Assembly: GCF_042242105.1 (NCBI RefSeq)
Contig: NC_092012.1
Span: 28,930,978 to 28,994,977, forward strand
Direction of reading: 5' to 3'
Length of the DNA: 64,000 nucleotides
DNA from: Pempheris klunzingeri
Taxonomy: Eukaryota > Chordata > Actinopteri > Acropomatiformes > Pempheridae
In this document: positions 1 through 64,000 of the stretch, piece by piece
Position numbering within the stretch: position 1 is the first letter of the stretch
Layout of the letters: every line of letters starts with the position of its first letter
The notes under the pieces: generated by a model
The model's database searches: none
What the model was told of the DNA's origin: nothing
What the model saw: the letters and a program-made list of their open reading frames with translations, nothing else
Made by a program: the position numbers and the translations under genes

Positions 1-260
1 CAACTTTTAAATTCACTATATAGATATTACATTATTGTGACCAGTTTTGATAGGTCAATGGTGGGCAATTGATTTTTGCAAATGCATAATGACAACATTG
101 TGTATATTTTATTTTGCTCACTACTTTAAATTAGGGATATTTTTTACCATGCTTGGGAAAAAAAGAGTTGTTTGGGAAGATTAAATTGGACAATAATGGT
201 GTTTGCAATTGATGTGGCTCATCTGCAAGGTAAATTCTGTCGTTATGAATGAGAACTTAC
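1..260. other. Mucin intron after the giant exon (window edge)
   Basis: AT-rich sequence downstream of the exon-30 donor. I see no further coding exon in these 260 bases; the next mucin exon lies beyond the window. Confidence 0.6.
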
Positions 261-3200
261 CAGGTGGGAACGTTGTGCCATTAAAAAAGCAGCTGCAAAT
301 TAAATGCCGAGTAGACGCTGGTTGAGAGGTTGGTCCTGTCAATATAGTTAACTCAGTTGTGGTAGGCACAGTGGTAGTAGAGGTAACTGTAGGTGGATGA
401 GTTGTAGTTGTTTCAGTTGTGGTGGAAGATGTTGTGGTTGTAGTAGTTGAATGTGTCGTAGAAGTTGACTGTGTCGTCGTTGAAATTGTAGTAGGAGTTG
501 ATGGTGTTGGACACGCACAGCATTTGAATTTAATCTCATAATCAAAACATTGTTGCTGAGGTCCTTGTTGTTTGTTGATACATATGAGACCCGCATCTTT
601 ATTGCAAGTCACAGCTTGCCCCAGCTGTGACATTGAAAGATCTGGGTAAGAAGCAGCTCTACATTGGACTTCTACTGGTGCTGAGCAAATGTGATAACCA
701 GCAGCGATTATCTTCTTGATGGAATCATTTTCTCCACCGTCCGGGCCTGGTGTAGGCTTGCCAAGATTGATCCAGTCTGACCATCCACATGTCATATCAT
801 GTCCGCCAGGGCAAGGTGCAGTTGTAGGTGTGTGAACTGTAGTTGTTTCAGTTGTGGTAGAGGGTGTAGTAGGAGTAGTAGTAGTAGCAGTAGGTGTGTG
901 AGTTGTAGTTGTTTCAGTTGTGGTAGAGGGTGTAGTAGGAGTAGTAGTAGAAGTAGTTGTGGTGGTTGTAGTAGTAGTTGGAGTTGTATTTGTTTCAGTT
1001 GTGGTTGAAGGTGTAGTCATTGTAGTAGTAGTAGTAGGTGTGTGAGTTGTAGTTGTTTCAGTTGTTGTAGAAGGTGTGGTGGTTGTAGTAGTAGTTGGAG
1101 TTGGAGTTGGAGTTGTTTCAGTTGTGGTCGAAGGTGTTGTGGTCGTAGTAGTTGAAATTGTAGTAGGAGTTGAAGGTGTTGGACATGCACAGCATTTGAA
1201 TTTAATCTCATAATCAAAACATTGTTGCTGAGGTCCTTGTTGTTTGTTGATACATATGAGACCCGCATCTTTATTGCAAGTCACAGCTTGTCCCAGCTGT
1301 GACATTGAAAGATCTGGGTAAGAAACAGCTCTACATTGGACTTCTACTGGTGCTGAGCAAATGTGATAACCAGCAGCGATTATCTTCTTGATGGAATCAT
1401 TTTCTCCACCGTCCGGGCCTGGTGTAGGCTTGCCAAGATTGATCCAGTCTGACCATCCACATGTCATATCATGTCCGCCAGGGCAAGGTGCAGTAGTAGG
1501 TGTGTGAACTGTAGTTGTTCCAATTGTGGTAGAGGGTGTAGTAGTAGTAGTAGCAGTAGGTGTGTGAGTTGTAGTTGTTTCAGTTGTGGTAGAGGGTGTA
1601 GTAGGAGTAGTAGTAGTAGTAGGTGTGGTGGTTGTAGTAGTGGTTGGAGTTGTAGTTGTTTCAGTTGTAGTTGAAGGTGTAGTCATTGTAGTAGTAGTAG
1701 TAGTAGGTGTGTGAGTTGTAGTTGTTTCAGTTGTTGTAGAAGGTGTGGTGGTTATAGTAGTAGTTGGAGTTGGAGTTGTTTCAGTTGTGGTCGAAGGTGT
1801 TGTGGTCGTAGTGGTTGAAATTGTAGTAGGAGTTGAAGGTGTTGGACATGCACAGCATTTGAATTTAATCTCATAATCAAAACATTGTTGCTGAGGTCCT
1901 TGTTGTTTGTTGATACATATGAGACCAGCATCTTTATTGCAAGTCACAGCTTGTCCCACCTGTGACATTGAAAGATCTGGGTAAGAAACAGCTCTACATT
2001 GGACTTCTACTGGTGCTGAGCAAATGTGATAACCAGCAGCGATTATCTTCTTGATGGAATCATTTTCTCCACCGTCAGGACCTGGTGTAGGCTTGCCAAG
2101 ATTGATCCAGTCTGACCATCCACATGTCATATCATGTCCGCCAGGGCAAGGTGCAGTAGTAGGTGTGTGAACTGTAGTTGTTCCAATTGTGGTAGAGGGT
2201 GTAGTAGGAGTAGTAGTAGTAGTAGGTGTGGTGGTTGTAGTAGTAGTTGGAGTTGTAGTTGTTTCAGTTGTAGTTGAAGGTGTAGTCATTGTAGTAGTAG
2301 TAGTAGGTGTGTGAGTTGTAGTTGTTTCAGTTGTTGTAGAAGGTGTGGTGGTTGTAGTAGTAGTTGGAGTTGGAGTTGTTTCAGTTGTGGTCGTAGTGGT
2401 TGAAATTGTAGTAGGAGTTGAAGGTGTTGGACATGCACAGCATTTGAATTTAATCTCATAATCAAAACATTGTTGCTGAGGTCCTTGTTGTTTGTTGATA
2501 CATATGAGACCAGCATCTTTATTGCAAGTCACAGCTTGTCCCAGCTGTGACATTGAAAGATCTGGGTAAGAAGCAGCTCTACATTGGACTTCTACTGGTG
2601 CTGAGCAAATGTGATAACCAGCAGCGATTATCTTCTTGATGGAATCATTTTCTCCACCATCAGGACCTGGTGTAGGCTTGCCAAGATTGATCCAGTCTGA
2701 CCATCCACATGTCATATCATGTCCGCCAGGGCAAGGTGCAGTAGTAGGTGTGTGAACTGTAGTTGTTCCAATTGTGGTAGAGGGTGTAGTAGTAGTAGTA
2801 GTAGTAGTAGGTGTGGTGGTTGTAGTAGTAGTTGGAGTTGTAGTTGTTTCAGTTGTAGTTGAAGGTGTAGTCATTGTAGTAGTAGTAGTAGGTGTGTGAG
2901 TTGTAGTTGTTTCAGTTGTTGTAGAAGGTGTGGTGGTTGTAGTAGTAGTTGGAGTTGGAGTTGTTTCAGTTGTGGTCGAAGGTGTTGTGGTCGTAGTGGT
3001 TGAAATTGTAGTAGGAGTTGAAGGTGTTGGACATGCACAGCATTTGAATTTAATCTCATAATCAAAACATTGTTGCTGAGGTCCTTGTTGTTTGTTGATA
3101 CATATGAGACCAGCATCTTTATTGCAAGTCACAGCTTGTCCCACCTGTGACATTGAAAGATCTGGGTAAGAAACAGCTCTACATTGGACTTCTACTGGTG

Positions 3201-6200
3201 CTGAGCAAATGTGATAACCAGCAGCGATTATCTTCTTGATGGAATCATTTTCTCCACCGTCCGGGCCTGGTGTAGGCTTGCCAAGATTGATCCAGTCTGA
3301 CCATCTACATGTCATATCATGTCCGCCAGGGCAAGGTGCAGTTGTAGGTGTGTGAACTGTAGTTGTTTCAGTTGTGGTAGAGGGTGTAGTAGTAGTAGTA
3401 GCAGTAGGTGTGTGAGTTGTAGTTGTTTCAGTTGTGGTAGAGGGTGTAGTAGGAGTGGTAGTAGAAGTAGTTGTGGTGGTTGTAGTAGTAGTTGGAGTTG
3501 TAGTTGTTTCAGTTGTGGTTGAAGGTGTAGTCATTGTAGTAGTAGTAGTAGGTGTGTGAGTTGTAGTTGTTTCAGTTGTTGTAGAAGGTGTGGTGGTTGT
3601 AGTAGTAGTTGGAGTTGGAGTTGTTTCAGTTGTGGTAGAAGGTGTTGTGGTCGTAGTGGTTGAAATTGTAGTAGGAGTTGAAGGTGTTGGACATGCACAG
3701 CATTTGAATTTAATCTCATAATCAAAACATTGTTGCTGAGGTCCTTGTTGTTTGTTGATACATATGAGACCCACATCTTTATTGCAAGTCACAGCTTGTC
3801 CCACCTGTGACATTGAAAGATCTGGGTAAGAAACAGCTCTACATTGGACTTCTACTGGTGCTGAGCAAATGTGATAACCAGCAGCGATTATCTTCTTGAT
3901 GGAATCATTTTCTCCACCGTCCGGGCCTGGTGTAGGCTTGCCAAGATTGATCCAGTCTGACCATCTACATGTCATATCATGTCCGCCAGGGCAAGGTGCA
4001 GTTGTAGGTGTGTGAGCTGTAGTTGTTTCAGTTGTGGTAGAAGTTGTCGTGGTTGCAGTAGTAGTTGTGGGTGTGTATGTTGTGGTAGAAGGTGTTGTGG
4101 TCGTAGTAGTTGAAATTGTAGTTGGAGTTGATGGTGTTGGACACGCACAGCATTTAAATTTAATCTCATAATCAAAACACTCCTGCTGAAGCCCTTGTTG
4201 TTTGTTGATACATATGAGACCCACATCTTTATTGCAAGTCACAGCTTGTCCCAGCTCTGACATTGAAAGATTTGGGTAAGAAACAGCTCTACATTGGACT
4301 TCTACTGGTGCTGAGCAAATGTGATAACCAGCAGCGATTATCTTCTTGATGGAATCATTTTCTCCACCGTCCGGGCCTGGTGTAGGCTTGCCAAGATTGA
4401 TCCAGTCTGACCATCCACATGTCATATCATGTCCGCCAGGGCAAGGTGCAGTTGTAGGTGTGTGAACTGTAGTTGTTTCAGTTGTGGTAGAAGTTGTCGT
4501 GGTTGTAGTAGTAGTTGTGGGTGTGTATGTTGTGGTAGAAGGTGTTGTGGTCGTAGTAGTTGAAATTGTAGTTGGAGTTGATGGTGTTGGACACGCACAG
4601 CATTTAAATTTAATCTCATAATCAAAACACTCCTGCTGAAGCCCTTGTTGTTTGTTGATACATATGAGACCCACATCTTTATTGCAAGTCACAGCTTGTC
4701 CCAGCTGTGACATTGAAAGATTTGGGTAAGAAGCAGCTCTACATTGGACTTCTACTGGTGCTGAGCAAATGTGATAACCAGCAGCGATTATCTTCTTGAT
4801 GGAATCATTTTCTCCACCGTCCGGGCCTGGTGTAGGCTTGCCAAGATTGATCCAGTCTGACCATCCACATGTCATATCATGTCCGCCAGGGCAAGGTGCA
4901 GTTGTAGGTGTGTGAGCTGTAGTTGTTTCAGTTGTGGTAGAAGTTGTCGTGGTTGCAGTAGTAGTTGTGGGTGTGTATGTTGTGGTAGAAGGTGTTGTGG
5001 TCGTAGTAGTTGAAATTGTAGTTGGAGTTGATGGTGTTGGACACGCACAGCATTTAAATTTAATCTCATAATCAAAACACTCCTGCTGAAGCCCTTGTTG
5101 TTTGTTGATACATATGAGACCCACATCTTTATTGCAAGTCACAGCTTGTCCCACCTGTGATATTGAAAGATGTGGGTAAGAAACAGCTCTACATTGGACT
5201 TCTACTGGTGCTGAGCAAATGTGATAACCAGCAGCGATTATCTTCTTGATGGAATCATTTTCTCCACCGTCCGGGCCTGGTGTAGGCTTGCCAAGATTGA
5301 TCCAGTCTGACCATCCACATGTCATATCATGTCCGCCAGGGCAAGGTGCAGTTGTAGGTGTGTGAACTGTAGTTGTTTCAGTTGTGGTAGAAGTTGTCGT
5401 GGTTGCAGTGGTAGTTGTGGGTGTGTATGTTGTGGTAGAAGGTGTTGTGGTCGTAGTAGTTGAAATTGTAGTTGGAGTTGATGGTGTTGGACACGCACAG
5501 CATTTAAATTTAATCTCATAATCAAAACACTCCTGCTGAAGCCCTTGTTGTTTGTTGATACATATGAGACCCACATCTTTATTGCAAGTCACAGCTTGTC
5601 CCACCTGTGACATTGAAAGATGTGGGTAAGAAACAGCTCTACATTGGACTTCTACTGGTGCTGAGCAAATGTGATAACCAGCAGCGATTATCTTCTTGAT
5701 GGAATCATTTTCTCCACCGTCCGGGCCTGGTGTAGGCTTGCCAAGATTGATCCAGTCTGACCATCCACATGTCATATCATGTCCGCCAGGGCAAGGTGCA
5801 GTTGTAGGTGTGTGAACTGTAGTTGTTTCAGTTGTGGTAGAAGTTGTCGTGGTTGCAGTAGTAGTTGTGGGTGTGTATGTTGTGGTAGAAGGTGTTGTGG
5901 TCGTAGTAGTTGAAATTGTAGTTGGAGTTGATGGTGTTGGACACGCACAGCATTTAAATTTAATCTCATAATCAAAACACTCCTGCTGAAGCCCTTGTTG
6001 TTTGTTGATACATATGAGACCCACATCTTTATTGCAAGTCACAGCTTGTCCCACCTGTGACATTGAAAGATCTGGGTAAGAAACAGCTCTACATTGGACT
6101 TCTACTGGTGCTGAGCAAATGTGATAACCAGCAGCGATTATCTTCTTGATGGAATCATTTTCTCCACCGTCCGGGCCTGGTGTAGGCTTGCCAAGATTGA

Positions 6201-9200
6201 TCCAGTCTGACCATCCACATGTCATATCATGTCCGCCAGGGCAAGGTGCAGTTGTAGGTGTGTGAACTGTAGTTGTTTCAGTTGTGGTAGAAGTTGTCGT
6301 GGTTGTAGTAGTAGTTGTGGGTGTGTATGTTGTGGTAGAAGGTGTTGTGGTCGTAGTAGTTGAAATTGTACTTGGAGTTGATGGTGTTGGACACGCACAG
6401 CATTTAAATTTAATCTCATAATCAAAACACTCCTGCTGAAGCCCTTGTTGTTTGTTGATACATATGAGACCCACATCTTTATTGCAAGTCACAGCTTGTC
6501 CCAGCTGTGACATTGAAAGATCTGGGTAAGAAACAGCTCTACATTGGACTTCTACTGGTGCTGAGCAAATGTGATAACCAGCAGCGATTATCTTCTTGAT
6601 GGAATCATTTTCTCCACCGTCCGGGCCTGGTGTAGGCTTGCCAAGATTGATCCAGTCTGACCATCCACATGTCATATCATGTCCGCCAGGGCAAGGTGCA
6701 GTTGTAGGTGTGTGAACTGTAGTTGTTTCAGTTGTGGTAGAAGTTGTCGTGGTTGCAGTAGTAGTTGTGGGTGTGTATGTTGTGGTAGAAGGTGTTGTGG
6801 TCGTAGTAGTTGAAATTGTAGTTGGAGTTGATGGTGTTGGACACGCACAGCATTTAAATTTAATCTCATAATCAAAACACTCCTGCTGAAGCCCTTGTTG
6901 TTTGTTGATACATATGAGACCCACATCTTTATTGCAAGTCACAGCTTGTCCCAGCTGTGACATTGAAAGATCTGGGTAAGAAACAGCTCTACATTGGACT
7001 TCTACTGGTGCTGAGCAAATGTGATAACCAGCAGCGATTATCTTCTTGATGGAATCATTTTCTCCACCGTCCGGGCCTGGTGTAGGCTTGCCAAGATTGA
7101 TCCAGTCTGACCATCCACATGTCATATCATGTCCGCCAGGGCAAGGTGCAGTTGTAGGTGTGTGAACTGTAGTTGTTTCAGTTGTGGTAGAAGTTGTCGT
7201 GGTTGCAGTAGTAGTTGTGGGTGTGTATGTTGTGGTAGAAGGTGTTGTGGTCGTAGTAGTTGAAATTGTAGTTGGAGTTGATGGTGTTGGACACGCACAG
7301 CATTTAAATTTAATCTCATAATCAAAACACTCCTGCTGAAGCCCTTGTTGTTTGTTGATACATATGAGACCCACATCTTTATTGCAAGTCACAGCTTGTC
7401 CCAGCTGTGACATTGAAAGATCTGGGTAAGAAACAGCTCTACATTGGACTTCTACTGGTGCTGAGCAAATGTGATAACCAGCAGCGATTATCTTCTTGAT
7501 GGAATCATTTTCTCCACCGTCCGGGCCTGGTGTAGGCTTGCCAAGATTGATCCAGTCTGACCATCCACATGTCATATCATGTCCGCCAGGGCAAGGTGCA
7601 GTTGTAGGTGTGTGAACTGTAGTTGTTTCAGTTGTGGTAGAAGTTGTCGTGGTTGCAGTAGTAGTTGTGGGTGTGTATGTTGTGGTAGAAGGTGTTGTGG
7701 TCGTAGTAGTTGAAATTGTAGTTGGAGTTGATGGTGTTGGACACGCACAGCATTTAAATTTAATCTCATAATCAAAACACTCCTGCTGAAGCCCTTGTTG
7801 TTTGTTGATACATATGAGACCCACATCTTTATTGCAAGTCACAGCTTGTCCCACCTGTGACATTGAAAGATCTGGGTAAGAAACAGCTCTACATTGGACT
7901 TCTACTGGTGCTGAGCAAATGTGATAACCAGCAGCGATTATCTTCTTGATGGAATCATTTTCTCCACCGTCCGGGCCTGGTGTAGGCTTGCCAAGATTGA
8001 TCCAGTCTGACCATCCACATGTCATATCATGTCCGCCAGGGCAAGGTGCAGTTGTAGGTGTGTGAACTGTAGTTGTTTCAGTTGTGGTAGAAGTTGTCGT
8101 GGTTGTAGTAGTAGTTGTGGGTGTGTATGTTGTGGGAGGAGGTGTTGTGGTCGTAGTAGTTGAAATTGTACTTGGAGTTGATGGTGTTGGACACGCACAG
8201 CATTTAAATTTAATCTCATAATCAAAACACTCCTGCTGAAGCCCTTGTTGTTTGTTGATACATATGAGACCCACATCTTTATTGCAAGTCACAGCTTGTC
8301 CCAGCTGTGACATTGAAAGATGTGGGTAAGAAACAGCTCTACATTGGACTTCTACTGGTGCTGAGCAAATGTGATAACCAGCAGCGATTATCTTCTTGAT
8401 GGAATCATTTTCTCCACCGTCCGGGCCTGGTGTAGGCTTGCCAAGATTGATCCAGTCTGACCATCCACATGTCATATCATGTCCGCCAGGGCAAGGTGCA
8501 GTTGTAGGTGTGTGAACTGTAGTTGTTTCAGTTGTGGTAGAAGTTGTCGTGGTTGTAGTAGTAGCTGTGGGTGTGTATGTTGTGGGAGGAGGTGTTGTGG
8601 TCGTAGTAGTTGAAATTGTAGTTGGAGTTGATGGTGTTGGACACGCACAGCATTTAAATTTAATCTCATAATCAAAACACTCCTGCTGAAGCCCTTGTTG
8701 TTTGTTGATACATATGAGACCCACATCTTTATTGCAAGTCACAGCTTGTCCCAGCTGTGACATTGAAAGATGTGGGTAAGAAACAGCTCTACATTGGACT
8801 TCTACTGGTGCTGAGCAAATGTGATAACCAGCAGCGATTATCTTCTTGATGGAATCATTTTCTCCACCATCCGGGCCTGGTGTAGGCTTGCCAAGATTGA
8901 TCCAGTCTGACCATCCACATGTCATATCATGTCCGCCAGGGCAAGGTGCAGTTGTAGGTGTGTGAACTGTAGTTGTTTCAGTTGTGGTAGAAGTTGTCGT
9001 GGTTGCAGTAGTAGTTGTGGGTGTGTATGTTGTGGGAGAAGGTGTTGTGGTCGTAGTAGTTGACATTGTAGTTGGAGTTGATGGTGTCGGACACGCACAG
9101 CATTTAAATTTAATCTCATAATCAAAACACTCCTGCTGAAGCCCTTGTTGTTTGTTGATACATATGAGACCCACATCTTTATTGCAAGTCACAGCTTGTC

Positions 9201-12200
9201 CCAGCTGTGACATTGAAAGATCTGGGTAAGAAACAGCTCTACATTGGACTTCTACTGGTGCTGAGCAAATGTGATAACCAGCAGCGATTATCTTCTTGAT
9301 GGAATCATTTTCTCCACCGTCCGGGCCTGGTGTAGGCTTGCCAAGATTGATCCAGTCTGACCATCCACATGTCATATCATGTCCGCCAGGGCAAGGTGCA
9401 GTTGTAGGTGTGTGAACTGTAGTTGTTTCAGTTGTGGTAGAGGGTGTAGTAGTAGTAGGTGTGTGAGTTGTAGTTGTTTCAGTTGTGGTTGTAGGGTTTG
9501 GAGTTGTGCCGCATTGCACTGTCTTGCAACATTTTACCTTTACTTCATAATCTAAACATATAGGGGGTTGCTGTAAGCTGTTCTCACACAGGAGTCCTTG
9601 GTTATTACATGTTACTGTTTGTCCTAATTGGTTTAGGGGAAGACCTGGATAGTGTACAGCCTGACACTCCACTGCAACTGGATTTTTACAGATATTATAT
9701 CCTTTCTTGATGATATATTTGATGGTTTCATTGTCCCCACCTCCAGGACCATATTCAGGGTAGTCTGCACTTATCCACTGTGACCATTCGCACAAAGTTT
9801 CCTGACAAGGTGTTTCAGTAACATATTTTGTTGTTGTAGATATTATTGGAGTTGAAGGTTTTGAGGTTGAGCTTGTAGGTATTGTTGAAGGAGTAGGCTT
9901 TGTTTGGCATGCATTATAGTCACAACACAAAACTCTGACTTGATAGTTAAAGCACAAGGCCAGTGGTCCTGACTGGTCTTCATTTCTGCATGTCAGTCCC
10001 TTTGCAAGATTGCATTGCACCACTTGTCTCACATTGTCAATGGTGACATTAGGGAATTTCTCAGCTCTGCATTGGATCTGGCTTGGCTCGTCACATATCT
10101 TGTTTCCTGCCTTTCTAATATTTTGGTATGTTTCACTGTCTCCTCCCGGAGTTCCCAGTGTGGGGAAGCTGGTATCATACCATGGCGACCATTCGCAAGG
10201 CTTACACGTAACTATGGACACACATAATAGGGGGGTTGGTTATGTGGCGCATCTTACATACAGTTAAATAATCTTCATGGTCTGAAATGAAAATCTTGCC
10301 ATACCTGGTGTGGTTGATTTAAAAACGAAGGTGGTTGGTGACTGGCTGGTTGTAGTGGTGGTTGGTGTTGGCACTGGGCATGGATATGAGCCCTTGTCAA
10401 TAGTACCATTCTTCCCACACACTGCTGTGATACAGTTACCATGCCCGTCTGTTGTGTTATAAATTGTACTGCCAGGGGGATATTTGTTTCCATGATATAT
10501 GCAAATACAGGCTGTAAAGAGAGTAGATCTATTATCAACATATTAACCTATAATATTGCATTTGTACAATCCACAGTCTTGTCAAATCATTGCATACCTT
10601 GGACATCGTAACGGCATTGGATAGTCATTGAACTGCAAGTACTTCAAGAGAGAAAACAAAGTATATTGTCAGTTGTCATTTGTATTCAGTTAATTTGAAC
10701 TCCACAAGGCTATATAACCTCAATTTGTACATGGAATATTTGCAAGACCTACCATGTATGGCAGTTTTCAGTTGTTGGCACTTTGTCGCCATTATTATAG
10801 TGTCTCCCTTCTGTATCGTAGCAGCCACATTGCTCTTTTACAACACATGTCATTGAGTCCTCATCAAAATATGGCTGAGCAGGAGGACATTTTGGATAGC
10901 AACCTAATTGAAATATACAAAGTTTTTATGCAGTGCAAGAGGTGGGCATTTTTAAAACCATTGGTACAACCAGTTGAAAGTAGTAATGTTTTTGTGCCCA
11001 CCTGGCATTGTGGTTCAATGAATGATAAGCAATTTTTAAACAAATCTTGAATCTTAAATTTAATTTGATGAGCAGAGGTGGCCATCTTATAAAGACCTTA
11101 TCTTGTACCTTCTAGAGGAGGTATCTGTGTAGAGCAGATGCCTGAGGGGTTCCTGCAGGTTTTCATACAAGGAGATCCACATGGCATGTAGTGCCATTCA
11201 CATTCACCAGGAGGATTGTAGTAATCACAGAAGAGAGCTAGAAAAGATAACAATACTTATTTGGTACAGGTATGTGGAAAGCATACTGATGATTTTTAGA
11301 CCTTTGGTACATATTCTTATTTTGACCTTTGGACTAAATACAACTACTTAGTTGTACTTAGTGCAAATACTTGTATAAGTACTACTGTGGTAGCTTCAGC
11401 TATCTTCTATGCTTTGGTCTGCTGGACAGACTGATCAGGAGGGCTGCCTCCATTCGGGACTGTCCCTGGACTCCACTGAGGTGGTGGTTGAGACTGCACA
11501 AGACTGTGGGGGCTCTGAGTAGCTCAACAGTGTTACATAAATCTCCTGACAATATCACAGCCACTACCTACGCTTTATCACCACTCATTTCTGTTTTTGT
11601 TACTCTTACTACTGTGCGACACTAGCAATATCCTGTGCAATACATACATGTATATATTTCATATATATTTTGATTTTTCTTCTCTCATATTTTTATATTT
11701 GCATTTATTTTTACATTTTGTTATATACCTTGTTTTTGCACTAATTCTACTACTGACACTTTATTTCTGCACCTTCTGTGTCTCCTCTGTTGCTGTAACA
11801 TGTACATTTTCCCAGTGTGGCATAAATTAAGTCTCTCTTATCTCATCTTATCTTAAGTAGATATGGTACCTTGTTCAGAAGTCAGAGCATTGCAATACTG
11901 ATGAAAATGACCTTGGAGTTATTTTCATGATGCTATTACATTTTGTTTTTCTTAGAAATTCATTCAGCTTCACTGTGAACAGTGCTTTTTTAGGGAATGC
12001 CCAGTTGACAGTCATGCAGTTACACACATTCACACTCAAACCCAGTTACAACCACAGCCACAAACAGTGGCCAGTGAGAAGCTCCCCTCGACCTGTTGGG
12101 GGTTAAGGGTCTTGCTCCAGTGGTGGAAATTAGGGATAGGCAAATGCCCTGTTGTGATTGATGAAAGGCCAGCTTTTCTTACCTATAGGCTACCACTGCC

Positions 12201-15200
12201 CACTTTGAAATGAAAATGAAGAGTCCCCTTCACACTCATTTTTATTACCACTGTTGCAATAATATGGTTTGGAAAAGACTGAAAATGATAGGTGATGGTT
12301 GGAACGTAGATCAACTGGTAAATCAAGAGCTTAGCCTTCCGGCTCAGCTCCCTCTTCACCACAACGGACCGGTACAGCACCCGCATTACTGCAGATGCCG
12401 CACCAATCCGTCTGCCCATCTTGCACTCCATTTTACCCTCACTTGTGAAAAAGACCCCGATATACTTAAACTCTCCCACTTGGGGCAGCAACTTACTCCC
12501 AACCCAGAGGGGGCAATCCACCCTTTTCCGGCAGAGAACCATGGCCTCAGACTTAGAGGTGCGGACTCTCATCCCGACCGCTTCACACTCAGCTGCAAAC
12601 CACCCCAGCGCATGCTGAAGGTCACGGTCTGAGGAAGCCAATAGAACCACATCATCTGCAAAAAGCAGAGATGCAATTCTGAGGTCCCCAAACCGGATGC
12701 TCTCCTCACCTCGGCTGCGCCTTTAGATCCTGTCCATGAAAATCATGAACAGGATCAGTGATAAGGGACAGCCTTGGCGGAGTCCAAAACCCACTGAGAA
12801 CACGCTTGGGCGACAATAGTAGAGATATGGATGCTTGAAAATGGTGTGCTGAAGATATCTGCACAAAGCAAATTTATGTTGCGAGCATAATGATGACGCT
12901 TATTCCTGATGGATTCCATGCATAGCTGTTGATACAAGAGGAAGACCAAGCAGAAGAAGACCAAGCTGTTTCAGATAAGGCCTTCACACTTTTATTATTG
13001 CCAGACTACTCAAGGAATTTCCCACATAAATGGTCCATTAGTGCTTGGTACATTAATTAAATCCACTAGAAGTGCCAAGAAATCATTTCACTATTACTAC
13101 CTAAGATGTGAAACTGGGAAGATCAGAGGATTAAGGAAGCCCAGAAGAGAAATGACGCCGTCAACCAAGACAGCAAGATCAGGCAGACCAACCTGTGCAC
13201 CACCTGGACGGACTACAAGAAAGCCTACAACTCAGTGCCACACACATGGATACTGGAATACTTGGAAATGTACAGCATCAACAAGGCACTAAGAGCCTTC
13301 GTCAAGAACTCAGTGGGGTCATAAAAACAACTCAACTCAAAGAAAGCTGTACAAGTTACCATCAAGTGCGGCATACACCAAGGTGATGCACTATCCGCGC
13401 TGCTGTTCAGCCTAGGCCTGAATCCCCTCAGCCAAATCATCTCAAAGACTGGTTAAAGACACCAGTTCCAAAGTGGAGCAAGTCTCCTCAGTCTCCTCCT
13501 CCACATGGATGATATCAAGCTGTATACCAGGAATGAGTGCGACATCAACTCACCTATTCACATCACCAGAATGTCATTCAGACTAGATAAGTGTGGTCAG
13601 ATGGTATCAAAGAGAGGGAAGATGATCAGTACAGAGGGGGTCGAACCACCAGAAGGCAGCATTGCAGATGTTCAGGACAGCTACAATTACCTTGGGATCC
13701 GGCAGCCAAATGTGAACCATGAGGATGCCCTAGCTAAAAAGAGTAAGCCTGAAATCTTGAAAAGTTGGCCAAATCGGAAGAACAAGGTCCAAGCCATCAA
13801 CACGTACGCTCTGCCAGTCATCAGATACCCCGCTGGTGAAATAAGTTGGCATGAAGCGTTTCATCCCAAGTTCAGCACACTGAGACTGTACATTTAGTGG
13901 AGGCTGAGTACTGGTGAGCGTGAGAGCCATGGTCCAGGACAAAACAACCAAGATATGAATACATCAGGAAGATGGCCCCCAAAGATGAACTACTAAGTGA
14001 ATTCCTCAGGCAACAGAAAGCCGATAATGCAGAAGAGGAGGATGAACCTACATGGAGGGACAAGGCTTACTACATGGCATGTACCACTGACAGATAGAAG
14101 AAGTGGTGGATATCAAGAAATCCTACCACTGGCTGTAAAAGGCTGGGTTAAAAGACTGCACAGAAGCACTAATCGTGGCAGCACAAAAGTAGGCACTTAA
14201 TGCACGATCAATACATGCAAGGTGGTAGGTGTATCTTTGAACTTAAAACAGAGCTGGGCTAACTGTTTTAGACTGATTCCTCAAAGTCATATTCTTTTAA
14301 TAGTAGTAGTTGTTGTCTCAGTTTCAAGCGCTTTCCTATTATTTTGTATGTATCAAAATGGTTGAAGATAGATTGTTATTAATTTCATATGTAGGCTGCT
14401 TAAAATAATCCAGAAGGCACACAAATAATGTTTTACAAATTAAATCATAAAGGCTATTCCTGAATATCATATCATTTCTCTATGATTTGAAATCTCAAGG
14501 ATTTTTTGGCAAAAGCCTACTGTATGTAATTTTTATTAAAACAAAACTAAATTGAACCCACAATAGTTTTCATTGAATATCATATCAAGATCATTTCACA
14601 AAATTATATGATACTCAGAAAATCCTTCATGACATTGAATATCTTGTGAAGTTTTTCCTACTCCTTAGTTGGTTCTTTAGAGTATTCTTAACTGTAGTTC
14701 TCAGACCTTTGATAAGTACAGGCCCTGGATTATAAAATGAGTCGATAGTATTTAAGATTTAAACTTAAAAAGTCTAAGGACAAAAATATAGCTATTACTG
14801 ATGAAAAAATTACAACATACGATTTGATATTACAGCAGTACTACAGTAAAACTGGATATTTTTGCTTTACCTTATGCAACCCTGACAGACTCATGTGTTT
14901 CTTTGTCATAAATATGTGTTTAGCTCAGATAAACTGTATGGACATGTGCTTATTTAAGAATGTTTCACTCTGGTTACTCACGGCAGATCTTGGGGGTTCT
15001 CCATCGTATACAGATGCCCGCTTGGTTACAAGATTCAGCGTAAGCGGCCACAGCAGTGCAGAAACATTCACAGTCTCCACCAGTGTCACAAGCACATGAG
15101 TCAAACACACATGCCTCATAGTATGGCGCCGGGTCCACCTACAGACAAATGTATGATGATACACTAATTAAAAATAGAGTAAAAAACAGCAACTCCACAA

Positions 15201-18200
15201 CACAAAATGCTGAAAGACATTGCTGCACTACTTCAAGTTAACTTTATCTAAGAAGAAAATATTGTGCTTTTTGAAATATTGTGCCGATGAACAGTTGATA
15301 GATTACGTTATATTGTTAGAGATTGAACAGTCCAACAGTATAAAACATAGTTATAAAAACAAACTTCAATTTCAACACCACAACTATATAACATTAAAAT
15401 ACTGCATAGATGTTAATGCACTGGTATTATGATCAAATAATATGGTGTATTGTAAAATAATTGAACACTCTCTGAAAAGTCCCATTCTACTTCAGTAGTG
15501 TGGCATTGCTAACTTTACTTAAGTTTTCATTTATATCCTCCACCACTGTATGCACAGACAAGCATGTGAACGTGGCTATGATTGAAAATCCCTTATGTAG
15601 TTTAAACAGATGAACAACCCCCGTCCTTCTAAACCTGGGCCATAATTATACACATTTTGGTGGCTAAATTACTAATGGGTAATTAGGGCCCGAGCACCAA
15701 GCGGTGCGAGGACCCTATTGAAACTGCGTGGGGGAAAAACATGCAAGGGAGGAAACGTGCAAGTACCCAAGAACCAAGAGGTGTAGGGAACCCACACGCC
15801 CCGAGCACGAAGGGGATGAAAAAATACGTCAAATGCAAAAAACCAGGCGACCAGGGGCCAAAAACATAGTTGAAATGCAAGGAATTATTTTTCCTCTTCT
15901 TCTCCTTCTTTTCCCAAATGAATTGCATTTTTGGGGGCCTAAACATGCACGAAAACTCATGAAACTTTGCAGAAAATTCAGTTGTGGTGAAAAATTACGT
16001 ATTTCATAGGTTTCGCAAATGGGCGTGACAAAATGGCTCTATAGCGCCACCTAAACTCAGCCCCGGAACTGCGTTTTATGTACATGTACAAAATTCGGTG
16101 GGTTCATGTATCTCTTCGAGACGAACAAAAAAGTCTCTTGGAGTGATGACCTCAACCAAACGGGAAGTCGGCCACATTGGATTTTTCACACATTTTTGGC
16201 GATTTACAGGGGACGTAAATGAACGAACTAGTCCGAGGGGGTTGAAGCGATCGACTTCAAACTTGGTCAGCTGGTAGAGAAGGCATTAATGATGAAAAGT
16301 TATTAAAGGTCTCTACAGATTTGGAACGGTTTGGGCGTGGCGAGCTGTCAAAATTCAGTGTCTCGCCATGACTCGCAATGAAACAGGAAGTTGTTAATAA
16401 CTTGACTGTACATGATCCAATCAGCACCAAACTTGACATGTCTGATGAGAGTCCCGCCCTGAAGACGTCTAAATGTCAATGTTCACTCACAGTCATAGCG
16501 CCACCTGGTGGTGACAGGAAATGCTATGTTTTACATTATGATGGCTCAAGACCAGCCAGTTGATCAGATCCACTTCAAATTTGGTCAGGAAAGCCTCAAG
16601 ACGTTGATGTTGGTCTGTAGTGAAAACTGCATGCACTCCGTCAAAAGCTGTTGCCGTGACAACGCGGCGATTTTCGATAATACATTTTCCTTCGCCATGA
16701 GCATTAAAAGTGCTGTAACTCCACTGTACAAGATCCTATCTTCACCAAATTTATACCGTTTGATGACTGTCCAGCTCTGAAGACATGTACATGCCAATTT
16801 CTAACAATAGTCATAGCGCCACCTAGTGGCGGGAGGAAGTGCATGGTTTTTTCTCGAACGTCTCTCTCTCTCAGGAGATAAATCACAGATATTTCAAATT
16901 TGATCAGTGGAGAGAAGAGGGTCTGCTGAACACGTACATGTAGAACTACACTCATTGCGCCACCTGGTGGAAACAGGAAGTAACACCTCCGTGCCAATAA
17001 TCATTTGATTTGCATGAAATTTTCACAGTGTAGTCAACGCTTCATATACTGGAATACAGGATGTGATTAGTGACTGTTCTCTAGCGCCACATAGGGGACA
17101 CAGGAAGTGACATGTAACTGCTTCATGCACTGTCCAAAATACATGAAAATTCTGATCCGCATGGAAGGGTCAGAGTCCAGCAACAGGACGAAGCCGCCGC
17201 ACACCCCGACATGCAGGAAGGTGCGAGGGCCCTCCAACGCTGCTTGCAGCTTTAATTGGTAATTGGAATTGGTCCAGTAGATCTTGTCAGCGAGCAGTTA
17301 CAAAAACAGGCTTCAATGGCTGCATCATAATACTTCGGGGCAACTGTGCCTGATCAAAGTACATCTTCTAATTCCAAGTGTCTGAAAATATGGAGTAAAA
17401 TTAGCCTGACATGGTCTGAAAAAGATTTTGATGGTTCTCATCTACAAGAAATGTTGCCTCTCTCACCAAGTCCTGCTCGCCCAACCTGGAACTACGCCAT
17501 TTTGTGTGTATATATATATATTTATCTTGTGTTCTACTCTTACTGTTAAACTTTGTGTGTTATTTTATTTTATTATTGTTTCAGCCTGGAACAGGCACTC
17601 AGAACATTTCACTGCACATTATACTGTGTATAACTGTGTATGTGACAAATAAAGGTCTTGAATCTTGAATCTTGAAGTGGGAAATATGGCCTGGTGCCAT
17701 TAGGGGGATGTTCTGTATTCGTTTGCTGGGTACCAGAGCAAATTGCATGGCAATCTAGCTGTCTGTCTTTGAGCACCCTTTTCATGGACAAGATACTGAC
17801 AAAGGGACTGAATGTAAAGTGAGTGGTTACAAAAATGATAAGGATTCATTCTGTCTCAAAGCCCGTCTAGCAGTGTTATTCTGGATTAGGGACAGGCAGA
17901 GCAGCTGAAAAATGAATCATCATCACTAGGCCCTGCTGCTTGAAAGGTTAAAAAAAAACAGAAACCTACCGTGGAATGGCAGGCAGAGAAGACCTCACTC
18001 TGTATAATGCTGCACTGTTTCTGGGACCATGACTGTCGGTATGGGTTGGCTGTGCAGGGGCTCGTGGTGCTCTGAGCATCGGGGCAGCTTGGTAAATCCT
18101 TCCAGCTGTTCCCAAACACCAGTGGATTGACCACCACAGCATGACTCCTTGTAGTTAAGTCATTATTTGCATTGCCATCGTAGTTGCCGCACAGCCCACA

Positions 18201-21200
18201 CACATGACCCTGAAAAATTAACATAGTAGTGGTAATTATATCATGCTGATTAACTTAAATATCAAATTAAAGCTTATCCTTTGTTGTCTGAACAAAATAA
18301 TTGTAGCCACATTAAAACCAAAGCCCTCCTTCACATATTGTAGGGTTACCTCATATTTTGGACTGAGCTTGATGAACAAGCTGGTCTTCCTGTCCCACAT
18401 GAGAATGAGTCCATTGTTGGCTTCAATTACAAGGTAGATGCCCATAGTGCTGTAATGGAATGGAGCTGTGTCTCCATTTCCACCTGAAAGCAACTGGTAG
18501 CTTCCCTCTGTTAGAATCAGTTCGGCGCTCTGGATAAAATAACAGAAAGGAAATGTTTGCTAGGCAGTTTTACCACTTTACTGGAGCCATCAAATAATTG
18601 CCAACAGTTGCTTCACTTTGTTTGCAACAGTGAGACGCTCTATTTCTGTCCTCCTCTATTCCATCAACATCACCCTCAATAATAAAGTGATTTTGTGAAA
18701 ACTGAAAAGGCCTTTTGGAGGAGAGGCACAACATCTTTAAGAATCCAAAGCAAATCCAGTTGACTGTCTTAGCACTGCTAGATATGCCAGATCTGTTTAT
18801 TTGTGTGATTGTCTGACATTGAGTCAGACAATGCACTTGGCTTTTGAAAAGGTTTTAGATTGACTGTGTACCCCCAGGAGGATCCTGATGGTCTTGGAGC
18901 AGGTGGTTCCTGTGGTTCCACAGGGAACATTCTCAGTGAGCACTCTGAAGGTTCCATTAACCTGAGCACTGCTACAGTAGTCCTGTGGAAACAGGACACA
19001 GGACACACACACACACACACACATACACAATTCAATTCATGATTCCTATATTCCTGGGGCCATACATAATAGCCTATAGAAATAGCAAATTCCAACTACC
19101 TTTACGATTTCTATTTTATCTCACTTCATCTTATCTCAGGTTAGGAAAACCTAAATACTCTATCCAATATCAGTTATCAACTTTTATGTCTGTTACCTAG
19201 AAACCAATGGTACTTTCCTTAATCTATTTTCTCATTGAAAAATAATGACATAAGAATGACATTAACATTGAAGTAAAAACAATGACTGGCCCTCAGCTTC
19301 AAGCCAGATGAGTTAGAGGTGTTGGTAATATCTGTTGAGAAATCCAATGATGTTCTGTTTGGAAAATTTACAGCAATGCTAACTCTGAAGTAAAAAAAAG
19401 ACAGTGGTAGCAGACACGGTCCCTGCAATATTCTGTATCCAATGGAGCGTTGATATGCTAAAAGAGAAATAAGTAGGCCTACACTATCTAATGAAACAAA
19501 GAGGAAGGCAGCTCAATCTACTGATCTGTCACGAGCCTCTCTGTGAATAAGTTCCGCTTGTTGGCATTTTGTTAGTTGTGTAAAAGCAGTAAAAGTGTAG
19601 CCATAAGGATTAATCTAAACCCTTGTTACTGAGGTTCCCAAGCATGTAGATGAGATATAAAAGTTAGTAATAAGATCTTTGAGAGAATGATGGAGGACAT
19701 GTCTCAGAGCGTACGTGTTACACACCATTGACCAAAATTTGAAAATTGTACATAACAATAATTTTTAAAGGATGCACATTTACAATGATTTAGTGTTAAA
19801 GGGAACAATGACATTTAAGAATATGATTTTGTGCATCATACCAAAACCTTTCGTAGAACCGGTATTATCTAATGATTTTGTCTGAGATGGGTCACAAAGT
19901 GCACAGTCGCAGAGAAAGTCCTCAGTCCAGAAAGTTGTGTCTGAAAATGCACATCAGTTCCATCACCCCACCCTGTTCACCAGCTGTTTTTGTGTGCATT
20001 CATACCTGCACGAGAATGTATTCACAGCTGCCATCAAAGGTAAAGCGCTTCTGATCAAACGTTACGTAGTGTCCAGCACCATAAACTGAGCAGGTTCCAT
20101 CACACTGGTCCGTAGTGCACTGCCACTTCCTGTCTTTACAGGTGCTGTAACCAGATATAGATAAGATTGCATTAGGTTTCTAATAATGAAATCTTTTTGT
20201 TTATACAAGTCAGTCATAGATGGAGGTATAACCAAAAGAATTAAGCTTTACAGCATTTCCTTCCACTTGTGATTCACTTACCAGGTGTTGCAGTCCACCT
20301 TGGTGGTCTCTCCAGGCTGGTAGGAGATGCCGTTGTGGACACAGGAACAGGCCTCTGGCTTGATGCAGCCTCCTTTACCATCAGATACCATCCCAGATGG
20401 ACACACGCAGCCGGAGACGCACCCTGTGGTCATCTGGAGAAAAGATCAAACTTACAACCCACTGTCACATGTTTAATTTCTGCTGCAGCAGATAACAAGT
20501 TTAACCTCTAATGCCAATCTGTATTTTCATGTAAATTGTCCTTTATGTTGGGGATAAGGTGACTCACACAGGCCATATCTAATGTGTTGCAGCTCTTCTC
20601 ACACTCAGTTCCTTTTGCCCCTGGACCATTGGCAGAGCAGTTGAAGAACACCATGGGAGGAGCACAGGCAGCTGAGAAAAGACAAGTCTGAAATCACTTT
20701 ACTGTATTCCTAAAATGAATCACTAATCTTACACCACTGTTGTCCTTATTTAATGCAACATTCAAGACTGTTCATTTTACACCTTAATTAATGGAGCTCA
20801 GATAATTTTGCCCAATGTCAAATATCCTGAGAATTACAGTCTCACATATAATTTACAGAGCAAAATTAAATTGTAACATCTTTAAGTGATGCTGGCCAGT
20901 TGGCAGCTGCTTTTTCTGTCTGTCACTATTCTTCTTTTAGATGTTTACTATAAACTGCTGTAAACACTGTCCCCTGGCAGCAGGAAACAGCTTTGGCTGG
21001 GCTGAAGCTTGCATGTATTCTCAAACAAAACCATGAGAATATTTGATGTGTTTGAATTTAGTTCGATTTTTTAAAGGATATTTTTGCAAATTGTCTCCCC
21101 AAAATACCCGAAGCACATTCATTTAAACTTTCATGTTTATTTTAAGCCCCCCATCTACTGATTCCTGCTCACAACAGGTTACAGCAAATTAGTTCCTCCT

Positions 21201-24200
21201 GTAGCATCAGTTTGAAAAATGCTTCCAGTGCAGAAAGTAGATAAGTAGATGCATTTAACAAATGAGCTCTTGAGCTGTTTGTGATTGTATTTTTTACCAG
21301 AGATAATACATTAGATCTCACAACATCCCACTCAGAGAAACAAATGAACACATTTCCTCAAAACACTGTCATAAACTCAGATAGTATTTTGAAATATAAG
21401 ACTAATAAAAATATATATATATTTATTATCTTTAACAATGTAAGCAGCCAAGGTTCAAGCCTTTGAATCTGAGAGATTTGACTTGAAATAGAGATTACTG
21501 TAAGTCATGGACATGTAGGCTCGCTCAAATCTATGAATCTCTGTCCACAGCATTCATAGATGCTAATTTCTGGTAACTGAGGACAGTTGGTGATTAGCAT
21601 AAAGAAATTCTTTGCCATTTATGGTACTCTCAGGTAGTGTAGCACTCTAAGGCACTAAGGTGATGCTGTATTATATAACTTACATGGCTGTGTGAGAAAC
21701 TCTCCAATGCAGCTGAGTTTGCCCTCCTTACAGGTGCTATTGGGGAAATATATGTAAATAAATCATTGATATACACAAATAACATTGCAGCACACTTTGT
21801 GATTTTCAGTATATCACAAATAAGTTAAAGAGTAAATGGTGAGTGACAGCAGTTGGGAGTGACAGCTGTTGACCTGCCTGTCAACTGTTGCCACTCAAAC
21901 TGATTGACAGGTGTTTTATCACAGGGAGTACAGCAAGTCAGCAATTTCAATTATGATTGGTTTAGAACTACCATTTCATGTGTGAGTCAAACTCTTAATT
22001 ATTATAATTATATATAGGAATATAGCTTACATTTGAGTGCTCAAAAACATTTCAGATTGGGGCCTGAAGACTAAGACATGAGTTATAATGTACAACCTGC
22101 AATCACATGCAATAACATAATAAAAAACATCACTTTCGTACCACATGACCCCGTCCTTGTTGACGACCTCTCCAGACGGCACCACTGTGCCTTTGTCATA
22201 ACAGGGACAAGCTTTAGGTGGGACACACTTCCCAGAGTCATCCAGATAAGTTCCCTCTGCACAGATGCAGCCATCGATGGGCGGGAAGGAGATGTGACAG
22301 CTGAGATCTGCGGTGTCGAGGCAGCGGCAGGTGCGACCGCTGGACGTGATGTTGTAGGAGTAGACCATGTTGCTGGGGCAGGAGCTGGCATATTTACCTG
22401 TGGGGGTCAGACCACAGAATCAGTGAAAAGCTGTTGCACTAACTAAAGATGTTTAAAGGCCCACGACAAAGGTTTTGCACAGTTTTGCCCACTGTGCTAC
22501 AATATGTCTGCAAGATTTTGTTTGTAGTTTTGCTGTAACATTTTAGGTTGTTGGATGTGTTTTTCCTTGTTGTTTTTAGTTAGATTATAATCAATACTGT
22601 TATCACTACATTTAGACATGATTGTGTGGCAGTCAGTGGTGCAAATGTAAAATTTGAAGGGAAGGTATAACTCGCATTGCATTCAAATCCGTTATACTTA
22701 TTATGCACATAATCCTTACTATGTGCTCAGTACATTCAGCTGCTTCTTAATTATAGACCATGTCAATTTCTGGCTGTAACAATTTTACAAATTTGCAAAA
22801 TATACTAAATCCACCTCTACATCCTGTAGCCGGAGGATTTTTTTTTTAACTTACAGGAAATGGTAAATGGTCTGTAGTTGTGTAGCGCCTTTCTAGCCAG
22901 TTCAGTCACACAAAGTGCTTTTACATTACATCCTCATTCACTCATTCACACATCAGGAATCTAAGTTGGAGGAGACTATTCTTTCATACATTCACTCACT
23001 GAAGCTATGCTCAGTGTCTGGAGGGCCCAGTCTTTATTTGACCTTATTTGATATACACACTGACTATCTGCTCCACCTTCAGCATGCAAGATTTGGTGCA
23101 AATTGTCTGATCAGTGTGTTTCATATTAATCTATCCTGGTTTTTCACACCTCTGACTCCTCTTTGTTTCACTGTCTTCATGAGTGTATTTTCCTCTGTAA
23201 CAAAATGGATAATGGTTCTGACTATATGTCACTGTGTGCGAGTTCAGATGGTATAATGTTATAACTTCTGCTTTTTACCAGCTGCACTATTTGCTCTTGC
23301 AGCATAATAAAGGTTCAATTATGAATTTAATTGAAATTCATTTGGAAATTGCAAAAATTCGAAATTACACCACTTAAAGGTAACTTTAGTATTATCAGTA
23401 GTATTTGTCAAATATTGATATGTATCTGTATTGTTCACTTATGTGTGTGTGTTTGGTGTGATACAAATCTGTGGACAATTCCAAAAAGGTGAACTTATTG
23501 TGAAAAGCCTGGCTTCAGTTGATCCAAACAGTTGATTCAGGTTGGAACCATCCCATAAAGACAATGTAGAGGCCACATGATGAGGCTAATTCATACCTGG
23601 CTACCATGGCATCATACTGCTCCCTAGTGGACCTTAAGAGTTTCGGCATTCTTGCAGCTTTAACTGCCAAGATTATTAGCTTAATTCTGCGGGGCTTTTC
23701 GTGCCTCTCTATTCAGTCTTGTGATGCACGTTAAGGCCCAGTGGTTAGATGACTGCTTCTGTAATACTCTGGTTAGTGGCTCAACTCCTGCTTTGTATAG
23801 ATATTTTGATCACATACAGTACTGTCTTTCAACGTTTGAACAGTGGAAGCTCTCTCTGCTGCCAATGCTAGATATGAACATAGATTTTAACATTAATGTT
23901 ATCAAACACAGAAAGAAATGCTATCAAGACCAGAAATTCTTTTTTCATGCAGTCAAACCTCCATGGTGGGAGCATGTATAATATATACCATTGAATCATA
24001 TATCAGCCAGTCAATTCATTTGTATCCATGATGACTTCATCATAAAAAGTCTGTGCTTACAGTTTTCATAGAGGAGTACACAAGACTAAATAACCAGACT
24101 ATGTCTCAGTGTTTTGCTGAACATCTGATTACATTTCAGACAATTTTTAGCTCCACCGATTTCACACAATCAGGAAAACATTTGGTTTGTCCAGTTGGAA

Positions 24201-27200
24201 AAAGACCCACCTCAAGTGTGTCTTTTTAAAAATAACAGTGTGTCCTTCATGAGTAATAATCTCATTGTACGTTATTTCTGCATACACACAACAGGGATTG
24301 CATTTTATACAGTTTACATAGAAAGAAAAGTCATGTAATTTGAAAAAAGGGTATGATAAGAAAAATAAATGATTATAAAGTATTCATAATTTGTAGTAAA
24401 TATTGGTTACTTACTAATTTGGTTAGAATATGTTAGAACTCTATTAGATCCCTTAATGTCACAGTGGGAATGTAGAATAGAACAAACTGGGGAAACAGTT
24501 GTTTCTAATTAAAAAAGTGAGCTTGTATGTCAGAAAGTAGTGATGCATCGACTCCTCAGAGCAGAAGTATCACAGCCAGATCTTCACTGGCTGCTTTACC
24601 ACGTCAAAAATCACATGACCACCCTAAACAAAGAAGCTGTTACGCTGGTTTTTAATATGTGATATTCTCGTCAGTCTGTTTAAGTATTTAAAAACAGAGA
24701 TGTTGATTGTTTGACTGGGATTTTTATATTACAAGCTTTATTGAACAAAATATCACTAATAAAAGCGGTAAAGGAGTGGATTTAATTGTATCAGCATAAC
24801 TGCTTCATAGTGAGTCAGTGCTTCAAAAGGCTGTTTCCCCCATCAGCACTCTAAGTGCTAGGGAGTCCATGTTGGATTTCTCTGTGAAGCTTGTTCAAAC
24901 TGACATCTGATACGTTTGAGGACACGTGGTCCCTTGAAAATATTTAGGTTTTTAATGCTACTGTTATCAAGTATTCCACATCACACACATAACACACACT
25001 CTTCGGTTTCACAGTTCCTCACTACTCACCACAGATAGTTTTCCTCCAGCCGCGGATCTGGATTCCTGCAGCTGCACAGGCGTGGACGTAGGAGGAGACG
25101 GCAGCACACATGCAGTCCTCACTTCTCTCACAGTTACAGCTGTCATACATGCAGTTCTGTGAGGAGACAAAGTTAAAATAAACACTTCTGGAGACTGGTA
25201 TAGGTATAGTCCACAGAAATATGGAAGAGCTGTAGCTGTGAGGCCTACCTCTTTGTAAGAGTCAGGGCTGATCTCTGAGTGACAGGGCGTGAACACTCCC
25301 TGGGGGTCACTGAGCATGGAGCACCAGTGCTGGGCGTATTTTTCTGTCATTGACACACAAGCAGTGAGTTTGTCATTCTGAAGAGTGAAACAGTGATAAC
25401 TGAGAATCTAAGAGACAGAGACCTACCATTATCCAGACTGAGACTGCAGGGGTTCTCAAAGTTGGTCTTAACATTGGGGCAACCAGCATGTGTCTTCCAG
25501 CTGTTGACAAAACCAGCTGCTGTGGCATCTGGAACACCACTGAGCTTAAGAAAGTCATCAGCTTGGTTGCTGTTGAAGTTCCCACACAGACCTGCAGGCA
25601 GACATCATCTTGTTAATGACGACACCTCAGCCTTTAATTTGGAGGTAAACCGAATTGATCTTGTGAGTGCTTTGTCCCCACAGGGTGGCACAGTCATCAT
25701 TTACAAATCACTTTTACAATGCTGAAGACACTGCATAAATTTGGTTCTGGTTCCAAACTGCATAAATATTCAATACAGAGAAAATGAGCCACACTGAGGC
25801 ACAAGAGCAGCTAATTAAAAAGAAAAACCTGCTGTCTGTGTTTGTGTAGGGTTTTACTTTACTTTAAGATTTGTTTACTCATTACAGAATAATACAAAAT
25901 ATTAGGTCCACCAATAAGATCTTTAAAATCCTTAAACCTAATCAAAATTTTCTATAGTTTCTGTAAATTTCACCAAAATGTACCTTTGCAAAATAACTCC
26001 ACTATATAGTTTGAAAAAGGATCAAAGGTTGAAAATAGAATTACATGGAATACTGAATATGTAATCATTGTGTTATGTATTGTGTTATGCAGTATGACTG
26101 CTGATTTAAGGTAGCTTGATATCATCACTTTACAGTGAATAAGCACCTCTGGCCTCATGAAGCCAAGAAATATGATGTTAAAGCAAACCAGTACCACATT
26201 GTTGTATAACCATTTGACTGTTTTCAAGCTCAGCGTTCATATCTTCTCCCTTTAGCTGATATGTGTGATACTATTTCACATGCTGTTTATGTTGTAACAC
26301 TGATTTTCTATTACAATTTCATTTGAACAAGTGTACACGGTATGCATGTGTGCTGGAATAGTTGATTGAGTTTGATGTGCCCCTATTTTCCTTATTTTAT
26401 TCACAAAGACCAACAGGGATCAATAACACCGTCACTGTTCGAGTTCTGTGGGACGTTTCCAGTCTGAGAGCACACAGAGATCATTGTAGTGTACATACCG
26501 CAGGTCTTGGCCTTATGGTCAGAGGTCAACGTTACATGAAGCTGCATGATCGGCTTTAGCTGCACCTCCAACAGAACACCAACAGATGTCTGGACCAGCA
26601 GGTAGAACGAGGATGCCTTGAAGGCAGTGATCCCAGCTGGGGGTTAAGAGAAAGGTTGGGGATGGGAGTTGTTAAAGCAATGGAAGGGAGGAGACAGAAT
26701 CAAATACTATTTGTGTGTCCATGTGGCAAATCAGGAAGACAGTTCAGGTAAAGCATGTTATATTTTTGTGCATGCTGTCATCCTATCCAGGCCACAAACA
26801 AATTAGATTTCACTGGCTATGCAGAAAAGACGGTCACGTTGTTTGAATTGTGTGGAAACTGGATGTTCATTGGAATGAGCTTCTGTAGGAGTTGGAAAAT
26901 TGTGCTTAAAAATACTGCACCATTTGTATGTTTTTTTAATTCATTTAATTTTTACTTATTTATTTTTTATTGATTTTTTTTTTTTTTTTTTACAATAGTT
27001 GTGTAATTTCTTTCCAAAGTATACACCAGTCCTTGTTACAGTGAACCCTACTGTGGAGCTGACAAAGTGACCTCACATGGTCACATCATGTCACCAAGAA
27101 CTCTTTCTCAGTGTGTAATACATACGACACACACTAACACCAACACATTCCCAATATCCAGACATTTCCATGCAGGCGCCCAGTGTTGCTAGTGCAGTGA

Positions 27201-30200
27201 CGCTTTCAGATGAACTGTTGGTGGTATACATTACATAGAAAGATGTGCTGTATCTCATGTATGTATGTAGTGCATCTTTCCTACATGGCAGGTACAGAAA
27301 AATTCAGAGGTTAACACTTACCAGCAGAAAAGGGTAACTGAGCGAAGATGCCATTAACATAAACCTTGCCATTGGGCTGGATGGTGATCACCTTCATGTG
27401 AAAGGAGACAACACATTATTACTGAAATGAATTAATTCTGCTGTAAAACAAAAAATCCTGCTTGCCCTGCATGACTATGCAACACTGATAAAGTATAAAA
27501 GTGGACACAGTATGCACTGTGATGGATTCCAAGATTGCAAGATTATTTTCACTGCACACTGAAATAAATACAGAACCATAAACTGGCTGAATTATAAGAA
27601 AAACCCATTTTACAATCTCCAACTTCATTGTATGCTTTGGAAAATTATGGGTGCCAACCACAGGTTTGGTATTTGAAGATGAGTAAAACAAAACTGTTAT
27701 TGTGTTTTCCTCCATCATATTGCATTTAGATTCAGGGTTTCTGCCTGTGAGGTAAGATAGATAGAGTTGTGTGTGACAGTGTCTCTGTGTGTTTCACACT
27801 TACATTAGCCCCTCCGGACAAACCCAAGGTGATAGACTTGAGGCAGGTTTCACTCTCAGTCAGTCCACACTGCACCAGTTCTCCCTGGACCACAAACTGG
27901 GTTCCACTGCAGTCCTGAACACACACACACGCACACACACACACAAAACTATTCAACTGCTGCTCAATTGATAAAACATACCTGCAGATGGCAGTGTGAA
28001 TGGTACAGAATACAGAAGACACTTTGGTTACATTTGTGTCACCTTTTAGATTTTGCCTTTTTAAATATCAGATGATCTGATTTAATACGTGGGATGATAC
28101 GGAGATGACATACATACCTCTACTCCTTCGTTTTTATTATATACAACACTAGCTAACTGGTGTCTGGACTTGTGTAGCAACGTCATTGTGCATGTATCAC
28201 CTTAGCAGGTGTGTGTGTGTGTGTGTGTGGTATAATAGCAGTGATGATGATGTGTTCTACCTTAGCCAGAACGTAGGAGCAGTCCCCATGGAAGGTGTAG
28301 ACTTTCCCATCAAAGGTGTTGATGTGAGCTCCTCCCTCCACAGAGCAGGTTCCTGGACAATTCTCCTCTGTACACTTCCACTGACCACTCTCACACACAC
28401 TGTCAGCACACACAATTTAACCTTAATTGCCAGTGGGTAGCCTATTGACTAATTTGCAGCTACTTCCAAAATTTTTACATAAAAATTTGACTAAATTACG
28501 CTGAACATTATCTGGGACTGAATGTATCTTTGTACTGGACAAACACAAATTTACTTCTTAATTCTCATAGCAAACAAACACACTTTCCATAATGTGGAGT
28601 GACTGACATACTACGTATCATACCATTTTTTGCAGTTGCTGGTGTAGGACTCTCCAGGCCCATAGATCTTGCTGTTGAAACTGCAGGAGCACTTGTTCAG
28701 TGGCACACAACCGTTTCCATTCAAATCGTCCAGCACCATCCCTGAAAGTGAGTAAAGTGTTGCTGGATTAGACCACACTGTGTGGGTGTGTATGAGAGTG
28801 AGGACGCTTTGAGAAGTGACGACATTTTAGCTGGTCCTCACAATGGATAGATTCAAAGGACAGTTTAAAGATGAACCCTTTCATGCATAGAGGTCACTAC
28901 AGTGTGCAGTTATTCAAAAGTTTTCTTGTATATGCATGCGTTTTGATGGCATAGTTGCTCATCAGCCACTACAGTGGATGCTGTTGCATCATCTCATACA
29001 CTGCTACCCAGTGCCAAGCCATTGCAAGTGAAAAAAAAAGATGGTCGACAGACAGCCAGAAACACCAAGTTGCTCATTTGTTTCTGTTCAAACCTTCTAG
29101 AAAAAGGGACCCTAGCAGGAAAGAAAAATATGGAGACAAATCTTGTTTTTCATGCCTAAAGATGAATAAAAACACTCCTGACTGAGGTTATCGTAATTCA
29201 TGCATGAAAGGGTTAAAACATGATAAGGTTCAGGCTCAGGTTAGGATTAGTTTTAGGCTAGGGTTAGGGTAAGATATGAGTTTACACATTTAGTCGTGAT
29301 GGTGAAGGTTAGGCTATTGGGCTTAGGAATGCATTATATCAATGAGGGGACCTCACAAAGATGGAAGAACAAGCACGGATGTGTGTGTGCACTGTATGCA
29401 TATATGTATGAGCGTCACTCAGCTATACCTGCAGGGCAGAAGCATCCATCGATGCAGTGGTTGTCACATGTTTGGCTGGCCTCTGGGTTGGAACAGGTAT
29501 CGGCACAGGGACTCCCACACTCTTTGTACTCCATTTTCTCGGGACATGACTTCCCTGTGAATACATCAGTTGTTTATATCAGTTGTTGCAACCTCTCTGA
29601 TAGCATTCATTCATACATGCTTCCCCAGTCTACCCTGATTCCACTGGTCTGTGGGTGTGAATGTGAAATAAAATGTATGAATACAAAAAAGGATTCAGTA
29701 GATACAGCATTTTTCTGGTGGTCTGTTGCAGAGTCTTAAAGTTACAACAAACATGAGGCCCTGTGTGGGTGGGCCTGAAATTGGTCATTTTAATCACAAC
29801 TCTAAGTCAAAGTTCATGATCTCTTTAATCAACTACTGTATGTCAAGTACTTAAACTCACAATTCTCTTCCTCACAATGTTCCTCACCAACTTTCTTGAA
29901 TCATGCTTACTGTACAAACACCAGTATTGACTGAAACTGAGGCCTGGAGTTACTCTTGTGTTCACAGACTTCATGATGGCTGAAACATTTTATTTTTTTT
30001 TGGTCATACGCATGAAATATAAACATATTTGCACATTATTTTTAAATGTAGCATTTTCTGTTTCTGTTAGTTACAGTGTGTCTTTGCATGATTTGAGTGC
30101 GTAGACAAAAGCCCAGACAGAGCTGACAACCCCTCCTACTGATGCAAGATTTCATTAGCAGTGTCTAATGAGTGTACTCACAGCAGAGCTCTTTGGTTCG

Positions 30201-33200
30201 CCAGTTTTGGGGCTTTCCACCAGCATGGACACACTGTCTGGAGAACTCAGACACAGTATTGCACAGGCAAAAGGGGTCTGCCTGTTTAGCTTTGCTATTG
30301 CCACAGTGGCATAGGTCAGCAACACAGGCAGAAGTGAAGGAGTCAATGTCCAGCAGCTTGTGACAGTTCTTGAAGGCCGGCCCTGTAAGGATCTGCTCGC
30401 ACAGAGGTTTCTACAGGACACACAACAGACAGGAAGGAAAGTGGAGTAAGAGATTACTAATAAGTAATCTATCTGAATAATGTTGATGTATACAAGGATC
30501 ATCTTAAGAATCCAATAGAGACAACAGTGTTGTATCAACTGGAAACTTCATTATAAATGTATTTGGAACATTGGTTTTATTGGAGTTAGTAACAATGCAA
30601 TTTGAATATGTCTAAATAACTAGAACTATCTGTACTCTCTTTATAAAATGAGTGGTACCACTGAAATCAGATGAGAATTGAATCTTTATTTCAATCATCT
30701 TTGCCATCACAAGCTGATGTAAAATCCAACAAGAGGGCCTGAATCTACAAAAATTGCACTCATACATGCGTCATACGTTTGTTGGGCCCTAGGATACCCA
30801 AAGTATGAACAATACTTTGGTGAGCAACACTGACTGTAAACATAGCGTTTGTTTCTTTACAAGATTATTCCACAGAGCCCCTTTAAGATTGCTTACTCTG
30901 ACTGATGTGACTGATGGGGGACAGGTCAGTTGACCTCTATCCACTGACCGCCACTGGTATGACCAGGGATTATTACTATGGCTGCTTCTATGCTGTGTAT
31001 CACTTTTTGCATTAGCACTAGTCAGAGTGGATTATACTCTACTAGGACACAACCAGTATTCAGAATATAGGCTGGCTTTCTTTTGAGTGAATAGATTCTT
31101 CAAAGCAAACTTAATATTAGTGTCAGTTGTGTACTTTGGCTGTGGAAAAGCCATTGACAGAACACGGTTGCTGAGACCGGTAGTATTCCAGCTGTGCTCT
31201 GACACCACAAGACACATTTTTATCTGGAAATAATGCCCACCCCCTAACAAATCTGGTTTTCCTTTTTGATTTTCATGTAAATGGGTAAAACCTCACCAAG
31301 TCGTTGCAGTTTTGCGTTGATTCCAGTGTGTAGTCAGAGCAGCTTTCAGTTGGTCCATCCATTTTCCAGAAGTTAGCAAAATCATTGGGGGATATTTTCA
31401 CGCCTGTTTGGATAATATCACAGAAACACAGCTCAGTTGTGTGGCTATACCTTCACTGACTGTTAAACTGTTAAAGTGGGTCAAAATGTACCATGACTGT
31501 AGAACTCATTGTAGACCTGGATCCCGTTAAAGTCTCCACAAAGACCACAGGTTTGGTTCTTGTACTTCTGGTCTAGCTCCACCTGTGAGGACAAACCCAT
31601 CATCCATCATGACGAGCAGCAGACAGAACCCACAGCACAGCCTCAATGGCATTCAACAAGTTTGTCTGTTAGTAACTATAAATCAACTCTCTTTTCGCTG
31701 TCTACAGATCACCAGTGGTCAGAATAAATCAAATAAAGGGTTAAAGGGTTATTTATTTTAGAAAACCAAAAAATGTATGTATATACATTAGTGTGCAGCC
31801 TAGCTCTATGTTATACTTTGACAGCATTTTTGAACAATAATGGCCATGGCAGGGTTTTCTGTAGCCATTATCTTACCAGAAAAGAGTCCTCTTCATTCCA
31901 AATAGCAATCAATCCCAGCTTTGCTTTGACTTTGATGTAGGTGGGAGTTTTCTCGATGAGCACTCCTGATTGACTGAGTGGTAGGGTGGCTCTGCAAAAT
32001 GAAAAAAAAGAAAGAAAAACAAATCAAATTATTTTGGCCATTATGCCTTCATGGGAGATTGTGACTAGAGCTGTGAAATATGAAAAGGCATCAGTGAGTA
32101 GCAGTTGATGCCAATATTTTGTTAAGCAATTTTACTGTCTTTAGGTTCTGAGCATGCTGTAATAACAACTATCACACAGGCAAGTGTTTTCACAAAGGAC
32201 ATGTCTCAAAATCAAGTTGCATAAAACATCATAAATTAGGCTTAAAACATTTGCAAAGAACAAAGTTTGCCAATTGCCAACATGAATTTATGTAACTACA
32301 CACTGTAGCCAACAGTGTTTACACACCACTAATAGACTGCTAACTTAACATACTAAACTTGCCATGGTAACTGTTCCGGTTCATGCTAATCAAGTAATTA
32401 CTGAAATCCACTCTAGTGCTGTTGGTGTTTTTATAGTGAGGGTTTGAGATATTGTTAAGTATAACCCAGATGTATAATCCAGTCTAAAACGATAAATGGT
32501 GCAGGGAAAGTGGAAAGGGTTTATGGTAAACTTACAATTTGCCGTCCACGACCACTGAGCCCTTGGAGAGCTCCACCACTGAACCCTCCAGCTTCATAAC
32601 AATATTTTTGATGGTGGGACTGCCGTCAACCTCCTGCCTTCTCATCTGGATGTTGAAATCCTTGTAAGTGCTCCTGCATGAAGAGGTCAGTATGTAGTTG
32701 CAGGTGGACTGCAACTGGAAAACATCCCCATCAAAGGTCTTGAAGTGGAAGTGGCCCCACGTACTGCAAACCTGGCCGTTGTGGATGGGACTCACACCTA
32801 GATCAGGACATAACACCACAGCAATATTTTACACAGGTCTTTACCTACATTAATGAATGTTCACACATGGTAACAGTCAGTTTACAGATACTACCAACAA
32901 CCAACAAGCTCACCTGTTATTTTTTCAGGAATCTGGGACATGGAGGGGAAGGTGTTCACAGCAGACTTTGCCTCTGTTGAGAGAAGTAAGACTTATTTGT
33001 CAAGAAATCAAAACTCAAAGTACATTAAAATAGAATAAAGTTGAGCTTTGCTGTAGCACATGGCTCAACATCTGAAGCAGTAATAGTTCCATTTGTTATA
33101 TTTGTCAAGCTGCGTAAAGAAATATAGTATATGTACCGCTGTGCCAGGCAGCTATGAAGGCTGACAGGGCCACACATAGCAGCCACTTGTTAGCCATAGC

Positions 33201-33203
33201 CAT
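261..33203 (-). CDS. Gel-forming secreted mucin (MUC5AC/MUC2-like), 5' part, 30 exons
   Basis: Secreted, disulfide-polymerising mucin that would form mucus gels. Coding exons on the minus strand (plus coordinates): 33137-33203, 32914-32973, 32536-32797, 31877-31991, 31492-31582, 31297-31403, 30182-30410, 29429-29554, 28624-28741, 28261-28399, 27804-27914, 27322-27391, 26499-26636, 25427-25591, 25249-25343, 25030-25156, 22142-22397, 21684-21736, 20568-20671, 20282-20433, 20006-20144, 18872-18982, 18350-18529, 17970-18209, 14982-15138, 11109-11237, 10753-10903, 10598-10641, 10305-10511, 261-10211. All junctions are GT-AG and in phase: 13,894 nt, about 4,631 residues. Order: signal peptide, D1, D2, D', D3, then CysD/PTS. 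Many CysD domains alternating with PTS linkers favour MUC5AC/5B over MUC2, but I cannot decide orthology. The gene continues past position 1; D4/VWC/cystine-knot exons are not in the window. Confidence 0.93.
340..3980 (-). repeat. Second CysD subfamily: six units with long, variable PTS linkers
   Basis: Six more CysD units have the marker at 3981, 3321, 2721, 2136, 1473 and 801. Spacings are 660, 600, 585, 663 and 672 bp, all multiples of three. These copies carry [10 protein letters not shown] rather than [10 protein letters not shown], and most have DAGL instead of DVGL. Linkers are built from [13 protein letters not shown] and HTPT blocks encoded by GTA/GTT-type trinucleotide runs on the plus strand. 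Length variation is confined to the linkers. Two adjacent copies (near 3305 and 3965) read CRWSDW instead of CGWSDW. Confidence 0.93.
3981..9440 (-). repeat. 450-bp tandem array: 12 CysD units with short PTS linkers
   Basis: The marker GTCCGCCAGG recurs at 3981, 4431, 4881, 5331, 5781, 6231, 6681, 7131, 7581, 8031, 8481, 8931 and 9381: twelve exact intervals of 450 bp (150 codons). Each unit is a CysD of about 98 residues containing CGWSDW and [10 protein letters not shown], plus a Thr-rich linker of about 50 residues. Units differ by a handful of bases, for example D/H/N in YPxLS, L/V in SQxG and A/V in the linker. Every copy carries an N-D-S glycosylation sequon. The exact length and near-identity point to recent tandem duplication or gene conversion. 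Confidence 0.95.
9516..10197 (-). other. Two divergent N-terminal CysD domains (CysD1, CysD2)
   Basis: CysD1 (about 9918-10197) starts CEWSPW and CysD2 (about 9516-9795) starts CEWSQW: the WxxW motif of the CysD/Mucin2_WxxW family, followed by the family's conserved cysteines and a terminal CC pair. Both differ strongly from each other and from the 18 downstream copies, so they look like older, stable domains not involved in the array's homogenisation. They are separated by a short Ser/Thr/Pro linker. CysD1 contains the N-V-T sequon and CysD2 the N-E-T sequon. Confidence 0.88.
10305..10641 (-). other. Mucin exons 28-29: end of D3 and first Thr/Pro linker
   Basis: Exon 28 (44 nt) supplies a short CTCSS segment ending the D3-associated Cys-rich region. 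Exon 29 (207 nt) begins [14 protein letters not shown], the C-x-C ... P-P-G motif usual after mucin/VWF D3. It ends in a Thr/Pro/Ser-rich linker that leads into the giant exon. The exon-29 donor is at 10304 and the exon-30 acceptor AG at 10212-10213, so the intervening intron is only 93 bp. Confidence 0.85.
11371..11860 (+). mobile_element. 3' end of a non-LTR retrotransposon in mucin intron 25
   Basis: The segment encodes RLIRRAASI-like residues resembling the terminal part of fish LINE ORF2 proteins. It then runs through a T/A-rich 3' UTR to ...CCCAGTGTGGCATAAATT, followed by TCTTATCTCATCTTATCTT, a short tandem tail. This is the usual 3' end of a fish LINE copy truncated at its 5' end. Family name not determined. 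Confidence 0.6.
11995..12170. repeat. Possible SINE/MITE-like interspersed repeat fragment
   Basis: CACATTCACACTCAAACCC followed by GGGGGTTAAGGGTCTTGCTC resembles a very common teleost dispersed repeat as I remember it. No terminal repeats or target duplications were found, so the boundaries are approximate. Confidence 0.35.
12285..12830 (-). pseudogene. LINE reverse-transcriptase remnant (minus strand)
   Basis: On the minus strand the translation runs from an RQGCPLS motif through an internal stop codon to [18 protein letters not shown], the FADD catalytic box of a non-LTR reverse transcriptase. It continues through thumb-region text ([16 protein letters not shown]) and breaks off after about 180 codons. 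The stop and truncation at both ends show a dead copy. It sits inside a mucin intron in the same orientation as the gene. Clade not resolved. Confidence 0.8.
13090..14225 (+). pseudogene. Second, unrelated LINE reverse-transcriptase remnant (plus strand)
   Basis: The plus-strand translation, spread over several frames, contains [50 protein letters not shown] (degenerate catalytic box, M-D-D), [10 protein letters not shown] and [18 protein letters not shown]. It later gives [19 protein letters not shown]. This order matches the RT and C-terminal region of an R2/R4-like fish non-LTR element as I remember it. Frameshifts, stops and deletions make it non-functional. It is opposite in strand to, and a different family from, the remnant just before it. 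Confidence 0.75.
14226..14981. other. Mucin intron 25 remainder, nothing recognised
   Basis: AT-rich intronic sequence up to exon 25 (14982). No open frame of note, tandem repeat or transposon terminus seen. Confidence 0.5.
15685..17257. mobile_element. 1.57-kb interspersed repeat with 7-bp direct flanks (mucin intron 24)
   Basis: It starts AGGGCCCGAGCACCAAG and ends GCTTGCAGCTTTAATT, bounded by GGTAATT at 15678-15684 and again at 17258-17264, a likely 7-bp target-site duplication. Near the two ends are similar motifs, GGTGCGAGGACCC and GGTGCGAGGGCCC. Inside, a module of the form (T)AGCGCCACCT.GTGG...AGGAAGT recurs at about 16497, 16815, 16957 and 17082. I recognise the terminal text as a common fish dispersed repeat but cannot assign its class. 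No intact ORF. Confidence 0.7.
17500..17690 (+). mobile_element. LINE 3' tail ending in (TCTTGAA)n
   Basis: CACTGCACATTATACTGTG, then GTATGTGACAAATAAAGG and TCTTGAATCTTGAATCTTGAA. This is the standard 3' terminus of a fish non-LTR element with its short tandem tail. Only the terminal part is present, about 300 bases from mucin exon 24. Confidence 0.55.
19005..19030. repeat. (CA)n microsatellite in mucin intron
   Basis: About ten CA units, 22 bases upstream of exon 22 in the transcript direction. On the transcribed strand it is GT-rich next to the acceptor. Confidence 0.9.
22855..23035. repeat. Teleost interspersed repeat fragment (TGTGTAGCGCC type)
   Basis: AAATGGTAAATGGTCTGTAG, then GTGTAGCGCCTTTCTAG, AAAGTGCTTTTACA and CATTCACTCATTCACACATC. 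This run of motifs matches, from memory, a very abundant fish dispersed element. It lies in mucin intron 16. The rest of that intron (23036-25029) holds nothing I recognise. Confidence 0.55.
27917..27950. repeat. (CA)n microsatellite beside mucin exon 11
   Basis: A CA-rich run begins three bases upstream of exon 11 in transcript orientation, so the acceptor is preceded by a GT-rich tract instead of a normal polypyrimidine tract. Confidence 0.85.
28207..28228. repeat. (GT)n microsatellite
   Basis: About ten GT units in mucin intron 10, downstream of exon 10 in transcript orientation. Confidence 0.9.
28876..29212. mobile_element. piggyBac-like MITE (degenerate) in mucin intron 8
   Basis: Terminal inverted repeats CCCTTTCATGCAT (28876-28888) and ATGCATGAAAGGG (29200-29212) face each other across 337 bp. 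The right flank is TTAA (29213-29216); the left flank is TGAA, one change away from TTAA. This suggests a non-autonomous piggyBac-type element. No transposase is encoded. Confidence 0.6.
29429..33203 (-). other. Mucin exons 1-8: signal peptide and D1 assembly
   Basis: Exon 1 encodes a start Met and a hydrophobic leader ([13 protein letters not shown]), a clear signal peptide of about 22 residues. Exon 2 is a short polar spacer. Exons 3-6 form the first VWD domain (residues about 45-230), beginning [10 protein letters not shown] and containing the CGLCGDFNG motif at about residue 180; this CxxC-type motif is linked to disulfide assembly in VWF and mucins. Exon 7 is the Cys-rich C8 module (residues 235-310). 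Exon 8 is a TIL module (residues 311-352). Introns within the block, including 31992-32535, 30411-31296 and 29555-30181, hold no further genes or repeats that I could recognise. Confidence 0.9.
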
Positions 33204-33257
33204 TTGCTTCTCCACGGGAACTCTATGGAAGATGGGAGGGAGGCCCAGCTCTTTATA
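33204..33257 (-). promoter_or_regulatory. Mucin core promoter: TATA box and short 5' UTR
   Basis: Reading the minus strand, TATAAAG occupies 33257-33251, about 50 bases upstream of the initiator ATG at 33203. A start site about 25-30 bases below the box would give a 5' UTR of roughly 20-25 bases. A focused TATA promoter suits a highly expressed secretory-cell gene. The second in-frame ATG, at 33197, gives the same signal peptide two residues shorter. No transcript evidence is available here. Confidence 0.6.
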
Positions 33258-36200
33258 CCAAGGGGGAAGGTCTTAATGTGGCAGGTGAGGGAGTGGCATT
33301 CACATAGCTTCACATGGTGATTCATTACCACTGGTCCTGCCCGTCCCATTTATTTTCCTGGTCCCCTTCACACAGCTGATATGAAGGGCGAGGTTACAGG
33401 GCATACATTCAGATGTTCACCTCACTCTCACTCAACATCTGTGATGGAGAAAAATACCTAAAGCCCCCAGCCTGCACAAATGTAGAATCCACGTCCACAA
33501 TGATGGCCAGACACGGTGTTGGTGTTTTTACCAGGTCCATCTGATGTATTGTTGGATCATACAGATACATCCATACAACCATATAGATGGTTACTTTCTG
33601 TATCCATATAACATACATCAATGAAGTAGAAATCACTTTTTACTCCAAAGCTGTATCTTTGTAATTATGCTCATTTGGCTTCAGATTATGGTCCACAATA
33701 CAGAGCGTAATTCTTCTGAATTAATGATGTCTGTGTATCAATACACACACAGAGGTACAAGGGAACAAAATTTATTTAGCCTGTTATCGTCTGTGCCCTC
33801 CAATGTTGCTAAGCAGTATATGGTAATTTTGAAATAAATCAGATTTATAAAATGCTACTGAGCTCATTGCCCCCAAACTCAGTAATAATGTATGTCATAA
33901 TAAAAGAATAGGTACCTGTTATAGAATACCTGAGAATGTGTTTAGTTAAATTTGACTTTTAAGTTTTATATATTTACATTCATTTAACAGTAGACTTTGT
34001 CTATCCCATAAAGACCAATTTCTTAATTTAAACTCTAACCAGCACCTGCAACATAATAGACCAGTGGAGATGACCCTTCAACTTAGAGCACATCATCTTG
34101 TCATTTAAATTCCAATCACCTCCAATGTATTGGTGTGGAGACAGATGGACACATGCCATTAGGAGGAAGTAGAGAAGCAAAGGTCCTGTTTTTTCAGGCT
34201 CAGAGCTTCAGGATACAGCTCTGACATTATTTAAGGTTCAAATAGAAAGCACAACAACCAAATCTGATTTACACCTGTGGGAATAATAGAACATTTGAAC
34301 AAAAGACATTGTGACCAATTAAGAGTTGATATAATATAAAGCCTTAGATAAATAAAAACTTTTCACTCGAGCGATAAAAGCTAAACCTGGTCAAGGTGTG
34401 TTCAGATTGCTGAGCGATTAACACTTTTGTCTTTTGTTTTCTTATCACCAGCAGTCATCTTTAACAATAGAACTCAGCAATGACTCAACATGAATGGAAA
34501 GCAGAGATTACCTACATTCACCTCAGTTCATTATAGATCCATTAGTATTGTTTCACTGTCCACCCAAATGACATTATGTGGCTGGCTGATGTGGGTCTGC
34601 TCTATGGTGCATGGGTGTAACTGCCATCTACGCAGCAGCACTAATCAGCAATTGTGTTCTGTCATGCTATTTGAATCATGTTGCTTCATAGGAGGTTCTC
34701 TAAATCACACCCACAGCAGTACCCCATAACAATGCCTCAAACAAGAAAATATTTTTTCACTGATTCCACAATATATATAATTGGCTAAAGCTTGGTCAAC
34801 ATGTGGAGAGGACCTACAAGTTAAAATCTCACCTAAGGCCACAGGCAAAGGTGTGTCCTAGTGCTCACAAACACCAGCTTTCCATTGCTGCAGTTGTTAG
34901 CTGTGATATAGAAAAATCAGCACTACCTATTATACGATTTGTGATATTTGTGGTGTACAAGGAAGCTTTGGCCTGATGTGTCCACTGAAGGAAAAGTGAA
35001 TCTAGAGGTCTATGTGAAAACATATATGCGCACCACAAACTGCCTGTGCAGCCAGAAGTGCTAAGCAGGATTCTTGATGTGTCTTTTGGATGCATTTGAA
35101 TACATAAACACACACATTTTTCATGGGAAGGAATATGTGCATTTCAGAGGAGCTGTAGATGCACATGGACCAAAAAGAACTTGACAATAAATTTACAGAA
35201 ACTTTGACCCATACGTAGGAACATTATGGAGCAAGAGGGGAAATAGCAACTCAGGCAAAGCAGTGAAGAAAAGAAAAGTTCTAATGACAATTTCACTCAA
35301 TTATTTGGACCTCATATGAAATTCAGATGCCTGCAAATAACATAAAAACCCATGCCTGTGTAATTGTATTGTTAGCAATAAAATACATGATACCAAACCA
35401 AAAAGGTTAATTATCAATTAATTTTCATTATGGACTGGGAAGGGCCACACTGCTTTTTTAACCCATGATGGTAAGTGGCTTGTAAGCCAATTTTGATTCT
35501 CAACAGCAGTTTCCTTCGAGTTGTGTGCTGAAATGGGCCTAACTTGAGAGCAACCAATCTCCAGAAACCAGCCATCCATCCATCCTAGGGTTTCAGGACA
35601 CCGGCACTGCATAATTAGACTGACCCAGTATCCATACCGTTTCCCTATGTTGCCGGTGACAGACAGCATGTGGCAGACAGAGCTGGCTGAAGGGACGAGG
35701 TGCTTTAGAGGCATTGGAACACGACACATTGCCATCTTCTGCCACCTCCTCACCCACAATCCACAGCCATTGTGTCATACCCAGAATCTGTAAGTGACAA
35801 GATGTGCATGTATAAAATAATAGATAATCTTTAAAAATGTACAAAATCTTCAGTGCACTTTAGTTTGAAAACAAATGTTGTGAAGGTATGGTATACTACA
35901 CACAAAGTTTGGGGTTGTTGACCAGGTTCACCTGTGGTGTCATAATGGATGATTGCTCTTTTGCTCTACCTGTGCAGACTCTGAGGTCGCTACTTCTTTT
36001 TCACCTCTGACTGGTTCAGCTCTCAGAGCTGGCAGCTTTTTCAGCTGCTACTACATTGTTGCCATTTGAGAAATTTTAGTCCTGTTTTAAGATGATGACC
36101 CATTCATTCTGTCAGTGGATGGCAAAAGGGATAAGTAAGTGGGTGTGTGTTTTAGGGAGCTGATTACGTGATGAGGGGCTGGTGAGTGGACTGGGGAGCG

Positions 36201-36571
36201 GAGGAAAAGAGGAAGGACTACAGCAGGCCAGAGGAAAAACGACAGGGTCTGAAATGAGACCAGAGTCAGAGCTGAGAAAAAGAATGGAAGATCACAATGA
36301 AAAATATAAGAACAGACCTGAGTGGAAGCTGAACTTTTAGTCAATGACAAGATAAACATTGTCATTTTACGAAATTTCCATTGCTGGTTTCTGTTTGTAT
36401 TAGTCCTATTTTCTTTTGGTTGCATAATATTGGGATTTTCTGAGTCAACCTGAAATGTGACTACAATGGTTTAAAGTGTGTTTGGACAGCGTTCACCTCC
36501 TTTAACCAACAATGATAACTAGGCTGAGACTAGTGGTTTGGGCCCAGTCACAATAAACCAGAACCTGTGGT
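33258..36571. other. Intergenic DNA upstream of the mucin, no gene recognised
   Basis: No coding exon with splice signals and family resemblance was found on either strand. The part nearest the mucin TATA box would be its proximal upstream region, but I could not name specific sites. Confidence 0.5.
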
Positions 36572-36575
36572 TTAA

Positions 36576-36783
36576 CCCTTGTATGGTGTTCGGGTCTGTG
36601 GGACCCGTTTTAATTTTTTTATCAAGTGATACGATTAATTATTTTTTCAATCTCAGACTCATTAACCTTGGCTCATATTGATGAGTCTGAGTTTGAAAAG
36701 TTATTAATCGTATAATTTTTCTTTTGATAAAGAATATGAAAACGGATGAAATCGGGCCCACAAACCCGAACACCATACAAGGG
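36576..36783. mobile_element. piggyBac-like MITE, 208 bp, near-palindromic
   Basis: The element runs from CCCTTGTATGGTGTTCGGGT to ACCCGAACACCATACAAGGG, inverted repeats of about 20 bases, flanked on both sides by TTAA (36572-36575 and 36784-36787), the piggyBac target site. The interior is also largely self-complementary (AATCTCAGACTCAT against ATGAGTCTGAG; ACGATTAAT against ATTAATCGT), so the whole copy could fold into one long hairpin. No coding capacity. Confidence 0.88.
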
Positions 36784-37079
36784 TTAACCTGGATTATTTC
36801 AAGAAATCTGAATGTATACATAATAATGGACAATCCAACAAAGACTAGTAGTGTAGGCTATACTTTTATTTAGAGTTTCATCCAAATTGCTATGTGTTCA
36901 GGTAACATGTGGTACACTCATCCTGGCTGTCAAGCTTCCTTTGACCATACAACCCTGTCTCCTACTAATTCTATTTATATACTACTAAGTTTCAACAGCA
37001 AATTCATTTTGAAAGGAATGAAATGCCTTATGGATTATGTTTTATTTAACACAAAGAATCATTGATTGAGGACTTTAGG

Positions 37080-37715
37080 GACCACTAGTAGGCCTGCATT
37101 CTGGGAGTGCAGTGCTCTAGTGGGGTAGTATAGTACCATGAGCTCTGTAAGATATGATGGAGCCTGACCATTAAGAGCCTTGTAGGTGAGGAGAAGGAAA
37201 TTAAATTCTATTCTGGATTTTACTGGAAGCCAGTGACGAGAAGTCAGTACGGGAGAAATATGATCTCTTCCCCTCGTTCTCGTCAGTATACAAGCCGCAT
37301 TCTGGACCAGCTAGAGAGTCTTCACACACTTATTGGGGCAACCTCATAGTAAGGAATTGCAATAATCCAACCTGGACTAGTTTTTCTGCATCATTCATAG
37401 ACAGGATGGGCCTGATTTTAGAAATGTTATGTACATAGAAAAAGGCAGTCCTGAAACTTTATTTTATGTGGGAGTAAAGGACAAATCCTGATCAAAGATA
37501 ACTCCCAGATTCCTTACAGTGGTGCTCGAGGCCAGAGTAATGCCATCCAGCGTAGTATATTTTATCAGAAAATGTGTCTTGAAGGTATTTAGGGTCAAGC
37601 ACAATAACTTCAGTTTTGTCTGAATTTAACAGCAGAAAATTGCTGGTCATCCAGGACTGTATGACCTTAAGGCAGACTTGGAGCTTGGTCAACTGTTTGG
37701 ATTCATCTGGCTTTA
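37080..37715 (-). mobile_element. LINE-derived repeat with partial reverse-transcriptase text
   Basis: On the minus strand near 37690-37560 the frame reads LQVCLKVIQSWMTSNFLLL then NSDKTEVIVLDPKYLQDT, matching the region after the catalytic box in L2/Rex-like fish LINEs. The remainder (37080-37500) resembles a common teleost repeat (for example GAGCTCTGTAAGATATGATG) from memory. Frames are broken. Boundaries approximate. Confidence 0.6.
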
Positions 37716-38439
37716 TAAGTCAGAAAAAGTGATCTTTCCCCAACTTTTAAACAAAGTGCTGCTGTTGCTGAAATCTAACCACATGTAGGATTTAGTATGT
37801 GGACCCCTGTCTGTGGTGACAAAGCCCTGTGCTTTACAGACTAGCCAGAGCACCTGTGTGTAACTGTGATGTAGTTATATGAGTCATAAATAACCTATGT
37901 TTGAGTGTGTTAAAGTGCACACGCTTCCTCTGACATGAAAATAGTCATTAATCACAGTAAACCTGTTTCATCTATTGTTCAGTGTTGTCAACTGTGTGTT
38001 AGCAACACAAGGCACCTTGTCAACATTGGCAAAGTTAACTACAGCAGTCACGTCATAAGTGGTAATCAGTGACTAAGACTTAAGTGGTTAAATCCTGTCT
38101 GTGACACTCAGCCCCAAGTCCAATGGTTCCTACTCAAGACGCCTTTAAAAACAGTTACTCAACTAGGAGAAAACTTTCAAGCTTACTTTCAATTGCAGAT
38201 AATTTCATTCATATTTGGTGCTTTTTTTTTTAGAGTATTAAGGGCAGGAAGATGGTGTATGGGAGACTGAGTGACAATAAACTACAGGTTAAATGTTCAT
38301 GGTAATGAATCAGTGCTATTATTTTCTTTTCTCCCTGGAATAAACTTACAGTTGCCCCAAATTATAAAGACAGAGCAATACCCAAGTGAACACTGATCTT
38401 ATAAGACACTTATGTTTTTATGATTTTTGGTATCTCTTT

Positions 38440-38625
38440 CAGACGTGCTAACAACAGGTTACATTAGGTTAGGGGCATTTGCCTTTGCATAGTTCTCAGA
38501 AGAGGGTCCATATAGATCTAATAATCTAATAATAGTACAAGAACGGAAACTGAGATTTTTTTTTTGAAAGAGAACAATATCATCTGCATATAGAGTGATT
38601 TAGTGTTCATTGATATCCTTTCTTT
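38440..38625 (-). pseudogene. Small L1-like reverse-transcriptase fragment
   Basis: The minus strand near 38615-38570 reads LNTKSLYADDIVL, containing the YADD catalytic box in a context typical of fish L1 elements. It is followed by diverged text ending near FGPFS. Only about 60 codons survive. Confidence 0.5.
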
Positions 38626-41334
38626 TAATGTTTGGTGTTAGCAAAAATGCTAACTGTTTGCTGATATGTTTGGCTACACGTCACTCACCTGTTCTTGTTA
38701 AATATTAAATTAGTGATCAAAGAATCTAAACTTGTGCATCTAATGCCCTCAAGCAGCACATTCAAGTTACACTTCAGGTGTTCGAAATAAATCTGAGAAG
38801 ACTGGCAGACTGGCAATCACCAACAATTTTTGTGCATCAGGAATAAATGGCGTTTACCATTTCACAATAGACACATCCCAATGGCTTGAGGTTTTTAATG
38901 ACATGTAAACGGTCAAATAGCAAGCCTGAATTAAGGCAGGGATCAACTCTACTGTAAATTGTCCAGACAAGATGAGTATTTAGCCGTGCGAGCTAACACA
39001 GGAACACTACACACTAGCCAGTTAACTACTGGAGCTAAATCTCACTGTCATATACAGTATGCAGTTGGGTAATTAAATCTATAACAATGCATCAAATTTA
39101 ATAATCTGATCTGCTTTGCACCTAAAACCTTTACAGTAGTGCAAAGTAACCAGCTATGCTAGCTGTCGGAGGAATTGATGGAACATGTAACATGTAGTGG
39201 AAACACTCAAGTGAAGTACAATACTTGAGAAGATGTAGGCTGCTTAGTTTCTCTGCTGGATGTAAACATTTGGTTCTGTCTCAAGGGTGGGAGTTGTCCC
39301 TTTGTTTTATGTTGCAGTTGCTGCATGAGCAACAGTTTCCATTCAAGATAAAATAAAATACTAATAAATAAAAATATTTAGTTGTTAAGGAGGTGTGACA
39401 TGGTGCTGCCATGCATCTACGTGCTTAAACTGTAAGCTTCATATCAAATACTGTATTCCTAAAATTGTATTCTACATTTTTCAACTGCACTTGCAAGACT
39501 GACCGCTTGTTCTGAAATACATAAATAATGAAAATCACAAGCATTATTTTGATCCATCCCACCAATCCAACTTCTTGAAAAACTCCAGATGACTATCTGT
39601 CCAGAATACGCACAGGCTACAAATAGGTTGATATTGACATGTGTAAGTGCACGAGCTGTTATCAGTAAGCAGCAGGTTAGACTGATAGGTCTGGGCGATG
39701 CTGGGTGCTGCTGTTTGTCTAGCAGGAGTGGTGCTGGACAGGGAGCTAAACCTGATGAGTAAAAAGCAAGATGGAAACTGATGAAAAATATAGAAAAATA
39801 CAGACAGAGTACGGGAAAACAACAGCAGCATTGTGAATTCCAGTAGGCCCAGTAATAGTGTTCATGTAGGATGACTTTACATAATTTATATGTAATGTCA
39901 ATATTCAGCTCTAATGCATGAAGTAGTGTGACATTCTTATAGAACAGTGGAAATTTAACTCAGACTGACGCACTTTTTTGATGGATTAAAGGTTCAGCAG
40001 TTTGCCACCAGTGTCATAATAACAGTTACCTTTGCTTCCTTGAATATTTAACTATCGCAACAATTTTACCAAAATTAACACAGATTTTGTGATCAACTGA
40101 AAAGTATGGAAGGCTGACAAATATTGTCAGTGAACAGAATCATTCACACCAGTGTTTTATTTTTTACTTAGCTTGACTAAGAGCTGTACAGCACTTTTAA
40201 ATCTTATGTTTTGTAAGTGCTACATGATCTTCAGATTCTGTATCCTCGCTAATCAGAAAACTGTAATTGAGAAGTGACAAACGGTTTGACTTTGTTTGAA
40301 TTAAAAAAAAAAATCTTGACCAGGGTTTGGAACTGTTCCACTGCATATATGTCACACCTTTCTGCGTGCTGCTGCCCTTTTTATTGTTTTTGCCCTACCC
40401 CTGAAATAGCATGAATCGGACACTGGTTATTTAGATTATAAGATGTAGTCAAAAGAATAAAGACAGCCATATGCGTTTTTAATTGATTTTGCAAAATAAG
40501 AAAATTGTTTTTCCTTTCCCACCAATCAAGTGATTTAACTGAGAGATTTCATCTTTTTAATCATGTTTTAGTTACTTTTTTAGTTCTTCGCCGTTTTACG
40601 TCTGTCATTCTCTAGTTTAGTAAATGATCTTTCTCAAACACCAAATCAAACATCAAATCTGTTTCACCTTTTCTTTTATATTCCTTATAGCTCCATTCAC
40701 AGTAAGGCCTGAGTTGTTAGATTATTATGTTTTGGATAAAAGCTTGTGGAAAAACACAAATTAGCTATTAACTGTCAAACTATATTAAACTACCAGGCAT
40801 TATCCTTAAAGTTCAAAGATCATTTTTGATTTGTCTGAGCTGTACAGCCTGAAATCCTGACATGAAGCTTTGGAGGTCAATTTAGAGCTTTGTTCTGTTT
40901 TGATGCACACAGCAAGTAAGAACTCTGCCCTCTTGTGTGTGTGTGTGTGTGTGACACACACCTCAGATTTAGTGTGACTCATGTCAAGTCATACTTCACT
41001 ATTTATCCCATTTGCCAAAATTCTGCCAAAAACTACCAAAACATACAAAGTAAACTACTCTACTGTTGGTTAGTTAGAGTCTGCTGTAGTGTGGCATTTT
41101 ATTAGTAGGCTATACTTTCAGTCACAATGTGTTGTGCCTGTAAGATTTTTACTTTACCATTACAAGACAGCGCACGCTGACAAACAGAGGAAAGTGGTTG
41201 GATAGATGGATGGATGGGTGGATGATTGAACGTGACTGCAAAGATTTCACAGGTAAAATTTAGTTTTTTAACAAAATGTTGAGTTTTAATATGCACGTGT
41301 TGGTGACAGAAATATGTACTTAAGTCAGTTCATG
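38626..41334. other. Intergenic DNA, nothing recognised except a short (GT)n
   Basis: No credible exon. A GT run lies at about 40936-40953. An open frame at 39544-39831 on the minus strand has no recognisable family and no supporting signals. Confidence 0.5.
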
Positions 41335-41342
41335 TTTTAGAT

Positions 41343-41977
41343 CAGGGGTGCCCAATACGTCGATCGCGATCTACTGGTCGATCGCGAAGGTGGTGCGGGT
41401 AAATCGTGTGACATTAAAAAAAAAAAGAAAAAAGAAAATGAATGACTCTATGTATCTTCCCTATGGCTTTTGCGACTTGATTGACGTACAGGATGGCCAG
41501 TCTGAGATCTCTTCTCTGCTACGGGTCGCGGGCAGGGACATGCGCGGTCAAAATGCGCTAGGTACTGCAAAACTCCAGCGAGCAAAGTGAACTGGTTAGC
41601 CTTCCAATTTATATCTACTAAAGAAGGGATATTCTGGGATGGGGAATAGGATAGGAAGGGATATTTGACTCCATTCAGTGCAAGTCATCAGAGTAAGGTA
41701 GTGACCATAAATGTATTGAATGTTCCAGTTAGTCTTGTCACTTGTGTGCAATATTATAATATATTGTGTGCATCACTGTTTGCCACCTATGTGCATTACT
41801 GCTGTCAATTTTTAGGTGTAATACCAAGGGTTACATTAGTGTATACACCAACATATATCGTATATATAAAGTATACTCAGTATATATATAAATAAATATA
41901 TTTTTAATGTAGGTAGATCATTTTGACCTGATCATTTTAAAAGTAGCTCGCAAGCCGAAAAAGTGTGGGCACCCCTG
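41343..41977. mobile_element. Non-autonomous hAT transposon with perfect 8-bp target duplication
   Basis: The termini are CAGGGGTGCCCA at 41343 and its inverse, ending ...GGGCACCCCTG, at 41977. Immediately outside is TTTTAGAT at 41335-41342 and again at 41978-41985, a perfect 8-bp target-site duplication, diagnostic of hAT elements. The 635-bp interior contains GATCGCGATCTACTGGTCGA near the left end and GTAGCTCGCAAG near the right. There is no transposase ORF, so it would have needed an enzyme supplied in trans. Confidence 0.92.
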
Positions 41978-41985
41978 TTTTAGAT

Positions 41986-42080
41986 GTTTCTCTCTGATTC
42001 AAGTGAATGGATCATCAGGCCTCTGCAGAAGCTTGATAATGAGTAGATCATTTGAACACTGGCTTTAAATATCAAAAATA
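41986..42080. repeat. Older interspersed repeat interrupted by the hAT insertion
   Basis: TGATTCAAGTGAATGGATCA, then CAGGCCTCTGCAGAAGCTTG and AGTAGATCATTTGA. A second copy of the same motif series lies at about 44130-44215. The hAT element sits next to it. Confidence 0.6.
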
Positions 42081-42199
42081 GATGCACAAACACACTCACA
42101 TGGCCAAGATTATTATTATTATCATTATTATTATCATCTACATATATAGATATAAGTGAGAGGGACCTCAAACTTGCCCTCCTGTCAGCCTTGTTAAAC

Positions 42200-42390
42200 A
42201 GTGTGATGTGTTATTGTCCTCCGGCCGCTCGGGGGCGTTACGACAAAATAAAGCCAGTGTTTTTTTCACCACACAGCGATTGAAACCTTTGTTCCGGGCG
42301 GGCAGCAGCAGCGTGTTTGGAGTGGTGCACTCAGAAGGTTCTTTAATTCAGAAATAATAAAAGAGGGTAACCTCTATTCTTGGCCTCGAC
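42200..42390 (+). promoter_or_regulatory. snrpa1: Probable snrpa1 promoter and 5' UTR
   Basis: A locally GC-rich, CpG-containing stretch (CTCCGGCCGCTCGGGGGCG and CCGGGCGGGCAGCAGC) stands out from AT-rich surroundings and ends just before the snrpa1 ATG at 42391. No TATA box is evident, as expected for a housekeeping gene. The start site is not determined. Confidence 0.5.
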
Positions 42391-44882
42391 ATGGTGAAAT
42401 TGTCTGCAGAGCTAATTGAGCAGGCTGCTCAATATACCAACCCCGTGAGAGACAGAGAGCTGGATTTACGAGGTCGGTTAAACTTCTTCACCACTACGTA
42501 TTCGTTGGATGTGTTAAGTTATCGTTAGCTTACTGAGGCTTTCCGCGGGCCTCAAGCCCAAATTGGGTCAAAACGTGATAAATTAGTGTGTGAACTCCAC
42601 GATATGAACAGCAAAACATCCTTTACATGGGCCTACGTTATAACTGTTTTACTGTGTAGCTAGTTAGCTGTTAGCTATGACAGAACGCTCAAGTAACGCA
42701 ACTACCAAAATCAGTGTTTGTATTATCAGCAGCTTTGAGAATGAAGTTAAAGTGACACGAAGACACAAGTGAGCGGAAGACTTGGTGACCTTAGTGGAAA
42801 CAGTCGTACTATTTTCTAAAGTTTTCAGTGTGACTTTCTCATAGCTAGCCTAGCCTAGCTTGCATAGACAGCTAACATGGCTTCCGGAGACAGTGAGGGA
42901 GGGGGAAGCTCAATTATTTTATTAAAATAACCTTTATTTTTGATCATGTTGACTTTTACAACAACTTTACATTAGTATCGGGACAGTAATTTAACATTGT
43001 GCTTAAATGTAAGATTCCATGTTGTGGTGTATTCAATTCAACACGTTCTTAACAGTAAAATGTCACCAATGAATTATACCATTGTGTTCTTCGGTTTCTT
43101 TCATCAGAAATAAAAGTCCTATTAGAACAGGCCACAGCCCCCAGAGAAACATGATGACAGGCTTCTCACAAGCCTGAATGGGGCATCTACTGTGTACACT
43201 GTGTATATCCTTATTTGAAGCTTCTCTGGCAGTGGTAATGACAACAAAACAACTCCTACTAATCATAGAATGGCCGTGGATGGAATTTGGCTTTTTTCGT
43301 TTCTTCTAAATGCTTTTACAATATTGACAGTCCCAAATAACAGACAGGTTTATTCCAGTCCTCGCAGAAATAGAGCTAATAGTCTCGACAAATTTGATAA
43401 GATTGCGGCAAATCTAGTTTTTGATGAAACCCTTTTCTAGCAAGCATTTGAAATTATTTCAAGTAAAGGTAACTCAAAATAATGACACCATGTAAAGGAC
43501 ATGATGTTGGAGCATAGGAAAAACATATTTTCCTATTGATTGGAATATTGTTATTCCAGAGGGAATTGGTTTACAGGAACATTGGGGGAAACTACAGAGG
43601 AATTCCTCTTGTGTTAACCAAAACCCCTCTGTTGAAAAGCTGACTGACCAATAATGTCTCATATTAAGTGTCTCTGTCAGTCACTTTATGTGTCATCTAT
43701 GGCATCCTGATCTCTGTGGGGGAAAAAAATGATGATTTTTCAAGGCCTAGAAAAAGTTCCTAATCAACCTTCATATTTGTTCATCTCACAGGTTATAAAA
43801 TTCCAGTGCTTGAAAATCTTGGCGCTACTCTGGACCAGTTTGACACCATCGACTTCTCTGATAATGAAGTCAGAAAACTGGACGGCTTCCCTCTGCTCAA
43901 AAGACTGAAAACGTTGCTAATGAACAACAACAGGATTTGGTAAGTTATCGTTGCAACTCCTTCCAATGTCCAAAAAAATGCAATATGATGTTCCAGTTAA
44001 GAAAAATCCTGCTGCTGTATGCACAGATTAACCAAGGAGCTACTATAATTCATATGCATTATATTCATGTGTGATGTTTCTTAAAGCCAAAGCGGCCTGC
44101 ATGCTTTATAAGTTTGCCAGCTCCAACAGACCTGATTCAAATGAATGGGTCGTTGTCAGGCTTCTGCAGAGCTTGATGACAATCTGGTCATTTGAGACAG
44201 GTTTGATCCAAAACATGCAAGGTAGTGGGCCCCCAGTAGCAGAAGCTATGGTATTATGGTGGGTTTAATTTATACTGGCTAGTCAACACATTTCATCCAT
44301 CTATGGAGACTTTCGGATCGATCTAATTTGCTCTTATTACATCTTGTCAGCTCTGTAGTGTACTGTGAAATTAAGGATTTCTGAGTATTTTAAGTAAATG
44401 TTGCTGTCGTACGTAGCTAATTTTACCGTAGCGAGGTTAAGAATACAGAACTTTTATCTGTAATGGAGTATTTTCATAGTGGACTTAAGTTTCCCACCAT
44501 TTAATACAAAAGATATTTGTTGATGTTGCTCATGATCCATAGAACGCTTACTTTGCTCTTTAACCTTAGCCCTCTAGCTGACAGTTGTGAGGCTTACATG
44601 ATAACATGGAGGCTCTGTGGTCTGAACCCAGATAACAAACTCTACTCCACAGTGTCAAAGGCAGCGCATATGAGATCCGTTTTATCATTCACAATAAAGC
44701 CCCAGACACACATGTTATAATATACATAACTGTTTACCCAGAGCCTCTGCTAATAAACTAAGTAACAGCTCCCACACTTCAAGCTTAATGTATTTGGTGT
44801 CTGAAAGTTGCTAATTGCTTAAAGTTGCATAGTTGAAAAATTATATATTTTTTGGATTATTATTGATTATTGATTGCATACC

Positions 44883-44927
<45 letters not shown>

Positions 44928-47900
44928 CAGGAGCTGATAATGGTTTATATGCGAGCTATGATGTCACACTGTCTTAATGGAGACGGTTTAAACTGGTCAT
45001 AGTGCACATGGCTGCATGCTTGTAACCCTCTGAACTGTTTCTCCAGTCGCATAGGTGAGAATCTGGAACAATCTCTGCCAAGTTTGACAGAACTGGTTCT
45101 CACAAACAACAACATTCAGGAGCTGGTGAGTGCATTTCAACAGCTGTCTGTGCAAGAGAACCGTCTCAGTGTTATAGATTAATATTTCTTAATAAATGGT
45201 GAATACAAGTTTGTGATTGTTTTCATGCGTAGGGTGACTTGGACCCTCTGGCCTCAGTAAAGACACTGACCCTTCTCAGGTATGAATACCCATGCTCTAC
45301 ATAAATAGGTTATTGATCCTTCTTGTGTGCTGCTGAATTATGATCATACATGTTTGTAATAACTGAATTTCCAGCTTGTTAAGGAACCCAGTGACAAACA
45401 AGAAGCATTACAGGCTCTATGTCATCAACAAAATCCCACAGATCCGTGTGCTTGACTTCCAGAAGGTAAAGCTCAAGGTAAGTGCAAGTGAGCGGGTACT
45501 TTTGAACCTCTGCAGTATTCAACACCTGGCATGTGGTGTTAGTCATGCATCATATGTATTGGAGATGGAAGCTAAAACAGTAGTATGGCATTACAGTGGC
45601 AGATTTACATTTTAAGCTTTACAGTGGTTGTTAACAATGTGTTAAACTCTTCCACCCTGGAGTTAACATCCTGTTGAATGTCCAAAGGAGTTCTGGTGGA
45701 TTTTTTTGCATTTTCCTGCCTGGCCTTGCCCCCATTTAGATGAAGCTCTTCCTGTGATTAATGCGGGTTTTCACTTTGACTGTGTGATATCGCCATAGGA
45801 ACGCCAGGAAGCAGAGAAAATGTTCAAAGGCAAACGAGGTGCTCAGCTTGCAAAGGATATTGCCAGGAAAACGAAAACGTAAGATTGAAAGTCCATGTTA
45901 GACAGCAGCTCCTCAGAATCACTGGATCCTGGCTGCTGGAACGGGTTAAATGCTAAAAAAAACAAAAACACACCAGCACCACCTGTCATGTACAGTAGAT
46001 CTGTACAGCAGAATACACATGGTGATTGGCATATTTCTTATCTATGTGCTGTTAAGATCCCAAAACTTTAAAATCAGATTTACATTTTTGTAGTGTTTCA
46101 CAGTGTAAGGGAATTCTTTTAAAAATCTGGGATCTGCACCAAAAGCTAATCACTTGATCCTTGTTTCAGTAAATGTGAGCAAAAACATACCTTCCATAGA
46201 GGAGGTCATAAATCTGATTAAACCTGAAGCCAGAAACACTCCTCCGTGTTGCTCAGGACTGCTGTCTGTGGACAATGTATCTGCTTATTAGACTCAAGAA
46301 AAGATACTACACATGAGATTGACTACACTGGTTGAGAGGTCAGAGAAGCCCATGCGCGTCCACCTTGTCTAAGTGATGTGCGTTCCTTTCAGATTCACTC
46401 CCGGAGTGGCAGCCCAGCCGGAGAAGAAGAGGACGGGGCCGTCTCAGGCTGATGTGGAAGCAATCAAGGTTCACTTGTTGACGTTGTGCTATTGGGTCTT
46501 GTAGTTCTATCATCCAAAATGTGAAATATGTGCACGTTTGCCACTTGAAGCTTCTGTTCGGGACACATTAATGTCCATTTCAATCACATTTTAGTCATCC
46601 TCAGAATGTGGAGGTGACTCGAGCCTTCTATGCTTGCCATGGAAATCGATTTTCAAAACAGTATTTGAATGCTGCATTCAAATGAATGGATTAAAGTACA
46701 AAATTAGAGGTGAAGAGTACAGAATGGAAAGGCTAAAGTCTATTTCCTTTGATTGTACTTGACTACAGTACATGTACTTAATTACTTCCCACCCTTAGTA
46801 CTGTATATCATACACAAAACCCATATTTCCTTCTCTGCTGGTTTTATTTTGAAACTCTTGACTAGATGTTCATAGCTGTACTGTGTGTAACTGACAGTCG
46901 TGTCAGTCACTTCCTCCCATAATCCAAAGACACGCAGGTTAGGTTTAATAGGAAAATTGCTCGTCTCGTGAGTGTGAATGCTCCTCTGTCTCTCTCTCTG
47001 ATTAACTGGCGACTAGTCCAGGGTGTACCCCACCTATTGCCCAATGTCCTCTCCTCCTCGAAGTGGAGAGAGAGAGCAGGTGACTGCTATGAGTTCAGTC
47101 GAAAACACCGCTCCACTGGGTTGTGTAATTACGACTTTGTGACGTTTCTTAAAGTTCTGATGCAGTGGTGGTGACATTTTGGTGCAGCGGGCTTCCCCTC
47201 CAACATGTCTGTAACTGAAACTCTTGGAATACAATTTGTCGGAGCATTTTAGCTGATATTTACATGAGTGTGTTTGCATTTCAGAACGCCATCGCTAATG
47301 CTTCATCGTTGGCAGAGGTGGAGAGGTTGAAAGGAATGCTGCAGGCCGGTCAGATCCCAGGCAGAGATCTCAGACAAGGTCAGTGCTGACCAAACACTCC
47401 TCCAGAACTCCACTAATACTGTAGAACATGGGGGGGGGGGTTACTCCTGTTATGGCATGGCATGGCATTATTATTCAGGAGTTGTAAGAAAATTGCATAC
47501 TGAGGCAGCTCTATTGCCAGCCAATCACAGCAGTAGATTCTGAATGGTAATTAGTAGTAGTTTTTAACCTACCTTATTATAAAAAGCTGAACTAATAATA
47601 TATCCCACTAACAAGTACTGTGTGTATCCAAAGGCTGAATGTCTTCTTCCTGTGTGCCACAGAGCTCCCTTGTTCAGACGATACACACATCAGTGAGCCA
47701 CGCTATTGCACTGGGTGGCTTGCTGCTTCATTACCATGAACACACACTGTAGTTTATTTTGACTCAGTCCCACATACACCATCTTGCTGCTCCAAATACT
47801 CACTAGAGCACCATGATGGTGCATTAATCTGCTGCTGACAATAAGAAATGCAACAAACATCACCTCCTGTTTTGAGTAACTTGAGCTGAAAACTAGTGTC

Positions 47901-48003
47901 CAGCTGCTTCAGTAGGAGGAGCCGGTGGGCTCGGGGCTGACAGACGGCCATGGATTGATGCATATATTCATTTATTAAATCAGGTCCAGCTGGGATGGTG
48001 GAG

Positions 48004-48034
<31 letters not shown>

Positions 48035-48195
48035 CTGAGGAGGGTGAAGAGGGTGACACTGCACAGATGGAGTCACATGTGGATGGAGGTGCTGGAGAGG
48101 AGATGAATGAGGGAGATCAAGAAGAAGAAGAAGAAGAGGAGGAGGAGGAGGATAATGAGAGCATGGATGTAGAGCCACATGTTAATGGCTCATGA
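42391..48195 (+). CDS. snrpa1: U2 small nuclear ribonucleoprotein A' (complete, 9 exons)
   Basis: Leucine-rich-repeat protein that binds U2 snRNA with U2B'' in the spliceosome, acting in the nucleus at branch-site recognition. Exons: 42391-42472, 43792-43939, 45047-45125, 45233-45279, 45375-45477, 45799-45878, 46393-46468, 47285-47378, 47984-48195; 921 nt, 306 residues, all phases consistent. The N-terminus MVKLSAELIEQAAQYTN, LRR text such as LRNPVTNKKHYRLYV and the helix EAEKMFKGKRGAQLAKDIA match the vertebrate protein closely. From residue 237 the tail is a long Glu-rich segment, making it about 50 residues longer than the human form. The exon-7 donor is a weak GTTCAC. Identification is secure. 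Confidence 0.96.
42473..43791. other. snrpa1 intron 1, nothing recognised
   Basis: First intron, 1.3 kb. No repeat with clear termini or second gene seen. Confidence 0.5.
44060..44240. repeat. Interspersed repeat fragment in snrpa1 intron 2
   Basis: CCTGATTCAAATGAATGGGT, CAGGCTTCTGCAGAGCTTGA and CATGCAAGGTAGTGGGCCCC form the same motif series as the repeat at 41986-42080, so two copies of this family flank the start of the gene. Confidence 0.6.
44886..44924. repeat. Poly(T) run of 39 bases in snrpa1 intron 2
   Basis: An uninterrupted T tract, 123 bases upstream of exon 3. It ends TTTTAG, which by itself looks like a 3' splice site, although exon 3 clearly uses the CTCCAG at 45041-45046. Confidence 0.95.
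46905..47050 (+). repeat. Teleost interspersed repeat (CTCCCATAATCCAAAGAC type)
   Basis: CCTCCCATAATCCAAAGACA, CGCAGGTTAGGTTTAATAGG, GATTAACTGGCGACTAGTCC and AGGGTGTACCCCACCTATTG appear in the order typical of an abundant fish repeat. It lies in snrpa1 intron 7, about 235 bases before exon 8. Confidence 0.65.
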
Positions 48196-48289
48196 GTACC
48201 CTGAAAGTCTCTTTGTTTTTTTTATGTTGTAGATTTCTTGTGTTGATATACATTTATCAGGGCGGTTTATGTTTTGTAAAATGACTTAC

Positions 48290-48295
48290 ATTAAA
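48290..48295 (+). terminator. snrpa1: snrpa1 polyadenylation signal (ATTAAA)
   Basis: ATTAAA lies 95 bases after the stop codon, followed by TGATTTCTTATATTGCTGTG, a T/TG-rich downstream element. No AATAAA is closer to the stop. Confidence 0.6.
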
Positions 48296-48299
48296 CTGA

Positions 48300-49340
48300 T
48301 TTCTTATATTGCTGTGTGGGACCAATTTCTTGTAGGGGTCAGCTGATATTCCCAGCTGAGTGCAGGCCATCTGAAATGTCTGTTTTGAAAGGGTGTTTCC
48401 CCTCAGTAGAGTTCGACGACTCAAGAGAAGGAATAAAAATGATAAAAGCCAGGATATCCTGTCTTTCAGCTTGGTAGAACACTTGAGCATTGGTTCCCAT
48501 AAAGCAACTAATGATATTATTCCGTTTCATACTTAAATTTGGTAAATGCACACGTTTGAAAGCCTGCATACCAGTATGTGGTTTTCTCTTACACACTTGT
48601 GTCACTGACATTATTTTCAGACACAGCAGAGATGTCTGTTTTCATAGGCTGAACAATACACCACATTATGAATACTGACTTAATCCATATCTGTATGGAT
48701 GTTTTTGAGGGTCATTATTTGTAGAGGCCGGTCATTTGCATATTATGTTATTAAATTTACTTTCTGCAGTGGTTTCAATCAGCTTCATGGTCCATGTTCA
48801 CACACATAAAGTCCAGTTTCTAGTAGCTGTCAGTGTGCATGTTACAAATAGGAGAAAAAAGGGGGCATATCCGGGGCAGCCTGTGTCATTACAATGTGCA
48901 GTAATAGAGCAGGAGTGCTGGAATAAGTGCTGAATGGATAATTCGATAAATGTCTGGTTCTTGGGTTCAGCAGCTCCTCATTCTGATTATTTGTGAACCC
49001 AGACGTGACTGCTGCATATAAAAATGCTCTTTCTTGCATGCAACAGCTGTGGTTCAGTTTGTTTTGTGCAGGTTCAACAGTCCATCATCATGTTTGCCCA
49101 TCTTTGCCCAGTCCCATGCCAGATCCCTCACTGTCTCAGTCCTGCCATAACAGCTACTGCCCCTAAATAACAATGCTCTTTCTGTGCACCATATTGTAAA
49201 GCGAAGTAGCGACGTCCATTTAGAACAGCACCACAAACTGCATCCTCTAAAATGATTACAAAGTTGAATCAACAATACCTCAACAAAACACTTTGAACTG
49301 AAACCAGACGTCGCTTTAACAATTCTATGGTTTCCCACGG
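48300..49340. other. Intergenic between snrpa1 and selenos, nothing recognised
   Basis: About 1 kb with no gene, clear repeat or tandem array seen. Confidence 0.5.
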
Positions 49341-49359
49341 CCGCAAACGCAGCACGAGG

Positions 49360-49367
49360 CCACGTCA
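49360..49367 (-). promoter_or_regulatory. selenos: Candidate unfolded-protein-response element upstream of selenos
   Basis: The minus strand reads TGACGTGG, the core bound by XBP1/ATF6 in unfolded-protein-response genes, about 175 bases before the selenos ATG. Human SELENOS is induced by ER stress, so a site here makes sense. It is an 8-bp match only; no CCAAT-N9-CCACG composite was seen. Confidence 0.4.
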
Positions 49368-49542
49368 TCCTAATGCTACTGTCTCTGTTGGCTAGCATTA
49401 GCAACTGTAGCAAAGATGGTAGACAGAGGAGGGAGTTCCGTCCACGGCGAGTAACTTCACAGCCGAGAACATTTGCTGCTCATCACCGTACAGGTTTCGT
49501 GGGTTCCGTGTCCTCAGCTGACCGCGTTTATCTTAGTTCGAT

Positions 49543-49925
49543 ATGGAAGAAGTGGAGATTACAGACGTCGACGACGACCACTTCCCTTATCAGACGCAGA
49601 AGGAGCCTCCGAAGAACCAGGATCTGACTTCCTTGAGCTTCGCAGGTAACTTGACATGATAACAACTTATTTAATGTTAGCAAACTTATTACTTCTCATT
49701 TGACACGAAACAATAGTGTTAGTAACAGTTAACGATAGCATGCTAGTAGTTAGCATTAGCTCTGTCTGTGTTCAATTAACGTGACTCTCCATCAATACAC
49801 CGCAGTTGTCAGTAGAAGTACTTTGTTCCTGAAGATGATTTTCTGGGAAATGTGGTAATTTCTGTCAATTCTGTAGTCGTTGCAGTGAGAAATATGGTTG
49901 TGTTTTCATAGCAGGCTACAGGTGC

Positions 49926-49969
<44 letters not shown>

Positions 49970-50776
49970 GTTCTCGGATCCGACAGAAACGCTGTCTCAT
50001 TTTGCCTGCACTGCTGTTGTATGTACAGCTAAATGACAATAAAGTTTGATCTGATTTGATTTGAATCTTCAATAAAATCAGTATCTCTATACGAAATAAC
50101 AGACACGGTGTCTGTGATCATGATGAGTGAAATCATCTCCACTCATGTAAACAAAAGAGCCACAAAGCCTCTTTAATCTATTTCCTCTTATGTTAATCAA
50201 TATTTTCCTTCGATCTTAGTTTGATTCTTATTAACGTGATCTGGATCATTAACCCTTTAATTGTAAATATGTCTTTAAGTTGAATGACATAAAAAGTTGT
50301 CTTAAAACACCAGAATGTGTAAAGTGATTGTTCCTGCCCCCCCACAGTAGGAGAGCTTCTGTCCCAGTATGGATGGTACCTGCTGGCTGTGACTGTGCTG
50401 GTCTACCTGCTCATCCAGCACCTAAGCAGGAGGAGATCCAGCCAGAGCAACGGCAGCCCACCCCCACAAACAGTGCAAGGTCAGCCCCAGCACCGTACCT
50501 GCACACCTGTGTATATACCTGGTACAAAGACGGAAGCTTAAGGTCAGATCCATGAGTCCATGATAGGGCTGCAACCTCGGATTAACCTGCTGGTTATGAT
50601 CTTAATGAATCGATTAGTTCTGTCTGTAAAATGTCAGAAAATGGTGAAAAATGTCTATCTGTGTTTCCTGAAGTCCAAAGTGATTTCTTCAAATGTCTTG
50701 TTTTGTCTAAAGCTCAAATATATTCAGTTTACTGTCTCAGAGGAAGAAAGAAACTATATATATATATATGTATGTA

Positions 50777-50831
<55 letters not shown>

Positions 50832-50877
50832 GTGTGTGTATATACATATGTATGTGTATATATATGTGTGTGTGTGT

Positions 50878-50913
<36 letters not shown>

Positions 50914-53856
50914 GTTCATTCATTCGAGAAGCTGGAATCAGAGAATGTGGACCTTTTTTAAAATGAATTTCTCAAACTGATTATTGGATCAAAATAGTTT
51001 TATTTGATAGTTGACAGCTAGTTGATTAACTTTTGGAGCTCTAGTCAATGGAATCAGGCAGAATTCCATATTAAGGCACAGTATTGGGGGAAAAAATATC
51101 ACTACAATGTATTTGTTTTTATAATAGCTCAAAAAAACGTCTTATTAGACATATGCAGATGTTAACCAACATAGCATTAGTTAGAAAGATGTAGTTCCTG
51201 TAAACTGCTTATTGGATTATCCAAAGTTTCTGAAAGAGATGTGTGACTGTTGTCCTGACCTGGCCGTCACTCACTCACTCCAAACATTTAATTTTTGTGT
51301 CAAAAACAAATGAATTAATTTTCATTCAGTGTCAGTATGAGCTCGTCACTGCCACCAAAACAAAATACCGCCGGCTAAGTCAAGGATGACAAATGTCTGA
51401 TTATGTGAGTCAGTATGACAGAAGACACTAGTGACTGGTCTGTCCCCTATTCACACTAAATGTTTTTTGTGCAACAGTGATGTAAAACAGGACGTTTAGA
51501 GAAGAACACGTAAATGTTGATCCACTTTCACACATCATTGGCCATCTAAACACTCCAGTCTACCCCATTCTGTATCTGGGGTAATGGTTGTCTCTGTCTC
51601 TGTGTCCTCCTCTCCCCCTGACCCAGCACACCACACACACTGCAGTATGTTTTCCATCTCTGCTCTATATGAGCAGCCTGTTCTCTGATGTCTGCCTGCT
51701 CCACGTACATGAGCCGTGTTGCTTATGTAAGACTTCATCATATGTGTGTAAATGGGTTTTTGAGAGATGATGAAATGCTGAGAAGTTGCACCACAGTAAA
51801 AATAAGGGATGATCAGGTCACGAAATTAAATAAAATTCTCCTATTATTAAGCATCTTATGACATTGCAATTTGCTGCTTATCAATGAGGGCTAAATGTCA
51901 TGCTCAGGCTTTTGTTTTTTATAAAGATGCTGCATCAGTGGCGAGAAAACAGGAGGCCATGGAAGCATCTCGGCAAAGGATGCAAGAGGAGCTCGATGCC
52001 AAAGCCGCCATCTTCAGAGAGAAACAGCAACAGGTGCAGTAGTGAAACAAAAAAAAGGAAAGATGAGCGACTGTCCGCGATGTCGGGCCTGAACTGAATT
52101 TGCGACGTCTTTTTGTGAGCAGCAAGAAGAAGAGAAGAGGAGGCAGAAAATAGAGATGTGGGAGAGCATGCAACAGGGAAAGAGTTACAAAGGAACTGCA
52201 GGCTCTCAAGTGAGTTTCAAGTTGAATCATCTGTCACAGTAAATCTGAGGCCTTGTTCACTATGGTGGAATGATTGATGATGGAAAATGATTCATGATTT
52301 ATTTCACAGGAGACCAAAACAACATCTATCTATCTTATCCCTGCAATCAGGCGACTACTTGTGTATAAAATAGTGATCTGGTCAAAGTTTGTAGTGGCTG
52401 TTAACTAAGGCTAACCACTCGCACACACATGCACGGTCATGACCTGAGTCCCTCACTGTAGCATCTGATTGGTTCCTATCACTGCAGACCACTGAAGAGG
52501 CCGGCTCCTCAACAACGGCGCTGAAACCAAAGAAGCCACTCCGCAGCGCGGGTATGTATTCACAGGAGCTGAGCCGCCGTCGGCACACAGTAACGCTTTG
52601 AATACTCAGTGGGGAGGAGAGAGGTTAGCATAGCTTAGCTTTTTCATCCAGGAGATCAGGGTTCAAATCCTGTGTGAAACCAGCTGTTAAAATAGATTAC
52701 TATTATGTATCTATGTGTAGACTTTCATTATTATCAGTTTTCATTTGCAGTTGGTTAGGTTTGGGTTAAAGTACAATATAGAAGGCAGGGTACAACACAA
52801 CTCTTTCCAACATATGCCTGGGTGTAAATAGCCACATTAGATATTTACACTCCTACTGACACCCGGGTGTAAATAGCATTTGCCTCAGTGATGCTAGTTC
52901 CTGCCTTATTTTTTTCTGCAGTTTTTCAATTTTAAAAACATGTGACATGCCCTTTCATCTGCACAAAGTAACAATGGAATTTAAATGTCAGTTTCAGTTT
53001 AGTTGATTTATTTGAATGGGACTGTGTACAATGACAGCAGAAAGTGCTGGGCAGAGCAAAACAGAGTTTGGTTTTAGATATAAATCCCATATGAAAACAA
53101 TATTCTGGCAATTACAATAAGATACACTGTATTAACATAAAGACAACGTTTGTGAGCAGAATTGCTACTGCTCTGTAGCACAGCATCGTAGCTACAATTA
53201 GGTTGGAAAAGGTAAAAAGTAAACCTCACGCAATTGGAATTATAGCTTGACATAATATTACCATTCATATTAATGTTTACACCACTTACCTCACGGGGCA
53301 CAGCAAAACAAGGTCTGACCAACATGGCGCCTTGCATTGACCCATAGACTGTATAAACCCTAAACCTGCAGTCTTTCTAATGGCCGGCAGGGGGCAACTA
53401 ACTCTGCTATGTGCAAAAGGAAGTCCAATTGTATGGAAGTCTATGAGAAAATGAGCCAATTTCTCACTTGATTTATTAACTCAGCAAACATTTTCCTGAT
53501 GAGTCTTCAACACCGCAGGATGTTCATTTAGTTAATTATGGACTCATTTAGAGGAAAATGGAGCATAAAGCAGGGTATAGATAAGGGCGGGACAACTTGT
53601 GAGTAACCAATCAGAGGTTGTGTTTTATGAGCCAAAACACACATCTGCATCACTTCCATGGCGGAGGTGTACATTCCTGCTGTGTAGCTCTAAGTTGGAT
53701 CGGTCGGCAGTCCTCGCGGTGTGTGTCCCATAGCAGCTGTCTGCATTCTGCTCTTCTGTGTGCGTTTCAGACTACAATCCCCTGACTGGACAGGGAGGAG
53801 GCTCCTGCGCCTGGAGACCTGGCAGGAGAGGGCCGTCATCTGGTGGATGAGGTTAA
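49543..53856 (+). CDS. selenos: Selenoprotein S (VIMP), complete, with Sec UGA
   Basis: Single-pass ER membrane selenoprotein that recruits the VCP/p97 ATPase to the Derlin retrotranslocation complex in ER-associated degradation. Exons: 49543-49645, 50348-50479, 51927-52033, 52123-52209, 52488-52551, 53771-53856; 579 nt including the stop, 192 residues. Features: short luminal N-terminus, transmembrane helix [19 protein letters not shown] at about 42-60, a charged helix with [14 protein letters not shown] (VCP-interacting region) and [16 protein letters not shown], and a glycine-rich C-terminus [19 protein letters not shown]. The frame contains TGA at 53848-53850, then GGT and TAA: Sec191 with Cys177, the same 14-residue separation as human Cys174/Sec188. 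ORF callers that stop at TGA would lose the last two residues. Confidence 0.96.
49929..50062. repeat. (GT)n microsatellite and LINE-type 3' tail, selenos intron 1
   Basis: About 18 GT units (49929-49965). After that come CTGCACTGCTGTTGTATGTA and TGACAATAAAGTTTGATCTG, with ATTTGATTTG repeats, resembling a fish retroelement 3' end. Confidence 0.6.
50564..51043. mobile_element. hAT-like MITE (TAGGGCTGCAAC family) in selenos intron 2
   Basis: It begins TAGGGCTGCAACC and ends TTTGGAGCTCTA, imperfect inverted termini. Flanks GTCCATGA and GTCAATGG match at 6 of 8 bases, suggesting an aged 8-bp target duplication. The internal text (AAAATGTCAGAAAATGGTGA, CAAATGTCTTGTTTTGTC, AGAAGCTGGAATCAGAGAAT) is the very common fish element of this type, as I remember it. 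It is split by a 160-bp TA/TG microsatellite. Confidence 0.75.
50755..50915. repeat. Compound (TA/TG/GT)n microsatellite inside the MITE
   Basis: Alternating purine-pyrimidine for about 160 bases: TA runs, a 36-base GT run, mixed TATG blocks and a terminal TA run. It lies within a degraded transposon copy in selenos intron 2. Confidence 0.92.
53335..53665. repeat. Teleost interspersed repeat in selenos intron 5
   Basis: CCCATAGACTGTATAAACCC, TTCTAATGGCCGGCAGGGGG, AAGTCTATGAGAAAATGAGC and ATAAAGCAGGGTATAGATAA recur in this order in a common fish repeat from memory. Ends not defined. It stops about 110 bases before selenos exon 6. Confidence 0.55.
53848..53850 (+). other. selenos: Selenocysteine UGA codon
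   Basis: In-frame TGA in ...SSGG-U-G, followed by one Gly codon and a genuine TAA. The context and position match vertebrate selenoprotein S. A SECIS follows about 235 bases downstream. Confidence 0.95.
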
Positions 53857-54084
53857 AGAACGTCGGAGACTCTGGTCCTTGTGACCTTTGACCTCTGACA
53901 CCCTGATGAGCACACTGGCTGATTGAATCAAGCTGACAATGTCACAAAGTCCCCAATATCATTTTTCCATTCATCATTAATAGCATACAGCTGTTTTCCT
54001 GTTTGATTTCCCATGTAGTCTCTAATCTGTCTGTGCTAAGCATCAGAGATGATGTGATTATCGTGAGTCATGCTTTTAGGGGGT

Positions 54085-54165
54085 AAATTGACGGCTTGTT
54101 ATGACGCCTTTCCTGTAAACGGTACATAACCAGTAGGATTGGCTGATGAATTTTACAGTCACTGT
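54085..54165 (+). promoter_or_regulatory. selenos: SECIS element in the selenos 3' UTR
   Basis: The quartet ATGA is at 54101-54104 and its partner TGAT at 54144-54147. Between them GCCTTTCCTGT pairs with GTAGGATTGGC (GCC/GGC, TCCTGT/GTAGGA, two T-T mismatches). The unpaired AAA of the apical loop starts 12 bases after ATGA, as in the eukaryotic SECIS consensus. GGT and ACC inside the loop can form the extra mini-stem of a form 2 SECIS. This recruits SBP2 and directs UGA to selenocysteine. Confidence 0.88.
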
Positions 54166-54325
54166 GTTTTTGTGTTTATTTCTGATGTATTTTATTATTT
54201 CAATCAATAGACCTGATGAACCACGGTCAGTCACAATAACAGTAGTGTGAAAATACAAATTCAGACATTTAGATCTATCAAAATATAACAAGGGTATATC
54301 TGTACTGTTGCACACATTTTTATGC

Positions 54326-54331
54326 AATAAA
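54326..54331 (+). terminator. selenos: selenos polyadenylation signal (AATAAA)
   Basis: AATAAA 470 bases after the stop and downstream of the SECIS, so the mature mRNA would retain the SECIS. Confidence 0.7.
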
Positions 54332-54334
54332 GAT

Positions 54335-56743
54335 TCGGCCACCGGGAGTTTGTATTTGTCCAGCTGTGAATCCTCGAGCACCTGAAGGTGCTTGCTGCTT
54401 TTCTAAACACTTCCTATATTCATAGAGACATCCACGAACAAATGACATCCATCCAACATCAATGTGTGTATTTCTGTCCTCCTAAAATATTTGTAAAGGT
54501 GATTTTTCTTAAAATCTCGCGTCGTTCAGATCGCTGTGTTTTTTTTGGCGTGCTGCCATCACCTGAAACCGTTGGCAGGAAGCAAACTTAAAAGACTGCT
54601 CCGCACTAGTAGTCAAATATTCCACAGGATAACTTATAATAACTGCTCATTAGTTTTTGAACTGGCAGCACTAAAGCACAGTGTTGACTGAAACGGTGAG
54701 GGCTTTAAGGCGTCATGCATCATAATTTGGGGGCCCACAGGAGCGCTGGTTGTTCTCTGATGACCTGATGATGTTTAATATCTCAGCAAATGTAGATTCC
54801 AACAGCTTATAAAAGAAAACAGATGTCAGTCGTAACCTTTGGTATTTCCTTATACTTAACTGTGCTTAGTGTGACGTCTGTCTTCAGTAATGATTGGAAT
54901 GACAGCGGTAAATAACTTCCACTGATTTAAAAGTAGTGGCAGCATGAATGTTGAGTTTATGTATAGTTTTTAAGATCTCCTCTGTATCAGCAAGGATTCT
55001 GATCCCAGAAACCCAAACTTGAAGTCTCATCAAGTCTGCTTGGTTTTTATTCACTGCTTTTCAAACAGTCAACAAGTCCCATGAATAGTTCAGCACCACT
55101 GTGCCAGTTGGTCTCTCAGTACTTTCTAACTTCCCCGGTCCTGTCTGCTGCTCTGAGCCTCGAGCCCTTTTGTGTCCCACTGAAGACGTAAATCTTTAAA
55201 AATGGCTCACAGATGTATTCCTTTTTTTTTTTTTAAGGCTCAGTAATTTCCTAAACCAGCTGGACTCCCAAGTTTTCAACAAATCTTAGTCAAACAGGAG
55301 CAAATGGTGCAAGAGTCAACTCAGTGGCAGATTAATCCATATTTGGTGTTGTGGTGAGTATTTGCAGCAACAGGATGTTGTATGTGGGATCTAATCAAAA
55401 TGACAGCGTGTGCACTCATGATAATAAAGGAACACATCACCCAGTGCAACAGTGTGGCTCACTGATGGGTTTTTAATAGTTTTTGGGACAACAGCGGAGC
55501 TCTGTGGCACAGAGGAAGGACACTTTGTGCTTTGGATACACATCCAAGCCTTGCTGGCATGATCAGTGTTTTTCTGGTTTGGGTTTGCACGTAGGATTTG
55601 TTGACAGGTAAGCAGACGAGTGAGACCCACCCCCTGAGAAATGTAAACTCAGCAGTACACAAAGTTTAACCCACAATCGGTTCTGGTCATCTGCTCCACA
55701 GGTGATGGTGATAATTCACCTACTTCCTTTACACCTTGTGATCCCCTCATAAACCCTGCATCCCTGTCCCACACAGCGATGTGGTCCTTACAGTGAATAA
55801 CAATTAATGGACTTAATGGGATGAAATGTGTATGAATTATTCTTCCTCTCACCATATTTATTTCTAAAACAAACGCAACAGTCACTTCTTTCTGATTGTG
55901 TGGCCTGTTACACTGTAAACCTGACAACCCTGTCAGTTAAACTGTGCTGGTTCCTTGTTGCCTGCAAATGCAACATGTTAGCACAATATACACATAATAC
56001 ACATAATACATGTGTTAGAACCGGAGTGTGACAAAGGGGTCCACAAGATTACATTACAATACATGATAATAATCAGAGTAGTCGCATTTATCCCACACCC
56101 ACATATCCACACTCTGTACGCACATGCTTGCATGCACACATGCAGTCACATGCATCTAGACAGAGGCGAGAGGCTGACAGAGCTACAGGACACAGATATG
56201 TGTGTATGGATGTGTTCAGCTGCTGCACATTATGCAGATCGAGTCGAACGACAACTTCAGCTTGTCTGGAAACACTAAAACAAATGCTCAGGTTTCTCCT
56301 GACACTGTCTGGCTGCTGTAGACGACTACAACCACACGGGGGAGCTCCAGACCAGAGAGTTGGCTGAGAAGACGTGCTGCGTTTACGCTTTTACTACTTG
56401 ATAACTTTAGTGATGTAAACACATGTAATGTGAAAATACACAACAAAAACAGTTAAAAAACTAGATTACATTTTTAGGCGTTCACAAAACATTTCTTTGC
56501 TGTTTCGCGAGACTTTTCTAATGTTTATAATAATGTTTTTTTTCCACAGATCTGAGTTTTATTTTATTTTTACTTTAGGCTGTTCAGTTGAGCTTTTAGG
56601 GCGCTACTACACGGAAAAGCAGTGGTTCCCCATAATAAATTATTAGTAATGATAATCAATTATTATTGATATAATAATAGTAATAAGTAATCGTAATTTT
56701 ACTGACGTTTATATCTATTGTTGTTGTTATATTGGTGTTGTTA

Positions 56744-56819
<76 letters not shown>

Positions 56820-57180
56820 TAATAATTGCCACAGAGCGCAACCCAAGTGTATATGCACCTAGCTTTATGTTGCAGATGGTCTCAGTGGTCCTGCGAAGTG
56901 GCATTTTCCCTTGGAGCCTGAACGAATCATCGTCAGACCGAATACCACTGTGAAGTGGGAGGAGCCTGGCTCCGGAAGTAAAAGTCACATTAATTCTTCC
57001 ATTAACTGTATATAAATTCTTCTCATAGACCATGTTACGTTATTCACCGTTTATACGTCCATGCTCGGGGCTCTTCTACGGCTTGGATTAGACTGGAACT
57101 CTCCCAGAAAAAATAACAAAAATAGCAACTACCTCCTGGTTCTTTTAATAAAAAGTAGCGGGTCTAAGCTTGCGTGTATA
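54335..57180. other. Intergenic between selenos and chsy1; contains an (AAT)n array
   Basis: No gene recognised. An array of about 24 AAT units lies at 56747-56819. Confidence 0.6.
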
Positions 57181-57197
57181 AAATTGGGGGGCGGGGG

Positions 57198-57480
57198 ACT
57201 ACGACTCCCACAGTGCATTTCGGCAAGAAACATCCAATCACTGAGCCCAAAATGATATAACATGCACAGCTAACGGTGAGGAGAAACTAGATTATGCTTG
57301 CGAGAGAACTGATTTTAACTTGCAAGTTAAATCAATTCACATTGACTTTTGTGGTTAACTTGGGTGAATTCAGCAACAATGGCGCGTTTGCAATTCGGTC
57401 CCACTCTGACTCGCACTCCACGACTGGGTTCTTCTCCATGGCAACGGCAGCTGAGGCCCATGGGTATTGTAGTAGTTTGA
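57198..57480 (+). promoter_or_regulatory. CpG-containing promoter-like segment with ZNF143-type motifs, upstream of chsy1
   Basis: ACTACGACTCCCACAGTGCA (57198-57217) resembles the ZNF143/SBS motif (ACTACAATTCCCAGCATGC). A CCAATCA box lies at 57234-57240. On the minus strand at 57476-57458, ACTACAATACCCATGGGC is a second such site. Just before it TCTCCATGGCAAC resembles an RFX X-box. Clusters of this kind mark vertebrate housekeeping promoters. It could serve chsy1 or an unannotated transcript. Confidence 0.4.
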
Positions 57481-57870
57481 GTCGTTGGCCAAGTATAAAT
57501 GACGAATAAAACATGGTTTCACGGAAACAAAGTGGAAATAATTGAAGTGGGCGTTGATAACATACATATACACGATCACTTAATCGCCATGTTAAGTCAT
57601 GTCATGAAAAAACAGAGACAGTGATACAGATTGAAGGAACGCACTTCCGGAACCAGCGACATCTGTGTGGCTAGAAGGGATTCATCCAGCCAGCCAGTCA
57701 GAGCGCTCCTACGGAAATGCCGTTGGGTCAAATCACTGTTAAACCCTTCGCGATCAGCTCCCTCGACAGTCCGACATACTTCCAACGGCGAGATAATGCC
57801 GAGAATGGGGCCGCTTTTCAAGGCAAAGACAGAAGCTGCTGCGTTTGTCGATCGGCGCTGAAGTTTTCCG

Positions 57871-58013
57871 ATGGTTGGTAGCGTCGGACAGCTTGATGGT
57901 CAGACGGAGCGGCGGCACAGAGCGGTTCAGGTGGCGGCTTCAAGGAGACTGCTGTGATGCTACGTAGGCAACTGGAAGAAAGGGGCTTTTCTACCATGAG
58001 AGAGTGTGTGTGA
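57871..58013 (+). promoter_or_regulatory. chsy1: Two abutting upstream ORFs in the probable chsy1 5' UTR
   Basis: uORF1: ATG at 57871 to TGA at 57955-57957 (28 codons). uORF2: ATG at 57957-57959, sharing one base with that stop (TGATG), to TGA at 58011-58013 (18 codons). Both end before the chsy1 ATG at 58173. If the transcript starts upstream, they could reduce translation. Confidence 0.4.
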
Positions 58014-58172
58014 GCCCGGTTTTCTGGAGACACGGGAGCTCTACCCATCCGGTTTTTATTATTTTTGTCTCATTTTATTTTAATTCAGTGCATTGGTTTG
58101 TTTTGTTCTTCTACACCTACGCTGTTTTAGGACACAGTGCGGACGCACGGCGAGCTGGTGAACTTTTGGGGA

Positions 58173-61100
58173 ATGGCAGGTCGAAGCCGAAGAGCATGGT
58201 TTAGTGTTCTGCTGGGACTGGTAGTCGGGTTCACGCTGGCTTCCAGACTCATTTTACCCAAGGCGACCGAGTTGAAGAAAGCCGGACAGAAACGAAAAGC
58301 CAACCCCGCTGGCTGTGGGTTGAACGGGGGTCTCAGAAAGGAATACGGCGGAGTACTATGGCCACCGCAAGATAACGGTTCACCGGCGACCGAGAAGCCT
58401 GGCTCCAGGTCCAGTAATTTCCTCTTCGTTGGTGTCATGACCGCCCAGAAGTACCTGAACAACCGAGCCGTGGCGGCACACAGGTATGTGATGTGTCGGA
58501 CAGGAATGCCGCTTTTCCCTCGAACTAGCCGCCCTGCTTTCTGTCTCACACGGAAGGTAACGGTCCAGCAGCCTCACTTAAAACTGCAGCTCTTTAATGG
58601 CCTGCTATACAAGCTAATGTGGACCGATAAAAACACTTCAGCACAGGCCTTTTATACGGCACATTTATTAGATGGCTACTTATCTCTACCCGTTTCCACC
58701 TCTTGTCCCTGCTCCACACCGCTGCCAGCCAGCCCTTCAGTAATGTGTAATCTGTTTCCACAATAGAATTAATAGGAAAATACAAAAATGTACCAAATTA
58801 GGTGCTGCGTAATGTGTGCTAATATATGTACTGACATGGTGGAAATACAAGCACAGCCTGGTGATTCCTTAATCCCCAAACACACATAACTAACTGTTAG
58901 CTATGTGCTGTAAAATTGCCATTAAAACTGCTTGTAATGCAGTTTCCACTTGTATGTCCCCTTCAGTGGCTTCTACTGTGGCTAAAATAATTTCACTCCA
59001 CACTATCAGTGCATCATAATGTGACTCTTGATTGGAGCAATGTGATGTACAGACTGAGGGAAGTATTCAAACCCAAAGACTCCATGTTTCTGTGAGGCTG
59101 CTCCAGATGAATGTGTGTTACCTCTGCTGCGTCATTTAAACCCTCTTCTCCAAACTTCAGCCAGACAGATTTGGCATCTTGTGGAAACTTTTTGTGTTAG
59201 GACTACAATTAATCATTATTTGCGTCCTTAATCGGTCTCATTATTTCTCCATTTGTCCTAAACAAAATCCAGAAAACAGAGAAATGCTGTTATCGTAATC
59301 CTAGAATCCTGGGTGGTGTCTTTTTAAATGTGCTGCTTCGTCTTATCCAACAAGCAAAAATTATATTCAGTCAGACTGTGTGAGAGCCTGGCTTTGCAAA
59401 TTACATAAATGATTAATCGATTCTAAAATTCTAAAAATTTCCCCTAAATGAATGCTTGACTAATTGCTGCAGTGCTACTTTAGGTTCTCCACTGGCATTT
59501 AAAAAAAAAAAAGCTCTGTGGTTTGGCTGCAGTGAATGACTTTGTACTGACCGATCCACTGGCAGGTCAGTGGGGTTTAAGAGGTCATCAAGCCTGATGT
59601 CTCCTAAGTGTCTCATTAATTCCACTGAACATGTATATGTTGGCATGGGATGTGCACAGCAGGACATTACTGGGACCATTAGAGCTGAACACTTGATTGA
59701 AATATCACTGAGTACAATATCCAAACTACATTGTTTTGATAAAAGTAAAATGTATCATATGTCACTGTAAATGAAGCATTGTGGTGCTCCAGAGATGGCC
59801 TGACCTTCAGTTCATATTCTCCAGACATACGGGAACACGCTTATTTGATATAGGCTGTGGGGGGGATCACATTATCTTCATCATTTTTATCTCTCTTTTC
59901 CAGAGAAAATTAAACGGAAAAATTACCTTTCCCACTAAATTCGTGACTCAGCCCTACTGCCGTCTACCGAGCATCACTGATATCACTGTGCAGAGCTCCT
60001 CAAAGTATATTAAAAGACCTCACCCTCCCCAGCTGCAGCCTGTTCACCCAGCTGCTGTCTGGCAAGAGATACAGAAGTATCTGCCGTCGCACCATCAGAC
60101 CACAGAGCAGCGTCTTTCCTCAGACTCTGAGACTCCTTAACTAATCCTCCGCTCTCCACCATCAAATTAGTTTTTCTCATGTAGAATCACGGGACTACAA
60201 CTTACATTTTGTTGTGGAACCCTGTATTGCAGACTGGCAAATAAATAAACCTTGTGCCTTTTTAAATATTGGGTCTGCTAGTCCTGCTTAAGGACTACAA
60301 GACTACCAAGACAGTATGCCAAACCAGGGCCTCTCAGACCATCTCATTTCAACAGCCACCTGATAGAATCACATCCGAGGTCTGACTGAGCGCTGGCATT
60401 TCCTCACTGCACTACATACAGAGTCATTCAGTCAGAACTCAATTTGTTTCTGTAGAGTTGTCCTGACATTTCTACTGAGCATGTCCTGGGACCTCTGGCT
60501 GAAGCTTTCACAATTTTATCGACTCCTGCACTGATGAGAAACAGTGTAGTCCTAGAAATGCGCTGGTGTTTTTCTCAAAAACAAGCACAAATCTACAATA
60601 TGTCTGCACTCTAGAAAGACTTGCCACTAAAAAAAACCTTCCTGTGCGTAATGAAATAGATTTTGAAACGCTTTAAGGTACAGAAAGGTGATGAAGGGCA
60701 AAGACTGAGTGTATGCTCAGTTTAATGATCAATGTAAGTTAAAGTAATGTCATGTTCAGGTCAGGCTCCTCTGCTCCAACCTTGGTTTAGAGCTTTGTAG
60801 CCTTTAGGCCAGCTGGAAAAAAAACAGCCTAGTTTTGTTTCTTTTACAGTGTTTAAGTTAGGATAATTGTGTAAAATTCACAAAAGCTAAAACAAAATAA
60901 TAAAGGAACTGCAAGTGTATTATGCAGATATGATGATGTAGAAAATACACTGAGTACGCCAGAAGAATCCTTCAATCCTTCACGTGCCTCTGGGTTAAGA
61001 CGGTGTTGGACAGTGTTCACACCTGGACTGAATACTTATTTTCAGGTTTCAGTGGAATTATCATGCAGGCTAAGAGGAAATTGCAAGGACAAATATCACA

Positions 61101-62726
61101 TGCCTGCAATCTCAGCGGTGATTATGAATGCAGTGAGAGCCGTTATCTGTGATGTTAGCTTACGGCCATCTGCAATAACTTATAGCGATGAGTATCAAAA
61201 AGCTAATAAGCTTAAGCTCAGTGTTACTTCTCAGGTCACCAAGTCTCTCAGATTTTCCTACGTTGAGGATTCCCTCTGCGCTCTTTGGTACATTAGTAGA
61301 GGAACCATCACACATCAGTCTCAGTGCCATTAACAGGTTACAGGACAGCGTCACAGTTTTTCAACGCAGACTGTAAATGTTTCCCAAATGTATATTCATC
61401 CTTTTTCGGATGATAAAAACCATGATAACTGACAACGTTTTGCACCACTTCTTTCCTCTAATGCAGATGTAGTGAAGAAAGTCGATAATATCTGATAGAA
61501 ACATGCTTCATAGACTTCCATCCATAAGAAAAGTATCTTTAAAAAGAAGTTAAATCAGGGGTCCTTAAAGCCTCAAAGATTGTCCTAGTGGACTGTTCAG
61601 CTTTCTGAGTCAGACCCATGGGACAAGACACAGCTTCTGAATTTGGTGTGTGCTGCATTGTTTTGTTGTCCATTTCACATGTGTCAGACAGAAACACGCA
61701 GAACACATCTGTGTCTGCAGCATAAAAAGCATTTGCATCTATGTCTGCATCACTTTTATTGCATGTCTTGCCCTTTAATCAGTACAGCTGTCTACAGCAG
61801 CTGCATGACAGCTCACTTCACTTGCACGTTATGTGTGTGACAGGGACCTGAAGCATATTTTAAGATTTCTTTTTCCTGACTTGTGTGTGTGTGTGTAACT
61901 AGAGCAATTTTGCTTTGTATGTCTGAGATGTGAGTGCCACTGAGTCCACAGCAGGTCCGGTGGCTGAATGTATCGGGCTGCTGTGGATAAGAGGTTTCAT
62001 TCTGGACCTATGGAGGGATGATGTTAAGAATGTACACTGCTTAGTGAAAAATATACACTTCCCCTGACACTGCTATACAAACTAGGCCGTATATGGTGTC
62101 CAGATTTCTGACCGTTTGTGTTCTGGCTCTGGTTTTCTTTCCTGTTACTGCAGGTTGTCGCATACAATCTTACTTTTTCATCAAACATTTTTCTGACTCC
62201 ATCCTTTTGTTTGTGTGTGTGTATTTACAGGACGTGGGCACAGACAATTCCAGGTCGCGTGGAGTTCTTCTCCAGCGAGGGCTCTGACACCTCCTTACCC
62301 ATTCCCATAGTGGCTCTGAGGAATGTGGACGACTCATACCCACCCCAGAAGAAGTCCTTTATGATGCTTAAGTATATGCACGACCACTACCTAGACAAGT
62401 ATGAGTGGTTTATGAGGGCCGATGATGATGTCTACATCAAGAGCGAGAAGCTGGAGAGCTTCCTTCGCAGCCTGAACAGCAGTGAGGCCGTCTTCCTGGG
62501 CCAAACGGGCATGGGTGCCCGGGACGAACTGGGGAAACTGGCCCTGGAGCCTGGGGAGAACTTCTGCATGGGAGGGCCAGGGGTCATCATGAGCCGCGAG
62601 GTCCTCAAGAGGATGGTGCCCCACATCCGAGAGTGTCTGCAGGAGATGTACACCACCCATGAGGACGTGGAGGTGGGCCGGTGTGTCAGGAGGTTTGCCG
62701 GAGTCCAGTGTGTCTGGTCCTATGAG
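58173..62726 (+). CDS. chsy1: Chondroitin sulfate synthase 1, exons 1-2 (3' part outside window)
   Basis: Type II Golgi membrane glycosyltransferase that polymerises alternating GlcA and GalNAc in chondroitin. Exons present: 58173-58483 and 62231-62726 (269 residues; the human protein is 802). Exon 1 encodes MAGRSRRAW, then a signal anchor VLLGLVVGFTLASRLIL and the stem, ending NFLFVGVMTAQKYLNNRAVA. Exon 2 is in phase (R104 split) and holds QTIPGRVEFFSSEGSDTS, the DDD metal-binding motif RADDDVYI at about 168-170, LALEPGENFCMGGPGVIMS and MYTTHEDVEVGRCVRRFAG. The donor after WSYE is GTAAGA. In human a single large third exon follows. The start was chosen by family similarity; no upstream in-frame ATG was found close by. 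Confidence 0.95.
59198..59477. mobile_element. Degenerate hAT-like MITE in chsy1 intron 1
   Basis: TAGGACTACAATTAATCATT at the left and ATTGCTGCAGTGCTA at the right are diverged inverted ends of the same TAGGGCTGCAAC family as the copy at 50564. ATGATTAATCGATTCTAAAA lies near the right end, as expected. Much shorter and more decayed. Confidence 0.5.
59950..60265 (+). mobile_element. Probable 3' end of a non-LTR retrotransposon in chsy1 intron 1
   Basis: An open stretch ending at 60140 reads HPPQLQPVHPAAVWQEIQKY then LPSHHQTTEQRLSSDSETP, the sort of terminal text seen at the 3' end of fish LINE ORFs. It is followed by a short UTR with AAATAAATAAACC. Assignment is from memory. Confidence 0.45.
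60266..62230. other. Remainder of chsy1 intron 1, nothing recognised
   Basis: No exon or repeat with clear ends seen before the exon-2 acceptor at 62229-62230. Short GT runs occur at about 61883-61896 and 62212-62222, the latter just upstream of the acceptor. Confidence 0.5.
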
Positions 62727-63339
62727 GTAAGATGGTTTAATTTTGTTTTCATATCTCACGTTTTATTGACTCCAGAACACGCGTAATTCAGGGTACATAA
62801 CCCAACTAGATTTAAGACTTCACATTTAAGGGAGGGGTAGTATTCTTAGATTCCATGCCACTTGCATATCATTATCTCCTATGTCCACTCTGAATGAAAG
62901 GCCATAAATCTGGGACTTCAGTTGTCTCGGTTTTGTCTGAGAGAGGCCCACAGCGTCGGACTTTAAAAACCCCTGGTCTGCACTGTACAGTGAAGTACTT
63001 GCATTTGGGTGTGTACTTTGGGTCAATACCGAGTATCAATAGGAGTACTTAATCATACCATTAGATTATACAGTTTCTGTTCCATTGCAATGACTTCACA
63101 CTTACATCGGTGTCAGTTATCACTCTGCTGCTGCTCAGATTTCAGGTGTCAGTAGCTGCCACAGAGGATCAGTGTGCCACTTGATGTCATAGGAGGAATA
63201 CAAATGACTGGGAAAGAGTGTATTTTAGTTCCTTTTAATTCGATTAAAATTACAATGTAATCGATTACATTAAATGAATGAAAACAAAAAAAGTAGATTG
63301 TTGCTCGTTGTGGTGTGAGGGTCATTCACCCGACCCATT

Positions 63340-63504
<165 letters not shown>

Positions 63505-64000
63505 CGGCCCAACCTGTAGAAGTATGTGTTAACCAACAACCTGAGCCCCACCCATAAACTTTATTTTTCACCCATAAACTTTACGCATTATAGCAGCTCA
63601 ATAGTCACTGAGTACTGAGACAAGGACTGAGATATCACCTTGAGAGTGAATTCCATCAAAGTAAAGTAGTATAGATGCTGAAGGTGTTAATTGCCAACTT
63701 TCTGTTTCCAGCCTTATAGGCTTTTCTCAAGAGGGATATTTTGACTTGTCACAGTAGGAAAAGCACCAGTGTAAATAATCAAATGAATGAGGGCTGGATT
63801 CCATTTAGGTGCTTTAGTTTCTGGGCATGGCATTGCCAGTGCTGCTTTATTGTCACGACTTACTGGGACAGAACCGTCATTACTGTTAGTAGTAACCCCT
63901 GTGCTTTTCCTACCATGACAAGTCAAAATGTCTGCTGTGAAAAAGGCCTATTCTGCACTGGAGGCTAATGCAAACCATTGAACACTGTACCTGCCGCTTC

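Follow-up and report, generated by a model that had tools for sequence, protein, structure and literature searches.

Twenty CysD domains in the central exon of a probable MUC2/MUC5-type gel-forming mucin gene of Pempheris klunzingeri

How many CysD domains does one very long exon of this fish genome encode, to what kind of protein do they belong, and could their number matter for the mucus gel? We addressed these questions in a window (the whole stretch of DNA analysed; 64,000 bases without Ns, C1:28930978-28994977) on C1, a 36.7-Mb contig of a 646-Mb genome in 439 contigs. The sequence-only reading had described a single mucin exon, and its limits were confirmed on the minus strand: the exon is preceded by an AG acceptor and followed by a GTAAGT donor, and the same bounds were selected by an exon chain. 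This chain is driven by similarity among four mucin genes of the genome, namely g1 (the 20-CysD gene), g2, gA and gB; the resulting gene models are approximate, as the chain keeps one internal stop in g1 and includes some presumed intron sequence. The stop-to-stop frame (184-10239, minus strand, stop excluded) is a single open frame of 3352 aa, compared to a longest frame of 211 aa across 200 mononucleotide shuffles of the exon. CysD domains make up 1865 of the 3317 aa of the exon. The positions of all features are given in Table 1.

Table 1. Positions of the CysD blocks and of the surrounding mucin domains; positions refer to the window unless a C1 coordinate is given.
Feature	Position	Strand	Evidence
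Central exon, 20 CysD domains and Thr-rich linkers	261..10211 (C1:28941188-28931238)	-	WxxW motifs, PF13330, exon chain
CysD15-20, six copies of second subfamily	511..3999	-	motif spacing, alignment
CysD3-14, twelve copies, exact 450-bp (150-aa) period, 57-aa linkers	4141..9399	-	motif spacing, alignment
CysD2, divergent	9511..9816	-	55% protein identity to CysD3
CysD1, divergent	9907..10206	-	40% protein identity to CysD3
Modelled exon just upstream of the central one, with the last part of the D3 region and the first PTS	10305..10511 (C1:28941488-28941282)	-	exon chain
C8, third VWD assembly (one TAG inside match)	14983..15141	-	PF08742
VWD3, two pieces (19994-20092 and 18141-18344)	18141..20092	-	PF00094
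C8, second assembly	25037..25159	-	PF08742
VWD2, start	28252..28347	-	PF00094, exon chain
C8, first assembly	30183..30401	-	PF08742
VWD1, within first modelled exon	32538..32768	-	PF00094, exon chain
Fourth VWD, outside window	C1:28929720-28929956	-	PF00094
Fourth C8, outside window	C1:28928029-28928196	-	PF08742

The count of 20 CysD domains proposed from the letters alone was reproduced by three features of the frame: all 20 WxxW motifs have the form C.W..W, Pfam PF13330 (Mucin2_WxxW) matches 20 stretches (1534 bits), and ten cysteines, including the one upstream of the motif, are present in 20/20 domains. This count refers to one assembly. A YabA Pfam match (67 bits) had 0 stretches passing alone and was taken as chance. 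The proposed division into two divergent and 18 near-identical domains was borne out as well, as CysD3-20 show a mean nucleotide identity of 97.7% with 19 of 279 columns variable, and CysD1 and CysD2 are far less similar to CysD3 (Table 1). CysD15-20 are set apart from CysD3-14 by shared positions, and the five linkers among them measure 102-131 aa each. The linkers are repeat-rich, and the S+T content of the 20 linkers ranges from 47 to 72%, the value for the last one including the frame's non-PTS end.

The surroundings of the exon define the type of protein. VWD, C8, TIL, VWC and Cys_knot domains flank it on one strand and in order, which upholds the mucin identity given in the earlier reading. 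Three N-terminal VWD/C8 sites lie upstream, and VWD, C8 and TIL score above cut-off in both hand-trimmed N-terminal pieces. The C-terminal piece yields VWD with 87 bits and C8 with 56.5 bits; in the final pieces VWC reaches 31.9 (cut-off 27.6) and Cys_knot 55.1 (cut-off 24), VWC dropping to 20.9, below cut-off, when a presumed intron stretch is retained. Both VWD3 match pieces cross stops, as do matches spanning exon edges. Because VWD/C8 assemblies, CysD domains with Thr-rich linkers, VWC and a cystine knot are all present, the gene is, judged from its domains, a gel-forming mucin that appears complete except for the signal-peptide exon; the model begins inside the protein. A comparison of the D1-D2 region with solved structures gave 866 bits for MUC5AC, 840 for MUC5B and 708 for MUC2. 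The label MUC5 for this gene stays tentative, since g2 and gB rank the three mucins identically, and with one ranking shared by g1, g2 and gB the best PDB match does not tell MUC2 from MUC5. The authors of a seabream study likewise describe the naming of these mucin genes as somewhat arbitrary in the part of it used here (PMC11035888).

The predicted fold agrees with this assignment. CysD3 matches MUC5AC 8ov0 in sequence with 85 bits, and the solved chains that it matches (10 distinct sequences, E 0.001) all come from MUC5AC, MUC5B or MUC2. An AlphaFold model for which 12 of the 20 domains in the window were used had a mean pLDDT of 74; at a threshold of E 0.001 Foldseek retrieved five structures, again all MUC5AC, MUC5B or MUC2, with TM-scores of 0.39-0.52 (about 0.5 to 8ov0), and at such low TM-scores we regard the result as a consistency check. 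The domains also bear on the contacts that they may make. According to the relevant part of PMC11912381, MUC2 CysD1 docks to the polymer bead via a loop with two phenylalanines, which are missing from MUC5AC CysD1. We take this docking loop to be the stretch between the sixth and seventh cysteine, which is our own reading of the description. Here this loop comprises 9-11 residues with an aromatic residue in 0/20 domains, which on that reading resembles MUC5AC CysD1. Docking to a bead in the manner of MUC2 is therefore unlikely, which probably leaves the domains available for contacts of another kind. In CysD3-20 the loop contains 4-5 Gln and a Lys, making transglutaminase links at these sites conceivable; the human MUC5AC and MUC5B rows in the CysD3 match list have Gln in the same loop too.

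We compared the gene with its relatives in the same genome. A genome-wide Mucin2_WxxW search gave at least 44 matches, 20 of which lie in the central exon, six each in a 2721-aa and a 2180-aa frame on C5 (genes gA and gB) and the other 12 scattered, single or in pieces. Among CysD-like matches on C11, C18 and at C1:29.78 Mb, a [CS].W..W scan found one motif, in a frame with stops, and these candidates were set aside. The C5 genes show an exon series similar to that of the 20-CysD gene, with a CysD spacing of 198-289 aa in gA and 213-555 aa in gB. The fourth mucin, g2, follows directly downstream of the 20-CysD gene in tandem on C1 and contains a frame of 4125 aa with 50% Ser+Thr; the genome-wide search gave no Mucin2_WxxW match in it, and its 44-kb stretch holds one C.W..W across the three coding-strand frames, sited between modelled exons. 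As the three paralogues within the same two gene clusters (C1 and C5) carry 6, 6 and 0 CysD domains, 20 copies are peculiar to one gene among four.

The copies within a gene resemble one another. In a tree of 35 CysD rows (22 different, three human rows included), whose bootstrap had not settled, copies 3-20 form one starred clade, and the six copies in each of gA and gB likewise form one; CysD1 and CysD2 were not placed by this 35-row tree, which shows weak open forks and in which long branches meet. Such grouping by gene would fit multiplication inside each gene or homogenisation of older copies, which the tree does not tell apart. For the twelve 450-bp units, two units differ more the farther apart they lie (r = 0.45, a value attained in 11 of 5000 shuffles), the pattern expected under unequal exchange. 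Averaged over all 18 copies (153 pairs), dN is 0.014 and dS 0.062. This excess of dS is due to the difference between the two subfamilies (72 pairs; mean dS 0.119, dN 0.022) together with copies 15-20 (15 pairs; dS 0.048, dN 0.009). Within copies 3-14 dN (0.0075) exceeds dS (0.0029) in 66 pairs with very few changes, and dN/dS of these pairs gives no signal of purifying selection. A claim of purifying selection across all 18 copies was cut back for this reason, and constraint on the largest block, whether in copy number or in sequence, is thus unsupported. Cysteines and reading frame are intact across the copies.

How unusual is a count of 20? The sequence-only reading had given fewer than ten CysD domains for mammalian MUC5AC and MUC5B and two for MUC2, in agreement with the typical human numbers of nine, seven and two (PMC11912381). 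Its statement of a high copy number stands relative to the human mucins but does not extend beyond the known range, since published counts, as far as the sources used here report them, reach 25 CYS domains per mucin across many species and 27 in the little skate, where they belong to a lateral-line CysD family of 2-27 domains (PMC11765562). Tandem amplification of WxxW domains inside Mucin-5AC genes has also been described (PMC8831618). With human MUC5AC and MUC5B the gene shares the domain order, the alternation of CysD and PTS in one giant central exon and near-identical CysD sets inside a gene (PMC9712336); it differs from them in having 20 domains, against typically nine and seven (PMC11912381), and in its linkers of 38-131 aa. 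The gilthead seabream has two tandem pairs of VWD-type mucins on chr 4 and chr 8, comparable to those on C1 and C5, and the number of WxxW domains varies in both fishes; the middle of the seabream muc2/muc5 models was judged not very consistent by their authors (PMC11035888). Strings of many CysD domains are further known from Oikosin1 of the mucus house of Oikopleura (13 CysD, without O-glycosylated regions) and from the engineered rCYSx12 with 12 consecutive CYS domains, which stiffens mucus and lowers its permeability and mesh size (PMC6861317, PMC4431476). Unlike these two, which the parts of the sources used describe as CYS domains only, the present gene carries its CysD domains inside a mucin whose ends hold VWD and knot domains.

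Taken together, we consider it probable that the open frame represents the PTS/CysD-bearing central exon of a secreted MUC2/MUC5-type gel-forming mucin, whose 20 CysD domains would act as stickers and are predicted to tighten the mesh. As inferred from the family, the N-terminal VWD assemblies and the C-terminal cystine knot would join monomers as disulfide polymers, and the Thr-rich linkers would be O-glycosylated. CysD self-association is established for other mucins, and the 20 disulfide-stapled domains would represent weak, reversible stickers along the chain. The last 18 CysD plus linker units have been multiplied or kept alike within the gene by unequal exchange. One sticker per 150 aa in copies 3-14, compared to one per 198-555 aa in gA and gB, would raise the number of cross-links per chain and narrow the mesh. 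A denser gel is plausible by analogy, because the engineered 12-CysD protein stiffens mucus; that CysD strings tighten mucus is already established in outline in the literature consulted.

The copy number itself could be affected by assembly, the longest exact repeat of 1032 bp and the use of a single assembly being the reasons for caution. In favour of an assembler that duplicated some 450-bp units, with fewer truly existing, units 7 and 8 as well as units 6 and 10 are the same over the full 450 bp, and the exon has three exact repeats of at least 450 bp. We nevertheless judge such an expansion quite unlikely: 14 distinct nucleotide sequences occur among the 18 copies, the two subfamilies differ in linker length, the frame is open throughout, the window is free of Ns and a contig of this size makes long-read data likely. 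A count of 20 may also belong to one allele, because human MUC5AC alleles differ in CysD number (PMC10983947). Hardly any probability attaches to membership in the lateral-line cupula family of fishes, to which zebrafish muc5AC belongs, a gene required for normal cupula length (PMC11765562). The recorded range of that family would accommodate 20 domains, and its Mucin-5AC proteins, predicted to be secreted, also carry CysD arrays, but in the part of the source used they are said to differ in structure from human MUC5AC and to lack its VWD/VWC ends and PTS domains, whereas the 20-CysD gene combines PTS linkers with four VWD regions, C8, VWC and a cystine knot.

A far more serious competitor, to which we give somewhat less than an even chance, is neutral minisatellite drift, by which the number would float within limits through unequal exchange with no special effect on the gel. 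The repeat-rich linkers, the allelic variation of human MUC5AC, the near-identity of the copies in gA (99.8%) and gB (99.2%) and a dN that is not below dS inside copies 3-14 all agree with it; the ten cysteines kept in every copy, the dS excess between subfamilies and inside copies 15-20, and the effect of the engineered poly-CYS protein on mucus (PMC6861317) argue against it. These counterpoints fall short of selection on copy number.

As a sequence finding, the gel-forming mucin reading adds one more high count within an already described range. If real at 20 copies, the gene would offer a natural parallel to the engineered protein with 12 CysD domains, placed within a mucin having polymerising ends. 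The tandem sisters stand at opposite extremes (20 CysD versus none in g2), and if both were secreted together their ratio could set cross-link density; we regard this idea as speculative and unlikely, but if true the 20-CysD gene and g2 would form a natural two-component gel. With 20-, 6- and 0-copy genes in one genome, the relation between CysD number and mucus mesh size would become testable in one fish.

The 20-CysD mucin gene g1 has a tandem mucin neighbour, g2, outside the window, whose open frame of 4125 aa is 50% Ser+Thr and for which the genome-wide search returned no match to Mucin2_WxxW, the CysD profile. When the two genes were compared by blastn, a 178-bp tract covering the start of the assembly domain VWD2 showed 97.2% identity, against 81–88% in the remaining four matches, and because of this difference the tract looks like the product of recent gene conversion between g1 and g2.

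Between the third C8 exon of g1 and a modelled exon lies a reverse transcriptase fragment (26.2 bits, below the Pfam cut-off of 29.6 bits). Near g1, an open frame matching Fringe/chondroitin N-acetylgalactosaminyltransferase families is a predicted glycosyltransferase gene. On C5, pieces that share as much as 96% identity with sections of the mucin gene gA lie just upstream of its paralogue gB and, judged by this similarity, represent a partial duplicate.

Coordinates of the features (C1 is NC_092012.1)
Feature	Sequence	Position	Strand
g2	C1	28914761-28872015	minus
g2 open frame	C1	28895017-28882643	minus
Tract in g1	window	28238-28414	
Tract in g2	C1	28907103-28907280	
Reverse transcriptase fragment	window	12189-12722	minus
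Modelled g1 exon	window	11109-11255	
Putative glycosyltransferase frame	window	62112-62780	plus
gA-like pieces	C5	11238257-11239330
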